This document shows, one piece after another, positions 1 through 64,000 of a stretch of 64,000 nucleotides of DNA. This DNA comes from Hondaea fermentalgiana. Lineage: Eukaryota; Sar; Bigyra; Thraustochytrida; Thraustochytriidae. The notes under the pieces were generated by a model, which did not search any database, was not told the origin of the DNA, and saw nothing but the letters and a program-made list of their open reading frames with translations. Positions within the stretch are counted from its first letter, which is position 1, and each line of letters starts with the position of its first letter. The position numbers and the translations under genes are program-made. The stretch covers positions 118,631 through 182,630 of the forward strand of contig NPFB01000035.1 in the NCBI GenBank assembly GCA_014084085.1. The letters are read 5' to 3'.

Positions 1-30
<30 letters not shown>
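1..30. repeat. (CAAT)n tetranucleotide microsatellite at the window edge
   Basis: Perfect CAAT repeat of about 7.5 copies, which may continue to the left of the window. It is not coding. Confidence 0.95.
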
Positions 31-32
<2 letters not shown>

Positions 33-244
33 CCCCCAAGCAGTCCCCTCCTCCGCCTCCGCACCACTTTCCATCTTCGCAGCTCCTCTCCATCTCGCTT
101 CCTTCGCCTCTCCCCTCCCCCTCAACCCCCATCACCTGCATCACGATCGCCTCGCGAGACTCGCTGCATTTCATCGCCGTCCCTTGCTGCCTTGCCGAAG
201 TGCGCTGCCCTGCCCTGCACTGTATCTCTCGCCCTGCACTGTAC

Positions 245-301
245 TGCCTTGCCTTGCCTTGCCTTGCTTGCCTTGCTTGCCTTGCCTTGCTTGCCTTGCC
301 T
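245..301. repeat. CCTTG/CTTGC pentanucleotide-type repeat
   Basis: Imperfect run of GCCTT and GCTTG units in the leader upstream of CPT2. Related C/T-rich pentamers recur at 5177-5216 and around 6370-6415, so this repeat class is shared between leaders in the window. Confidence 0.85.
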
Positions 302-564
302 CGCATTACTGCGCATCGCATCGCATCGCACCGCGCATTGCAAGGGCCTCCCGGCGATTACACACAGCCGGGGCGGATTGCAGCAGGATTGCAGTACCGC
401 ACGCCGCGTCTGCACCCGGCGCAGACCACGCAGACAGACATCAGACAGACGGACAGACGCCGCTAGACGCCCCACCCGGGCCATCTTTCTGCGCGCGCGG
501 CTCCGCTGGTCGCGCTCGCGAGCGAGGCAGGCAGGCAGGCCGGCGCGAGGCGAACGGAACTAGC

Positions 565-584
565 GACCGACCGACCGACCGACC
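565..584. repeat. (GACC)5 immediately upstream of the CPT2 ATG
   Basis: Five perfect GACC units end at base 584. The initiator ATG occupies 585-587, so the repeat sits in the 5' UTR directly against the start codon. Confidence 0.9.
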
Positions 585-2618
585 ATGACGATGATGATGT
601 CGTCCCTGACGGCAACGGCGACGCGGCGCGGCGCGGCGAAACGGGCGGTGGCGACGGCCTCGCGCATGGGCGTGCGGGCGATGGGCACGCTGCCGCCGTA
701 CCTGCACGAGACCAAGATCCCGACGTTCCACTTCCAGGACTCGCTGCCCAAGCTCAAGGTGCCCAAGCTCGAGGAAACCCTGGAAAAGTACGAGTACTTT
801 ACCAAGCCCATGGTGTCAGAGGAAGAGTTTGAGCAGACGCGCAAGGCCGTGGCGGAGTTCAAGTCCGGCGCGGGCCCCTCGCTGCAGGAAGAGCTCATCG
901 CACTCGACAAAAAGGAGTACTCGAGCTTTTACAACCAAATGTGGTTCGACATGTACCTCAAGTCTCGGGACCCCCTGCCCCTCAACTTCAATCCGCAGCT
1001 CACCTTTGTGGACGAGACTGATCCCAAAAAGATGGACCAGGCGGCGCGCACGGCCAACCTGCTGGGCAGCTCTTTGCGCTTTTACCGCACTCTGGAAGAC
1101 GGCAAACTCATCCCGGATATCTTTCACATCGAACCCAAAAGGAGCCAGACGCGCACGTACGAAATGGTCTGCAGCATGCTGCCGCGCCAGCTCTCATTTT
1201 ACGGATCGTACTACTTTAACGCCTATCCGCTGGACATGAGCCAATACAAGGGTCTCTTTTCCTCGACGCGCATTCCCCACCAGGGCCGCGACGAGATCCG
1301 CAAGTTCTCTGCGGCGCAGTCCAAGCACGTTGTTGTGCAGCGCGGCACGGCATTCTACACCGTCCAGGTCCTCAACGACGACATGTCCATCGTGGACCAC
1401 GAGACTCTCGAGCGTAGCATTCGTTCCATTCTTCAGGACGACAAGAACGCCAACGCGCAGCCTCCTCTGGGCGCTCTTACGACCATGGAGCGCGATGCGT
1501 GGGCGGACGCGCGCCTTGCCCTCGAGAAGAATCCAGCCAACAAGGCCACGCTCGAGGCCATCGACTCGGCCCTCTTTGCCGTCTGCCTCGATGAGGCCAA
1601 GCCCGAATCTTATCAAGAGATTGCCGGCGTCATGCTCCACGGCAATGGCCGCAACCGATGGTTTGACAAGAGCTTCCAGCTTATTGTGGCGGCCAACGGC
1701 AAGGCCTGCGTCAACTTTGAGCATGCCTGGGGTGATGGTGTTGCGGTGCTGCGCTACTTTAACGAGATCCACACTGACGCCACGGCAGTTCCCGCGCGTG
1801 AGCCTGTCGTTTCTGGCATCCCTGAGGTTGTGGCTTCGGGCCCGAGCGGCGCGGATGCTGGCGCGGGTCCCGCCGCTGCCGGTGTGGGCGTGCCCAAGCG
1901 TTTGCACATCGACTTTGACGGTGATCTCACGAGCCGTGTCGAAAAGGCTGGCAAGGACTTTGACGCTGTCGTGAGCAAACTCGAGGTGGGCACCTTCGAG
2001 ACTGAGACCTTTAGCAAGAAGTCGCTCAAGGATCTCAACGTTGGAGGTGACGGCTTCATGCAAATGGGCTTTCAGCTTGCGCACGAGCGCTGCAATGGCT
2101 TTACGCCGGCCACGTACGAGTCCGCGAGCACTGCCGCCTTTAAGCATGGCCGCACGGAAACGATTCGATCTGCAACGCCCGAGGCTGCGGCGTTTGCCAA
2201 GGCGTTTTGCAACGACTCGGTGAGCGACGAAGAGCGCGCCAAGTTGCTGCGCACTGCCATCAAGCGCCACGGCTCCATCACAAAGGACGCCCTCATGGGC
2301 AAGGGTATGGACAGACATCTTTTTGCGCTGCGCGTGCTCGCAGAGCAACGCGACGCCAACCGGCTGCCGGCCATCTACACGGACAAGGCGTACCAGGTGA
2401 TCAACAAGATTATTCTGTCCACGAGCACCCTTTCGAGCGATGCCCTTTTTGCCGGTGGCTTTGGCCCCGTTAACCAGGATTGCTACGCTCTTGCATATGG
2501 TATTTCGAATGTGGGCGCGCGGACTGCTGTGGCCACGTACGGCCTTGGATCGCAGAATTTTGCGGACGAGCTCGAAAAGGCTTACCAGGACATGATCGAG
2601 GTCCTGAAGAAGGCCTAA
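585..2618 (+). CDS. CPT2: Carnitine O-palmitoyltransferase 2, mitochondrial
   Basis: Choline/carnitine acyltransferase family, 677 aa, close to the usual CPT2 length (about 650-660). It would transfer long-chain acyl groups from carnitine back to CoA in the mitochondrial matrix, feeding beta-oxidation. Seen: an Arg/Ser/Ala-rich, Asp/Glu-free N-terminus (residues 1-35) typical of a mitochondrial presequence, followed by a LPPYLHETKIPTFHFQDSLP-like opening segment. The catalytic His is His380 in FEHAWGDGVAV, matching the CPT2 FEHSWGDG motif. Near the C-terminus are an STST motif and GGFGPVNQDCYALAYGI, which correspond to the carnitine-binding region. The start at 585 is the first ATG after a GACC repeat and gives the presequence. 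It is a single exon. It converges on the kinase at 2973-5009. Confidence 0.95.
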   Translation: MTMMMSSLTATATRRGAAKRAVATASRMGVRAMGTLPPYLHETKIPTFHFQDSLPKLKVPKLEETLEKYEYFTKPMVSEEEFEQTRKAVAEFKSGAGPSLQEELIALDKKEYSSFYNQMWFDMYLKSRDPLPLNFNPQLTFVDETDPKKMDQAARTANLLGSSLRFYRTLEDGKLIPDIFHIEPKRSQTRTYEMVCSMLPRQLSFYGSYYFNAYPLDMSQYKGLFSSTRIPHQGRDEIRKFSAAQSKHVVVQRGTAFYTVQVLNDDMSIVDHETLERSIRSILQDDKNANAQPPLGALTTMERDAWADARLALEKNPANKATLEAIDSALFAVCLDEAKPESYQEIAGVMLHGNGRNRWFDKSFQLIVAANGKACVNFEHAWGDGVAVLRYFNEIHTDATAVPAREPVVSGIPEVVASGPSGADAGAGPAAAGVGVPKRLHIDFDGDLTSRVEKAGKDFDAVVSKLEVGTFETETFSKKSLKDLNVGGDGFMQMGFQLAHERCNGFTPATYESASTAAFKHGRTETIRSATPEAAAFAKAFCNDSVSDEERAKLLRTAIKRHGSITKDALMGKGMDRHLFALRVLAEQRDANRLPAIYTDKAYQVINKIILSTSTLSSDALFAGGFGPVNQDCYALAYGISNVGARTAVATYGLGSQNFADELEKAYQDMIEVLKKA

Positions 2619-2972
2619 AGTAGTAGCCATCATCGCGATGCGTGTCAAGAAAAAAGAACAAGACTAGTTGTAGACCCTTTTAATTGTCGAAACGTTTTTG
2701 AAGGATGCAAACAAACAATTTATAACATTCAGGCCATGTGTGATGCTTGCGTGACAAGAAAGATTGACAGGCAAGAATGAAGCTTGCTGTCAATGCCTTC
2801 TCGTTGCGACGAGGCGGCAATAATAATAAAAAAGAAAAACAAGTGTCTGGATACAGGACACGCGTGCGAGCCCTTTGCACGAAGACTGGCTCGTGCACGG
2901 ATCATGAGATACAAAGACTGCTTGCGAGCGTTTTGAACAGCAGAGCAGACAGCCAGCATGCGAAAAATAAAA
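2619..2972. other. Convergent intergenic/3' UTR region
   Basis: About 350 bp between the stop codons of CPT2 (+) and the CMGC kinase (-). It is more AT-rich than the genes, with A-rich tracts near 2820-2840. No credible coding sequence is seen; it most likely holds both 3' UTRs and polyadenylation sites. Confidence 0.6.
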
Positions 2973-5009
2973 TCACGCGTCGACCTTGAGGATCGGATGC
3001 TCCAAGGCTTCGCGGGCACTGAGTCTTCGCTTTGGGTCAAAGACGAGCATTCGCGCCAAAAGATCAACGCAACCCTCTGAAGAAGCAATCTCAGAGCCAT
3101 GGAGGCAAAGCAAATTGTGAATCTCTGCACGGACGCGACTGAGCTCAAAGGGCTCCACGCGATGCAGACCTGTCTTGGTGCCGTCTTCGCGAGCTGCAGC
3201 TCCTTTGCTGCCGCATTCACTCTCCATGTGCGTCTCGTTGCTCGTATGCGCGGACAACGCACGCTGACAAAGTGATGCGACACTAATATGGGGCCCGCCA
3301 ATGCGCGACCCGCGAGAACTTCCAATGCTAGCTGGTTGCGAACGAGGGGATTCGTGCATAATGTGAGCCTCGGCGTTCGCATCGTGACCCATGGCGGCGT
3401 CCCGGTGCGTTTGGGCCTTGCTGTCGCTGCCACCATCGTACTCCTCGCCATCGCTGCATTCCATGGCATTGTCATCGTCATCGTCATTCGGAGCGTTCAT
3501 GATCGACGAGGCTTTCGTAGCGGCGTCGAGATATGGCGTGGGAACGGCAAACGCAAAAGGACTGTGGGACCCCGAGGAGGAACCACGAGATGATCGCGAT
3601 TCCGAGTGCAGACGATAGGTGCTGATATCGAGGCCCGCACCCGGCGAGGATTCGTGGCGACGCATGACTTTTTGCTGAGACGTGCGAGGTGCGAGTTGCG
3701 CGGCCCGAGCAATGTTCCAAATTTGTAGTTGCGTCTTTTCCATGTCAACGTCGGGCTCGGCATCGACAGCGTGTTGCTGAAGCGTTCGATCAGCGCGGGC
3801 ACCGGCGCTGCTGGTGCTTGACGAGCGACTGTGATGCACATTTTCCTCCCCAATCACATTAACGGAGTCATAGTTGACACAGTCATTCTCATCATCCAAG
3901 GTTTCGCGCGATGCGCGGGCCGACGCGAGAGGTGGCACCTGTGGTTGCTGGTTCTTCTGCGAACACTCTGTATCCATGGTTGTGTCTTGCCTTGTGCCGA
4001 CGCCAATCACGCTTGCACGACGGTTGATATGACTGACAGTGGCAGGGGCCGCGTCAGGTGCGGCGGTATCTGTTGGCCGTTTATAGGGGTGCTGAGGTGA
4101 TTGACCCCTCACGGCCTCCATGCTCGATTGTGGCCGGTATTCGGCGCTCCTGTGATCACGGAGACGCGCGACGTTTCGTACGTGTTGCATAGTATCGTGA
4201 GCTGCAAAAGCCGAGGCAGACGTGGGTCCGGCAGAGTCTGCACCGGCCTCGGCTCGTTTCTTGCGAGATGCTCTCCTGCTGGAATAAAACTTGCCATTGA
4301 CAAAAGGAGCCGGATCGACGCGACCGAAAAAGTGACGCCATTGCGCAACGAGGTCTTTGTTCTGCGTGGCCGTAAAAAGTGGTTTGCCCAGTGCGAGCTC
4401 AAGCAGCGTGACCGCGGTGGACCAAATGTCTATTTTTGCGTCAAAAGGGACACCAAATACGCACTCGGGGGCACGATATCGCGTGGTCTGAACTTCAAAG
4501 AGATCAAAGTAGAGCGATGCGTCTTGAAATGTGATTGCGTTGCCAAAGTCGATGAGTTTGAGGCGGCCAGGAGCGTCGCGGAGAAAGGCCAAGTTTCCCG
4601 GTTTGATGTCCGCGTGGATGATGTCATTTTCGTGAACAAAGTGCACAGATCGCAGAATCTCTCGCGCAACCTGAATAAAGGCCGCCACGTTAACTCTGCT
4701 CGTCTGGCGCGCGCGGTCGTGCAAGGAGTCGCCGAGCAGCTCCATGACGATACACGTGCGACCATTTTCCACAAAGAGTTGCTGAACGTGCACAATTCTG
4801 TTTTGCGTGTCTACATCACGTAGGGCGCGCAGCAGGTTAAATTCCTGCGCGCCGAGCACGTATAGCTCGGGTCGCACTATTTTGATCGCCACGGGACGTC
4901 CGCCTTGGCCGAGGTCTCGGCACGCGAGGACCTGCGAGGCCCCGGTCTCGCGCACGGTGCTTTCGACCTCGAACCTGGCGCCCAGAATCGCACCTTTGGT
5001 CATCATCAT
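2973..5009 (-). CDS. CMGC-family protein kinase (DYRK/HIPK/PRP4-like) with a large C-lobe insertion
   Basis: 678 aa if translation starts at the triple ATG ending at 5009. The open frame extends upstream to 5270, but that part is mostly a translated TCTGC repeat, so I treat it as leader. Kinase landmarks: VAIK lysine K43, ELLGDSLHD hinge, HADIKPGN catalytic loop (132-139, resembling the HADIKPDN of PRP4 kinases), DFG at 154-156, TTRYRAPE T-loop end (175-182), DIWS (194-197). After residue ~240 the domain is interrupted by ~390 low-complexity residues rich in Ser, Arg, His and Asp. It then resumes with DLLARMLVFDPKRRLSAREA and ends at ILKVDA. All catalytic residues are present, so it should be active. 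The DYRK/HIPK/PRP4 placement is from motif resemblance; the subfamily is uncertain. Confidence 0.85.
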   Translation of the reverse strand: MMMTKGAILGARFEVESTVRETGASQVLACRDLGQGGRPVAIKIVRPELYVLGAQEFNLLRALRDVDTQNRIVHVQQLFVENGRTCIVMELLGDSLHDRARQTSRVNVAAFIQVAREILRSVHFVHENDIIHADIKPGNLAFLRDAPGRLKLIDFGNAITFQDASLYFDLFEVQTTRYRAPECVFGVPFDAKIDIWSTAVTLLELALGKPLFTATQNKDLVAQWRHFFGRVDPAPFVNGKFYSSRRASRKKRAEAGADSAGPTSASAFAAHDTMQHVRNVARLRDHRSAEYRPQSSMEAVRGQSPQHPYKRPTDTAAPDAAPATVSHINRRASVIGVGTRQDTTMDTECSQKNQQPQVPPLASARASRETLDDENDCVNYDSVNVIGEENVHHSRSSSTSSAGARADRTLQQHAVDAEPDVDMEKTQLQIWNIARAAQLAPRTSQQKVMRRHESSPGAGLDISTYRLHSESRSSRGSSSGSHSPFAFAVPTPYLDAATKASSIMNAPNDDDDDNAMECSDGEEYDGGSDSKAQTHRDAAMGHDANAEAHIMHESPRSQPASIGSSRGSRIGGPHISVASLCQRALSAHTSNETHMESECGSKGAAAREDGTKTGLHRVEPFELSRVRAEIHNLLCLHGSEIASSEGCVDLLARMLVFDPKRRLSAREALEHPILKVDA

Positions 5010-8000
5010 CGTTCGTCCCCTTCCCGCCAGCCAGCCAGCGAGCGAGTGACCAACCTCGCCAGCGGCCCCGCCGGGGCGCGAGCGAGCGGCCTCTGCCGCC
5101 AACTCCGGCCGACTTCGGTCGCCAGCCAGCCCGCTCGCCTCGCAAGCGAGTGCTCTCGCGAGGAGGCGGAGGGCTATGCTCTGCTCTGCTCTGCTCTGCT
5201 CTGCTCTGCTCTGCTCCGCCGCGCTAGCGATGATGATTGTTTGTGTGTATAGCGACGGTGTATCGCGCAATACAAATGTAGTAGGCCCTGAAGGGAAGGG
5301 AGATCTGGGGCAGAATGCACACGCCCCGACGGGCTTTCACAAGCCCGCCGCGCACACAGGCTGGCTTTGCACGCAAGAATTCGGGCCGTCGCCGTGCACA
5401 CGACGCTACAGAATGCCACCCAACGGTGCGGCCTTCGCGGCTGCGCCTTTCTTTCCGCGCCGACACGAGGCGTCCCCGCAGACGCAGACTAGCGAGTGCA
5501 CGAGCTCGAGCCCAAGCTCGCGGGAGCGACTGCGACTGCGCCTGCGACTTGGACGTGCAATCACAGGCCGCGAGCGTCCCGCCCGATGCCGCTCTCGCGC
5601 GTCGTGTGCACGCTCGAGGGCCGCTGCACTGTGCACGTGCACGTGCTCCTCGTGCACGTGCGCAAAGCAGTGCAGCTGGCCGGCGCTGCTCGAGGTCTCC
5701 CTTGCACAACTCGCGCCAAGACGGGCGGAGGAGCGAGCGAGCGAGCGGCTCCGCTCGGCGCGCAGGGCCGGTCGCTTTCGGCCAGCTGGGACGGGGTCGG
5801 AGTCGGAGTCGCGGTCCGATGGGATGGATGGGATGCCTAGTTGTCCAAGAGAGCCGCCCCGCTTCGCCCAAGAAAGAAAGCGGCGGCAGCTTCCGCGACG
5901 GTGACCAGGACTTCTGGCTGGCGGGCTGGCGGGCTGGCGGGCTGGCTGTCTGGCTGTCTGCACACGCCCGCTCGCCTGCGAGCCTGCGTGTGCGAGGCCT
6001 GCGACGCGGACGCGCCCGTGCGTGCAGGCCCTGACTGTGCGCGTGTGTTTTGCGCAAGCGATCGGTGGTACGCACGGCGAGCCAAGGGGGCTCCGCTTTA
6101 ACCCCCGCCCGCTTGTTGCCGCGGCGAACTCGTCTCCGCGCCTTGCGCCAGAGCACGCCAGCCAGCCAGCGAGCGAGCGAGCGAGCCTCGGTCCCAAGCC
6201 AAGCCGAGCTAAGCTCGCTCGTTGTTTGCGTGTTGTGTAAGATGGTCGACCAAGCTCTCGAGCTCGCTTTTGCTCCCCTGGCCAGCCTCGTCCCCGCGCG
6301 CCTTGCGGACGCCGCTAGCACCGCGGCCTCGGTGTCTCCGGCCCTCTCGCGCAGGCGCGAAGGCGGTCTGCCCTGCCTTGCTCTGCCCTGCAGTGCTGTG
6401 TCCTGCTCTGCTCCGCCGCGTCGCTGCAGCCGCGAAAGTAGAAGCCCTGTCTGTATCCTCGCTTGTTTCGGATCGCATCATACGCGCCCAGCAGCTGCAG
6501 CTGGAGGCGGCCGCCGCCGCCCGGCTCTCCGCGCCAGGCCCTGCGCCGCCAGTGCCTGTCTCGCCCGCGCAGGAGAACGCGCGCCGCGCGCGGGGTCTCC
6601 CGCGCTCTCCGCGCTGGTTTATCGGCTGCGCGGCTTGCTGGCATGGAGTGGAATCGAATCAATGCGAAGGGACAGATTAGATTAGATTCTGGGCTCCGGC
6701 GCCTGCTCGCTCGCCCCCCGCGCACGGCCTCGCCCCACGCGCAGAGCAGAACAGAGCGCGCGACCGGCGCTCGTTCGGCCGCTGCGCCGCTACGCCGTGC
6801 CGTGCCACGCCATGCTCTGCGCTGCGCTGCGCTGCTGCGCTGCGCCGTGCTCGGTGGCGAGACCTGGCCGGGCGAGACTGGGACGGTCGTGACGTCATTT
6901 TGGGACAAGGTCAAATCTTCTTCTGCTCAGAGAGAGAGAGAGACAGACAGATGGAGAGACAGAAACGAAGCGAGACACCGTGACAGCGGGAGAGCAGAGC
7001 AGAGCGTGGCACGGCATGGAATGGCATAGCGGCGTAGCGGCCGAGCGTTCCTGGCCGCAGCGGCAGGGAGGCAGACCCCGGAGCGCAAAGCGGACTGCCT
7101 CCACGAGCGACGCCTCGAGGTTGCAGCAGTCCCGAGTCGGAGAGCGCGCAAGGCTCGAGCTTTCCAAGAACTTTACGAGGCCCGCGAAAGAGCAAGCCGT
7201 CATGTGCTGCAGCTGTACCTCCGAACTCGTGCGGCGCACGCGTCCGTCCGTCTGTCTGATGCTGGCTGTGCAGTGCGCATGCACAGCAACTGCAGCTGCA
7301 CCGCGGGAAGAAGAGGCGTGCTCGTGGATGATGATGCGAACGTCTTGGGGGAGTCCCAGTGTCGACGAACGGACCGACCGAACGACCGACCGACCGGACG
7401 ACTGACGAGAGACAGACCAGACAGACAGACTGAGACAGACAGACCGATCGCCCCACGAGTGGTCGGCCTCCCGTCTGGTCAGACGGTCGCTCGACTTGAT
7501 CAACAAGAGTGGTCTCTGTAGTGTACTCTTTAAGTTGCGATGCGATTGGCGCAGCAGCACAGCAGGCAGCGGTGGGCAATCCAATGCAGAGAAGCACAAG
7601 AGAAACCAACCATGGCAAATGGGAACTTTCTAGATTTTGTCATGCGAACGAGACGGATGGTCTCGTCTGCAGCACTGCAGCATGCAGCTCACGCCCTCCA
7701 AAAACGTATGCGGAACTCTTTTTGCTGCCGGGTTCTCGCACCAGTTCCACGTCTGTCGTCAGGGCCGGTCAAAATTCCTGGGCCTCGTTTCAGCGTCAGA
7801 CTTTCTCCTGCAATCTCAAAGTAGCTTTATCCAAGCCACTACTCGGCTGCAGCTCGAGCGACGTCTACGTTGCGCCCGAATCGCGGTGGTCTTGTGATCA
7901 GTCGCTGGCGCTGGCATGCTCGTCGGGCTCCCTTCCTCCGCCGCGCGCTCGGCACGCTTGCTTGAGTTCGGCTTGCTTTGCTGGTCGGGCACGCTCGTCA

Positions 8001-9418
8001 CACTGACGCTGCGGTGGGACGACTCGCCGGAGTACCTTGAGCTGACCCTTCTCAAACTGCGCGATAGAAACGTGTCAGATCCTCGCATGGACAGAGGAGT
8101 GATGAAGAGGATAAACTGTAAACTTGCTTTGAGCAGAAATACACTCGTCTCGAAATTTTACAAAGTCAAGAAAGGGTCTGCATTCGATAAGGAAAAATCG
8201 GGCATCGAATGTGAGAGCTAGAGCCGTCACACAGACCATCTTGTTTACCTTGATTGATTGGCTGATTCTGATTTCGTCATGCCTTTGTGTGTTCTACTAC
8301 ACTATACTCCAAGGGAAAGCGTTTGTTGACACCTTGGATGTCTTGCACAAGCTCGACAGGCCTTGCTTTGATGGTGGCGTTCCTGGAACGTCTCAGATGA
8401 ACTTCAATGTGGTCTTCTATGTGCAAAAGTGGGGCCCAGATTCTTCAATTCGTCCACGCGGAGAGCGACACCTTGTCCATGCACCATGAAGAGCGTCTCA
8501 CGGGTCCGACTGAGGACTAACGATCCTAGAGTCTCGTTCTCATGCTCGCTGTATTGTATTGACATCAGGTTTCCCAAGATGAACTTTGTAGCGCTAAAAA
8601 GACTCATCGCGACCTCCACGAAATGTAGGATGGCAAGAACAAAAGATGCCTGCCAGGGCCTGTTTAAAGCGAAGCCATCGACGACCACCCATACGGGGAG
8701 TTCTTGTTTTCTGTCAGCTCGTCTTATGGACCACTTTGACGTGCTGCACGCAAAAGGCTCCCGGCACGATACAAAACTTGCCCACGGGGGATCGTCGCGG
8801 CACAGAAGCCGTGGTTCCAAGGAAGTCTCGTGTCGACGCTGACGTTTGCGCCAACACATCCATGATGTGCTCCAGTCGATGCTAGCTGTGCAGCAAGTGC
8901 ATGATCGAATGCTCTACTTTTGGGATTATTTTTTTGACTCCAATGCTCTCGCCACGCCACGCCACGCGCGTCCCATCGTCCAGAACGTATGCGGAACAAC
9001 CGCGGAACAGCATGTTCCGGTTCGTTCTGCTATCGAGCAAGATAGGCAGGGGTGTCCACCGTCTTCTTTTTTCGCGAGCAGCCAAGCAGGAAACGCACGA
9101 AGCCGACGGTGAGTTTTGGACGAGCGCGCGCGCGCGCGGGGCGCGAGGGAGAGTCTGCGCGGCGGAGCAAGCGAAGGCAGAGGCCCTCTTTCCGCGCCTG
9201 CTCGCGTGCGAGGCCACAAGCGCGGCCTGCGCGCGAGCGAGCGCCGACTGTTATTGATGGACTCGGCGGTCTAAAGCGGAAATCTAACGATAACCACGTC
9301 GCGTGCAGCAGAAACGGGTCAAGGTTGAGGGCGAGGGCGAGGGCGAGAACTGGGCGCGCATCCGGCGGAGAGGAGCAAAGACCCGGGTGGGATACGCTTG
9401 AAAAAGGCAAATCTCACA
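5010..9418. other. 4.4 kb repeat-rich region without a recognisable gene
   Basis: From the kinase start to MYCBP I recognise no conserved protein, rRNA or tRNA. From 5010 to about 7500 the DNA is very GC-rich and dominated by short repeats: TGCTC pentamers (5177-5216), GGCTGGCG units (about 5920-5950), GCGA units (about 6163-6185), CTGCG-like pentamers (about 6815-6845), CCGA and CAGA tetramers (about 7365-7445). Its long open frames encode only Arg/Ala/Ser/Pro-rich repeat translations. From about 7500 to 9100 base composition is more balanced, with small frames (for example 7916-8221 + and 8404-8859 -) that have no motif I recognise. A GGGCGA run lies near 9325-9350, just before MYCBP. Confidence 0.5.
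5177..5216. repeat. (TGCTC)8 pentanucleotide microsatellite
   Basis: Eight near-perfect TGCTC units in the leader of the minus-strand kinase. On the minus strand this reads GAGCA and, if translated, gives repeated Ser-Arg-Ala-Glu-Gln. That supports starting the kinase further in, at 5009. Confidence 0.9.
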
Positions 9419-9703
9419 ATGGCGACCTCGCACAAGACCTCGGACAGCAAGAAGGAGGAATTCCGCAAGTACCTGGAAAAGAGCGGCGTCATTGATGCCC
9501 TTACCAAAGTCCTCGTCGGTCTCTACGAGGAGCCAGAAAGGCCGACGAATGCTGTAGACTATGTGAAGCGATACATGGGTGCCTCTGCAGGTCAGGACTC
9601 GGAGGCCTTGAAGCGCGAAAACGAGGAGCTCAAGCAGCAGATTGAAGACCTCAAGTCGCAGCTCGATTCTGCCGGCGCGGGTGCCGGCGCCGCAGCCGAG
9701 TAG
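9419..9703 (+). CDS. MYCBP: MYCBP/AMY-1-like protein (c-Myc-binding protein homologue)
   Basis: 94 aa; animal MYCBP is about 103 aa. The body matches the family closely: an N-terminal DSKKEEFRKYLEKSGVIDAL segment, then LTKVLVGLYEEPERPTNAVD and YVKRYMGA, followed by a short C-terminal coiled coil (about residues 60-85). The start at 9419 (ACAATGGCG context, MATSHKTSD) is preferred over an in-frame ATG seven codons upstream, because the family starts just before the DSK block. In animals MYCBP binds Myc and A-kinase anchoring proteins and is also associated with cilia/sperm. In a protist the cilium/AKAP-type role is more plausible than a Myc link; that is inference. Confidence 0.93.
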   Translation: MATSHKTSDSKKEEFRKYLEKSGVIDALTKVLVGLYEEPERPTNAVDYVKRYMGASAGQDSEALKRENEELKQQIEDLKSQLDSAGAGAGAAAE

Positions 9704-10393
9704 ACATTGCAGGTGTCTAGCGCAGAGATTGTCAAATCTCTTTTCATGGATCGTTTTTTTACGCGCTCGGCAGCGGCAGTCGCAACATTTATCTCACAAT
9801 ACCAGACGGGTGGAGAAGGGCGACTGCGAGAAGAGGATCATTTTGTCGATCGAAATGACAAGGTTCCATGAGCGATCCTCGTATGAATCTGCCTCTCTAC
9901 GTAAAAAGAGCTCACCTGAAAAGAAGAAAACCTAATATACACGTCCTTTTTTTGTGTCATCATGTATATGGACAACCAACCTGTCAAGCCCAGCATCGCG
10001 CCATTCTTTCTTTGGTTAACAGTCTTGCGCAACAGAACAGAAATTTTTTGCTTTTGCTGCAAAACTCAGCAGCTCTCTTGCAACCACCTTACGCGTTGTA
10101 TTAGCGAATGGAAACTTTTCTTCGCGGTCATCATTTGCACGCGCTGCGCGTCGAAGACCTTTTACTCTGAACATGTGGAATATGAACTTTATCCTACTCA
10201 CGCCCCAGGCCGAGTGCATGAATTATATATTTTTAATTTTGGATGCACACACAACGCGAGATTCGATGTGATATGCAGACAAGAGTTGATCGATCAAGGA
10301 CGCGTGGAGATATTGGCACAATTTTTCGTTTCGTCCTTGGAGCGTGACACGGCGCTGCGGTGATTGCAACAAGCAACATTCTCAGGAGCGAGA
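9704..10393. other. Convergent intergenic/3' UTR region
   Basis: About 690 bp between the stop of MYCBP (+) and the stop of the VIT-VWA gene (-). It is AT-richer than the flanking coding DNA and has no convincing open frame or RNA gene. Confidence 0.55.
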
Positions 10394-13139
10394 TTACGCG
10401 CACGCGAGGCACTCCAAACAGCCCTCGCAGTCACAGCAGTCACAGCAGTCACAGCAGCCATCATCGCAACATACCTCGCCGTCGGCAGCATCGGCAGCCA
10501 CTTCCGCTCCAGTGGCGGCATTGGCCATCACCGATGTGTATGCGATGGAACCAAAGGCAGCGGCACCGGCGAGAGCGCCACCAAGAATGAGGATCTTGGA
10601 GTGCTTGGACAGATCAAAGCGCTGGCGCGAGATCCGCTCATCGCCATCGCCATCGCCACTGGCGGCGGCGGCCTTGTTCCGCTTGTCCATTTCCACTGCC
10701 ACCATGATTGTAAAGGGACAGGAAATACCCTCGGAAACGGCGAAACTAATGCATTTGCGCTTGAGACGCTCTCCCTCGGGCGATTCGAGATCGGCGAGCC
10801 AGGCATCCGCCACCATCATATCCACAAATTGCTGCGCAAATACTTTGGCGAGAGGCATGTGCTTGGCCCCGCTCAAGGCAAGGCTCGTACGCCAGCGCTC
10901 GCCAGAGGCCAGGGTCCCGGACACAGTCACCTGAAGCCCATCGGGCAAATGACCTCCGTATCGCATTGAGACGATTGCAGGCGCGTGGCAGTAAAGATCG
11001 GGGACGCGCTGGGGGCACCAAGAGCGTTCATCGAGGGCCTCTAGCTTGGCGCGCGTGGCCTGTTGGTCTTCGGCGCTGAGGGAAGGCATGGGCTCGAGCT
11101 CCACGCTGACATCCTTGAGGACGGCAAGTTGAGCATGCGAAAAGAGACTCGTCATTTTGGCGCGCACCTGCGTCCGCAGCATGCAGACGTCGGCGTAGCC
11201 GCGGCCAATGGACGCAAGCTTGCGCAGAAAGTAAGCATTGCAATCAACGCCAATGCCAAAGGCAAAAAGACGCACCTCGGGCGCGATGCAGCCTGCAAAC
11301 TTGCAGATTTCCCGCTCATTTTCTACAGCGCCATCAGTGACGACAAAGATGGTGCGCAGACGCTGCGGGTCCTTGACCGCGACGCGGCCCCGGCGTTGCG
11401 TGGTATCCGCTCGCAACCCATCGGACTCGCCCTCTCCAATGGCAGGCGGAACGGGCTGATTCTGCAGATTTTCGCTCAGCATGCCCCAAAAGGCTTGCTT
11501 CAATGGCGAGAGGATATCCGTCAGACCGCCTGGCTCGACGGAACGAACCCACTCGATGGCGCGCGTAATGTACTCGGGCTTGGCGCGAATGCAAATGGGT
11601 TTGGTGCCATCCGGAAATTCTTGCACCTGAGGGGCGGCGGGTCCTCCGTCCGCCGCAGCTTGGCTCTTGTTGGTCGGGTCCACCAAAAGGACGCCCGGCG
11701 TTGCCAGCGTCGAGGTAAAGTTGAGGTCTTGGCCCTCGAGCCCCAGCGCCGACATGAGCGTGGCGACGTCAGTGTCTGACGGCTCGGGATAGCACCCGCC
11801 GAACCAAATCTGGCGGTCGTCAAAGCAGCAAATTGCAAATCGGTCCTGGGGGCGCAGTTGTTGCAGCGCGGCAATCACCGCGTCTTGGGCGTGGTGGAAA
11901 ACGTTCGAAAAGCCCATGCTTCCAGATCGATCGAGCACAATGACAACGTCGCGAGGATGAAGATTTGCGATAGTTGCTTCAGGGCGAGGTGGCGCCAAAA
12001 AGGTCGTGACCACGCCTCCGGGAACTACTTCGACTTCCTTGGACTTGCCGCTGGAACGGAACGAGGGCGATGTATCGTGCACGAGCTGCGTCTGGATTTC
12101 GCTCGACCAGGCAGGATACGAGAGCTCGAAGTCGCCGCCTGGGTGCTGCTGCACGCTGCCGTCGAGCACAAGTCGCAAAGTCGTGTAAGGCCCGTCATCC
12201 TCAGGAGTCACTTCATCTTGGTTCGCGTCAATGTTCTCGGAGGCTTGCTTGCACAGCACGAGACCTTCAGACTCCCACACTTGGGCCTTGGCGTCGTTGC
12301 TCGTTTCCCGGAGCACGTATTTCGGAATGTCCATAGAGATGTCAAAGCTGATGACGTCCTTGAGCGGGACGCCGCCCAGGCTGCTCTCGGGAACGCCGAG
12401 GGGGAGTGAAAGCTTGTATCTTCCGTCCTCAAAGTTCAACGTATCCATAAATTCTGCGGTGACACGAACGGTCTCATCCTCTTTGACGTTATAAAAGGGC
12501 AAGCTGAACATTTCCGGGTGGTATGTCGAGGGGTCGTAGCCCGACTTTTCGCGGTACAATTGCATGGCAAACGCCATGCCACGACCTTCGTTGTTCTTGA
12601 ATCCAGAGAGGGCCGCCGTGGCGTCTACAACGTGCACCTCAAAGATCTTGCCGGTCTCCGGATGGGCTGCTGCCGTGGTCACGGTGGTTGTGTGCCTTTT
12701 GGGGAGCTCGAACACAAAACCGGGCGGCAATCGCGAGGTGCTGGATTCACAATGTTGATCGTAGACCCACTCGCCGTCGAGCTTGATAAAGGCCATGGAG
12801 AGATGAACCTCCACTTTGATGCGAAGCTTCTTGAGCGTGAGGAGCTTGCTGTCCTCAGGTGCGAGCGCGATCACGCGCAGGTACCTTCCAAGAAAGTTGC
12901 CGTGCATGTCCGCGTCTTCAGCGCTCATGGCGTTGGCCGACTCTCCTTCTGGGTTTTTATTCACCCCATCATCCCCGCCTACGCTTGAGCTCGAGCCGGG
13001 ATGAATGTTGGCATTATACTCGGTGCCAATGAGATGCTGCGCTCGACGGCCCCACAGTGATCGCGCCGCGATACTGCCGAGCGTTGACCGTCCGAGTTGT
13101 TGTTGCTGCTGCTGTTGTTGCTGTTGCTGCTGTTGCTGT

Positions 13140-13175
<36 letters not shown>

Positions 13176-13204
13176 ATTGTCCCTGTCGAGTTGCGCGTGT
13201 ACAA
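10394..13204 (-). CDS. VIT and von Willebrand A domain membrane protein with poly-Q N-terminus and Cys-rich tail
   Basis: 936 aa. Order: short N-terminus, 26 Gln (residues 11-36, mixed CAG/CAA), a VIT-like domain (about 105-300), then a VWA domain from about 418 whose MIDAS metal-binding motif is DRSGS (425-429). Near the C-terminus is one hydrophobic segment (about 871-895), followed by a short acidic stretch and a tail with 12 Cys in its last 25 residues (CCDDGCCDCCDCC and on). VIT plus VWA is the layout of inter-alpha-trypsin-inhibitor heavy chains and of many protist/plant VWA proteins; they act in protein-protein adhesion or scaffolding. There is no signal peptide, so a cytosol-facing, C-terminally anchored topology is likely (inference). 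An alternative start at 13177 would begin with the poly-Q. Confidence 0.88.
10431..10457. repeat. Three tandem 9-bp TCACAGCAG units in coding sequence
   Basis: Three perfect TCACAGCAG copies encode the repeated Cys-Cys-Asp units of the VIT-VWA protein tail on the minus strand. The Cys-rich tail therefore probably grew by slippage. Confidence 0.9.
13097..13174. repeat. CAG/CAA trinucleotide repeat encoding 26 Gln
   Basis: A 78-bp in-frame run of CAG and CAA codons on the minus strand, just after the start of the VIT-VWA gene. The CAA interruptions should reduce slippage while keeping the poly-Q. Confidence 0.95.
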
Positions 13205-14337
13205 GCGGCTCGCCTTGTCTGACTGAATTCACCAGTGGAACAAAGGTCCCAACAAAGAGAGAGAGACGCACGAACGAGGTCGCTGTATGAGCTCGCGCTG
13301 CTCCCCGCGTCAGCTGCGCGCGAGCAGGCAGGCAGACCGGCGAGCGCCTCTCCGCCTTCGTCGCACGCTCCGCGCGCGGCCCTCCTCCCTCCCGCCTCTG
13401 CTGTCCGCGTCGCGGCGGCGCGAGCTCCGCGAGTATCAGGACTGGCCTCGACTTCTTTCTCTCCTCTTGTCCCGCAATCAGCCAATCTCCCTCTCCTCGC
13501 TGACGGCGAACCCGTCCGCGTCGCCGCGCAGCGCCTCGCGGCGGGGGGCGCGGGGCAGGCGCGGGCGCGGCGTGTCGAGCGCTCGCGAGCTCGCAGCGGC
13601 GCTCGCGTCTCGAGCGGCGTCCGCGACAGACCTCGAGCAAGGGTTTTGTTTGGACGCCTATCCTCGCGCGCCGCCCGCCGCCTAGGCCCCGCTAGGCCCC
13701 GCCTACGCAGCCCAGCTCCGGCTTTTCGGATTCCGGGTCCTGTGCGGCCGCGGACCGCTCCAAAGGCACAGCCCGCGCGCACCGGACAAGGGAGCAGCTA
13801 TCTCTTCTTTCACCTGCAACCAGGCCACCCACCCACGAGCACGCGACTAGTACCCGGCCACCAACCCGCGGCTCCTCGCCGCTCTTGGCGGGGCGAGAAG
13901 AGGCTTCCTTCTCCTCTTCCCCGCTCGCCTTGGCGGCGGGCCCTCGCGGCCACCTCCGGGAGTGAGGACCTTCGTTTGTGGACCCTGCGACCGGCGCCAG
14001 AGGGAGAGAGAAAGAGGGAGAGAGACTCTTTTCTTTCGCCGTTATACCAGTTCGACGGTCTCGATCGAGAAGAAGCGGTGCAGCTACGCCGACTGCGACT
14101 CGAATGTCTTCGGCGACGTGGAAAGAAAGGCCTTTCGGAATGTGCACGAGGGCAGCAGCAGCCATGGCAGGCGGCCGCGAGGACGTTTTCGACGATAATG
14201 GCTCGGGGGAAGGGTGGGAGGGAAGGACGGGATTGGCCAGGTTCCTCACGGAAGTCGCGTGCGCGCCCGCTTGTCATCAACGCGCCGCGCCCTCAGGTCT
14301 TCCCGGCCGCGGCAGTTGGCGGAACGCTTGGAGTCGG

Positions 14338-14425
14338 GAGAACTCACTGTCAGTCAACTCACGGTCACTGTGTTGCGAGAACTCACATTGTCAGCTCATT
14401 GTGTTGGCTGGTGGGAGAACTCAAC
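14338..14425. repeat. Tandem repeat of ~38-39 bp marked by GAGAACTCA boxes
   Basis: GAGAACTCA occurs at 14338, 14377 and 14415 with 39- and 38-bp spacing. The first two units also share a TGTCAG(T)C...TGTGTTG body; the third is partial. Such phased boxes could be a duplicated regulatory element or a minisatellite. Confidence 0.75.
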
Positions 14426-15021
14426 TTTGCAGCGGCAGCTGAGCGGGTAACTTTTGTCAGACGCCATGGATCGCGTGATTGCGCCGCCGGAAGACGGAGG
14501 ACCCAGACCGGGAAGGTGAAGCGACCGGGTTGGCGAGCCGGCTCGGTCATCTGCATCCCGAACACCAACGTTGCTTCTTCTGCTCCAAAGCATTGGAGGG
14601 AAGATAGGCCTATGCATGGCTCGGGTAGTTTGTTTTCGCGCGCGACGATGTGTGGCTCGAAGTTCTTCGGAAAGGTTGGTGCGAGTCTGAAATGAAGGAG
14701 GCGGACCAATCTACCTGCGATGGCAAGAAAAGGACGCTGGAGTTCCTCTTCGCTAACGCTGAATGAAGGGAAGCCTCATACGCGAGAAGAACGTAGTAAA
14801 CTCACGCGATTTCAAGAACCAGATTGCAAAAGCGATGCGAATGCCGGAAACCGCTTGACGACATGATGGTTCTCGCATGTATGTACCTTTCGATCGAATC
14901 AAGGAATGGAACGCAGATAACTTAGCATACAATCAAGCTGCAATTCGGGACATCTGCCTGATGAGAATGATGAGAGCATAGCCAATCTAGCATGTATCGT
15001 TCAGTCGAGAATTAATTAAAG

Positions 15022-15357
15022 AGTGCAACTTTCTTCGCGAGATGGGGTAAAGAATGCGGACAGGACACTTTACAATCTGTATTTTTCTGAAATTAAAAAA
15101 AAAAAAGGCACGCAAGACATCTCTTTGACGACTCGGAAATGACGAGAGCAAACCAGATCCGGCAGGTTGCGTTCGGATTTATCAAGATGTGCAACTTGCT
15201 TCGCGAGATGAGGAAAGCACGCGGACAGGACAGTAGACAATGTGTAATGCGAAGAGGCACATAAGACATCTCTTTGACGACCCGAAAATGATGAAAGCAA
15301 ACCAGATCGATCAGGTTTTGTTTGGGTGAATCAAGATATGCAGCTTCTCTTCACGCA
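15022..15357. repeat. Diverged tandem duplication, unit ~150-165 bp
   Basis: Two full copies (about 15022-15187 and 15188-15336) and the start of a third. Shared blocks include TGCAACTTxCTTCGCGAGATG, GCGGACAGGACA, AAGACATCTCTTTGACGAC and GAGCAAACCAGATC/AAGCAAACCAGATC. Copy one holds an A12 run with flanking sequence that copy two lacks. No coding potential is shared between the copies. Confidence 0.8.
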
Positions 15358-17195
15358 AGGAAGGCATGCCTACGCTCGTCCCGACGTAATCTGCTCTCCA
15401 AGAAGAAGAAGATTTATCGTCATTTGCGAAGGCGTCAGTTTTACGTCGCTACATCATGCCGTAGTGTGTGCTTTGAGACGCGGGCGAGAAGGCCCATTCT
15501 AAGTCACTAAGTCAACTGGTGCTGTTGATTAGCAATAACAGCAGCGACACTTGCGCATAGTCTCTGAAGAAAGACTGACAGTGAGTCGAGCCCGTGCTCT
15601 CCAGACGCTCTCTTTCGATGACGCAGGCGGACGTATTGCAATTTCGTTACTATTTTGTCTTTTCCAAAGAAACGCTGCTCTTTGCATCGTTGGCCCCAAC
15701 CAAGAAACATGCTACCCGAGAGACGCTCATCAAAGTTGCTGCCTTCAAGACAGTCACCCTCTGAGTATAGGTGTTTGTTGCATGCACTCCTCGGTGTGAG
15801 AAAACAAGTAGGGGGCCTATTGGGCGCGTCACATGAACCTGCTGGACTTCCATTGATGTAAAGAGCCATCCATGCCCTGACCACAAGCGCCGCAGCTGAC
15901 CACCAAAGGCCCAGGAGGCAAGACATACATCGTGCCGAGACTTGACCCTCATTCTACACCAACGAGCCTGCGCGCGCCAGCGCACGAGCTGTCGATTCGC
16001 TGCGCCCTCGCGGTCTGTGCGGCAATCTCACTTGCACAGCAGCCTCGCCGAAGCAGCCTGCCAGGTGCGATGGCTTTTTCTGCACAGTGTAAAATGGTGG
16101 CTGCAAGACGCGGTGCACCGCCCGCCGCACATGTTCCACAATTTTCGGAGGCAGAGAAAGCGTCCAGCCCGCCTGCGCTGCTGGCGGCGGCAAGGCGGCG
16201 TAATCTTACGCAGTGCATCTGACCTGGAGCTGGCTGCAAGAAAACCCTGCCGCCAGTTTGCTGGCCAGCTGGCTGCTTTTTGCGGCTTGAGGTGTTTCTG
16301 ACAGCCAGACAGATCACACAACAACCATCTAACTGTAAGTCATGAGACCCGTGGTAAGTCGGTCGACAGCGCGGCGCACACCCCCCCGCGGGAGAGCGAG
16401 ATCGTCGCGCCATCAGGGGGCAGGCAGCATAGAAAAGACCCTCGCGCGCAGCAGACCTGCGAGGCGGGCTGTCGGCCTGGCAGCTCTGGGGCCGCGTGCA
16501 CTCGCATTTTGATTCGCGAGGCCGGCGGTCGTCGTGATCTGGGGCGGCCGGCAGGTCTCGCGCGGTGTGTGGCTTGATCGCCCTTCCGGTGCTGCGTCCA
16601 GGGAGGCGCTTTACCCACCTGGTGGAACGCGCGCGAACGTAAAATGTACACGGCATCTGATACAAGAATAGTAGGGGGGGAAAACAGCCAGCGTAGGTGA
16701 ACTGCCAAAAGGCGCAACAGCCGCGCAGGGCCACGCGGCAGCTTTTGCTACGGACAGATATGGAGCCTCAGGACAGACTTGTAGCTGGTGTCAGGTGGCC
16801 GCCCCTGCACGTGCTGATTTTGCACTTCGACCTTTGCCGCGTGCAGGGACAAGAAGGCTAGACTGACATACTAACAAGGCAAGACAAGGCACGCTTGCTT
16901 GGTGTTCTGCTCGTGGTCGCTTGTCCCTTCCTCGCTCGCGCGCGAGGAGAGAGCAGTCCGTGAATGGCGCAGAGAGAGCTCGCCGCGTCCGCGCCCTGCC
17001 CGTCTGCGTGCCTGGCCACTTGACGCGCGCGCTCGGACACAAGCTGCAAAGAGACCTTGGGAGACGCGAGCGACTTTCGCCACGACGCTGCGCAGCGGTG
17101 ACGAGGTCCTGCTGACAGAAGAATCGGACTGCTGCGAAAAAGGCGGCAAAAGGAAATCGCTCGACGGCCAAGAGCAGAGGCACAACGTAGCGAAC

Positions 17196-18575
17196 ATGAT
17201 GAGTCGAATGTTGAGCTTGGGCCAAGGGCCCGCCGACGGCAAAGTTGATGCAATCGACGACGACGAAGAGGTCATTGCGCCCGAGGAACTCGGTCAACAG
17301 ACCTTGACGCAAAGGTTGCCCCCTGGACTCGGGCTCGAGGCCGAAAGCGACGAGGATGTAGAAAGTGAAGAAGAAGAAGAAGAAGAAGAAGAAGATGATG
17401 ATGACGACGACGACGAGGAGGAGGAGGATGACGACGACGACGAGGATGACGACGACGACGACGACGAAGAGGAGGAGGAGGAGGAGGAGGAAGAGGAAGA
17501 GGAAGAGGAAAAGGTCGAACCGACCGAACTCCACCGCTTCCGACTCAGACCCGACACCCCACCAGTGACGCAACGTCAAACTGTCACCGCACCTGCTCCT
17601 GCACCGATGGCGCAGGACATGGTCCCTACAGAAAACCTCATTGACTTTTCCACGGAAGAGTTAGTCACGTCTGCTGCAGAGGTAGAGAACGCAAGAACCT
17701 TACTGGGCCGCCGCGAAGAGGTTCTCTCCATGTTCCGAACAAATGCAGACATTGTTCACAAGCAAGCCTGGGCGCAGGTTCGCACGCTGTTCAACCCCAT
17801 CTTTGCGTGCTACTTGATGGTAGCACCTTGCATGGTTCGAGGAGCGAGGCAAGCCGAGGAGGCCGGACGGAACACCTCATACCTCATTACTTCCAAAGGT
17901 ATCGGAACTTTTGCAAGACGTATCGATGAAGACTCGTGTGCGTTGCCCCGCAATGTCGGATACACGAGCGGCTTTATTCCTTGGGACGATATCATCCTCA
18001 TTACGACCTCTGAGGAGGGCGGCGAAACCTGCTGCGCCGCCTCGTACCTGGTTGTCAGTATCTCGTATTCGCGCATTCGTCGGCGGCACTCGGGCTGGTC
18101 CTTGCACATGGAGGGCCAGCCAGAGACGGTAAATGAGTGGTGGTACGTGAACGACGCAGATGAGGTCTGTAGACTGCTCAATGAATACTGCGACCGCTAC
18201 TCTTCGGTGCCCCGGCATAACTCGTCGTTCAACAGTTTGACCTCGCGCGGATCCTTAATTGAGAATCCAGAGGGCCCGATCGATTCCATGGACTCGCTTC
18301 GTTCACTGCGCAACCGTCTTGATTCGATGCTGCCGCCTGAAGAGCGCGAGGTCAAGCGCATTTTTGTTGTGAACTCTCGTAGCCCACATGCCGGCGAAAC
18401 CGTCCACGTGACGAATGACACTGAATGGGGGGCCTTTATTGAATCGATTGAGATTTCGCTCTCCATCACCACGAAACCCTCTTCAGTAATCTTTTTGCGC
18501 AAAGGCGAAGCTCGCGTCAAGATCTCTTCTGTCGCAGACTTGGAGCACGATGATCGCGTCTTTGTCGAGGTGTAA
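17196..18575 (+). CDS. Uncharacterised acidic protein with a C-terminal ubiquitin/doublecortin-like region
   Basis: 459 aa from the ATG at 17196 (MMSRMLSLG). The frame is open upstream to 16899, but that part is Arg/Ala-rich leader-like sequence. Residues ~50-105 are almost pure Glu/Asp. A middle globular part (~120-320) has a MFRTNADIVHKQAWAQVRTL helix, Cys and Trp residues (SGWSLHMEGQ, NEWWYVNDADE), then a Ser-rich linker. The last ~75 residues (KRIFVVNSRSPHAGETVHV ... SVADLEHDDRVFVEV) read like a beta-grasp fold, as in doublecortin or ubiquitin-like domains: basic first strand, then VIFLRKGEARVKISSVADL before a final strand. I do not recognise the full-length family. A GRAM/PH-like fold for the middle is possible but unproven. 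Confidence 0.8.
   Translation: MMSRMLSLGQGPADGKVDAIDDDEEVIAPEELGQQTLTQRLPPGLGLEAESDEDVESEEEEEEEEEDDDDDDDEEEEDDDDDEDDDDDDDEEEEEEEEEEEEEEEKVEPTELHRFRLRPDTPPVTQRQTVTAPAPAPMAQDMVPTENLIDFSTEELVTSAAEVENARTLLGRREEVLSMFRTNADIVHKQAWAQVRTLFNPIFACYLMVAPCMVRGARQAEEAGRNTSYLITSKGIGTFARRIDEDSCALPRNVGYTSGFIPWDDIILITTSEEGGETCCAASYLVVSISYSRIRRRHSGWSLHMEGQPETVNEWWYVNDADEVCRLLNEYCDRYSSVPRHNSSFNSLTSRGSLIENPEGPIDSMDSLRSLRNRLDSMLPPEEREVKRIFVVNSRSPHAGETVHVTNDTEWGAFIESIEISLSITTKPSSVIFLRKGEARVKISSVADLEHDDRVFVEV
17364..17512. repeat. GAA/GAG/GAT/GAC trinucleotide tract encoding Glu/Asp
   Basis: Purine-rich trinucleotide tract in frame in the acidic protein, coding for about 50 consecutive Glu or Asp residues. It is probably length-variable. 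Confidence 0.85.
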
Positions 18576-19217
18576 AAAAGGACTGGGCAAAATGTCCATG
18601 CGAGCATGTATGTTTGTATGCATGCACGCAAGGAGGTAAAGTTCAAGGACTCGCGCACGCAGAGGAATCGTCTCCGTGACCAAACCCGATTGGTCACGAG
18701 ATGCATGCGCAGAAGCTTCTTGTCTTTTTCAACTCCCCTTACTACCGAATGTGTCTACTCCGCGATTCCTCGTTTTGATGTTTTCTTCCTTTTTCTGCTT
18801 CTCCATTTTGATTTTCTCCCTGAGCTGCATTAGCTTGCCCATCAAGTCCGAATTTGGTTGCCTGTCTACTTATTTGACACCACTGTTCTCTTTCTTCTTC
18901 TGCGAACCATTACACACGCTCACAAGAAGCTTTCGTTGTGCACAAAATCGAATTTGCAGATCTTTTTTCTCCATTTGTTTTCAGAGATTGCGCTTGCCGG
19001 CGCTGTGTGTTCTGTTTGTAATTTAGGAGCCAGGAGGGAGAGTAAAGGATTGACTCTGAAAAATTGTGGAGAATAGAGGAAATGACGCCGTCAATAAGGC
19101 AAAGAACCAGAGAAACCGTTGGATCCTAGAGAAACAAAACTCGAGGCAAACCAAGAACCAACCGTGTCCTACGTATAAGCACTGGAAAGAAGTGAGAGGC
19201 AAAAATATTACTTTACT
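18576..19217. other. Convergent intergenic/3' UTR region
   Basis: About 640 bp between the stops of the acidic-protein gene (+) and PEX11 (-). It is T-rich (runs of TTTTC/TTCTT around 18780-18960). No credible gene is seen. Confidence 0.55.
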
Positions 19218-19922
19218 TTACTTGATCCAGATGCCGTAGAGAGCGGCAAGCGAGGACACGGCGCCCACAAGGCCGATCACATCGTCGCCGTAGCTCGAAC
19301 CGCGCACGGCCTTGAAGACCTCGGCAGAGTTGGCATACGTGACAACGTCAAAGACGTTCTTGACGAGACCAACGACGTTGGCACCCTGCTTCTCCTCGGC
19401 CTTGACGCGCTCGGCATCCTCCTTGGCAGCCTCCACGACGAGAGCCTGCTTTTGGAAGTCGAGAACACCAATGGCCGTGTTGAGCAGCGCAGCGGTCAGG
19501 CGGAACTTGTACGCCTTCTTCTTGAGAGCATCCTTGTCAAAGTCCGCAACCTTGAGCGTGGTGAGCCACACGGCGTTATCCAGCATGAGAAACACGGTCA
19601 TGCATGCGCGCAGGATGATGCTCATGGTCCGTTTGGGGTCGTCCTTGCCATTTTTAACGAGCTCGACGAACTTTTGGTACTCCTCGAGCCACGAGCCCAC
19701 CTTGAACGCCTTGCGGTGAAGGCCAATGCCCTTGCTGAGGAGCTCGACGCGCTTGGCCAGATCCGACTTGGCGTCGCCTTCGCGAAGCTTGACCACGAGA
19801 AACTTGGTAAAGTACTGCACGAGCCTCAGCAGCTTGTCGCGCGCCTTGAGGTCTCCCATGAACTTGACCACATTCTTGAGCTCTGCGGGCTTGATCGCCT
19901 TGGGCACCAGTCGCGCCGACAT
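19218..19922 (-). CDS. PEX11: Peroxisomal membrane protein PEX11 family
   Basis: 234 aa, the normal PEX11 size. PEX11 proteins tubulate and elongate the peroxisomal membrane before fission and set peroxisome number. Seen: the N-terminal amphipathic region (LVQYFTKFLVVKL, about residues 35-48), the RVELLSKGIGLHRKAFKVG block typical of the family, a central RACMTVFLMLDNAVWLTTL hydrophobic helix, and a C-terminal membrane segment ending VSSLAALYGIWIK. The ATG ending at 19922 (MSARLVPK) is chosen over one 43 codons upstream, which would add only a basic low-complexity extension. Confidence 0.93.
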   Translation of the reverse strand: MSARLVPKAIKPAELKNVVKFMGDLKARDKLLRLVQYFTKFLVVKLREGDAKSDLAKRVELLSKGIGLHRKAFKVGSWLEEYQKFVELVKNGKDDPKRTMSIILRACMTVFLMLDNAVWLTTLKVADFDKDALKKKAYKFRLTAALLNTAIGVLDFQKQALVVEAAKEDAERVKAEEKQGANVVGLVKNVFDVVTYANSAEVFKAVRGSSYGDDVIGLVGAVSSLAALYGIWIK

Positions 19923-21366
19923 TCTCCCTTTTCGCTCTTCCCGCGCGCCTCCTCGGCCTCGCTGCTCCGCACGCCGCCCTCGCCTTCGCGTCTGTCCGTC
20001 ACAGCGCTTGCCTCCGCTCCCTACTGACGCTGCTGCAATGCGGCTCTGCACATTTTCGCGGCGTCCATTTCATTTCGCGCATCCTTTTATCCTTCCAAGA
20101 AATGCAGCATTCGACTCCCCCACTTGCGTGCTCCGCAACTTTCACTTGCGCTGTCCGCATTCTTCACTTACCGCTAGCATAGCTGAGTCTCCCCCTTTCT
20201 ACTGCAGGCAGGCAGTCAAGTCAACCCGTTCTTTCCGTGCGCAACGCATTTTACAAAGCCTGCGCAACGCTTTTTCGCTTCTCTCCCCGAGAAGGGCGCG
20301 GGGTGTAGACGCCAAGTCTGCTCGGGACCAGCGCATAGGAACATCCCACAGCTCGCTGACTATGCGGCTGGCGGGGGAGGTACTGTGTAGACGTTTCCCC
20401 CCCTGCGTGCATGCCCCGCACTTCCGCTCGGCTCCTCCCCACTTCCGCTCCGCAGGCCCTTTTCCACCTTCTTCTCTCCCTTTGCGCTTGGGGGGTACTT
20501 GCTACCTCTCATCGCCTCAAGACTTGCCCCGCCTCCCGCACCCGCTGCCCGTTTCCCGCCGCAGCCAGTAAAACGCAAGTCAGCCATCCACGCGCGTAAA
20601 GGCCACCCCCTGCACCGCAAGTCCGCTATACGCGCACGCCCACTGCCGCCAATATCCCCACACTTGCTCCACACCATCCCCGCAGCCCCTGCGCGCGTGC
20701 GAGCGCGAGCGGGGGATGGGCCCGCACACCACGCCTGCAACGTCCCTAGAGCTCGCTAGGCCGTCGCTAGACGTCACAGCCATCGTCGCCACCATCGTAG
20801 ACATCCCGGGCGCGCCCTGGAGTTGCTATCTCGCAGTGGACCAGCGTCGCACGTGTCTGTCTTTATTCGTGTGTCGCGTCCGGAAATACACACCACGAGC
20901 AAGTAGCATAGACCATACCATACGTACTACTGCTGCTGCTGCCGCTGCGAGCTCCGGACGAGGGAGGGAGACCAGAACCGATCGCCTCTCGCTCGCTCGC
21001 TCGCTCGCTTGCTCGCTCGCTTGCTTGCTCCGTGCCCGCGCTCGGGCTCGGCTGTGCTGCGCTGCGCCGCGCTGCGCTGCGCGTCGCGGTCGCGGTCGCG
21101 GGCCGGGGCTGGACGGCCCGAGTGGGTTGGCTTGGGTTGAGTAGATTTGTCTGATTTGATTGATCGGAGCGCATTGGCGGCGCACGCTCGGACGTGCGCG
21201 GCACGCGCTGCAGAGCGCGCAGAGCGCGTATACGCGGGCGGAAAAGGACGTACGCGGGGTCGCTCGCGGGGTCGCGCGCGGGGTCTCGCCCGGGCGGGGC
21301 GGAGGGAAAGAGGCGCGGCGTTGGGCGGCGTGAAGCGGGAGTGTGAAGGAAGCGAGGAGCGAGACC
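19923..21366. other. Divergent intergenic region with GC-rich microsatellites
   Basis: About 1.4 kb between PEX11 (-) and the single-pass membrane protein gene (+). It holds C-rich pyrimidine stretches (20380-20720), a GCTC/GCTT tetramer run (20987-21031) and CGCTG-like pentamers (about 21055-21085). A long minus-strand frame across this region (20863-22428) is only the complement of the next gene plus repeat. No gene is called. Confidence 0.55.
20987..21031. repeat. (GCTC)n/(GCTT)n tetranucleotide repeat
   Basis: About eleven tetramer units, mostly GCTC with a few GCTT, in the leader of the plus-strand gene at 21367. Confidence 0.85.
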
Positions 21367-22374
21367 ATGACGTACCTGAGGTTCGAGGTGGACGGCGGCG
21401 AGCTCGAGGCGCGAGAGCTGTCGAATATCATCGCTGAGGGCCTCAGCGACTATCCGGCGTGGCTGCTGCTGGTCGTGTACGCCAGCATTGGCGTGGGCGC
21501 CTTTCTGCTGCTGCTGCTGGGATGCTACTTGTGCAGGTGTATCGGTGCCCGCGAGACGGGCGACCCGGCGCTCGCTCATAACCCGTACCCGCGAGAGTAC
21601 GCAACCGACAATCCGTATAGGGCCGGTGGCGGCCGCGTCGTGAGCTCTGCGCCAGCGCTTGCAGACTTTATGAGGGCTAATCCTGTCCATACCGACGACT
21701 CCAAGAGCGGAACCGGTAGCCACGGAAGTCGGGGTAGCCAGGAAGACAGTGACGAGTTCGAGGTGCGTCGCTCCCAGGCGATCGCATCTTACAACAAACG
21801 CGTCAGCACGAACCACTCGGGCGAAGACTATGGTCGTCTTGATGCCGACGCCAAGGAACGTATTCGAAGCATTCGGGTCGAGGGTAACTTGCAACCTTTT
21901 GGCGTGGCCAAGCCGTCCGCCAAGGCACTTCGTATGCTCGGTGTCGAAGAGACCGCAATCCAGCGACCTTTTGATGAAGATATTCAGACACGCATGGAGC
22001 GCGTCGCTACTCGTGCAGGTGGCGGTCTTTATGCCCCAGGCCTTGCGACCGCCAAGCTTGGTGGGCAAATTGCACAGGGTTTCAAGGAACGTCGCGCTAA
22101 ACAGCTCGAAAAGGCCGAGGCGCGCAAGGCTCGCGAGGAGGAGCAGCGCCGTCTCAGGGAGGCAAAGATGGCCGCTCAGGGTAACAAGCCTGCTCCACCG
22201 CCCAAACCTACCACACCCAAACCAGAAGCTGAAATGAAACCAGGCCCTAACAAGCTTGCTGCTTTTCTCGCAACTACCTCTGATCAAGGCCAATTTGCAA
22301 ATGACGACGACGATGATGACGAGGAGGAGGACGACGATTCCGATTCGGACGACTCGCTCGACTCGGTGGTGTAA
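21367..22374 (+). CDS. Uncharacterised single-pass membrane protein with basic coiled coil and acidic tail
   Basis: 335 aa from the ATG at 21367 (MTYLRFEVDG); an in-frame ATG eight codons upstream is possible. One strong transmembrane helix (about residues 31-57, WLLLVVYASIGVGAFLLLLL, followed by CYLCRC) is preceded by a short acidic N-terminus with no signal peptide. The rest is likely cytosolic: Ser-rich region, a conserved-looking block (RIRSIRVEGNLQPFGVAKPS), an EKAEARKAREEEQRRLREAK helix (about 240-265), a proline-rich linker (APPPKPTTPKP) and an Asp/Glu/Ser tail. The juxtamembrane cysteines could be palmitoylated. I do not recognise the family. Confidence 0.8.
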   Translation: MTYLRFEVDGGELEARELSNIIAEGLSDYPAWLLLVVYASIGVGAFLLLLLGCYLCRCIGARETGDPALAHNPYPREYATDNPYRAGGGRVVSSAPALADFMRANPVHTDDSKSGTGSHGSRGSQEDSDEFEVRRSQAIASYNKRVSTNHSGEDYGRLDADAKERIRSIRVEGNLQPFGVAKPSAKALRMLGVEETAIQRPFDEDIQTRMERVATRAGGGLYAPGLATAKLGGQIAQGFKERRAKQLEKAEARKAREEEQRRLREAKMAAQGNKPAPPPKPTTPKPEAEMKPGPNKLAAFLATTSDQGQFANDDDDDDEEEDDDSDSDDSLDSVV

Positions 22375-22629
22375 TTCCCTCGCCAACGCTCCCTCCTTTA
22401 CCCTGTTGCCATGGGCTAGCAGCAGCATTTGTTTAGGGCAGCATTGCCATGGTAAGGACGGATTATAACGACGACGACGATTACAAATTCAAAATCCCCC
22501 AAAAGATGTGTTCATGTTTGTTTCCTTTTGATGTTTTCCTTTTGATACTGATTGTCTAAGATGTTGTTCGGATGTGTATTGGCCGAATGAAGCTCTCTTT
22601 CCCACGTCATTTTGTACGTCTCCCCCCAT

Positions 22630-25600
22630 CTAGATTTTCCACAAACGAACCTTGAAGCCGAGAACATCGGACGACATGGTTCCCATTGCCGAAAGTATGG
22701 TCACACGGAAAAGATTGTACACGACCGGGTTGAGAAGAATTGCCTTATAAGCATCTTTGCCGGGTTTGCTCTCCGATGAAAGGAGCTTGATAGCGATCTT
22801 GAGCATGTTGTTGCACGCAACGAGCTCCTCCTTGTTTGCGGGGTTCGCGAAAAGCTGGATATAAATGTTCAGTTGCTCTGTGTACAGCACTCTGGCGCTC
22901 GCATTGTACTTTTTCTGCGTGTCGCTTGCAAGGTTCATGAACCTGTACATGAAGATGCTAAACGTCGTCGAAAGGAGCAAGGTCGCCCAATCGTCAAGTC
23001 GTTGAAAGGACCATGCCCCAGAAAAGAGTCGCAGACAGACACGCGCAACCACCGTCAACGTCACGATCACGAGCGTGTTAGCTGCTGCATCGCCAAATTG
23101 ATACGTCGAATTATGCGCCTCGCGAGAATCGTTGCGCAGGTCCAACCATACGCGAATATGATTGACACGATTCAAGCGAAAGTGCGGCAAGCGCGCCTTT
23201 TGCGACCGACGCGATGATGTCAGTTGCCCAAAATACTTTGCGTATAATAGACGTCGCCGAAAGATCTCCTCCGCAATGACCACAAATTGAAAAAAGATGG
23301 CAAGCAAAAACAACGTTGCCAGCATACTCGAGAACGAAATGAAAATAGCCTGCTTGTCGTACCTCTTCGAAGCTGCGGCAATCATCGCTTCCAGCATTGT
23401 GTGCTCGCAACGTTCCTGGTCGGCAATGTAGCAAACGAGCGGGTCCGTGGTCGTGTCCAAACCGCCCTGCGCCACACGTGACGTAATATTTATCGACCCC
23501 GATCCCATATTCGTCGTGCCGTTGGTCTGCAAGAGCGCCGGCGCGCACACAGACTCTTGGAGAAAGGTATCGAACCCACCAAATGAAAGCAAGGCCGCGC
23601 TCTCGGGTTGATCCGCAAACCAACACAGCGCAGGCAGGACACTCTCTGCGCAGCGAAACAAGGTTGGCAGCGCGGCCATGGCCAAGACGGAAATATCTGC
23701 AATGCGAACGCGCGTCCGATCGAGCTTGCTCATGCTGATGCGCTCGTAAATGCGATTTCGCACGTCTGATACAGAAAGCGTGCTCTCTTGGGGGCCCGCG
23801 CTCGACCATAGCAAGCTGCGCACGGATGAAGTCTTGTGCATCAGCCGGGGACGTCTACGCGCGGCGCTACCGCTCCCAAGGTGCAGAATATCGGGCCCTC
23901 GGACCGGCGGCGCCAAATGGCTTGCGTCAGCCCTTGTCGAGGGCGGCGACGAGGCGCTCGACTTGGCTGAAGAGTTGGAAATAGGGCGCGCGCGACCCTC
24001 TGCGTTCGACGCGGCGCCGGCTTGCTCGGGTCTCTCGTCATCCCCCGACAGAGTCCCGCCGCCCGCTCTGAGACCCAACGCTGGCGCGGCAGATCTTGCG
24101 CTGGTGACCGTCTTTTGCGACAGGGGCCTTCCCAGACCTTCGAGCGAGTCTTTTTTGTTCTGGACCTCGTCCAAGTCGGTCTGCTCCTCTTCGTCGCTCG
24201 AAATGGAATCGTCTTCTTCGTCGTAGTCATCGTGATCTGTCACATATTTGACACTTCCCACAGAAAAGGCGGTGCTGCTCCGGTTTGGCATGCGAGAGCC
24301 GCCGTTTTGCCTAGGCTGCCGCAAACCCTGGCCACGAGCCTGTTGGGCGTTGCCCAGTTGTTCAGCCTGCTGTCGCTGTTGGAGTCGCCGTTGCAGCATT
24401 TGCTGCTGTTGCTGCTGACGCTGGCGTTGCTGGCGCTGTTTCTCCAGGGCTTGCGCCACATCAGGACGGAATGCGCTTGCCTCGTTCGCCTGCGCGCCTG
24501 CAGCCGGTGGCACATCTTCGCGTTCCTTTTTCAACGCCGTCGTCACAGCATTGCTCACGGCGGCGCAATGACCGAGCATAAAGGCCACAACAAGGAGCAG
24601 AATTAGAGACGAAACAATCTCGTACCGCGTCACCTCGGATGGCTCCTCGGGACTAAGCCAGTACAACGTCGTAGCAGAGAGCTGCATCATGTAAACCATG
24701 AGGCTTACAATAAGCCACCTTGTTTTGAGCTTGCCCGACCACCAAGAGAGGAAGAGGGGAAAGAGCAGCACGCGCACGGTCCACATTTGGCCCTTGCGCA
24801 CGCTTGGGCGGTCGAGTTTCTTGCTCGGCTTGATGCGAGTCTTGCGCTTCATAATGTCAAAGTCAAACATCTCCGGCCCACCAAGTGCGCGTGGCGACGC
24901 CAACGACTTGGCACGCATCACATCCGGACTTGCGCTCGAGTCGTATTCGCCAAGGTCAAAGTCAGAATCCTCCTCGTCGTCGAGTCGAAGACTCACGCTC
25001 GAGACGCCAACATCGTTTCTGCTGCCGCTCATGATGCCGACGCCAGTCATTCTACTGCCGGGAAATTGGCGTGAACGTTCGCGCACGAGCCGCTCATCGA
25101 GTTGCAGACTTGATCGCGTGTGGAGAGGCTGCGGACGGCTATCCTCGCTTTTTTGCAACGAGATATTGTCTTCGCCTTCAGTTGAAGTGTCGTCGATGCC
25201 GCTCGAGGCTTGACTTGCGCTGCCTGGCGTCGTTGCGCCAATATCTTCGTCAAGCGCCAATGGGTTGCGTGCTCGGCCAGGCCCGAGGAGAGTTTCAGGA
25301 ATGAGGCTGTCCGCAGAGCAATCGCGCAGCAGAGGCGGTTCGGCTACCCGCGCAACGGCAATATGCGCATGAGCATACGCAGTGTCTTCGTCTTCAGTAT
25401 CCTCGTCGGCCCCTGGTTTGTGGCGGTTGCGCGTCCCGTTTGCGAATCGTGCGGCTGCGGCCGGCGCAGTCTCGTGACCGTTCAACTTTGCAGGGCTCGC
25501 TTCGTCTTCGTCGTCGGACGTGAACAGTGTTCCTTCGCGCGCCACGCTGTACTGGACAATGCTTCCGCTGCTGTGCGACTTCTTCAGCCTTTCCGCATGC

Positions 25601-25875
25601 GCGGGCGCAATGCCGCCAACGCCTCTGCGCCTCAGGAAGGACGCCACGTGCTGATCCCAAGCCAGCGCCGAGCGTCCGGGTCCGCGTCGCTCTTCTTCAA
25701 CCGGCTTGGCGATCACCTCGACCAGCGAGGCCGCGACGTTTCCCCCGAGTCCAGCGCGGACGCGTAGCTCGCTGTGCAGCTCGGTGCTGGCACGCGGGCT
25801 CCCCGCGCCGCCGCCTCCGCCGCCTCCTCCGGCGTCGCCGCTGCCGGCGTTGTCGGCCTCGACGGGCTCCTCCAT
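22630..25875 (-). CDS. PHTF: PHTF1/2 homologue (multi-pass ER membrane protein)
   Basis: 1081 aa from the ATG ending at 25875 (MEEPVEADN); animal PHTF1/2 are ~760-785 aa. Animal PHTF proteins are integral ER membrane proteins once misnamed homeodomain transcription factors. Seen: the N-terminal signature VLLFPLFLSWWSGKLKTRW plus TM helices (about residues 365-450), matching the PHTF domain. The C-terminal third is also characteristic: RRLLYAKYFGQLTSSRRSQK, LPHFRLNRVNHIRVWLDLR, SDTQKKYNASARVLYTEQLN, and the terminus SDVLGFKVRLWKI, nearly identical in pattern to animal SDLLGFNIRLWKI. The extra length lies in an N-terminal disordered region (1-360, Ser/Asp/Glu-rich with a Gly run) and a Gln/Arg-rich loop (about 465-560). 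An ATG 42 codons upstream is less likely because the added part is Arg/Ala-rich leader. Confidence 0.9.
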   Translation of the reverse strand: MEEPVEADNAGSGDAGGGGGGGGAGSPRASTELHSELRVRAGLGGNVAASLVEVIAKPVEEERRGPGRSALAWDQHVASFLRRRGVGGIAPAHAERLKKSHSSGSIVQYSVAREGTLFTSDDEDEASPAKLNGHETAPAAAARFANGTRNRHKPGADEDTEDEDTAYAHAHIAVARVAEPPLLRDCSADSLIPETLLGPGRARNPLALDEDIGATTPGSASQASSGIDDTSTEGEDNISLQKSEDSRPQPLHTRSSLQLDERLVRERSRQFPGSRMTGVGIMSGSRNDVGVSSVSLRLDDEEDSDFDLGEYDSSASPDVMRAKSLASPRALGGPEMFDFDIMKRKTRIKPSKKLDRPSVRKGQMWTVRVLLFPLFLSWWSGKLKTRWLIVSLMVYMMQLSATTLYWLSPEEPSEVTRYEIVSSLILLLVVAFMLGHCAAVSNAVTTALKKEREDVPPAAGAQANEASAFRPDVAQALEKQRQQRQRQQQQQQMLQRRLQQRQQAEQLGNAQQARGQGLRQPRQNGGSRMPNRSSTAFSVGSVKYVTDHDDYDEEDDSISSDEEEQTDLDEVQNKKDSLEGLGRPLSQKTVTSARSAAPALGLRAGGGTLSGDDERPEQAGAASNAEGRARPISNSSAKSSASSPPSTRADASHLAPPVRGPDILHLGSGSAARRRPRLMHKTSSVRSLLWSSAGPQESTLSVSDVRNRIYERISMSKLDRTRVRIADISVLAMAALPTLFRCAESVLPALCWFADQPESAALLSFGGFDTFLQESVCAPALLQTNGTTNMGSGSINITSRVAQGGLDTTTDPLVCYIADQERCEHTMLEAMIAAASKRYDKQAIFISFSSMLATLFLLAIFFQFVVIAEEIFRRRLLYAKYFGQLTSSRRSQKARLPHFRLNRVNHIRVWLDLRNDSREAHNSTYQFGDAAANTLVIVTLTVVARVCLRLFSGAWSFQRLDDWATLLLSTTFSIFMYRFMNLASDTQKKYNASARVLYTEQLNIYIQLFANPANKEELVACNNMLKIAIKLLSSESKPGKDAYKAILLNPVVYNLFRVTILSAMGTMSSDVLGFKVRLWKI

Positions 25876-27126
25876 GGCCGTCAACGCCGCCTCCTTCGCT
25901 CCCGCCGCGACCAGCGCGACGCGGCGCGGCGCGGCGCAACGACGCAGCGCGGCGCCACGCCACGCGACGCGACGCTCGGTCTCTCGCGGCGGCGCAGACA
26001 CGCGCGCGCGGGCGTCTCGGTTTTGGCTTCTCCGCGCCGCTTTTCTGCTTCTGCTTTCGGCTGCTGTTGGCTGCCTTCGGCTGCTTTATGTTAGCGCGCT
26101 TGAGCTTCTCCTCGGCTCCCGCTTCTTCTCCGCCGGAAACCCGCGCGCCCTCGGCCAGCTGCGCCTCTCGCGCGGCGAGCGCTCGCAGCTGCGAGCGGCG
26201 CGGGGCTCGCGACGCCGGCAGGGCAGCTCGCCGGACGGAGAAGTACGGCTCGTGCCACGGGCAGGCGCGGTCGTCAGCCGCAACCACGTGCAGACCAAGT
26301 GTGCGCAGCAAGTAGTTCTCTCAGATAACGGGTGGCCGGCATCCCAGAACTTGGTGGAGAGGGATGCCAGTGTGATCTTTTTAGAGGGAGGGTGTGCGCG
26401 CTCGAACCTGGTCGCCTCCGGAAAGTGACGGGAGCGGGGACGGTGAGGACGGCGCGGGTTGACGAGGTCGGGTTTACGGAGGAGAGATGTCGCGGCACGA
26501 TCGAACGTCGATTTCGACCTTTACTTCCCGTCCGAGGGCTGGCCAACGCTGGTAATACAATGAAATCTTGAACGGGGATGCTTGCTGTCCATCGTGATAA
26601 ATGGGCAAATGGAAATGCGTCGAGCTTGAAGAAGCCACAGACACCATCCACTGCCAATGCAACATGATCTCTGTGTTCGCCCATCATCACGATGCCAATT
26701 CATCGCCAAGGAAAATTTTGTTCTTTTTGGGCAGGGCTTTTTTTTTTTTTTGGCGTGGCCGAGGCGTGGCTTGCCCTCACGATGGCAAAAGCAGTTGCGG
26801 ACACGTGGACAGTCCACGTCGCGCGCGCCCACCGACGCCGTGCGAGAGAGCGCCGCCAGCGCCTCGACCCGCGGCCACGCGCCGCCCCACCCCCNNNNNN
26901 NNNNNNNNNNNNNNNNNNNNNNNNNNNNNNNNNNNNNNNNNNNNNNNNNNNNNNNNNNNNNNNNNNNNNNNNNNNNNNNNNNNNNNNNNNNNNNCCCCCC
27001 TCCCCCCTTGCTTCTCGCGCCCGCCCCGCGCGCAGGCGAGCCCGGAGAGTAGAGAAGAGATCTAGATTGACGGCCGCGAGCTTTTCGTTGGCTAGCTGCG
27101 CAAACAGCCGCGCGGAGAACGACAAG
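25876..27126. other. Divergent intergenic region containing an assembly gap
   Basis: About 1.25 kb between PHTF (-) and the SR protein gene (+). It holds very GC-rich leader sequence near PHTF, a T11 run near 26740-26750, and the 100-N gap at 26895-26994. No gene is recognised. Confidence 0.55.
26895..26994. other. Assembly gap (100 N)
   Basis: Exactly 100 N, the usual placeholder for a gap of unknown size. The flanks are C-rich on both sides (ACCCCC before, CCCCCCTCCCCCC after). The break probably sits in a C homopolymer/GC-rich leader about 130 bp upstream of the SR-protein start codon. Confidence 0.98.
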
Positions 27127-28146
27127 ATGGCGGAGCAACAGGAGGGCGTCAAGCTCTACGTGGGCAACCTCTCGTACGATGTGCGCGAGGCCGACCTCGA
27201 GGAACATTTCTCGCGCAATGGACGCGTACTTGGCGTGTGGCTGGCAAGAACGCCGGCTGGATTTGGCTTCGTGACCATGAGCGACGAGGCCGCCGCCGAG
27301 GAGGCCATTCGTTCGTTCGATGGCACCGAATTTCTCGGCAGGCGCATCAAGGTGCAGATCTCCACAAACAAGGGCCCGCGTGGTGGTGACCGTGGTGACC
27401 GCGGCGGACGGGGACCTCCTGGGGATGGACCCGGCGCGCGCCGTACCGACTTTCGTCTCGTTGTGACAAACCTTCCGCCCCGAGCCTCTTGGCAGGATCT
27501 CAAAGATGTTGCGCGCAAGGCTGGCGATGTCAACTTTACCAAGGTTGAGCGCGACGGCACCGGCCTCATCGAGTACTCGAACCGCGACGACATGGAGCGC
27601 GCGCTGCGCGATCTTGATGGCTTCTCCATGGGCAACAGCCGCATTCGTGTGGAGGAAGAAAGTGGACGCCCTCGCGGACCCCCGCCTCCCCGGGGTGGCC
27701 GCCGCGGCGATAGCCCTCGTCGCCGTCGCAGCCGCAGCCGCTCCCCGCGTCGCCGCAGCCGCTCTCCGCGTCGATACAGCCGCAGCCGCAGCCGCTCCCC
27801 GCGGTACCGGCGTTATTCGCGCTCCCGCTCGCGCAGTCCTCGTCGCGACCGCCGCGATGACCGTGACGACTACCGCCGTGATCGCGACCGCCGCGATGAC
27901 CGCCGCGATGACCGCCGCGGAGACCGCCGCGACGACCGTCGCGATGACTTCCGCCGCGACGACGACCGCCGTGATGACTTCCGCCGCGATGACGACCGCC
28001 GTGATGACTACCGTCGCGACGACGACCGCCGTGATGACTACCGCCGCGACGACGACCGCCGTGATGACTACCGCCGCGACGACCGCGACGACCGCAATCC
28101 GCCTGCGGACTCGGGCCCGAAGGACAATGGCGCCGAGGAGAACTGA
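27127..28146 (+). CDS. SRSF1: SR-family splicing factor, SRSF1 (SF2/ASF)-type, with Arg-Asp repeat extension
   Basis: 339 aa; human SRSF1 is 248. RRM1 at residues ~8-80 (KLYVGNLSYDV RNP2, GFGFVTM RNP1), Gly/Arg linker (82-106), then a pseudo-RRM at ~108-178 carrying SWQDLKD (121-127), the hallmark of SRSF1-type second RRMs. An RS domain follows (199-239), then an unusual Arg/Asp region (240-323) built of a 10-residue repeat (F/YRRDDDRRDD) in five phased copies, and an acidic end. SR proteins bind exonic enhancers and recruit U1/U2AF, and also act in export and translation. Start at 27127 in an AAGATGGCG context. An SRSF1-like factor in an almost intronless window suggests roles beyond splicing or the presence of introns elsewhere. 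RD repeats mimic a constitutively phosphorylated RS domain (inference). Confidence 0.93.
   Translation: MAEQQEGVKLYVGNLSYDVREADLEEHFSRNGRVLGVWLARTPAGFGFVTMSDEAAAEEAIRSFDGTEFLGRRIKVQISTNKGPRGGDRGDRGGRGPPGDGPGARRTDFRLVVTNLPPRASWQDLKDVARKAGDVNFTKVERDGTGLIEYSNRDDMERALRDLDGFSMGNSRIRVEEESGRPRGPPPPRGGRRGDSPRRRRSRSRSPRRRSRSPRRYSRSRSRSPRYRRYSRSRSRSPRRDRRDDRDDYRRDRDRRDDRRDDRRGDRRDDRRDDFRRDDDRRDDFRRDDDRRDDYRRDDDRRDDYRRDDDRRDDYRRDDRDDRNPPADSGPKDNGAEEN
27937..28086 (+). repeat. 30-bp coding minisatellite (RRDDDRRDDF/Y)
   Basis: Five phased copies of a 30-bp unit in the SR-protein gene, encoding the 10-residue Arg/Asp repeat. Copies differ by F/Y and silent changes, so recent unit duplication is likely. 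Confidence 0.85.
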
Positions 28147-28437
28147 GCGCATGGAGCTCATGCCATGGCAGCAACCTAGCTTCATATCAATCCTCAGCAA
28201 AACCTAAAAGAGGCGAGCAATGGAGTACGGCCGACCGCACATCGGATTGGCAGCAGTATCATCATTACAACCTAGACAAGAGTGCGTGAACAGGTACGCA
28301 ATATAGTTGGGCAGCAACTGGTGTCTCACTTCGTTTTTCTTCTTCTTCTTCTTCTTCTTCTTTTTTCTTCGATTTCTCCATGCTGACGTGAGTGTTCTAT
28401 TCAATTACTTTGTGGCACCATATCTCAATTCTTGGCG

Positions 28438-28472
<35 letters not shown>

Positions 28473-29722
28473 TTTCAGCATCTCACAACATCGGTCGCCT
28501 ACCTACACATGTGTTCGCGGTTGTCTTTTTTTGTTGTGAGTAGTATCCTTTTTTTGGGGGGGGGGAGAGAGATGGAACCTTTTCTTTTTCTCTCGATCAT
28601 TGGTTTGTCTTTTCCATCGTTTGTTTCTCTAGGTCGTAGCGCTCACTCCCCGTGTCTGCTCTCGACCTCGCGCTTCTGGCTTTGGAAACTTCACGAAATT
28701 TGTCTTACTGTTAGAGCGGCTCGCCACTGCACATGTCTGCCTGTCGGTGGCCGGAACCCTTTTGACTGCCCTGTCAAGTCATGATTCATGCCGAGGAATG
28801 CGTGCATCATTTATTATTCGACTCTTGATATTCTGGAAATTGGAATTCTGAGCAGATCTCTTCCGCTCGCTCAGCCCTCACTGGACCTCCTTTCGGATTT
28901 TCATTTTTTTGTTCGTTCGCTGGCCAAGAGTTCGTTTTAACCTAAGGCATCGTTCGGAAAGGAAACCCTCGCTCGCCCTAGTCAGAAAGATCAAGGTTCC
29001 TCCTTTTCGCTGCGATCATATTGTCCGGGCTTGGAGCCCAAGACAATGTCAGCCAACTTTCGCCGCGCCCTGTCGTGGCAACGTGCAGTAATATTTATAC
29101 ACAACCATCATCATCCTCATCATCATCTTTATTATGATCCTCCACGATCGATCACTCCATCACGTGTGCACCCGAAGTTCAATCAACCAATGGCAGCCCA
29201 CAGTGTGAGTGGGAGTGAGAGACAATCAACAATCAATCTCCGCTTGTCTGCGCTGCCAGTGGCAGCAATGACAGGCACCTCTCTGGCAGTGTGCGACCGC
29301 CCCGAGAGGGGCGCGCGTGCCGCTTTTCGAGCGGCCGATACCCGACTTGCAGCGCGGAATACCCGACTTGCGCTGGCTGGTGCGTGCATTTACGTACATA
29401 CACGCAGTCCAAGTTTCCAGCGCAGCGGCCGGCCTACTACGGGGGCGGAGCAGGCAGGCACGCAGACTTCGATCGCGCGCGAGTACCTCGGGCGAGCGAG
29501 GGAGACGCAGCGCGCGACGCGCGGACGAACGCGAGCGGCCGCGGCCGACGCAGACAACCCCGCACGCGAAGCGCCCGTAGCGCGCCTGCTCGCCGGAAGC
29601 GCGTCACCAAGAGCAGCGCGAGCGAGCGAGGCCCGAGACGACCTCGATCGGCACGTGCCGACAAGAGAAAGACTACTAGACACGGGAGGCAGGCTGCACA
29701 AGGAGCTCTTCGCGCGGGCATC
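28147..29722. other. Intergenic region with pyrimidine microsatellites
   Basis: About 1.6 kb between the SR-protein gene (+) and SERINC (+). Contents: a TTC run (about 28337-28362), CT/TTTCT tracts (about 28437-28480), an uninterrupted G run near 28556-28565, and a 13-bp direct repeat ATACCCGACTTGC (29338 and 29359). The last 300 bp are GC-rich SERINC leader. No gene or tRNA was recognised. Confidence 0.55.
28337..28362. repeat. (TTC)n microsatellite
   Basis: About eight TTC units downstream of the SR-protein gene. A longer CTT run occurs at 49402-49440. Confidence 0.85.
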
Positions 29723-31084
29723 ATGGGTCTCCTCTTGAGCGTGCTGTGCTGCTGCGGCACGTGCGCCAAGTCGGCGGGGTCATGCTGCTGCGCCATGGGG
29801 TCGGGCGCCGTGCGCGGGTCCCGCCAGGCGTCGAAGGCGACCTACGTGGTGCTCCTGCTCCTCTCGGGGCTCTTTGCCTGGGTCGTGCAAAGGTACGGTC
29901 CAGACGGCGAGCGCGAGTTCGCCGAGCTCGACTTCATGTGCGATGGCCAAGATGGGGACACCGTTTGCTCGGATGTTGGCTTCGTGTACAGGGTGTCCTT
30001 TTTGAACGTCATCTTTTTCTCCTTCATGCTCCTGGCCACGACGCCCGTGCCGACATGCATCGGCGAGGAACGCTTCCGGCCCGTCTTCGGCTGGAGTTTC
30101 CACCTCGGATGGTGGTCTATCAAACTCGTTCTCTACTTCGCTCTCATGTGCTCTCTTCCCTGGCTCCCATCCTTGCTCTTCGACAATCCGGACAATGCGT
30201 ACGCCTGGGTCGCTCGCATCGCTTCCGGTTTCTTTCTCATTCTGCAGGTGCTTCTTCTCATCGACTTTAGCTACCAGCTCAATGAGGACTGGCTCGATCG
30301 CTCCGAGGACGGCAGCAAGGGCTGGATCATTGGTCTTTTTATCATTACCTTTCTCTGCCTCATCGGTGGCTTCGGTCTGACTGCTGCCATCTTTCTCGAA
30401 TATGGCGACTGCGGGACAGGCAAGGTCTTCAACATCGTCAATATCTGCCTCTTTGTGGGTTACTCCATCCTCACCTTTTTCCGCGAGCGTCTCACGGATA
30501 TTCCTGGATCGGCTGTCCCTGTCGCCATCGTCTTCTTCTACACCAGCTACCTCACGTGGTCTGCGACCGAGTCCATTCCTTCCGAGGAGTGCCGGCCTCT
30601 TGATGATGGCAGCAACCTTGTCATTTTCATTGGCGTTGGCTTTGCCATGCTTTCGATGGTTTGGCTTGCGTACACCGCTTCGAAGCGCGCAAGCAACCTC
30701 ATCGCCGGAGACACCAAGGGCGGCGACAACGCCAGGCTTGGCGACCCCAGCATGGGCGGCATTTATGCCGTCGGCACGGACAAGGCTGGTAACGAGATCA
30801 TGGCTCGCGATACCGAGATGGCCGCGGCCAAGCAGGAAGAGCTCGAGAACAAGAACGATGCGCTCGAGGACAGACCGCACATCTTTTACATGATCCTCAT
30901 CTCTGCCAGCTTCTACATGGCGATGATCCTTACCAACTGGGGCGTCATCGAGGGCGAGAGCGGCAACGCCGCCATCGGCAACGTCTCCTCGTGGGTCAAG
31001 ATTGTCTCTGCATGGTTCACCGTCGCTCTCTATGTCTGGACCATCATCGCGCCTCTCATTCTCGACCGCGAGTTCGACTACTAA
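29723..31084 (+). CDS. SERINC: SERINC/TDE1 family multipass membrane protein
   Basis: 453 aa, normal SERINC length (about 450-470). The start MGLLLSVLCCCGTCAKSAGS with clustered Cys (CCC...CCCAMGSG) is the family N-terminus. About ten hydrophobic segments follow. Family blocks seen: WSIKLVLYFALMCSLPW, ARIASGFFLILQVLLLIDFSY followed by QLNEDW, YTSYLTWSAT, and the late YMAMILTNWG. The end is IIAPLILDREFDY. SERINCs act as lipid scramblases and were proposed to incorporate serine into phosphatidylserine and sphingolipids. The frame is open upstream for 144 codons, but that part is Arg-rich leader, and the Cys-rich start fits the family. Confidence 0.95.
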   Translation: MGLLLSVLCCCGTCAKSAGSCCCAMGSGAVRGSRQASKATYVVLLLLSGLFAWVVQRYGPDGEREFAELDFMCDGQDGDTVCSDVGFVYRVSFLNVIFFSFMLLATTPVPTCIGEERFRPVFGWSFHLGWWSIKLVLYFALMCSLPWLPSLLFDNPDNAYAWVARIASGFFLILQVLLLIDFSYQLNEDWLDRSEDGSKGWIIGLFIITFLCLIGGFGLTAAIFLEYGDCGTGKVFNIVNICLFVGYSILTFFRERLTDIPGSAVPVAIVFFYTSYLTWSATESIPSEECRPLDDGSNLVIFIGVGFAMLSMVWLAYTASKRASNLIAGDTKGGDNARLGDPSMGGIYAVGTDKAGNEIMARDTEMAAAKQEELENKNDALEDRPHIFYMILISASFYMAMILTNWGVIEGESGNAAIGNVSSWVKIVSAWFTVALYVWTIIAPLILDREFDY

Positions 31085-31306
31085 AAGGCGACCCATGTAC
31101 GTAGGCCGCCTTTCTTTCTGATCTCCTCCCCTGGTCCAGCCATGTAGTCCGTCTTTTCGTGTGTCTGCAAGTGTCTGACGTGTGTTGTGTGCTCACGCTC
31201 CCCCCCCCCCCAAAAAAAGAAAAAAAAATCGAGCAAGGTTTTGCGCGCACCACACGCGTGTCACGAGAAAAAGCCTACCCTATCGTTTTGAATGATCAAA
31301 TATAGT

Positions 31307-32695
31307 TTACATCCACAGAGCAGAACCCGCATTGCGAGCGTTACCCTCGGTTTTAATGCCCCCAACACCGTCTCCGTTCTCGCACGTTGAGCCTTGCAGT
31401 GCAGAGATTGAAATCGTGCCCGGACTTGGCTCGCTGGCGTTAACGCCATATGCGAGAGACTTGGCGTCGACGAGACGAGGGCCTTGGTCGCTGAGCCTTC
31501 GCCTACCGCTGCCGCCAAGCATGTCAAAAAAGGATGGCGTGCGCGGACTTTCCGTTGTGAGAATGGTCGCGGGACTTCCGCACCCGGCAAGTTGGGCTCC
31601 CAAGAGCTCATCATCGCGAAAGCTGCTGCCGATGCTCGCGCGACGCAATCGAGATTGCGAAAGGGTCGCTACAGAGCTGCTGTCGTCCATGGTGTGCGTT
31701 GCGGGTGTGACGGGTGGCGACACGTACTGATCTTGCTGCTGCACAGCGCATGCAATTCTGCGCACCTCGTCCGGGGTGAGTCTTATGCCATCAGCAATGC
31801 TGGACAGGTTCGAGGGCGGACGCTCCGCAGTCGTGCGCAAAAGAACTGCTGCGCTTTCAAAGTCTGCAACGAGAAGAGTATCGAGATTGATCTCGAAAAA
31901 GGCGAGCCCATGCTTGAAGATGGCCTCCCAGCCGTGCTCAAAGAAGCGGTCCCAGATCTTGGCCAACGGAGAAAACGGGACCATGTACGAAAACAGCGTG
32001 ACTGTCCAGTTCTGTGAGTAAAACAGGGGTTCCAAGCCGATCTCGTCAAAGTGCCGGTGCAAGGACGGATGTCTGGCCGCCATCAAATCTGCGAGGAGAT
32101 CCGTGAATCGCCGAAGGTTCGGTAAGCCCTCCTGAAATACGTTGACCAATCGATATCGCGGCGCCTCCATCATGTATCGAATGAGGAGAAAGGTCTTGTC
32201 CATGGCGCCGCGCATATGAAGGAGGACGTTGGCCGCCAAAAAGTTCATGCCCTGGACATATCCTGTCTCCGGGTAAGCAATGGCCACCGCACGCAAAATC
32301 TGGCCAAGACCGTTCTTGACGTCTGTGTTTGCGAAAAAGTCCACGTCTGGGTACGTGCGTGGGAGGTCGCGCTCAATTTGCTCGAGGGTCTCCACCATGT
32401 AAGGGCTGCTTGCTGACCTGCGCGCGCACAGCGTCTGCACGATTATGTCTGGCTGAAAAGCTGTATATGCCGCAATCTCCACCGCATTCGGCAGCTTCCA
32501 CGCTGGATCTACGCTGGGTAGTTTTCCTTCGCGCGACGCAAGACGCAGCCATGCCTCTCCGCGCCGCTCGAGATCCGAGGGGATCTTCTTTTTCACTTCT
32601 TCCGCTACGGCGCTCCGCGGCTTCAATTTGGATTTGAAGATCGTCGCACCAGGGGTTTCGTTGCTGTTGCCGACCATGTTTTGCGCCCTGTGCAT
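31307..32695 (-). CDS. TBC domain Rab GTPase-activating protein
   Basis: 462 aa. Residues ~44-310 form a TBC domain. The Arg finger is in IERDLPRT (Arg113) and the Gln finger in GYVQGMN (Gln148), so dual-finger catalysis is intact. The GLEPLFYSQNWTVTLFSYMV, IWDRFFEHGW and LVADFESAA segments are the usual later TBC blocks. The C-terminal ~150 residues are Ser/Gly-rich, with probable phosphosites and no recognised domain. TBC proteins stimulate GTP hydrolysis by Rabs and so end vesicle-trafficking signals; the Rab substrate cannot be read from sequence. The start could also be the Met six codons downstream. Confidence 0.9.
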   Translation of the reverse strand: MHRAQNMVGNSNETPGATIFKSKLKPRSAVAEEVKKKIPSDLERRGEAWLRLASREGKLPSVDPAWKLPNAVEIAAYTAFQPDIIVQTLCARRSASSPYMVETLEQIERDLPRTYPDVDFFANTDVKNGLGQILRAVAIAYPETGYVQGMNFLAANVLLHMRGAMDKTFLLIRYMMEAPRYRLVNVFQEGLPNLRRFTDLLADLMAARHPSLHRHFDEIGLEPLFYSQNWTVTLFSYMVPFSPLAKIWDRFFEHGWEAIFKHGLAFFEINLDTLLVADFESAAVLLRTTAERPPSNLSSIADGIRLTPDEVRRIACAVQQQDQYVSPPVTPATHTMDDSSSVATLSQSRLRRASIGSSFRDDELLGAQLAGCGSPATILTTESPRTPSFFDMLGGSGRRRLSDQGPRLVDAKSLAYGVNASEPSPGTISISALQGSTCENGDGVGGIKTEGNARNAGSALWM

Positions 32696-33570
32696 GCTCG
32701 GCTCGAAGCGAGCACCTTGACGCGGGTGGGCGAAACTTTTGCAGTGCAGCGAGCGAGCGGTCGGCTCTTGTTGCGGCCCCTTCTTAGCCCCGCCCCTCGC
32801 TTGTTTCTACGCCCGACTTTCGAGGCTCGCGCCGATCGTCGTGGGCCAAGAATGCAAACGGGTCGCTTTGCGTGGCGACCTCTTGTGCTGGCGCGCTCGC
32901 GCTGCCGCAGCGCAGTGCTCGGCTGCGGCGGCCGCGGCGGACTCTTTCCGTGCTTGACCCACTTGAACAATCGAATCCAATGCTATCCAGTTGGATCGAA
33001 CGAAGTCTCCCCTTCTCTCTCAGGGCGCTCTCCTCGCGCGCGCAGGGGGGCTCACCGCAGCTGCGCCGCGCGTCTCTTGCGCGCTGCACGGCACGGACCT
33101 CGCGCGGACCCGCGCACCGCCGCCGCGCCAAAAAGCTATTTTGCAGGAATGAAGACGACGCCCGAAGCGAGCAAGAGAGCGCAAGCGCTTGGAAAAGGAA
33201 AAGAAGAAAGTGAAAGAACCGAGAAAACAAGAAGCGGGAAAGCGAAAGAACAGCTTGATGGAAAGAACACCTAGGCCTAACTAACGTGAGCTGAGCCTTT
33301 GGAGTTGTCGTTGATGATCGTGATGGGTGGAAAGGAACCTGAAGTTCAAGTCCTTGAGCACGCCCGCCAAGATTCGGTGTTTCTGCGGCTGGTGAACATC
33401 ATGAGCGCCCGGCAAGTTCAAAATCAATCAAAAGTATACCTACCAGGGTGTGGTTAGAGAGCGAGGGCAGGCAAGACCTCGCTTGCTTGCAATGATGACA
33501 ATGATGGTGCTAATGGTGCAGATACGCAGGCAGATGGTGTTGCAGAGGATGTGTTCGTTTGTTTGTTTGT
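32696..33570. other. Intergenic region between two minus-strand genes
   Basis: About 875 bp between the TBC gene start and the stop of the pepsin-like gene. It includes a GC-rich TBC leader and, near 33550-33571, a TTTG tetramer run that touches the stop codon of the pepsin-like gene. Overlapping frames in the GC-rich part are judged to be noise. Confidence 0.5.
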
Positions 33571-35541
33571 TTAGCGAATGCTATCATCGCCATCACTAAA
33601 GTCGTCCTGGTCGAAAAGAAAGCCATTGCTGCCCGCGCCGTTCGCGCGACCATTCCGCGAGGATGCCGCTCCTGCACGTCCGTTGCCATGTGCTCGGAGC
33701 CCACGTGATTGCATGGATCCCTCAGAGACAAACTCGTCATCGTCGTCATCATCGTCTCCATCAACCTCGAGTGCAAGCTCATCGTGCTCGTCTAGATCAT
33801 CATCGTCGTCGGAAGATCCAATACTAAATTTGCCAAGGCGCGCAGGCGGCAGCTCCACAGCTGCACGCCCCACTGCCCCACCATTCTGACCGCCGCTACC
33901 GAACTCGTTCAGCGACTCGTACGGCGTGCTTGCGCGCGCACACATGCAGCGGCCACAGCACAAAAGCGTCAGTGATGCGACAAAGGTGCCAAAAAAGGCT
34001 GCCACACCAGATTGCGCGCCCGCGTGCGCCCCAGAGGTAGAATCGCTCTCTGCAGATGTGTTGTCCTGGTCAATCGCCAAGTCGAACTTGCGAAGACACG
34101 GCTTGATGGAAAACCTGCACTCCTCTCCACTATGATGAAAATTGCGTAAATCCATGGTGATGTTCCATCCGCGCAAGACGTTTACACCGAGCGTGACGTC
34201 GCCCTTGGTCGGTCCTGTCGTGCTGCTATCACGCATGATCCCCACACAGTAAACTCCAGAACCCTGATAAAACATGTACTCCTTTGGGTGCACCGGAAGT
34301 GCAAAAGACGTGGCGCCCCCAAGGTTCCCCGGCTCCGAGCGAAAGTTGAAGGTAATGTTTGGAAAGCTGTCAAAGATCGGGTACACGAGGTACTTGTTCG
34401 GCCCTTGATCATCCTCAAAAAGCTCCTCGTTCTGCTGAAAGTATTCTGTGTCCAGAATTTCGTAGCAGCCCAGCGCGTTGGGTCTACCCGTGACGCGCTT
34501 GTTTCCTGCGCAGCGGGGTACCGTCGGCTTTGCATCGCTGCTCTGCGCCTCTTGTTTGTCGCAAAAGGAGAAAAGCGCTTCGCGTGCGTTCTCAAAGAGC
34601 GACTCGGGCAAGTACGTCAAGGGCGATCCGGTATTGATCAGGGCATGCGTGTGTTGATTCACCGAAACGGTCTGGTTTCCAACCGCGAGCTGCGGTTCCG
34701 AAAGAGCGCTCACGTAAAACCCTTTCCAGGGGTCATTCGAGTCGGTACGCTCCTCGTGCAGCTCGATCCATGGTCCTTCGTTCTTGTCGTCAAAATTAAG
34801 ATGCTTGCCGACCTCGAGCGAGCCGCCATAGTAGCCGCCAGGCGCGAGACACATGGACCACCCATTGCTTCGACCAATATCCACGGCGAGGGTCTCGGAC
34901 GACTGCGCAAACGCTAAAGAACCATCGGCGTACTGCGTGCGAAAAGACGGGCTCATGTCCCACACGCAACCAAGCAGCGTGTTCTTAATGCTGGCACTCA
35001 TGTTCACAAAGGTTTGCACGAAGTTGCCCTCGAGCCATTCGTCCTCGCCGAATCCAAGCGTCATGAAACAGTCGTTGGTTAGTCCGCTTGAAGTGGCCTG
35101 ACACGTTCTCGAGGCAGCAGGGCATTTCTGATTGTGGCAATCCAGTCGAGTCGTCTGGTGCAGTTCGTTCACAAGTCGCTCCATGCGCCGCTCGCCACAG
35201 TCTTCCGTTTCGCAGCCGGTGCACGGGGCGTACGTGAGTTTCGACGAAGAGTCGAGAATCATGCGAAAAACGTGGCCCATAGCGTCTGCGCCCTCTTCAA
35301 AGCTTTTATGAAATGTCACCTTGGTGTATACGTAGCCAAGGCGGTCCACGTCACCGTACAAGGGCATCGTGACGGTATCAGGGCCGAACATGGACCCTAC
35401 TCCGCAGCTCTGCACCCCTAGAAGGGCCAGCACCAGGCATGACAGCCACGCTGCACTGCCTGCGATCCGCCTCGTTGACCTTGGAGCGGACCTCGACGAG
35501 GTTGTCGGTGGCGCCACCGGCATCGTCAACGTTGCCGGCAT
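33571..35541 (-). CDS. Pepsin-family (A1) membrane protein with degenerate active site
   Basis: 656 aa from the ATG ending at 35541 (MPATLTMPVA), followed by a signal sequence/anchor (WLSCLVLALLGVQSCG, ~32-47). The frame continues upstream into the divergent neighbour, so that part is excluded. The fold is a bilobed aspartic protease: first active-site region ILDSSSKLTYAPCTGCETED (Asp97; DTGS is replaced by DSSS) with a Cys-rich loop like that of BACE/plasmepsin V-type enzymes. The second region is LINTGSPLTYLP, where the catalytic Asp is Asn (Asn303). One TM helix (~512-530) is followed by CC and C-x-C cysteines and an acidic cytosolic tail with long Asp runs. Asn in place of the second Asp should abolish normal proteolysis, so it is probably a pseudoprotease receptor or chaperone. 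Confidence 0.85.
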   Translation of the reverse strand: MPATLTMPVAPPTTSSRSAPRSTRRIAGSAAWLSCLVLALLGVQSCGVGSMFGPDTVTMPLYGDVDRLGYVYTKVTFHKSFEEGADAMGHVFRMILDSSSKLTYAPCTGCETEDCGERRMERLVNELHQTTRLDCHNQKCPAASRTCQATSSGLTNDCFMTLGFGEDEWLEGNFVQTFVNMSASIKNTLLGCVWDMSPSFRTQYADGSLAFAQSSETLAVDIGRSNGWSMCLAPGGYYGGSLEVGKHLNFDDKNEGPWIELHEERTDSNDPWKGFYVSALSEPQLAVGNQTVSVNQHTHALINTGSPLTYLPESLFENAREALFSFCDKQEAQSSDAKPTVPRCAGNKRVTGRPNALGCYEILDTEYFQQNEELFEDDQGPNKYLVYPIFDSFPNITFNFRSEPGNLGGATSFALPVHPKEYMFYQGSGVYCVGIMRDSSTTGPTKGDVTLGVNVLRGWNITMDLRNFHHSGEECRFSIKPCLRKFDLAIDQDNTSAESDSTSGAHAGAQSGVAAFFGTFVASLTLLCCGRCMCARASTPYESLNEFGSGGQNGGAVGRAAVELPPARLGKFSIGSSDDDDDLDEHDELALEVDGDDDDDDDEFVSEGSMQSRGLRAHGNGRAGAASSRNGRANGAGSNGFLFDQDDFSDGDDSIR

Positions 35542-35953
35542 CTTCGTCGTCTCGCGCAACAGCCGCAGCACGAGAAGCAGCAAACGCAGCAGTGACACCG
35601 CCTCAATCAACGACGCCCCACGCCGGCGGGGAGGACGAGGGGGCGGCCTCGCGGCCTGGGCTGTCCGCAAACTGTCAATGGAGGTCTCCGCCGGATTCGG
35701 ATTGACCAAGGAGGCCAGTCGAGCTCGTAGATTTTTGCCACGTTTACAACGCTTTGTGTGAGTATGACACGCAAATGCGCGGCGCCCAATCGTGATCTCC
35801 TTCCCCAAGCACGCAACGACGAGCAGCGCTCTGGACGTCGCTCGCGTCGCAGACCTTGCGAAGGCCCGGACGGGCCTTGGGCAGATCGCATCTTGTGGAC
35901 GCCAATAGGCGTAGGCTTCTTTCCGAGACGCAGAGAAGAAAAGGGAGGAAGCC
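35542..35953. promoter_or_regulatory. Divergent promoter region (pepsin-like gene / Tcd1-like gene)
   Basis: 412 bp between two start codons facing apart. No gene fits between them, and it must hold both core promoters and 5' UTRs. No TATA box stands out. Confidence 0.5.
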
Positions 35954-37867
35954 ATGTCCATGACGAGGACGTCGACCTCCTCGACGAGGACCACGAACTG
36001 GGCCTCGTTGACCGTCGTGGCGACAGCTGCGGCAGCGTGCGGAGCATTTGCAGCCGTCGTGATTAGTCGCGAGCTGGAAACGCGAAAGAAGGCAGCTGCA
36101 TTTTCGTCAGCGGCATCGCGGGCCACCGCCGCCAAGGAGGATGCAACCACGACTGGCGACGCCACCGGCGCGTCGGAAAAGGTTTCCAAGACGTCTCCGC
36201 TCCCACCGCTTCCCGAAAGCGAGGTCGAGCTTTTGGACGAGCAGCTCTCACGCGGACGCGTCTTTCTGGGCGAAGAAGGTCAGAAACGTGTGGACGACAG
36301 CTTTGTCATTGTGGTTGGCGCTGGTGGTGTCGGATCCCACTGTGCGCATTTTCTTGCCCGTTCGGGCGTGCGGCGACTCCGGCTCATCGACTTTGACAAT
36401 GTCACGCTCTCTTCTCTGAATCGGCACGCCGTCGCGGACCGGTCTGACGTCGGCAAGCCCAAGGTTGCGGCTCTGAAGCGTCATATTGCTGCATTCATGC
36501 CGTACTGCGCCGTGGAGATCCGCAACGAGATGTTCACGGGAGAACATGCTGAGCGGCTGCTTGAAGGCGAGCCAGACTATGTTGTAGACTGCATTGACGA
36601 TTCCGACACCAAGACGGACCTTCTCGCGTACTGCGTCACAAACAAGATTCCAGTCATTAGCTCCATGGCTGCAGGCGCTCGCACGGACCCCACAAGACTG
36701 CACTTTTGCTCATTGAGCGAAGTTGTACGTGACCCAATTGCTTCCAAGTTGCGCTTCTTGTTGCGCAAAAAGTTTCAAGAGGAGACTTCTGAAGAGGCGG
36801 GCAGTCTCGACGATGCAAGCACGCAAATCGAGGTGCTGTACTCTTCGGAAACGACGCGCGTCAACCTCTTGCCCCTTGGTGATGAGGTAGCCGACGCCGC
36901 GCCCGAGGATCTTGGCGCCGTGGCAAACTTTCGTGTGCGAATCATGCCTGTCCTGGGTCCGATTCCGGCCATCTTTGGAATGTCCATGGCCTCTCGTGTG
37001 CTTACGAATCTCGCAGGACAAGCTTTTGAGCCTCTTGCTGCACCCCGCATGAAACAACGTGGTGCTCAAAAGCTGTACTCCAAGTTCCGCTCCAATCTCG
37101 CAAAGATCAAGCAGGCCATGGCCGAATCAGCGCCAGAAAGTGAGAGCGAGGAGGCCGTCTGGAAATCTTGGAACCTTGACGATCTCAGCGAGGAGGATAT
37201 CGAGGTCATGGCTGCGCAGTTTGGCATGCGATGCCCCGTCACGGGTACAAAGCCTGGTGATGGCACCAAGTACCAACTCGCTATTTGGCGCTATGACCGT
37301 CCCATCTCGGCGCAGAACATTGTTATTGCCGCTCCTTCCGGATGCGACAAGCTTGCCGACCTGCTCAATGCCCGCAGGCTGCCAACACCGGTCAGCCTTG
37401 GTGTCACCAAGGAGGAATACGACGCAACAGTGCGCATCTCTAGTGGGGTGCGTGACCCTGCAACCCGGCGCAGGGAGGTCGCGAACGAGAAAGGCTTTCA
37501 GGCCGTGTGCAAGCGCGCCTGCACGCACATGAACAAGGATCATGCCAAGGATAACATGACTCTCGTGCAGCGCTACGGAGACATTGACCCTGTCTCGGTC
37601 GAGATGCGATCTATGGACCGTCTCAAAATGACTTTCACCTGCACGATGTCAAGCGGCGACACGCGAGATGTTGATGTGTATTACCCGAGCATCTTAATTG
37701 AGCCCTCTGAGATCCGCGAAACTATTGTTAAGATGACCTTGCAGGCGCGCAAGGAGGGAACGTCTGCAGAGACAGAGACGGAGCCAGCTACAAAGACGGA
37801 GCAACCTGCAAAAAACGAAACGTCTGCACAGACAGAGCCATCTGCAAAGAACGAGACGCAAGCATAA
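35954..37867 (+). CDS. TCD1: TcdA/Tcd1-type tRNA threonylcarbamoyladenosine dehydratase fused to a DUF2470 domain
   Basis: 637 aa. N-terminal hydrophobic segment (~18-37), as in yeast Tcd1/Tcd2, which sit on the mitochondrial outer membrane. E1/ThiF fold follows: ATP-binding VGAGGVGSHC (121-130), Asp-bearing LRLIDFDNVTLSSLNRHAV (143-160), DVGKPKVAALKRHI, DYVVDCIDDSDTKTDLLAY, VISSMAAGARTDPTRL and DPIASKLRFLLRKK. These are the Tcd signature blocks. The enzyme makes cyclic ct6A from t6A at tRNA position 37 with ATP. The C-terminus adds a DUF2470-like domain (~515-605) beginning HMNKDHAKDN, the domain found at the end of HugZ haem-binding proteins and plant GluTR-binding protein. A Thr/Glu-rich tail with imperfect repeats follows. 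The fusion is unusual; start at 35954 (MSMTRTSTSS). Confidence 0.92.
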   Translation: MSMTRTSTSSTRTTNWASLTVVATAAAACGAFAAVVISRELETRKKAAAFSSAASRATAAKEDATTTGDATGASEKVSKTSPLPPLPESEVELLDEQLSRGRVFLGEEGQKRVDDSFVIVVGAGGVGSHCAHFLARSGVRRLRLIDFDNVTLSSLNRHAVADRSDVGKPKVAALKRHIAAFMPYCAVEIRNEMFTGEHAERLLEGEPDYVVDCIDDSDTKTDLLAYCVTNKIPVISSMAAGARTDPTRLHFCSLSEVVRDPIASKLRFLLRKKFQEETSEEAGSLDDASTQIEVLYSSETTRVNLLPLGDEVADAAPEDLGAVANFRVRIMPVLGPIPAIFGMSMASRVLTNLAGQAFEPLAAPRMKQRGAQKLYSKFRSNLAKIKQAMAESAPESESEEAVWKSWNLDDLSEEDIEVMAAQFGMRCPVTGTKPGDGTKYQLAIWRYDRPISAQNIVIAAPSGCDKLADLLNARRLPTPVSLGVTKEEYDATVRISSGVRDPATRRREVANEKGFQAVCKRACTHMNKDHAKDNMTLVQRYGDIDPVSVEMRSMDRLKMTFTCTMSSGDTRDVDVYYPSILIEPSEIRETIVKMTLQARKEGTSAETETEPATKTEQPAKNETSAQTEPSAKNETQA

Positions 37868-38037
37868 AGACAAGACACGCCCGTCTCTGTTGCAAGTGGA
37901 TGCGCTCTTTGCAAACGACGAACTACCGATTTATTGATTCATTGATCTATTGATCGCTCGGTCAAGCTAAACGCACATTTTAATTTTGGATTTTGATACT
38001 TTATAATGATTTCTCTGCGGGCTGACGAAGTCTCAAC

Positions 38038-39384
38038 TTAGCGGAGGAAAGCCAAATCGTCCTCGTCCTCGTCAGCATCGTCCGCAGCAACCTCCGCTTG
38101 AACGTGCGACTTCGGTCCCGCAGTGCTTTGTCGCGGCTCCTCATCCGAGACGGCTTGCGTTGCATCTGCAAGCTCAGCAGTCGGTACACTTGCAGCTGGC
38201 GAAGCTTCAGGCACAGACGAAGGAGCAAGGGCTGGTGCAGGTGCCGGCGCGGCGACAGGGACTGCTGCTGGCGGCTCCGTTGGCGCAGGCGCAGGCGCAG
38301 GTGCAGGTGCAGGCTTGCGTGCAAATAGACCTGCGCGATTAGGGTCCTCCTCGGACACGGCTTGAGCCTCTGCCGTGGGAGCTGCTGCTTGCAAAGTCTC
38401 AGACGAAGACACGGGTTCTGTTTTTGCGTCAAGAGCGGCCAGAGGAGACGCCATGAGGGGCTCATCGCGACCTTGAGCAGAGGCATTGTACGGACTCAGA
38501 TCGCGGGCAACGAGTGCTACCTGACGTTCGAGGAATGTAAAGACTGGACGCGCAATAACGGCCCTCACCTCATCCACGTCGAGGGCCTCCCAAGCGCGAA
38601 GCAAATCCTCTGCCGCGGCGCACTCCTCGGATCGCAGATAGTCGGCATCGTCAAAACCTTCACGGAAAGCGGCGCGCGCTGCTGTGAGGTCATTACGCTG
38701 CAGGTGGATAATGACAGCACTAAGACGAAGCTTGTGCGAGCCGCTGGTCTGATTGAGATCCTTGTAAACGGGGATCATTTTCGAAAGTACTTGGATGGCG
38801 TCGCCCCAGCGACGCATTTTGACGACAAGATTGAGTGCATTTCGATAGGTATCCTTGCTGAAGACCAGCTTATTGTGCAGCTCGAGCACCTCGCATGCAG
38901 CGAGCATATTCTGAAGTGCTTCGGTGAGAAGAGGGTCGCGTTCCTTGTGGGCCTCCGGCAGAGAGGCGGCGCCGTCTGCAAGTGCTTGGCCCTTTTTCGT
39001 CAGCGCTGACGATGCCTGGGCAGCCATGCCTTCTTCGCGGTACACCATTGCGGCCTGGCCAAAAAGCGCGGCGGCTGCCTTAGCCTCCGCGAGACCGCCT
39101 TCGATGCCCTTGCTTTGGTCGCGGAAAAAGCCCAAGCGGATATCCGCGGCCGACTCCCAGCATTTCGCCGCTCCTGCTTCGTTCTCGGCTTTGGCATGGG
39201 CCTCTGCGGCCTTTTCGTACGCCTCTGCGCTCTCTGCTGGCTCGCCCGCCGCCTTGAAGGAGATTGCCGCCTTCTCGTACGCGTGCGCCGCCGAGACGTA
39301 GTCTGGGCTCCACTTGAACATGGACGTCTTGAGCGCGCTCTTAGCCGTCGCCGCATGCTTGCGTGCCGCGCTTAGTGCCGACAT
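38038..39384 (-). CDS. NAPG: Gamma-SNAP (NSF attachment protein gamma)
   Basis: 448 aa from the ATG ending at 39384 (MSALSAARKHAATAK); animal gamma-SNAP is ~312 aa. The first ~300 residues are TPR-like helical repeats in gamma-SNAP order: SPDYVSAAHAYEKAAISFKA, AESAEAYEKAAEAHAKAENE, a CEVLELHNKLVFSKDTYRNA helix, RWGDAIQVLSKMIPVYKDLN, and the family stretch VIIHLQRNDLTAA. The last ~140 residues are low-complexity Ala/Pro/Glu (an APAPAPAPTEPPAA run), ending in an acidic DEDEDDLAFLR. SNAPs recruit NSF to disassemble SNARE complexes. The terminal acidic-plus-hydrophobic end resembles the NSF-stimulating C-terminus of SNAPs. An in-frame ATG 34 codons upstream is less likely. Confidence 0.92.
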   Translation of the reverse strand: MSALSAARKHAATAKSALKTSMFKWSPDYVSAAHAYEKAAISFKAAGEPAESAEAYEKAAEAHAKAENEAGAAKCWESAADIRLGFFRDQSKGIEGGLAEAKAAAALFGQAAMVYREEGMAAQASSALTKKGQALADGAASLPEAHKERDPLLTEALQNMLAACEVLELHNKLVFSKDTYRNALNLVVKMRRWGDAIQVLSKMIPVYKDLNQTSGSHKLRLSAVIIHLQRNDLTAARAAFREGFDDADYLRSEECAAAEDLLRAWEALDVDEVRAVIARPVFTFLERQVALVARDLSPYNASAQGRDEPLMASPLAALDAKTEPVSSSETLQAAAPTAEAQAVSEEDPNRAGLFARKPAPAPAPAPAPTEPPAAVPVAAPAPAPALAPSSVPEASPAASVPTAELADATQAVSDEEPRQSTAGPKSHVQAEVAADDADEDEDDLAFLR

Positions 39385-39781
39385 CTTGCGGCTTTTTTCT
39401 CCTTGCCCTGGCTGCTCCCACGAGCTCGCTTCTGCCGCAGAACCGCTCGCGCCGTCGCTGCTCGTGATCCAAGACTCGTTCAACAATCGATCGATCGATC
39501 GAATCGAACTGTGGCAGGCGAGTTCTTCTTTTGGTTTTTTTCATCGTGTTTTTTTCTTTTTATCGTGTTCCCCCCCCCCCCTTTGTTTTGCAAATGATGA
39601 TGAGACGATGTTTTCTTTTGCATGAGTAAAAGAACTCGGTACTTTACACGGTCGCGGAGCTTGACGTTCTCTGCAAATCGTCTGCGAGAGCATGGTTCTA
39701 CACGATATCCAACCTCCACTTTTCTTTCTGGCTATCATATCACAGCGAGTCAAATTCATACAATCAAAAGTTAGGTCAAAA
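39385..39781. other. Short intergenic region between two minus-strand genes
   Basis: Nearly 400 bp between gamma-SNAP and the stop of the fusion gene. It contains an ATCG run (about 39485-39505) and T/C-rich and C-homopolymer tracts (about 39535-39582). No gene is recognised. Confidence 0.55.
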
Positions 39782-42700
39782 TCAAAAGCCTTGGGCCGCA
39801 TAGTCGAAAGCGGTGCGCGAGCTGCAAAAGATGCAAGAGGCCTCAAAGAGGTCGACGCTAGCACTGTCTTGGTCGTCAACGCCTCTGACACCACAATCTG
39901 GAAAAGAGTTTCCACACGGCGAACCCAAGTAGGCGCCGTTGCGCAATTTGAGAACCTGTGTCGTCGTGTTTGCGCCATAGAGCGTGAAATCAGGCTGTTC
40001 ACTTTGAGCTGCAATGCCCACCTCGACGGCATCAAAAGTATACTCGTTGATGGCTTGCACAAGAGCATTTTCAATCGAGAGCTGGGGGTTCCGCAGGAAA
40101 AGCTCTGCCGTGCGCAAAAGGATCGGAGAGCCCTTGGGAAAGAGCAAGAGATCTGCTCCGTCCTGCCAGGCGCTAGGAAAGGAGCGCGGTATTGTCTGCA
40201 TGACGAGTCCATTGTGGTTGCGCAGAAAAACACCTCCATGTATGAAGAGAACGAGCACCGGCAAAATATCGAGATCATCAGGAAACTTTCGCATGTGCGA
40301 AACAAAGCGCTTTACCAAGTTGTGATCCAGGTGAAGCTGCCTAAGTTGTTGCACCATGTCAAAACTCTCCACTGCAACGTCGTAGCCGACCAGAGCCAGT
40401 TGCACCAGTTCTGTTTGCCGCATACCCACGTTGTCATTGCAGTGCACGACGAGTCTTGCATTCGGGTGGTGACGAAAGACACTCTCGGCAAGACGCATTG
40501 TACTATTGGTCATGGCATTGGCGGATGGAAGCATAATGTGAAACACATCTTGCGGGGCCTCGACACCGTAGGGCTGGCCGTGACCGAGCCGGCGAAGGGG
40601 CACGATTCCGAAAAGAAAGGCAGTGTCCGAAAAAACAGACGAACGCTTGGAGATATAGTTCCAAAACGTTGCGCGGTGTCGATCGACAATATGATTGCCT
40701 GGGTTGGGGGGCGGATGCGTCCAGTTGAAAAAGCGGGGAAGAGGTTGATCACGGCCAAGAACGTGAAAGAAGGAAATGATGTCGTCCATGCCAGCGCCCA
40801 TGGCACCTTGCACATCCGTTACAGTGGCATCCGCTCCGCGAGGAGGCTTGAGAAATATCACTGGCACACCTTGAGCCATGGCCGCGAGACCAATGTGTGC
40901 GCGCGACGTGATGACCAGCTTGGCCTCCTCGGCAAACGAGCGCAGCAGGTGGAAAGCGTAGTGGTGGACGCCCTCTTCATCTCGAAGAACATCTAGCGCC
41001 GGTAAAACGGACCGGCGCTCTACCACATTGAGAACGCCATCAGGGATGAGATCGGTGCGTGCAACATCAACGAGAAAGGCCTTGTTTCCACGAGGCTGGC
41101 GTACGTCCGTCGCAACGTCGACAATGGTCGAGAAGCAGCCCGAAAAGAACGCCTCGACCCCATTGGCCACGAGAAAGTCGAGCGTGGCATGGTCTCTTGC
41201 ACCCACCGGCCCATGTTTTTTGTTGTAGTCCGTAAAGTACGAGATGTCCTTGCCGAGGACCTGTTTTCGGAATTTGGGGCTTGTGTGGACCGACAACATT
41301 ACGGGGTCGAGCTTCGGGCCAGGTGGCCACTGCACGTTGGGGCCAAGCCAGGTGTTCATGAACAAGTGCCCATGTGCGTCAGGGAGACCCTGATCACGAT
41401 CCGTAAAGTGAGAGAGGTACGGCATAAAGGAGAGACCGGCAAAGGCTTGCAGCTCATCGCCGAGGTCCACGCCAACGAGCTTCTTCGAGTGCGACACATA
41501 GCTGAACGAAGAGTACTCTTCAAATTGGTCTTGCAGCTCTCGAAGGTTGGGCAACATAAAAGGCGGCATCATGCTCAGCGTTGCTGGCTCATAGTCAATA
41601 GAAGGCCAGTTGCGGTCGCTATGGCAATGCCAGCTGACTTGGCCGAGGATTCGCACACAAATGCCAGGCTTCTTTAGCAGCAACGACAACATTGCCACAG
41701 ACTGCACATGATCGGCAAATTGGCGTTTTAGACGTACCTTTTCCCACATGTGATGGCGCACAAAGGTCTCGTACGGCGTGCCTCGCACAAGAGACTTGAG
41801 ATTGAGACGGCGCGCACCAGCAAAGCGGTTCATGCAACCCGAGAAGGCGCAATATACCACTTCGGTGGGGCAACGCCGATTCACATTTGGCCCTGGACTG
41901 AACGGATACGCCCAGATACTGTACAGCTGCTCCTCGTAGACGTCGCAGATCGCTCGAGGCTCTTCGATGCGACCGTCCTCGCTAATGCCAGGGGTGAACT
42001 GACGCTGCGAGCGTTCTTGGAGCCAGGTTTCTGGGCCATAGTGCGCGTGAATGTCGTCTCCGCCCATCACGAGAGCGGCCGTGATGAGGACTGCTAGTGA
42101 GCCAAGCGCAGCAGTACGTCGTACGGAGCTCTGGTGACGGTTCATGTCAACGCCCGCCCAGCCAACGCCCACGAGACCAATGCCTAGCCACTGCGCCACA
42201 GTAATGTGCTCAAAGTGAACGCATGCAGCAAGCACGGCAATAAAGATACATTGAAGCAACTTGAGTCCTTCGTGCGCCCCCTGCGAATAGAGTTGCGTGA
42301 TCAAAAGGTTCACCGCACTCGCACCAAAGTAGTAGAGGCCGGTCTCGACGCTGACACGTCCCGTAAAGACCGAAAGGTTGGTTGCGTACATGATGACAAG
42401 GATAAAGAGCGCTAGCACAAATCCCACCGTCGAAGTGATGCCAAACGCCAGAAACGGCGCATCCGCGTGCACCTTGTGCATCATGCGCCGCACGATGTGC
42501 GATCGCCACTGAAGCAGTGCGCTCGATAGAAAAATGAGAATGACACCCGAGACGACGCTAGGCCCTGAAACTGAAGCTGCCATGGCGCCAGCGCCCAGGA
42601 CAATACCAAACAGGGTCTGCGTCGTTGACAAGGGCAGGTGGGTTTGAGGAACCCAGCGAAGTGTCGCCATCGCCACGAGAATCGCAGGTTCCACCAACTT

Positions 42701-43555
42701 GGCGAGCTGGAGTGTCGAAACGTCGAGAACTGCGAGACCGCTCAGGAGAAATGCGTGACTAAGGAGATGCGCAAAACCCAGAACAATCCAAACGATGTGG
42801 GGCGTGCTGTCCAGCAACGCGGTCAGGGCTTCGAGTTTGTGAGGATGGCCTGCCACGTGCATGAGCACGCCATGGGAAAACATCAGAGCACAGCTCACAA
42901 AGAGGTGAACAGCCGTTTGCGCGAGAACGTCACCGGCGCCAAGGGCACCCTTTATTGATTCGTGGAGCTCCATGAAGAATATTGCACTCAAGCCGAACCA
43001 GATGCAGATTAACACAAAGGCTGCGGGTTGGCTTAACAGGACACCAAGACATTCGCATGGCCCGCTTTCTGAGAGCTCAGAGGATCCTTGACCATCTGCT
43101 CCGCAGTGTCCCCCGACGCCCCCGGAGTTCGCATCCCCGGCCCCCAAAGCGCCGGCGTTTGCCTCATCGATGTCCCCGTCCCATCGATCGTCTAAATACA
43201 CGGACGACTTGCGTTTGAAGCGTGCGCGGTCTTCCTCGCCGTTACCATTCGTACCGCGCAGCGTTTCCTGGTGATGATAATTGTGAAGGTTTCCGATCGA
43301 GGCAGGACCCGGTCTTTGCATGCCAACGAGGTGGACGCCATCGCTGGTCATGCCAACATCGACGTCATTCAACCTGATGCCCTGGTACACAGCGGAGCCG
43401 ACGGCCGCGCCCGCATGCAGCGTCGTGGCCGCCGCCTCGTGAAGATCGCACAGCTCTTGCGGCACGCTGCCGCGGCGCCGCGGGCCGTCTCCCTCCTCGT
43501 GGCCCGCGGCGACCGCGCCGTCGCTTGTGCTCGCGTCCGGGCGCCGCTGCGGCAT
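39782..43555 (-). CDS. Fusion: triose-phosphate/PEP-type transporter + polysaccharide pyruvyl transferase + GT32-like glycosyltransferase
   Basis: 1257 aa, one frame. Residues 1-170 are disordered. ~175-470 is a ~10-TM drug/metabolite transporter superfamily domain; LDVSTLQLAKLVEPAILVAM and the repeat-two EGLKLLQCIFIAVLAACVHF block recall the triose-phosphate/PEP translocator family. One more TM (~483-498) leads into a likely luminal part. ~695-905 is a polysaccharide pyruvyl transferase: LGDELQAFAGL, GPVGARDHATLDFL, and SRAHIGLAAMAQGVPVIFL. These use PEP to ketalise sugars (yeast Pvg1 does so in the Golgi). ~1003-1220 resembles GT32/A4GALT-type transferases (HHPNARLVVHCND; PDDLDILPVLVLFIHGGVFL), but the expected DXD after the GG motif reads RNHN, so metal binding may be lost. 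Importing PEP to the attached enzyme is an attractive inference. The exact transporter substrate is unknown. Confidence 0.85.
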   Translation of the reverse strand: MPQRRPDASTSDGAVAAGHEEGDGPRRRGSVPQELCDLHEAAATTLHAGAAVGSAVYQGIRLNDVDVGMTSDGVHLVGMQRPGPASIGNLHNYHHQETLRGTNGNGEEDRARFKRKSSVYLDDRWDGDIDEANAGALGAGDANSGGVGGHCGADGQGSSELSESGPCECLGVLLSQPAAFVLICIWFGLSAIFFMELHESIKGALGAGDVLAQTAVHLFVSCALMFSHGVLMHVAGHPHKLEALTALLDSTPHIVWIVLGFAHLLSHAFLLSGLAVLDVSTLQLAKLVEPAILVAMATLRWVPQTHLPLSTTQTLFGIVLGAGAMAASVSGPSVVSGVILIFLSSALLQWRSHIVRRMMHKVHADAPFLAFGITSTVGFVLALFILVIMYATNLSVFTGRVSVETGLYYFGASAVNLLITQLYSQGAHEGLKLLQCIFIAVLAACVHFEHITVAQWLGIGLVGVGWAGVDMNRHQSSVRRTAALGSLAVLITAALVMGGDDIHAHYGPETWLQERSQRQFTPGISEDGRIEEPRAICDVYEEQLYSIWAYPFSPGPNVNRRCPTEVVYCAFSGCMNRFAGARRLNLKSLVRGTPYETFVRHHMWEKVRLKRQFADHVQSVAMLSLLLKKPGICVRILGQVSWHCHSDRNWPSIDYEPATLSMMPPFMLPNLRELQDQFEEYSSFSYVSHSKKLVGVDLGDELQAFAGLSFMPYLSHFTDRDQGLPDAHGHLFMNTWLGPNVQWPPGPKLDPVMLSVHTSPKFRKQVLGKDISYFTDYNKKHGPVGARDHATLDFLVANGVEAFFSGCFSTIVDVATDVRQPRGNKAFLVDVARTDLIPDGVLNVVERRSVLPALDVLRDEEGVHHYAFHLLRSFAEEAKLVITSRAHIGLAAMAQGVPVIFLKPPRGADATVTDVQGAMGAGMDDIISFFHVLGRDQPLPRFFNWTHPPPNPGNHIVDRHRATFWNYISKRSSVFSDTAFLFGIVPLRRLGHGQPYGVEAPQDVFHIMLPSANAMTNSTMRLAESVFRHHPNARLVVHCNDNVGMRQTELVQLALVGYDVAVESFDMVQQLRQLHLDHNLVKRFVSHMRKFPDDLDILPVLVLFIHGGVFLRNHNGLVMQTIPRSFPSAWQDGADLLLFPKGSPILLRTAELFLRNPQLSIENALVQAINEYTFDAVEVGIAAQSEQPDFTLYGANTTTQVLKLRNGAYLGSPCGNSFPDCGVRGVDDQDSASVDLFEASCIFCSSRTAFDYAAQGF

Positions 43556-43690
43556 GGCTCGACGGCTTGCTCAGCGGACACCGGCGGGCCGGGCTAGCGG
43601 CCGCGCTGGCTGCCGCCGCGCCGCCTCGCCTCTTCCGCTGCGCCGTGCCTCGCCGCGCCTCGCGCGCCGCGCTGCACGATATCGGGTTCT

Positions 43691-43752
43691 GCTTTTTTCG
43701 CTTTTGCTTTCGCTTTGGCTTTTGCTTTTGCTTTGGCTTTTGCTTTTGCTTT
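43691..43752. repeat. (GCTTTT/GCTTTG)n hexanucleotide repeat
   Basis: About ten hexamers of the CTTTTG type in the fusion-gene leader; on the minus strand it reads CAAAAG. A comparable CTGCTTT-type tract precedes PHTF near 26040-26090. Confidence 0.8.
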
Positions 43753-43778
43753 CTGCTGCAGCAAGTTATACTAGTACC

Positions 43779-43819
43779 ACTACACAACCACGTTGTGTAC
43801 TACAACTTCGTTGTGTAGT
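43779..43819. repeat. Overlapping inverted repeats able to form alternative hairpins
   Basis: ACTACACAAC (43779-43788) is perfectly complementary to GTTGTGTAGT (43810-43819). A second arm GTTGTGTA (43792-43799) is complementary to TACACAAC (43781-43788) with a 3-nt loop. The two folds compete for the same left arm. Confidence 0.7.
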
Positions 43820-44268
43820 AGTAGTTCGTCAACGACCCGCTGCCGGCAAGGGTGGGATCGACTTGTGCACGACGCGAGGCCAAATCACCGCTGGCTCAAC
43901 TTGGATCAGGGCATCCAGGTGTACAACTTGCTCGTCTCGTGCTCGATCGTGCCTCTCTTTGCGGAACGCTTGCATGCAGAGAGAGGACAAGCTGACAGAG
44001 CTGCATCGACACAGTATTCCTGGCCTCATTCGTCCTCTTCCTCTCCTGACTGCGAACCTCCATTTCCTTCTTCGTCTACTTGTTCATGGTCGCCATGAAT
44101 GGCAGGAGCGTGAGCTGCCCGACTCGGATGGAGCGCTCTCATCGCCAGAAAACGCATCGCTTCGGCGCATCGCTTTGATAATCAATCATCTTGTGTTGTT
44201 GACTCCTATTCTCTCTCACAGTCAATCTTCGACCACATGCTAGAAGGGCGAGCAAAACCTCAAGCACC

Positions 44269-46002
44269 ATGGCGGGCATCGTGCGCGGCGGAGGCCTTGT
44301 GGGCCATGCGGTCCGCAAACCGCTCACGCGCGGCCTGCTCACGGGAGGTGGTGGAGGGCTTGACCTGAGCGCAGCTCTGGCGGGACCCGCGGCGCCCAAG
44401 ACGGCAGACGTCGTGGTCATCGGAGGTGGGTCCGGAGGAATTGCCTGCGCGAATAATCTTGCGGAGCGGGGACTCGAGGTCGCGCTCGTAGACCACGTGC
44501 GACCCTCCACGCAGGGCACGACCTATGGGTTTGGTGGCACTTGCGTGAATGTAGGATGCATTCCCAAGTATCTTTTCCATCGCGCCGCAAGTCTGCGAGA
44601 TGAGGTCAACATGGATGGGCCCGCTTTTGGGCTCGGGCCGACGCCAAGACTTGCAGACAGCAAAGATGCATGGTCCACCGTCGTACAGACCGTGCAGAAC
44701 CATGTGCGCTCCCTAAGCTTCTCGTACGCCGCCAATGTGCACGCCAATGTCTCGCTCGTGCGATCCCGGGCAGTGGGAGTTGACCCGGAACCTGACTCGC
44801 GCAGTGTCGAGGTCGCCAACGCTGGCAAGTCGAATCGTATTGAAGCGCGCCAAGGTGTAATTCTGGCCATGGGCGGCCGGCCCCATATTCCCGATCACAT
44901 TCCTGGTGCAAAGACGCATGGAATCACGAGCGACGACATTTTCTCACTGAACAAACCACCAGGCAAAACCCTCTGTGTTGGCGGCTCGTATGTTTCCTTG
45001 GAAATCGCTGGCTTCCTTGCAGGTCTCGGTTTTGACACAACCGTTGCTGTGCGTAGCCGACCTTTGCGCGGTGCCGCCTTTGATGTCCAATGCGCAGATA
45101 AGGTCGTTGAGCTACTGGGGGCTCACGGTGCACGTGTCGCGCAAGTGGAGCCGATTCGACTTGAACGAGACGGACCCGATGCACCGATTCGAGTATCACT
45201 GCGACACAGTGATGGGTCAACAACGGAAGAAAGCTTTGACACGGTTCTTTTTGGAACGGGACGCGCGCCAGAGGTGACGGACCTCGGCCTTGATAAAGCA
45301 GGTGTAACGTTTGATCAATCGTCGGGCAAAGTCCTCGTCGATGATCGCTTCGAGACATCGCGTGAGGGCATTTTTGCTCTCGGAGACTGCGCGCTCACTC
45401 CGATTGATGCTCCTGAGTTGACACCTGTGGCGATTCGCCAGGCTGACGTGCTCGCCGACTTGATTGTCCCTGTGGCCAATGGCGACAGAAAACCCGCACG
45501 CTTTCTCGACACGGCAGTCGCTGAGCTTATCGGACGCGAAAGGGCCGCAAGTCTCATGGTCCCAAGCACCGTGTTTACCCCGATCGAGTACGGTCGCGTC
45601 GGACTCGGTGAAGATGCGGCATGCGATCTGCTGGGCCCAGACAATGTCGAAACGTACATTATGGAATGGCAGAGCTTGCATGTCTCGGCCTCGCATCGCA
45701 CGGCCCACGACGGCAGCGAGTACCCACGCCAATGTTTGGCCAAGGTTGTTTGCCATCGAGGGGGCGATGACCCTGCTCAGCAGCGTGTGATTGGCTTGCA
45801 CTTTGTCGGACCTGCAGCTGGAGAGACCATGCAGGGACTCGCTCTCGCTGTAAATCTAGGTGCGACCAAGGAGGACCTCTTTGATCGTGTGCTGGGGATT
45901 CACCCAACCAACGCAGAGGCCTTTGTGGATCTCAGCATCACCACGCGCTCGGGCCAAGACTACGTGCAGCAGGGCGGGTGCGCGGGCGGTCGATGTGGTT
46001 AA
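44269..46002 (+). CDS. TrxR: High-Mr thioredoxin reductase with Cys-X4-Cys C-terminus
   Basis: 577 aa. Pyridine nucleotide-disulfide oxidoreductase: FAD motif VVVIGGGSGGIACANNLAE (49-67), redox pair in GGTCVNVGCIPK (Cys92/Cys97), NADPH motif CVGGSYVSLEIAG, second FAD contact FALGDC, and catalytic HPTNAEAF near the end. The terminus ...GGCAGGRCG places Cys571 and Cys576 four residues apart, followed by Gly and a TAA stop. This is the Plasmodium-type C-terminal redox centre (CGGGKCG), not the Gly-Cys-Sec-Gly of mammals or Ser-Cys-Cys-Ser of insects. It would reduce thioredoxin using NADPH. The N-terminal ~45 residues are basic/Gly-rich and may be an organellar presequence (inference). Confidence 0.95.
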   Translation: MAGIVRGGGLVGHAVRKPLTRGLLTGGGGGLDLSAALAGPAAPKTADVVVIGGGSGGIACANNLAERGLEVALVDHVRPSTQGTTYGFGGTCVNVGCIPKYLFHRAASLRDEVNMDGPAFGLGPTPRLADSKDAWSTVVQTVQNHVRSLSFSYAANVHANVSLVRSRAVGVDPEPDSRSVEVANAGKSNRIEARQGVILAMGGRPHIPDHIPGAKTHGITSDDIFSLNKPPGKTLCVGGSYVSLEIAGFLAGLGFDTTVAVRSRPLRGAAFDVQCADKVVELLGAHGARVAQVEPIRLERDGPDAPIRVSLRHSDGSTTEESFDTVLFGTGRAPEVTDLGLDKAGVTFDQSSGKVLVDDRFETSREGIFALGDCALTPIDAPELTPVAIRQADVLADLIVPVANGDRKPARFLDTAVAELIGRERAASLMVPSTVFTPIEYGRVGLGEDAACDLLGPDNVETYIMEWQSLHVSASHRTAHDGSEYPRQCLAKVVCHRGGDDPAQQRVIGLHFVGPAAGETMQGLALAVNLGATKEDLFDRVLGIHPTNAEAFVDLSITTRSGQDYVQQGGCAGGRCG

Positions 46003-46142
46003 TCTAAAAAGCTTGCAAAACAACGGCAATATCTCTTCTTCTTGTTTCTCTTTTCTTTTTTCCCCCGTTTCTTCTTCTCATTTTGGCTTGGTTCTGTAAA
46101 GGTAAGGAGGAGAAGGAGTGATAGCTACCGAAGTTGGCCTTC

Positions 46143-48581
46143 TTACAGTGCCCACTCATCGTTGTCACTCCATTCTTCGTCACTTTCTGCGTCGCTATCA
46201 CCGCCAACAATTTGGTCTCGGCGAGCATCCAGAGCCTGTGCGATGGCCGACATGGGGTTGCCACTGTTGGCAGCGGAACGTCGACGCTCCTCTTGCAACT
46301 TTTCTGTATCGACGTGCTTGAGGTTGTCCTTTTTGGCATTCTGCAAGGCTGCCAAGAGAGGATTGGTCGGGGCCGCAGGCGCACGTTCGACAGGCTCCGC
46401 CTTCTTGAGATGGACGCCACCCTGAATCGCCGCAAGTAGAGGGTTGCCACCACCGCCGCCGCCCGCCGCCGCTGGCGAGGATGACGGAGGTGGGGGTGCC
46501 GCCTTCTTGAGCTGGGGACGCGCCTGAATCTGACCCAAAAGACCTCCAGGGCCGCCACCTCCGCCGCCCGAAGAAGGAGCTGCGGGGGCAGGAGGAGGGG
46601 CCGCCCCGCCTCCAAACCCAGGAGGCGGGGTAACCCCGTCACGCGACATGGCCTGAAGAATTGCGCCTTCGGGCAGACCTGCCTTTTGCATGCGCTCGTA
46701 CTTTTCATATCCTGGCGGCAGCGAAGCGCCCGGCGCGGGCGGCGGTGGAGCAGCTCCTGCTGCGGTGGGCGGCGCTGCGGCTCCGGGTCCAGGGGGCGGA
46801 GGCGGAGGCATGCCTCGGCGAGGAGCGGCTGGCGGAGGCGCAGGTGCTCCAGCACCGGTCGCAGCGTCCCCTTGGCCCGCGAAAAAGCTGTCCGGGAGCA
46901 CAACACCATCCTGGGCGGCCTTGTTGCGCACAGCGCCCTCGGGCAAGCCCATCTTGAGCATCTTGCTGTACTTTTCAAAGCCGGCATCGTTGCCGCCACT
47001 GGCGGGCACGGGCGGTGCGGGCGCATGTGATGGAATCGGGGGCGGGGCACCGCGGCCCGAATCCGATCGGGTCGGTGGCGTTGGTGGCGCAGGCGGCGTC
47101 GGCGGCGACCTGCGGACCGCAGGAGCTGGCGGCGGCGGCGGCGCGCTTCCACGCGTCGGAGGGGCCTGGCTAGGCGCTGGCGGCGGCACCACAGGAAGAG
47201 GAGGCGCGAGTTTCGTCTGCGAAGCACCACGTCCGGGCGGGGCTCGTGTTGGGCCGGCAGGGACACTAGTCGAGCTCCGCGAAGGCGGTGGTGGCGCCGT
47301 CATGGATTTGGCCCCACCAGGGCGTGGGGGCGTTGTGGGCCGCTGCGGCCGTTCGGGAGCCTTTGGCCTAGAGCGCCGCTTGAAGGAATTATCTCTCGAG
47401 ATCGAAGCGTTGCCGCCTTGGGATGGAATTGCCGAGGCAGCCACGCCCGCAACTGACGTGGGTACAGGAGGAGGCGCGGGAGGCGTGTGCACCCCCGCCG
47501 CAGCGCCGCGCTGTGGAGGAGCAGGCGGTGCAGGCGGCGCAGGCGGCGTCGATCCGCGCGAGGGTGGTGGCGGGGGAGGCGCTGGCGCCGCCGCGCCAGG
47601 TCCATTCCGTGCAGCTGGTGGTGGTGGCGCAGGTCGAGGAGCACGCGACGGCCGTGGAGGCTTGGGCTTCATGTCGGTCGCGATCTTCTTCACCTTGCGA
47701 CCAGGTTTGCGATCTTCCATCTCAAAGCCTTTTGGAGCCTTTTCCATGAGGAGCACGACGGTCGTCGGGACATCGCGAAGAAGTTTGATAACCTGCTTGA
47801 AGGAGAGGTTATCGACACGTTGGCCCTGAATACCTTTGATGCGATCACCGACATCGAGCTTGTGTGTTCTCTGCGCTGCGCCGTTTTCCTCAATACTCCG
47901 GATCAGAACGGACTTGATGCGGTGGTCCCACGAGAGCGTCATGCCCACGCCGGTTGTGCCTTTGGTCAGCTCTACCACGTACTCACTCGATTTGGCAACA
48001 GCCATTGATTGGCGACGTGCTTCGTGCATTTCGCGAATCGACTTGGAGACCGGCAAGTAATCGAGATAGCCCACCACGCGTACCGCCTTGAGCACAGAGT
48101 TGCTAGAAAAGTTAACCACCATGGTTGCGTCACTCTGGTCAACACTAATGAGGAACCTTTCTTGAACTTTGGGGTTCGACTTGTCGATTGAAAAGGTTTT
48201 CGTGGCCAGCTTTTCACGGCCGTCGCCAGAGGTCACGTCCAGCTTCACTTGAGCCCTGCGAGCCCCAGTGATGGAGCTGTGCAGGTCTGGGACCTCGGCC
48301 GTGAATGTGTATGTTCCTGCATCTAAAGAAGAGCGTACAAAGTGAGCGTCTTTGCTCGTGCTTCGCAGGGACGCCTCATCATTCCAGATGCGCTGTGGTT
48401 GTGCCTGCTTGAGCATAGGTTTCCCTCCTTCAACAACAACTTCGAAGCCGCTTTGAATCAGGTGATAATACATCTGCTGCGTCTCCAGTGATGCGAAATA
48501 GAGGCCGTCCGAGGTCGCGTACGCCTCGGACGGCTTCATCGGCTTTTGATCCACCGGGTCATAGACCACAGCCTCCGCCAT
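46143..48581 (-). CDS. PDZ-containing WASP-like actin nucleation-promoting protein with CCDC53-like motifs
   Basis: 812 aa. Residues 1-195 form an unrecognised globular N-terminus (VVYDPVDQKPMKPSEAYATS). A PDZ domain follows at ~200-282 (GVGMTLSWDHRIKSVLIRSI, then KLDVGDRIKGIQGQRV). A long proline-rich region (~305-740) would bind profilin/SH3. It is interrupted by two WASH-subunit-3 (CCDC53)-like motifs: YSKMLKMGLPEGAVRNKAAQ (~535) and YERMQKAGLPEGAILQAMSR (~625). Then come three WH2-like motifs: LLGQIQARPQLKKA, LLAAIQGGVHLKKA and LLAALQNAKKDNLKHV. A connector-like NPMSAIAQALDARRDQIV precedes an acidic tail with Trp (DAESDEEWSDNDEWAL). WH2-connector-acidic is the VCA output module of WASP proteins that bind actin and Arp2/3. 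No WH1 or WASH homology domain was seen. Confidence 0.88.
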   Translation of the reverse strand: MAEAVVYDPVDQKPMKPSEAYATSDGLYFASLETQQMYYHLIQSGFEVVVEGGKPMLKQAQPQRIWNDEASLRSTSKDAHFVRSSLDAGTYTFTAEVPDLHSSITGARRAQVKLDVTSGDGREKLATKTFSIDKSNPKVQERFLISVDQSDATMVVNFSSNSVLKAVRVVGYLDYLPVSKSIREMHEARRQSMAVAKSSEYVVELTKGTTGVGMTLSWDHRIKSVLIRSIEENGAAQRTHKLDVGDRIKGIQGQRVDNLSFKQVIKLLRDVPTTVVLLMEKAPKGFEMEDRKPGRKVKKIATDMKPKPPRPSRAPRPAPPPPAARNGPGAAAPAPPPPPPSRGSTPPAPPAPPAPPQRGAAAGVHTPPAPPPVPTSVAGVAASAIPSQGGNASISRDNSFKRRSRPKAPERPQRPTTPPRPGGAKSMTAPPPPSRSSTSVPAGPTRAPPGRGASQTKLAPPLPVVPPPAPSQAPPTRGSAPPPPPAPAVRRSPPTPPAPPTPPTRSDSGRGAPPPIPSHAPAPPVPASGGNDAGFEKYSKMLKMGLPEGAVRNKAAQDGVVLPDSFFAGQGDAATGAGAPAPPPAAPRRGMPPPPPPGPGAAAPPTAAGAAPPPPAPGASLPPGYEKYERMQKAGLPEGAILQAMSRDGVTPPPGFGGGAAPPPAPAAPSSGGGGGGPGGLLGQIQARPQLKKAAPPPPSSSPAAAGGGGGGNPLLAAIQGGVHLKKAEPVERAPAAPTNPLLAALQNAKKDNLKHVDTEKLQEERRRSAANSGNPMSAIAQALDARRDQIVGGDSDAESDEEWSDNDEWAL

Positions 48582-49212
48582 CTTGGCTTTTCAGACAGAC
48601 GGTGGACTTTATTACTAGATACGGCTTGCGTGCAAGCTCGCGGGTCACTGGGTCGCCCTTGGGGGCTTCTGTTTCCGCCGCCTCGTCCCCACCACGCGCG
48701 ATCGAGCTCGTCACAGCCTTCGTCGCGTCAGGGCTGCGTGGTGCCACGTAAGCGCACGGCCTCGGTCGTCAGAGTGTCGCGTTTCCTCTGCGTCGCTCGC
48801 TCGATCAAGGGCTCTTTGTGCCGCCGGTGCACGGACGAAGACCTCCCTGCAGAACACGAGGTCCTGCCGGGCTAACGCGAGCCGCGTCCTCGCTCTGCGC
48901 TGCGGTGCGCTCCAGGGCTCTGCGCCGCCAGGCTCGGCGCCGGCGTCCGCACACGCACGCAAGTGAGCACGCACGAACGTGGGCACGCACGAACGTGGGC
49001 ACGAGGGCACGTGGGCACGAGCAGGCGAGGTCTCGCTCGTCTTTGGCCACCTCCTGCGCGGGGCGAGCAGGCAGGCAGGCGAGCAGGCGGCGTCTGCGCC
49101 GTCGAGCGAACGTTCACGCCTCGCGCCTGGATCCGGTGCGAGACGCTCTCGCGCGCGCCGGGGGCGTCTGTCTGCAGGCGGCCGGGGCGGCGCGGCGCGG
49201 GGCGCGGCGGGC

Positions 49213-49312
49213 NNNNNNNNNNNNNNNNNNNNNNNNNNNNNNNNNNNNNNNNNNNNNNNNNNNNNNNNNNNNNNNNNNNNNNNNNNNNNNNNNNNNNNNN
49301 NNNNNNNNNNNN
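49213..49312. other. Assembly gap (100 N)
   Basis: Exactly 100 N, a gap of unknown true length, flanked by GCGCGGCGCGGGGCGCGG-like sequence on the left. Like the first gap, it sits in an extremely GC-rich leader. Confidence 0.98.
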
Positions 49313-49401
49313 GGGCACGCGGCGCTCGTCCGGCGGCGCGGGCGCGGGGCTGCGGCGGCGGGCGCGGCGTTCTTTTCTCCCTTCTGGATTTGGATTTGCT
49401 C

Positions 49402-49440
49402 CTTCTTCTTCTTCTTCTTCTTCTTCTTCTTCTTCTTCTT
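49402..49440. repeat. (CTT)13 microsatellite
   Basis: Thirteen perfect CTT units. It lies in the intergenic region and is not in any credible coding frame. Confidence 0.95.
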
Positions 49441-50080
49441 CATTGCCTCGGTTTCGCGCCGGGCGGCCATTCTGGCGCCGTTTGCTTCACTTGCGCCGCC
49501 GCCATTCCGCACTGTGCGCGGCGATTGCTCCACTGTGCGCGCGGATTTGCCCCACTCTGCAGGGCCTGCCTGCCGGATCTTCGCTTTCGCTCTTGCCTTC
49601 GTGCTTGCCTGCCCTGGACACGCGCTGTCAATCAAGATGGCGGCGCTTCGTGCCACCGTCGTCGATCACGAGAGGGAGCTCGGGCCGCGGCGAGGGCGAG
49701 CGCGTCTTGGCTTCTTGCCGACCGCGGTGGCGCATGACGCGAGAGGGTTGGGGCCCCCTTCGCGCTCCACGGGGTTGGATTTTCTGGTAGATCCTACCCG
49801 GTGGCAAGTGCAGGTAGGAGGGCCTAAAACGACGCACACAAGGAGCCAAGGGCGAAACACGAAATGTGATGGGGAGAAAAGCGAAGCTGGAAAATGCGTT
49901 TTCTACACGAGTTTTATTTAGTCAAACGAGAAGAGTGCGCGCATCTTCGTAGGGCAGCGACCTGTTGAGCGTCTCCTCTCCGCGTCTGCTGAATTCTCTA
50001 GCTGATTCTGACATTAGTCAAGCGAGTATACCAATGCTCAATCTTGGGTTTTACATGTTCCAGACGGTCTATGTTTTCCA

Positions 50081-50136
50081 GTCTGATCGACCAAAAGTCT
50101 GATCGATCGACCAAAAGTCTGATCGATCAAGTCTGT
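50081..50136. repeat. GTCTGATCGATCGACCAAAA tandem repeat
   Basis: Units of 16 and 20 bp (50081-50096, 50097-50116), then two shortened copies (50117-50130 and 50131-50136). Units differ by the number of embedded GATC/ATCG steps. It lies downstream of the coiled-coil gene. Confidence 0.8.
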
Positions 50137-50215
50137 CGAGTTGTACGCAGGCCCATTTGTTTGTTTGTTTTGCCTTTTGTCGCTTCACTCCTCGCTATGT
50201 TATTCAAACTTCATC

Positions 50216-51580
50216 TCAACGAAAGGGCTTGCTGGGTACAGATCCTGCTGCGGCGGTGGAAAGTCGCGATTTGCGTGCAGGCGCCGTTGTATTGCCGTTG
50301 AGCGTCAATGTTGCTTGGGACTTGAAGCTAGAAGCCGAGGCCTTCGCTTTCGGCTTCTTGGAAGACGACGGCTTTCGCGTCACTCCAGTTGCAGCATGGG
50401 GTGCAGACGTCACGTTACCGGTGCGGACATTTTCTTTTTGCGTGATGCGTTTGTTTGACATGGAGTTCTTCCACTTGACCTTGATGCGGTCCAACTCGGC
50501 TTGGACATCCTCGAGCTTTTTCCCTTGCTCGGCCATGGCGCGACGGTGCTTCTCCTTTTGAACAGACATTTCCTTGCATGCGCGCTCCAAATCCCTGCGC
50601 TTTTCGTGCAGCTGACTTGTGAGGTCGCTCTGAACAGAAAGAAGGTTTTCGTGTGCCGCGTCGGCGTCCTGCTGGCGCTTGTCTTCGAGCTCTCGACGAA
50701 GTCGATCCAGATTGATTTCCTCACTACGACGCGCGTTTTTGAGCTCCACCTTGAGACGGGAGTTTTCTTCGTTGAGGTCGCGCTCGCGCTGCTTGGCCTC
50801 ATCGCTCCGTGTTGCGTACTTGTTGATTTCGAACTCTTGCGCATTCACGCGCTCTTCATACAGATTCATTTGCAGCTCGTTCTCCTTGATAATCGACTCA
50901 AAACGACGCTGCGCCTGCGCATGTTTTTGCTCGAGCTCTTCGGACCTGCGTGCCGTCTCGCGCTGAAAGTCCTTTTGAGCCGTTTGGAGATCGATATTGG
51001 CCAGCTCCGCGCGCGTGACCGCCTTGTCTGCCTCCTCGCGCGCTTGCTGCACAAGAAGCTGCGTACTTGCAAGCTCCTCTTCGAGCTCTTGCACTCGCTG
51101 CGCGAGCTGGTTGCGCTCGGAAAGAACACCGGGAAGCCGTTGCGCTGTGGCTTCCATCGGCGCAAGTCGGCTCACTTCAGCTTCGAGAAGGTCGCATCTC
51201 TCCTGCGCAGCAACTTTGTCGGCTTCGCTTTGCTTTTGCGTTTCTTCTAGTTCTTGGCACCGCGCCCGTGCGGCATCAAGATCTTTGGTCTTCTCTTGGA
51301 GATCGGCTCCATAGTCGAGAACAATCTTGTTCAACTTTTCGATTGCTGTACGCGTCTTGCCGAGAAGGACCTGAAAGTATTCAACTTCTTCGGTGCTAGT
51401 TTGAAGTTTGGCGTCTGTTTCTGCAAGCTGCTCTTCAAGTTCTTGGTTGCGCATATGCAGCGTCTCTCCATCGAGGCCGTGCAGGTTTACCAGTTTCATG
51501 CGTTCCTCGTACTGGTGGCACTTCATTTTGAGCGTAAATACCTCGCTCTTGAGCTCATCGCGCGTAGGTTCGTCTGCCAT
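50216..51580 (-). CDS. Long coiled-coil protein, function unknown
   Basis: 454 aa from the ATG ending at 51580 (MADEPTRDELKSEVFTLKMK). Residues ~5-370 are almost continuous heptad-rich coiled coil, broken by a conserved-looking GLDGETLHMRNQELEEQL segment (~34-51). The C-terminal ~85 residues are basic and Ser/Thr/Ala-rich with KKPKAKAS and RKSRLST, perhaps a microtubule- or nucleic-acid-binding tail. No motor, kinase or other catalytic motif is present. It is probably a structural or centrosomal/flagellar protein. Family not recognised. Confidence 0.82.
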   Translation of the reverse strand: MADEPTRDELKSEVFTLKMKCHQYEERMKLVNLHGLDGETLHMRNQELEEQLAETDAKLQTSTEEVEYFQVLLGKTRTAIEKLNKIVLDYGADLQEKTKDLDAARARCQELEETQKQSEADKVAAQERCDLLEAEVSRLAPMEATAQRLPGVLSERNQLAQRVQELEEELASTQLLVQQAREEADKAVTRAELANIDLQTAQKDFQRETARRSEELEQKHAQAQRRFESIIKENELQMNLYEERVNAQEFEINKYATRSDEAKQRERDLNEENSRLKVELKNARRSEEINLDRLRRELEDKRQQDADAAHENLLSVQSDLTSQLHEKRRDLERACKEMSVQKEKHRRAMAEQGKKLEDVQAELDRIKVKWKNSMSNKRITQKENVRTGNVTSAPHAATGVTRKPSSSKKPKAKASASSFKSQATLTLNGNTTAPARKSRLSTAAAGSVPSKPFR

Positions 51581-52424
51581 CGTGTCGTCGCTATTGTTTC
51601 GTTCTTCTTTTTCGCCAGAACTGCAAAGTCTGCGATATGCACAAATACACAAGAAAACCAGCTAACCTTTTTTCGAGCTTTGCGTTTTATCCCCGTTCTT
51701 CGCGACGGAGACCCCGTCTTCTCCTCTCTCTCGTCTGCCCGCCTGTCTGCCCGCCTGCCAACGTCCAGAGTCTCTCTGCCAAGAGCAGCCTTCCGTCCCG
51801 GGTGTATGTGTACCGTGCAGCAGCGCAGCGTTCGCCCTGGTCTTGACGCACTGCTGGCCCACTTTCGCCTGGACGATCTGATCTCTCTCGTCTCCACGCC
51901 CTCCTCGCCTTGAAAACTTTTGCGCTTCTCGCCCGAGTCCTTGCTTCCTCCCGAGTCCTGGTGCCAGTCGCCGTCGCGCCCGCGCTCGCCCGCGTTGCGT
52001 CGGGTGGAGTTTCTTGTCTTGCCTTGCTTCGAGGCCTCGTTCGTGCTCGGCGGCGGCGGTTTTACGACGTCTTCTCGCGCGCGAGCGAGCCTTCTCTGTG
52101 CCGCGAGGTGGTTCGCGTTCCCAGCAGGCCCCTTCTGTGGGGGTGTGCGCTCGGTCCGCGCGCGAGAACGCGCGCCGGGAGGGTGTGCGCTTGGTTCGCT
52201 TTTTCTTCTCCCTCTCCTTTGACTTCGACTTCGAAACTTCGGGGCACCGAGGCGGCAGACGGAATGCGCAGCGCTCGAATCCGGAGAGCCTGCAGAGCTT
52301 GAGGAGACCGGGGAGTAGGTCTGCCGGCGCGTAGGTGCTTGCTCGCTGGCGGGAGCAGGAGGAGGGAAGAGGGCAGAAGGGACACGCCTTTCGCGGCCGA
52401 GCGGCCGGACGCGAGAGACCGGCA
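51581..52424. other. Divergent intergenic region between two coiled-coil genes
   Basis: About 840 bp with GC-rich leader sequence on both sides. A 384-codon minus-strand frame (51523-52677) crossing it is Arg/Ser/Pro-rich and overlaps both real genes, so it was not called. It contains two promoters by position. Confidence 0.5.
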
Positions 52425-53225
52425 ATGGCGAGCATGGAAATGTCGAGCACGGCGCTTGTGCTGCGCGAAGATGGCGCGCTAATGTCCACTCCACCAGCGA
52501 CGACGACGACGATGGCAACGACAATGACGACGATGACGACGTCGACAGCATTGGCGCTAGCCGCAGCGCCGTCTCAAAGTCTTGCTCTGGCACGCAAGGC
52601 GAGAAAACAAGCCGAAGTTGATCAGCAAGCGCTGCAAAATCGTATTTTGCTCTTGAAAAAGGAGGAAGAGCGTGCACGACTCCGTATCGCCCAGGCGCAG
52701 GACCGCGCGACTGACTTGGCTCGCAGACGTACCATCAACATTCGCGCCAAAAACGAAGCACTGGAGGACAGGAGACACGAACTCGAGTGCAAGGAGCGTT
52801 TGCTCGAAAAGGATCTTGCCCGAGCTGCTCGGAGAAAGCAGATGCGACAGGCCCAGGAGCGCAAGGTTCACGATGCGCAAGTCGTACGCTCGCTCAAGCA
52901 GCAAGCTGTGCAAGAAGCTGCCGACCAACGTCGACAAGCGCAAGAAAATGCGCTGCGCAAGGCCGAGGCAGTCAAGCGTTCACGTGAAGAGGCGCAACGA
53001 AAGCTACACCAACGCAAAGAGGCCGTTCGCGAAAAGGCGCGCAAGGAGTATGATCGCAAGGTCCGCGCCGAGGAAGCTGCTGCGCGAAAGATCGAGAAGC
53101 GGGTCCAAGCTCTGGAGAAGAAGGAGGCCCAGCTTATAGCTCGATTGCAACGCACACAGACCATCCAAGAGACGGTCTTGGGTAAGCTTGAACAAGTAGC
53201 GCACGGATCTGCCACACCAAGATAG
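52425..53225 (+). CDS. Small basic coiled-coil protein, function unknown
   Basis: 266 aa from the ATG at 52425 (MASMEMSSTALVL). The N-terminus has a Thr/Met low-complexity stretch (TTTTMATTMTTMTTSTA, ~26-42) encoded by ACG/ATG trinucleotides. The remaining ~200 residues are a single highly charged Arg/Glu/Gln-rich helix, predicted coiled coil (QAEVDQQALQNRILLLKKEE and onward). Its Arg/Gln/Glu-rich composition resembles basal-body and rootlet-type proteins, but that is weak evidence. Family not recognised. Confidence 0.78.
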   Translation: MASMEMSSTALVLREDGALMSTPPATTTTMATTMTTMTTSTALALAAAPSQSLALARKARKQAEVDQQALQNRILLLKKEEERARLRIAQAQDRATDLARRRTINIRAKNEALEDRRHELECKERLLEKDLARAARRKQMRQAQERKVHDAQVVRSLKQQAVQEAADQRRQAQENALRKAEAVKRSREEAQRKLHQRKEAVREKARKEYDRKVRAEEAAARKIEKRVQALEKKEAQLIARLQRTQTIQETVLGKLEQVAHGSATPR

Positions 53226-53396
53226 GCTCGCGCCTCCTCGTCTAGCTCTTCTTTGTAGCAGAACATTAACAACTGCTGTGTACACTACTTTGTCCAATTG
53301 CTGCCATGTGCGCATAACTTGCATACCTTTGTTTCGCCCACCCGTGTGCAGAACGCAAGCAAGAGATAATGTGAATAAGGCGAAAAAATCATTTAC

Positions 53397-55814
53397 TTAG
53401 TTGGCAGCTTCGAGCTTGGCAAGATCTGCCTGGAGCTTCTCGAGGTCCGCCCTGATGGCAGCCAAATAGGCGTCCGGATCACCGTTCGACTTCTTTGCCA
53501 GGTCAGCGTTAAGCTTGCGCTGCTTGTCCATGAGTTTCTTCAGCTTTTTCCGCTGCGAGTCCGGAATCGGACCCTCGGCGCCTGCGGCTTGCGTCGGAAC
53601 ACCTTGGTCGTCCCAGGCCGTGTACTCCGACGTACGCAAAAGCTCCTCCGCAGGCGTGAGCGCCGTGGTCCACTTTGTCAATTCCTTTTCCTTTGTGTCG
53701 ACCTTACCCTTTGCCTTGTCGACACGCTCCTGTGCCTCCTTGGCTCGCTTTTGGTCCACCTCGCGACGCAGGCTCTCGGGGTCCTCCAAGTTCCACTTCG
53801 TTCCTTCGGGGCGGTCCTCGAGACGCAGACCCATGTCGACGAGAGTCTCGTCGCGAATCTGGTCGCACGCCTGCAAGATGGCGCGCAGAGCAGGGTCAGA
53901 CTTGTTCTCGGCACTGAGAGCAGCGTTGCGGACCGTCTCACGAAAGCTGACGAGGACCTCGGCGAACTTCTCGCCGCTCTGCTGCGACGAGCTGGCACCC
54001 TCGGCCGCGCCAGCGTCCGTGGCAGCTGCGCCGCTAAAGCCAAAGCCGTCGTTGCCCTGGATCACGCCAAAGACCTTGAGAATCTGCGTCACGTAGACAG
54101 CGATGCGGCCCAGAAGCAAGACAGCTGGTTGCAGGTCGGCGAGCTTGAGGTACTTGTTGCATTCGGACACAAGGTCAATCATGGCGCGCATAGCTTCGAC
54201 AGTGTTAAAGTTGTCGAGTAGCGAGCGGTGAACCGTCTCTTGCGTGGCCAAAAAGGCGTCGGCCAACGCATGATCCGTGGCGCCCATCCGCCAGCCGACC
54301 TCCTCGTCCAGGTAGTTCTTGCCGCGAGTGAGATTCTCAACCTCGAGAAAGAAGGAGCGAAAAGCGCGCTCTTTCTTTACAGCGTCGTCCATCTTTTGGT
54401 CGCTGTAGGCCATCGGGCTGTCCCAAGGCTGGAGCAAAAAGAGAATGCGCAGCTGACGCGCAGTGTGTGTTGCCAGCGCCTCGCGAATCGTGATAAAGTT
54501 CTTGAGCGACTTGGACATCTTCAGACCCTTGATGTTGAGATGTCCCGCGTGCAAAAAGTACGAGCACCACTGCTGGCAGCCAAAGCACGCCTCTGACTGT
54601 GCAAGTTCGTTGTCATGATGCGGGAACTTGAGATCCTCGCCACCGGCGTGAAAGTCGAGATGCTCGCCAAGGATATCCGATGCAATCACCGAGCACTCGA
54701 TGTGCCAGCCAGGGCGACCTTGACCCCAAGGAGAGTCCCAAGCCGGCTCGCCAGGCTTGGATGCCTTCCAGAGCGCAAAGTCGTTGCGGTTCCGCTTGGC
54801 CTGGGCGTTTGCGTCGCCAAGCGCGCCCTCGCTTTCTTCGAGCTGAGCATCGCTCGTGTCCTCCTTGGCAGGCACAAGCTTGCGGTAGTTGTGCTCCTTG
54901 CGGAACTCGTCGAGGCTCAGGTACACGGATCCTTCGGCCTCGTAACCGATGCCCTTGTCCACAATGCGCTTGATGAAGTCAATGATTTGAGGAATGTACT
55001 CTGTCACACGCGTGAGGACATCCGGTTCACGAATACCGAGCGCGGCCATATCCTCCATGAACTCGCGCTCGTACCGACGCGCATGGGCATTGAAGATATC
55101 GTGGTCCGTGATGCTTGCGCCCTTTTCCTTGTCAAGCTTCTTTGAGAGCACGCCCCGTGCAGCCTCGACGAGGGCCTCGCGATCTTTGGTTTCGCTGGCT
55201 TTGGCGGCCTCGATCGCCGCGAGCTCTTTGTCAAAGCCTTCAATCTTTTGCAAGTGCATGTTGAGCTGTTCCTTGGCTTCCTCAAGGTCACGCTTCTTGC
55301 CGGCGCTCTCAAATTCTGCGACCTCTTGCTCGAGTTTCTCGCGCTTCGCGAAAAGGTCCTCCTTGGACGCCTGCGCAGCCTCGTCGGCGAGCGCGCTCAG
55401 AGCGCCAAAGTCCACGCTCTTGTCGGCCTTGAGGTCATCCACGAGCTTGTTCTGACGCGCGCGCAGGATGATCTTGTCGTCAATGTCCGTGATGTTCACT
55501 TGGTACAAGACATTGTACCCAAAGTAGTCGGTCATAATGCGGCGCAGGATATCGAACGAGAGGTACGAACGCGCATGGCCCACGTGCGCGCTGTCGTACA
55601 CGGTCGGTCCACACGTGTACCACTTTACCGTGCGTCCCTTGAGCGGCACGAAGACATCCTTGCGGCCTGTCAGCGAGTTGTTCACCAGCAGCTTGCCCTC
55701 CGCCAGCGGGTCGCCCTCGACGGGCAGCGGCGCCATCCACGGATGTCTCTGGGTCCCCGTCCCGCTGTCCGTCGCGAACGCCTCGCCGAACTCGCCCCTG
55801 CCCGACGTGCTCAT
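53397..55814 (-). CDS. CARS: Cysteinyl-tRNA synthetase
   Basis: 805 aa, similar to eukaryotic cytosolic CysRS (about 750-830). Class I synthetase charging tRNA-Cys. Seen: VKWYTCGPTVYDSAHVGHAR (residues 64-83) with Zn-ligand Cys68 and HIGH-type HVGH (77-80); FGYNVLYQVNITDIDDKII; GRPGWHIECSVIA with a Zn ligand Cys; FHAGGEDLKFPHHDNELAQS; and KMSKSLKNF (~430), the second ATP-binding motif. A eukaryote-type insert with coiled coil (about residues 130-230) splits the catalytic domain. The C-terminal Lys/Glu-rich coiled coil (~680-805) is typical of cytosolic forms. No organellar presequence is obvious. It is divergent from DUS2. Confidence 0.96.
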   Translation of the reverse strand: MSTSGRGEFGEAFATDSGTGTQRHPWMAPLPVEGDPLAEGKLLVNNSLTGRKDVFVPLKGRTVKWYTCGPTVYDSAHVGHARSYLSFDILRRIMTDYFGYNVLYQVNITDIDDKIILRARQNKLVDDLKADKSVDFGALSALADEAAQASKEDLFAKREKLEQEVAEFESAGKKRDLEEAKEQLNMHLQKIEGFDKELAAIEAAKASETKDREALVEAARGVLSKKLDKEKGASITDHDIFNAHARRYEREFMEDMAALGIREPDVLTRVTEYIPQIIDFIKRIVDKGIGYEAEGSVYLSLDEFRKEHNYRKLVPAKEDTSDAQLEESEGALGDANAQAKRNRNDFALWKASKPGEPAWDSPWGQGRPGWHIECSVIASDILGEHLDFHAGGEDLKFPHHDNELAQSEACFGCQQWCSYFLHAGHLNIKGLKMSKSLKNFITIREALATHTARQLRILFLLQPWDSPMAYSDQKMDDAVKKERAFRSFFLEVENLTRGKNYLDEEVGWRMGATDHALADAFLATQETVHRSLLDNFNTVEAMRAMIDLVSECNKYLKLADLQPAVLLLGRIAVYVTQILKVFGVIQGNDGFGFSGAAATDAGAAEGASSSQQSGEKFAEVLVSFRETVRNAALSAENKSDPALRAILQACDQIRDETLVDMGLRLEDRPEGTKWNLEDPESLRREVDQKRAKEAQERVDKAKGKVDTKEKELTKWTTALTPAEELLRTSEYTAWDDQGVPTQAAGAEGPIPDSQRKKLKKLMDKQRKLNADLAKKSNGDPDAYLAAIRADLEKLQADLAKLEAAN

Positions 55815-56088
55815 CTTCCCTGCCGCCGCGCCGCGCCCTGTCCCTCTGCAGCTGCCCCTCGCGCGCCGCGTGCACCTCCTCGCGCGCCGTGCTTGCTTGG
55901 CGCTTTGCCGCCCCTGCGATGGTGGCCGCAGCCTTGGCCCTCGGGCCGGGGCACGTTCCGCGAACGGTCCCGGCCGGGGCCGCGTTCGTTCCGCGGCGCG
56001 GCGTTCTCTCCGTTCTCGCGGCGAGCGCCACTAACCTCGCGCGGAAGGACCAGCAGAAGGGCTTCGAGGCGGGCGGGAAGGAGCGGCG
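55815..56088. promoter_or_regulatory. Shared divergent promoter of CARS and DUS2
   Basis: 274 bp between the two start codons, GC-rich, with no TATA-like element that stands out. Both products act on tRNA, so co-regulation from this short bidirectional spacer is plausible (inference). Confidence 0.5.
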
Positions 56089-57333
56089 ATGGGCAGCACG
56101 GAGGGGGCGGCGCGGGAGGACGGAGAGCGAGCGGAGACGCGCAGGGACGAGGACGGGCCGCGGAGGATGCTGCGCGCGCAGCGGAAGCTGTACTGGGAGG
56201 GCGGCAAGGCGCTGGCGCCCATGGTCCGCGCCTGCAAGCTGCCGCTGCGCCTGCTCTGCCTCGCGTACGGCGCTGACGTCGTGTACACGGAGGAGCTCAT
56301 CGACAAGAAGCTCGTCGAGACGGAGCGAATACAGCACGGGGATGGGCCGAATGGCCTCGTGGAGTACGTCTGGAAAAAGGACAGGTCGACGGTCATGTCC
56401 ACGTGCGCCCTCGAACGCGAACGCGTCGTGCTGCAAATCGGCAGCGCCAGTCCGGACCTGGTCGTGCGCGCCGCGCAGCTCTACGAGCGCGACATCGCTG
56501 GCGTTGACATCAACATGGGATGTCCCAAGCACTTTTCGATCTCGGGCGGCATGGGCGCTGCTCTTCTTCGCAACCCAGAGACTGCCGAGGACATGCTGCG
56601 CGCACTCCGCCGAACCTTGGACCCCAACGTCACTGTGACGTGCAAAATTCGCCTGCTTGAGGATGATGCCAAGACCGTAGAGTTGGTGCGTCGTCTTGAA
56701 GCTGCCGGCGCTCAGGCTATTGGCGTCCACATGCGGGAGACGCATCATCGGCCGCGCGAACCGGCCATCTGGGACCGTCTTCGCGCCGTCGTTGATGCTG
56801 TCCAAGTCCCTGTGCTGGCCAACGGCGACGTCTACACGGCCAAGGACATTGATACCTTGCGTGGGGACCATGGGGCCAAGAGCATCATGATTGCACGAGG
56901 TGCGCTTGGCAATCCCTCGGTCTTTCGGCCAGAGGGACCATTGCCCATTTTTGATGTCATGCGCGACTACACGCGCGTTGCGCGTCTTGTGGGACAGGGG
57001 GATCGCAGCACGATTTGGATGCTCAATCAGATGATTCGCTACGATACGACGCTTCCTCGCAAACCCAAGGATGCGGTGTGCACTGCGATCAAGGGCCCTA
57101 AACCGGATCTCAATGTCATTGCTGACGCAATGGGTCTGGAGTCCAGCAAGCTCTTGCCTATCAAGGATGATATTACGTGGGAGAAGCTAGGTCTGAAACC
57201 TCCTGCTGCCTTGTCTGCATCGTCCGTTTCGGCAACTCTGCTCGAGGGAACTGATGGACCTCCGGCCAAGCGGGTCAAGTTGGGCGATAACTCAGGCGAA
57301 TCAGCGCAGACCACTCACAATCAGTCGACTTGA
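56089..57333 (+). CDS. DUS2: tRNA-dihydrouridine synthase 2
   Basis: 414 aa. FMN-dependent enzyme reducing U20 in the tRNA D-loop. Seen: GGKALAPMVRACKLPLRLLC (FMN site), VVLQIGSASPDLVVRAAQLY, and the catalytic block VDINMGCPKHFSISGGMGAA with the active-site Cys in GCPK. Also seen: TCKIRLLED, IGVHMRETHHRPREPAIWDR (catalytic Lys/Arg/His region), VLANGDVYTAKDID and SIMIARGALGNPSVFR. The double-stranded-RNA-binding domain of animal DUS2 is absent; the C-terminus is a short Ser/Lys region with PPAKRVKLGD, which looks like a monopartite NLS. It starts at 56089 (MGSTEGAAREDG). It is divergent from CARS. Confidence 0.93.
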   Translation: MGSTEGAAREDGERAETRRDEDGPRRMLRAQRKLYWEGGKALAPMVRACKLPLRLLCLAYGADVVYTEELIDKKLVETERIQHGDGPNGLVEYVWKKDRSTVMSTCALERERVVLQIGSASPDLVVRAAQLYERDIAGVDINMGCPKHFSISGGMGAALLRNPETAEDMLRALRRTLDPNVTVTCKIRLLEDDAKTVELVRRLEAAGAQAIGVHMRETHHRPREPAIWDRLRAVVDAVQVPVLANGDVYTAKDIDTLRGDHGAKSIMIARGALGNPSVFRPEGPLPIFDVMRDYTRVARLVGQGDRSTIWMLNQMIRYDTTLPRKPKDAVCTAIKGPKPDLNVIADAMGLESSKLLPIKDDITWEKLGLKPPAALSASSVSATLLEGTDGPPAKRVKLGDNSGESAQTTHNQST

Positions 57334-57688
57334 TATTCCTCAAAATGGTGAATGAAAACAAATCGCAAGAGTCACCTGTGCCTCGTATATGTACCCTTAC
57401 AAACCATGCAACCATCCATCCATCCATCCATCTTAACAGCCAGCTTGCCAGCCAGCCTTCATTACGTTGCTTTCAACTCTCAATTCTTAAAAATGTTCTG
57501 TGCATCACTGGGTTTTTACGAATGTTACGAGACGACTGAGCTCCCTGTAAGCGTTTCTCCGAAACCCTCCATTAGTCATATTATGACGGCAGCATTAACG
57601 AGCTCTCGCGCCACCGCTACATGGACCAAGACGATTGAAGGATTCACGTTCTTAGCAAAAAGAAAGATTATAGGTTACTTCGCTTTGA
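57334..57688. other. Convergent intergenic/3' UTR region
   Basis: About 355 bp between the stop of DUS2 (+) and the stop of the NEK-RCC1 gene (-). A CATC run lies near 57413-57432. No credible gene is seen; the AT-rich sequence fits 3' UTRs. Confidence 0.55.
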
Positions 57689-60600
57689 CTATAGTCCATC
57701 CTGAGGATTCTCCAAGCGGCACAGAGCATACGTTTCGAAGCTTCCGCAACACAAATCGCGAACGGAAGAACCTGACAGAGCATCAACGTTTTGAGGCAAG
57801 AGCTTGGGGTTTGCACCACGTTGATCGTTGCCCCAGACATAGACTGCTCGCGTTTCCGTCAGCGCCACCGTATGTGCTGCTCCGCACGTAACTTGAACAA
57901 CCTTTACGTCGGCACCATTTCGACCGAGACTTGTAACAAGAGTGGGCACGCGTTGCGACTCGAGGTCTCCAAGACCAAGCTGACCGCTATCGCCCTCGCC
58001 CCAGGTGTACACCTCGCCGTCGTCCGTGACGCCCGCGCTGTGATAGCGGCCAGCAGCAATGCTCAACGCTTTGCCGGGGAAGGCGTCAACGAGAGAGGGA
58101 TCTGCGTTGGGTTCATCGTAGATTTCTCGATCTAATCCAAGCTGGCCTTCACATCCCCGGCCCCAGGCATACAGATTGTTTGACCCCGTAATGACGAGAA
58201 CGTGAGCTTCTCCAACCGCCATACTCTTTACGACGCTCTCGGCGCCGAGATCAACCATGGTGGGATGGGCTTGTTCATCGTCGTGGCCAAGTCCAAGCTG
58301 ACCAAAGTCATTTTGACCCCACGTAAATAGCCTTCCCTCACGCGTCAAGACGCATGCAAAGTTGGTTCCGCACGCCACTTCAATGGCAAAGGATGTCGAC
58401 AATGCGTGAACCCAGCGCGGCTCGGTCACGGTACCATCTGGGCTCATGACGTGATCTTCGACAACATACTGCGAGTCCTCATTGGACTGTGTGCGCCGCA
58501 CAGTTACGTCCTCCGCGCTGGAAAGAGAAAGTGTCGTGAGCACTTGATTTGCTGTGCTTTCTTCTCCGCTCCGACTCGACCTCGATGATTGGTACAGCGG
58601 GTCAAAGGTCGATTGTCCGTCTGCAGCTGCATCATAATCTTCCTCGGCTCCACTCTGCCCATTTCCGTACGAACGCGATGACCCGCGGCGGTTTGTGGCT
58701 CTATTTAGTTGTGAACGACTTTCCTTTGGGTGCTCGAAGAGCTCCCACGCAGGGACCTCCCCAGATCTTGCAACAACCAGAACATTTTGCGGTTGCACGA
58801 AAACGCCATGGCTCTCAGCGCATGTAAAATAGCGTTTTCCCTTGACCGTGCCATCATTTTTGCCCAGCGGTTCGTCAAGCTCAATACCGACCCATATGCC
58901 GCGAGCAAAGCCCGTGCGGCCCATGAAACGTACAACGCCACAATCCGCGAGTCGTTTGCTCACCAAGTGCACTCGCTTTCCAACACGGATGGGCTCCAAT
59001 GGCGGCGTGGACTCCTGATGTTCGTCGTCGACATTGTGTTCCTTTTGCTCCACATCGGCGGCGTTAGAATTTTGCGATGCCATCGACGAGGAGCTGCTTC
59101 GGCGCCGCAAGAGGGACCGAGAAGATTTGGAGAGAATTGAGGAGAAAGAATTTGGACGAAAGAGTCCTCGCCATCGCTCGGGTGCGGACGTTGTTGTTGC
59201 TGCTGACGCAAGTCGGTTGCGAGGGCTCTTACCCATGTTGCGTAGACTCTGCGTCAAGTTGCGCACAATCCCGAGCGGTGCAGAATGAGGCTCTGGAAGT
59301 TTTTCTTCTTCTTCCTCTTCCGTATCGCCCTCCGCCTCCTCGTCCTCGTCGTCCTCCTCAACCTCATCGATGAGAAAGCCTTGGTCGCTGAAGCTGTCCT
59401 GTACCTGAATCATACGTTTGTCATCGGAGATACCGGTCGTACCTGCAAAAGAGGAGGAAGTCGTGGACAAAGACATTGAATTGCCAAAGAAGAGCGGTGT
59501 CTCTGCATCCCCGTGACGCGGACTTCGAAATGGATTTTCACCAGGTGGTTTGGACTGATTTCTGTAGAATTGTTCCTTGGCCCAAGCTGGCCACCCTTGC
59601 GGAGGACTCGCGGATCCTACCTCGTCTTGATGCTGATCGCTACCGTCGTTCGTCCGTTGCGGGGACAGGCTGTCCATTTGCCCGAGCTGAGAGGATCTTG
59701 GCATGGCTGCCTTCAGGTTCGATGCTCGGCTGGAGACGTTGAGAGATGCCATGCCCAAAGTCGAGGCAGAGGGTCCTCGGGAAACAGAGTCTTCGGTGTC
59801 TTCATCAGTCTGCAGCATGCGCTTCGACACATTTCCATTCGCTGTGCTGATAGCAAGATTGAAAGATGAGACACTTAGCGTCGATGTAGACCGCCCTCTG
59901 CGAACGTGGTCTTCTTCCAACCCGTCCTCGCCCGGATTCCCTTCCGCGAAAAAGGAACGGCCCGTCTTGCTCCTGGACGACACATTCAGCAAAGACATGC
60001 CAAGTGACGAGGCGGAGGGCCCGCGACGAACACTCCCTTCATCGTCGCTGCTGAGCAGCGACATGCGACTGCGACTTGAACCAGTATCCACTGTGAGTGC
60101 CGCCTTTGGCCGCGAAGACTGGAAACCATATCGCAGTCCGTCATTCACCTCGCTCACCAAGGAAGACGCTTCGGACATGCCCTCTGCAAAGACGGAGTCC
60201 TGCGCAAGGTCTCCGCAGGCCTCGAATTTGAGTTCGAGCTCACTGTGATCGCCAAGATCGCTCAAATCGCCCCACATATACACTTTGCCATCGCGAGAGA
60301 CTGCAGCTGAGAATGCAGAGCCGCACGCGACGCTCGCGATGCAAATGGAACGGTCCGAGAAGTAACGAATGTGGCGCAGCTGGCGCAATGCAGCAATATC
60401 TAGGGACGAAGGGCTAATGCCCAGTTGCCCAGAGCTATTGCATCCCAAGCTGAGCACTTGTCCATCCTCGGTGAGGACGAGGGTGTGGTGTGTTTCCGAT
60501 TCTTCCTCTTCGAATCGAGTGCAAGCAATCGACTCGACGTTGACCCATTCGTTGTGCTGCATGCTAGCGAGGTAGATGCGCTCGTCTAACTTGGGGCGGC

Positions 60601-62230
60601 GCTGACCACTCCCCCAACGGAAGACGCGAACGCCATCGCGAATGAACAACGACATGATGATGCGTGCCTCCGAGTCTGACATGGAGGAAAAGGACATGCC
60701 AGAATCCCGTGACTCGTTCAGGCCGGATCCGATTCCCGTCGAAGATCGAAAACGTGAGAAACTGCCTCCAAGACTGAGCGTTCCAAGCTGACCAGGACCC
60801 GGCGCAGCACGTGGGCTGCCGGTGCTGAAAAAGGTTCTCACACATTGCGCGCCGCCGCCATCGGGCTCAGCATGCGATCGGGGGGAGAGAGCATCTCCAG
60901 CACTCGCAGCTGCACTTGCTCCTCCGCTATTTCGACGAAAGACTGCATTTTGCTCAAGCACAGACATTTTTTGCACATTCCGATTGATGCGGCGTGGTGA
61001 CCCGCTCCTTGAGCTATTGGTCGGCGAGGCAAACGTCGTGGCAAGTGCAGACTCGGGACCGCTGGTGTCGATGGAGCATTTCAACAAGACATTATTGTTG
61101 CTACTTTCCGCGTGGGCTTCGGAGGGCAGATAAGGTGTTCCGGATGAAGGCCCTGAAGGATCTGTGGACTCTGATGCACTTGTGGAGCCCGTGCAGGGCG
61201 ACGTGGCGGCTTGAGCAGCAGAGCCTTGACCCCTTGCATTTAGGGCTGTGCACGCGTAGGCTTGGCTGGAATCACTGGCATTCGGGCCCGCTCCTTGCTC
61301 GTTGTGCATGTTCTCCCTTCTTGACAAGATATAAGTGTCAGCCTCTTGTTGAACCTCTCGGGCCTCTGTTTGGATGAGCGTGTCGCGAATGGCGTCCCAT
61401 AACTGCATTTTATGACGGACGACGGGAATGGCGCAGAGCTGATGCATGTCGGGTCGATCGTCGGAGTCCTTTTGGAGCATCAGATCAATGAGGTCGCGTA
61501 TCGCATCTGAGTACGTTCGAAGGGCGATGCTATTGAGCGGCTGATGTGGCTCGCGAATGATTTGCAGCGCAAGCTGCGGAAGATTGGGTGACTGAAACGG
61601 TTTGCTGAGGGAGAGCATCTCGTAAAGCACACAAGCAAGGGCCCATACGTCGCTCTTTTGCGTGTACACCCCACCAGAGCAAATTTCTGGTGCCAGGTAG
61701 TATGGCGTGCCAACGAGCTGCGCACCAGCGGGCGAGGAGTTGGACAAAACCTTGGCGATGCCAAAGTCTGCGAGCTTGACAACTCGACCCCTTGGTCCCC
61801 AAAGCAGAATATTTTGTGGTTTGATATCACGGTGAAGAATGTTGCAATTGTGCACGTAGCGTAAGGCAATGCACATTTGCGAAAACCATTCCCAGATTTG
61901 ATCTTCGGGTAGTGGGCCACGTGCTTGATTGAGTACGTTGACGAGCGCACCGCCTGCTGCGTACTCCATGACAATGTGTTGATTGCTATTCTCCACAAAG
62001 CTGCCAAAGTATTGGATGACATTGGGATGATTGAGCTCGGACAGCAAGTCCACCTCGTTGATCATGTCGCGACGCTCTTCATCGGAAAGAGCGTCAACGC
62101 GCGCACGCAATGTTTTGAGCACGAGAAGGCGACCATCCTCCTTGCGACGAACGCGCCGCACGTTCGCAAAGGCGCCCGTGCCGATCACGTCATACACCTC
62201 AAAGAGCTGGTCCATGGTCTTGGTCGCCAT
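57689..62230 (-). CDS. NEK-type Ser/Thr kinase with RCC1 repeats flanking a CAP-Gly domain
   Basis: 1513 aa. Kinase at ~8-275: GTGAFANV P-loop, VLKTL lysine, HRDIKPQNIL catalytic loop, DFG in LADFGIAKVL, GTPYYLAPEI activation segment, matching NEK-type kinases. A first RCC1 region lies at ~530-665 (LTEDGQVLSLGCNSSGQLGI). A Ser-rich part (~727-835) contains three ~43-residue repeats of the (S/H)V(R/S)RG(P/R)S(A/T)S type. A CAP-Gly domain follows (~1080-1152), with GIWVGIELDEPLGKNDGTVK. A longer RCC1 block (~1255-1505) has repeated GRLFTWGQNDFGQLGLGHD-type blades. NEK8/9 carry kinase plus RCC1; the CAP-Gly would add EB1/tubulin-tail binding. Expect a microtubule, centrosome or ciliary role. The split RCC1 could assemble one propeller with CAP-Gly inserted. 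Confidence 0.92.
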   Translation of the reverse strand: MATKTMDQLFEVYDVIGTGAFANVRRVRRKEDGRLLVLKTLRARVDALSDEERRDMINEVDLLSELNHPNVIQYFGSFVENSNQHIVMEYAAGGALVNVLNQARGPLPEDQIWEWFSQMCIALRYVHNCNILHRDIKPQNILLWGPRGRVVKLADFGIAKVLSNSSPAGAQLVGTPYYLAPEICSGGVYTQKSDVWALACVLYEMLSLSKPFQSPNLPQLALQIIREPHQPLNSIALRTYSDAIRDLIDLMLQKDSDDRPDMHQLCAIPVVRHKMQLWDAIRDTLIQTEAREVQQEADTYILSRRENMHNEQGAGPNASDSSQAYACTALNARGQGSAAQAATSPCTGSTSASESTDPSGPSSGTPYLPSEAHAESSNNNVLLKCSIDTSGPESALATTFASPTNSSRSGSPRRINRNVQKMSVLEQNAVFRRNSGGASAAASAGDALSPRSHAEPDGGGAQCVRTFFSTGSPRAAPGPGQLGTLSLGGSFSRFRSSTGIGSGLNESRDSGMSFSSMSDSEARIIMSLFIRDGVRVFRWGSGQRRPKLDERIYLASMQHNEWVNVESIACTRFEEEESETHHTLVLTEDGQVLSLGCNSSGQLGISPSSLDIAALRQLRHIRYFSDRSICIASVACGSAFSAAVSRDGKVYMWGDLSDLGDHSELELKFEACGDLAQDSVFAEGMSEASSLVSEVNDGLRYGFQSSRPKAALTVDTGSSRSRMSLLSSDDEGSVRRGPSASSLGMSLLNVSSRSKTGRSFFAEGNPGEDGLEEDHVRRGRSTSTLSVSSFNLAISTANGNVSKRMLQTDEDTEDSVSRGPSASTLGMASLNVSSRASNLKAAMPRSSQLGQMDSLSPQRTNDGSDQHQDEVGSASPPQGWPAWAKEQFYRNQSKPPGENPFRSPRHGDAETPLFFGNSMSLSTTSSSFAGTTGISDDKRMIQVQDSFSDQGFLIDEVEEDDEDEEAEGDTEEEEEEKLPEPHSAPLGIVRNLTQSLRNMGKSPRNRLASAATTTSAPERWRGLFRPNSFSSILSKSSRSLLRRRSSSSSMASQNSNAADVEQKEHNVDDEHQESTPPLEPIRVGKRVHLVSKRLADCGVVRFMGRTGFARGIWVGIELDEPLGKNDGTVKGKRYFTCAESHGVFVQPQNVLVVARSGEVPAWELFEHPKESRSQLNRATNRRGSSRSYGNGQSGAEEDYDAAADGQSTFDPLYQSSRSSRSGEESTANQVLTTLSLSSAEDVTVRRTQSNEDSQYVVEDHVMSPDGTVTEPRWVHALSTSFAIEVACGTNFACVLTREGRLFTWGQNDFGQLGLGHDDEQAHPTMVDLGAESVVKSMAVGEAHVLVITGSNNLYAWGRGCEGQLGLDREIYDEPNADPSLVDAFPGKALSIAAGRYHSAGVTDDGEVYTWGEGDSGQLGLGDLESQRVPTLVTSLGRNGADVKVVQVTCGAAHTVALTETRAVYVWGNDQRGANPKLLPQNVDALSGSSVRDLCCGSFETYALCRLENPQDGL
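59725..60050 (-). repeat. Three ~43-residue internal repeats in the NEK-RCC1 protein
   Basis: The repeated core pattern is D-x-V-x-R-G-x-S-x-S-(S/T)-L followed by S-x-N-V/L. The central copy differs most. Arg-x-x-Ser spacing suggests these are phosphorylation sites, but this is inference. Confidence 0.75.
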
Positions 62231-63235
62231 GGCTGACGTCGCTTTGCTTCGTTGCAGCTACGCTTCACAACCAATCCAGCGATCGACCCATCGATCTATC
62301 GATCCATCGATCCATCATTTCCCGGCATGCCGCGGACCTGGACAAATGGACTCCAAAGCAAACAAACATCCATTCGATAAGTTAGCAAAAAAGGTGTGTA
62401 CTCGCCCAGGTAGGTGTGTACTATGATTGGTGCCGTTGACAAAGAAAAGGACAGTCGCGAATTTTTGGGTCACGAGCGCGTATCGTGTGCAGCACGTAGT
62501 ATTGCCAGGGGATCTAACTTTGTGTAGGCCTCGACTTTGCGCAAGCCGTAACAAAGATTGCAAGAAGATGTAATGGAGAACGAAAGTGACAGCTTTAGGT
62601 TGACTCGTGCTGGAGCTGCTAGTCATGCTGATCCGCTTGTGACGATCGGCGTGTGGAGGAATACAATCTTTGCGACAAGAGAACTTTGGTATCACTTCGA
62701 TCACAAGATTGCTCTAGAGCAAGAACGAGTCGGTGTGGCTCACTGCAACGGGATGGTTGATGCAACAGCTATGACCACCATTCACATACAAGCATTTACA
62801 AAAAAAGCATGTTGATCGGCAACATTTTGATAGCCGACTTGCTCACTTAGCGACATGATCTTGCTGCTTGTAGACCTGTCGTTCGAGAATTCGCGTGATG
62901 AAACTCGAGAAAATAATAGAAAGAAGAAGCAAACCATGAAAAAAGAAAAAAGAAAATATGATGTTGCTGTTGAACGGTGATTTGCAGAGTAGATACCGCT
63001 TGCAACGCGACAGAATACGCTCGGTAGACATCCTCTCTTTACTGTGATAAAAGGAGTTTTGCGAACCCGTGCGCGGGCTGTTGCTCACCTAATGTCATTG
63101 CTCGATCCAATCACTGCAAAAAACAAGAAGTCGGTCAAGTGCATGATTCCCAATCTTCGATGCGGCGATCCCTTCATTGACAGATCGGGGTGTTGAACAA
63201 ACAACAAACTTCGCCGGAGCGCGCTGGAAGCGACG
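62231..63235. other. Divergent intergenic region between NEK-RCC1 and the right-edge gene
   Basis: 1 kb with CATCGATC repeats near 62275-62315 in the NEK leader. It has several short AT-rich stretches and no recognisable gene; the small frame at 62558-62815 has no motif. Confidence 0.5.
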
Positions 63236-64000
63236 ATGCGCTCGACCGCGCTCGCGCTCGTGCTTGGCATGTGTCTGGCTAGCGTCTTGCTCACACGACA
63301 GCTGCAGGGCAATCTATGGACAACGGACGCGGAGGCCATCAAGGCATCGTCGTGGGCTAAACGTTCGGCCCAGCTTGGTTCTCTGATGCCCAACGACTGG
63401 TTCCGGCTTGGCAGCTCTCGCGATGATACGCAGCACGAAACGGAAGAAGAAGGGGAGAAGGACGAGGACCTGGTGCAAGTTTCTCTCGATCCTCTTCCTG
63501 CATTGCCCACGAGTGCAGCAGAGCAAACAGAAGCGTCTCGCGTATCGGCTCCTGATCCGTATGATATCCCATTTCGACCGTCGTCGAAATCTTCTTCAAG
63601 CCTCAGCAAGCTTGATTCAGACTCAATTTCTACAGCTAACGAGAAGTCGCCGTCCTCACCTTTGCCATCAGATCGTTCCGTTGCCTCAAAAACGGATGCA
63701 TTGGCACCAAAAGACGAAGAAGATGATATTGCCGTCTTGACGAGCGATCTCGAAAAAATCTTGACATTAGAATCCGAGTCCGACGAAAACACTTTGATGA
63801 CACTGAACAAAGAAGCCGAAGCTTTGAGTTCTCAAGATGACTCTGACTTACACAAGACTAATTTCCCACTCTTGCATGTGGACAAAAAAAGCAACGACGA
63901 AATTGAGTCTGGGGAGAGCGATAATACCGATGGTACCGAGGATTCGGATACGTTGACGCCAAAGGGTGATGCTGTCCCAGCTACTGGAAACGATGCCGAT
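63236..64000 (+). CDS. Start of a type II membrane protein, acidic/Ser-rich, truncated by window end
   Basis: 255 codons from the ATG at 63236 to the last base, with no stop, so the gene continues to the right. Residues ~3-20 (STALALVLGMCLASVLLT) form a hydrophobic signal-anchor. It is followed by a short polar segment with a Trp/Phe-bearing NDWFRLGSS block, then a long stretch rich in Ser, Asp, Glu, Thr and Lys (residues 70-255) without globular structure. Short N-terminus, anchor and acidic stem are the layout of Golgi type II enzymes, with the catalytic part beyond the window. That is inference. The opposite-strand frame at 63085-63810 is its shadow. Confidence 0.7.
   Translation, partial: MRSTALALVLGMCLASVLLTRQLQGNLWTTDAEAIKASSWAKRSAQLGSLMPNDWFRLGSSRDDTQHETEEEGEKDEDLVQVSLDPLPALPTSAAEQTEASRVSAPDPYDIPFRPSSKSSSSLSKLDSDSISTANEKSPSSPLPSDRSVASKTDALAPKDEEDDIAVLTSDLEKILTLESESDENTLMTLNKEAEALSSQDDSDLHKTNFPLLHVDKKSNDEIESGESDNTDGTEDSDTLTPKGDAVPATGNDAD

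Follow-up and report, generated by a model that had tools for sequence, protein, structure and literature searches.

A transporter, a pyruvyl transferase and a GT32-like domain in one Hondaea fermentalgiana frame: a candidate pyruvylation fusion family with a diverged member

Studies of how activated donors pass from the cytosol to Golgi enzymes mostly deal with carriers and transferases that are separate proteins. When the two are fused in nature, the partner of the carrier is named and its cargo is predicted; for a TPT-type Golgi carrier joined to a pyruvyl transferase it would point to PEP, and the hand-over of the donor would become directly testable. The 64,000-nucleotide stretch of Hondaea fermentalgiana DNA analysed here (the window) raises the question of whether such a protein exists. 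A preliminary description had proposed that one polypeptide combines a transporter, a pyruvyl transferase and a GT32-like glycosyltransferase, and that the transporter supplies PEP directly to the attached luminal enzyme as a self-contained Golgi pyruvylation machine.

The protein in question (the window protein, P0001) is encoded on the minus strand, from 43555 to 39782, by a single open frame of 1257 codons, compared with longest frames of 225-381 codons in 20 random sequences of matched first-order composition. Its parts and its neighbours are the following:

39782..43555, minus strand: whole open reading frame, 1257 amino acids without interruption (frame analysis)
43046..43555, minus strand: weakly conserved N-terminal tail, residues 1-170 (the alignment with the relative P0002 begins only at residue 112)
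42146..43045, minus strand: TPT/DMT-type transporter, residues 171-470 (homology to P0002 and P0006, match to 5Y78, model helices)
42044..42130, minus strand: further membrane helix, residues 476-504 (hydropathy of 1.87 at residues 481-499; low-confidence model helix)
41546..41968, minus strand: conserved cysteine-containing segment without family match, residues 530-670 (model pLDDT of 80-89 over residues 541-640)
40709..41545, minus strand: polysaccharide pyruvyl transferase (PPT) domain, residues 671-949 (family profile, structural match)
39824..40558, minus strand: GT32-like GT-A domain, residues 1000-1244 (homologues, structural matches)
38038-39486, minus strand: SNAP-family gene, on one side of the frame
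44269-46002, plus strand: pyridine nucleotide-disulphide oxidoreductase gene, divergent from the frame

The single frame, the homologues and the structural matches agree, and they confirm the proposed domain set, to which a further membrane helix behind the TPT-like transporter can be added. The structure prediction that had been suggested as a check yielded a model of modest confidence whose three parts match TPT 5Y78, Pvg1p 5AX7 and GT-A enzymes; 5AX7 is absent among the Foldseek matches listed for this model, and the transporter helices beyond model residue 263 have pLDDT values under 50. The true start of the protein is unsure, since P0002 aligns only from residue 112 and additional in-frame ATGs are found at codons 69, 79 and 195. 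Third-position GC is 0.73 in the N-terminal tail versus 0.58-0.65 downstream of it. Residues 538-660 were also considered as a duplicated half of the GT domain, and this was rejected as hhalign found no match (E = 0.75).

Three protein searches, each scoring the 7999-8000 candidates that share most words, retrieved at least seven relatives besides the window protein (P0002, P0003, P0004, P0005, P0006, P0007 and P0008); further members of the family may exist, since only these top candidates were scored. The complete layout, with the same order of parts, recurs in two of them, P0002 and P0006, both on JGI contigs and counted here as proteins, not as genomes. A search with the transporter-containing alignment retrieved no additional fusion among the 7999-8000 candidates scored. 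P0002 is 36% identical to the window protein over 85%, and the alignment of the two, 1093 columns long and with 57 gap positions, crosses both domain junctions. P0006 is over the Pfam cut-offs for TPT (1.3e-20), PS_pyruv_trans (1.5e-7), Gly_transf_sug (1.2e-11) and Gb3_synth (2.4e-13), so that the domain families first suggested are recovered in this protein, whereas the transporter part of the window protein has no Pfam match. These data also bear on the possibility that separate genes were joined by misassembly or by a missed intron or stop. P0008, an MMETSP fragment, spans only the C-terminal third, which could be taken in favour of such an artefact; nevertheless, the recurrence of the order in two further proteins on other contigs and the continuity of the P0001/P0002 alignment through both junctions make it very improbable.

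The transporter is missing from P0003, P0004, P0005 and P0007, in which hydropathy indicates a single N-terminal hydrophobic helix instead; P0007 has, by the same measure, one extra hydrophobic stretch within its enzyme part. L002, an unfused paralogue from the window protein's own genome, is 33% identical over residues 529-1149 and also has one N-terminal helix. In a PPT-only tree, P0006 groups with the unfused P0005 and L002 (SH-aLRT 85), while in a tree of the longer PPT+GT32 alignment a branch (91/93, not starred) separates the three fused rows from the others; P0008 was omitted from both trees and from the hhalign test. Independent origins of the fusion in P0006 and in P0001/P0002, as the PPT-only tree would suggest, were set aside in view of the longer alignment, and a single fusion event is tentatively favoured. 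Viral kinship was likewise rejected as a reading: only one IMG/VR contig with a PPT was found, with none for L008 (see below) and no phage match for P0006.

The transporter part of the window protein has the 10-TM DMT fold of PF03151 and falls short of the cut-off of this profile (30 bits). P0002 is also under it (19.9 bits), P0006 (74.4) and a further locus of the genome, L008 (70.5), are over it, and the Pfam TPT family is matched by three of these four transporters. Searched against PDB chains, a profile of the four has TPT 5Y78 as its first match (2.8e-7), ahead of SLC35B1 (2.8e-5) and the CMP-sialic acid transporter (0.037), in agreement with the type of transporter originally assigned to the N-terminus. 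The top NCBIfam model is the Tpt phosphate/PEP translocator for both P0006 (1.4e-14, 54.3 bits) and L008 (5e-14, 52.5 bits), well under the cut-off of 317.9 in both cases. The genome holds 13 TPT matches, 11 of which were analysed in an unrooted tree that also included the three fused transporters (L015 and L016, partial and under the cut-off, were omitted). A branch (98/97) separates the transporters of P0001, P0002, P0006 and L008 from the ten remaining TPT-family loci in the tree; L008 and L006 have long branches. According to the relevant part of PMC11661312 (citing Lee 2017), TPT recognizes phosphate through Lys204, Lys362 and Arg363, whose counterparts in the window protein are:

42698..42700, minus strand: K286, aligned with TPT K204; K also in P0002, P0006 and L008 (alignment)
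42248..42253, minus strand: Q435-C436, at the place of TPT K362-R363 (lost); KR in P0006 and P0002 (alignment)

The three positions thus read K, Q and C in the window protein, K, K and R in both P0006 and P0002, and K, K and G in L008. At H185 and Y339, which we take to be further substrate residues of TPT, P0006 and L008 have N/Y, P0002 has H/F and the window protein has H/A. Instead of PEP, the cargo of the transporter could be a nucleotide sugar for use by the GT32-like domain, the PPT receiving PEP from another carrier. The fold is shared with nucleotide-sugar transporters, SLC35B1 is the second sequence match of the four-transporter profile and the VIA scores of the CMP-sialic acid transporter and of TPT are level. 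Yet, P0006 and P0002 retain the phosphate-binding KR pair of TPT, which speaks against this alternative.

The PPT domain is upheld by both its family profile and the structural match to 5AX7. Pvg1p was modelled as binding PEP via R217, R337, L338 and H339 (PMC4872226, PMC6801904), and the activity of CsaB is abolished by R207D, H308A and H308R but not by H308K or H308S (PMC10435577); the roles of the PEP-site residues in the two enzymes follow what is said in parts of PMC4872226 and PMC10435577. The corresponding residues of the window protein are:

41195..41197, minus strand: R787 of GARD, presumed PEP-site Arg (equated with CsaB R148 and Pvg1p R217 by motif reading, not by residue-level alignment)
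40895..40903, minus strand: R885-A886-H887, aligned with Pvg1p R337-L338-H339 (family profile to 5AX7)

The latter alignment covers 48 positions at a whole-sequence E of 0.015 (chain position + 53 gives the entry number) and equates R885 and H887 with Pvg1p R337 and H339. This Arg and His are kept in five of eight proteins (P0001, P0005, P0006, P0007 and L002) and lost in P0002, P0003 and P0004. The PPT part is related to prokaryotic pyruvyl transferases: 196 of 199 pattern matches in genome contigs encode a relative, and the 80 best of these 196 were analysed. Identities are 26-34% in 76 of the 80 and 40-43% over about 122-125 residues in the remaining four; Bacteroidota make up 62 of them (by title or tree label), and all are stand-alone frames of 282-466 codons. 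A profile of these 80 PPTs matches the PPT of P0001 at 2.4e-39. In a tree of eight family members and the 80 prokaryotic sequences, a branch with an SH-aLRT of 100 separates the former from the latter; the tree is a quick, unrooted reconstruction with long branches, and seven of its rows have an odd composition. These results would fit an old acquisition of the PPT from bacteria.

L008 was examined as a possible further TPT-PPT fusion. Its TPT part is followed by about 400 residues in which PS_pyruv_trans is the sole Pfam match, under the cut-off (E = 0.096 with the whole protein and 0.022 with the C-terminus alone), and it was rejected as a clear TPT-PPT fusion. Its C-terminus is not above 500 shuffles with profiles from 6 and 15 of 27 PPT loci (the prokaryotic ones shown lie in the genomes of the loci of the 80-PPT set), the profile of the 80 prokaryotic PPTs does not find it, and searches of PDB sequences and NCBIfam returned no PPT for it. 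The predicted model, with a mean pLDDT of 41.8, is too poor for use, and its additional helix is weak, the highest mean over 17 residues being 1.22. The relationship that we claim between L008 and the fused proteins is limited to the kinship of their transporters. Even so, a related protein without a Pfam-visible GT is a further argument against the nucleotide-sugar cargo.

The C-terminal domain has a GT-A fold of the GT32 / Gb3 synthase-like type, with a change at its DXD metal/donor motif:

40211..40219, minus strand: N1113-H1114-N1115, where P0003-P0006 carry DTD; one residue is inserted ahead (motif comparison)

The same position is DMY in L002, GSD in P0007 and EHD in P0008, and it is lost in P0002. 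The GT domain of the window protein has probably ceased to work as a metal-dependent transferase. The intact DTD of P0006 would suit a transporter that supplies nucleotide sugars, while P0001 and P0002 have a transporter yet no DXD; the latter argument has little weight, as P0002 has lost its PPT site and the transporter of P0001 is altered. All in all, the supply of a nucleotide sugar seems unlikely. The same losses could also point to decay or repurposing of the window protein, with a dead transporter and a dead GT; it would then serve as a membrane-anchored pyruvyl transferase or as a scaffold while the paralogue L002 or other enzymes do the chemistry. P0001 has lost the equivalents of K362/R363 and Tyr339 together with the DXD, and P0002 both the PPT site and the DXD. 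Nevertheless, the frame is open across 1257 codons, the Arg and His of the PPT are retained and P0008 matches the C-terminal third with 61-64% identity. These objections do not bear on the activity of the transporter; decay seems a rather improbable reading of the protein.

TPT proteins have ten helices and both termini in the cytosol, so that an enzyme fused directly behind one would be cytosolic. In all three fusions a hydrophobic stretch follows the transporter (residues 481-499 in P0001, 377-395 in P0002 and 325-343 in P0006), just before the enzyme part and at the place of the membrane anchor of the unfused relatives. This further helix would turn the enzyme domains to the lumen, although a hydropathy scan alone gives 8, 8 and 6 segments, respectively, below eleven. 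The luminal enzymes of the preliminary description would fit this layout, their location being a prediction; the Golgi lumen is what we infer from the transporter, the one further helix and the lone helix at the N-terminus of the unfused proteins.

We propose that the members of the fusion family reside in the endomembrane system, probably in the Golgi, and that their TPT-family transporter carries two luminal enzymes via a further membrane helix. In the intact form, represented by P0006, the lumen would most likely receive its PEP through the transporter, the GT domain would make or bind the sugar end and the PPT would cap this sugar with a pyruvate ketal; the cargo, the luminal side, the Golgi and the catalysis are all presumed for the fused proteins. 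The window protein would be a diverged member that keeps the PPT site with a transporter short of two of the three phosphate-binding residues, and this transporter may carry other cargo, carry PEP poorly or act mainly as a membrane anchor. We give this family proposal, including the divergence of the window protein, an even chance of being correct, and the idea that the fused transporter feeds PEP to the attached PPT across the family seems to us about equally balanced. The precedent of Pvg1p, Pet1p and Pet2p speaks for the claimed supply of PEP, but the claim is weakened for the window protein, since only the K204 equivalent is kept of the three and the DXD reads NHN. P0006 is the only one of the three fusions that keeps all three sites, while the window protein keeps the PPT site and P0002 the transporter pair. 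To judge from these residues, P0006 is a better candidate than the window protein for a self-contained pyruvylation machine; the Q435, C436 and NHN of the latter speak against a fully self-contained one. The fullest version of the proposal, a eukaryotic one-protein machine in which a Golgi PEP importer hands PEP over at the membrane to a pyruvyl transferase of bacterial type, with a GT preparing the acceptor, is more tentative and falls somewhat short of an even chance.

That no protein with this layout had been described holds for the open-access literature searched, in which no paper naming both the TPT and the PPT families was found (subscription papers and preprints being outside its scope) and a narrow search gave no match for 'pyruvyl transferase' with 'thraustochytrid'; the word pyruvyl is absent from the available part of PMC12221091. 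As far as this literature was searched, each part is known and the joined protein is undescribed. From the fusion one would expect the source organism to make pyruvylated glycans. A long ACP array, considered as a mark of a thraustochytrid, was not recovered in the genome: there are at least 13 PP-binding matches, none of those counted being in a closely spaced array. Thraustochytrid walls are made of sulfated polysaccharides containing galactose, and wall elements have been seen in the Golgi, according to parts of PMC11642839; these polysaccharides are a possible acceptor for pyruvylation.

In S. pombe, the Golgi protein Pvg1p depends on separate transporters, Pet1p and Pet2p, which supply it with cytosolic PEP (according to portions of PMC4872226). 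The fusion can be likened to this working pair of a transporter and a pyruvyl transferase, in which PEP is needed in the Golgi lumen, and the PPT fold and the R-x-H of the PEP site are common to Pvg1p and the family studied here. However, the yeast transporters and Pvg1p are separate proteins, Pvg1p is described as type II and has no GT domain, the PPT of the window protein is distant from it in sequence (the profile matches 5AX7 at E = 0.015 only) and Pet1p/Pet2p are likened to the fused transporter by description, not by sequence. TPT 5Y78 and PF03151 have the DMT fold and the K204 equivalent in common with the window protein, and K362/R363 also with P0006 and P0002, but the family differs from them in its fusion to enzymes and its further helix, and the window protein in the loss of K362/R363. 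The prokaryotic PPTs, such as L033, share the motifs GD.Q, GxRD and SRxH with the window protein but stand alone. Finally, the unfused PPT-GT32 proteins (L002, P0003, P0004, P0005 and P0007) resemble the fusion in both enzyme domains and in their order, and have, by hydropathy, a single N-terminal membrane helix where the fusion has its transporter.

Two relatives of the window protein's domains lie elsewhere in the same genome, and one segment of the protein itself is conserved:
contig C233, 1138-3654, minus strand: L002, an unfused paralogue of the polysaccharide pyruvyl transferase (PPT)-GT32 part
contig C207, 190-2652, minus strand: L008, a TPT transporter with about 400 further residues behind it
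window 41546-41968, minus strand: window protein residues 530-670, a conserved cysteine-containing segment without assigned family between membrane helix and PPT

The unfused paralogue retains the PPT site and has DMY at the DXD position. The sole Pfam match of the residues behind the L008 transporter is PS_pyruv_trans, below threshold; the transporter itself clusters with its counterparts in the triple fusions (transporter-PPT-GT32). L008 is thereby a candidate and may be a second transporter-pyruvyl transferase fusion. IMGVR_UViG_3300027719_000263, a contig filed as viral, encodes a PPT relative at 5001-5375, with 36% of residues identical along a stretch of about 127.

Within the unassigned segment, residues 541-640 are modelled with good confidence (pLDDT 80-89). 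Other frames of the window carry several domains or domain matches each: protein kinase, CAP-Gly and RCC1 repeats (57689-62230, minus strand, 1513 aa), ThiF joined to DUF2470 (35954-37867, plus strand, 637 aa), and PDZ, CCDC53-like and WH2 matches (46143-48581, minus strand, 812 aa).

In the JGI triple fusion P0002 (1095 aa) the KR pair of the transporter is intact, while neither the Arg/His of the PPT nor the DXD motif survives. It differs in this from the window protein, where the PPT site is retained and the KR pair lost.
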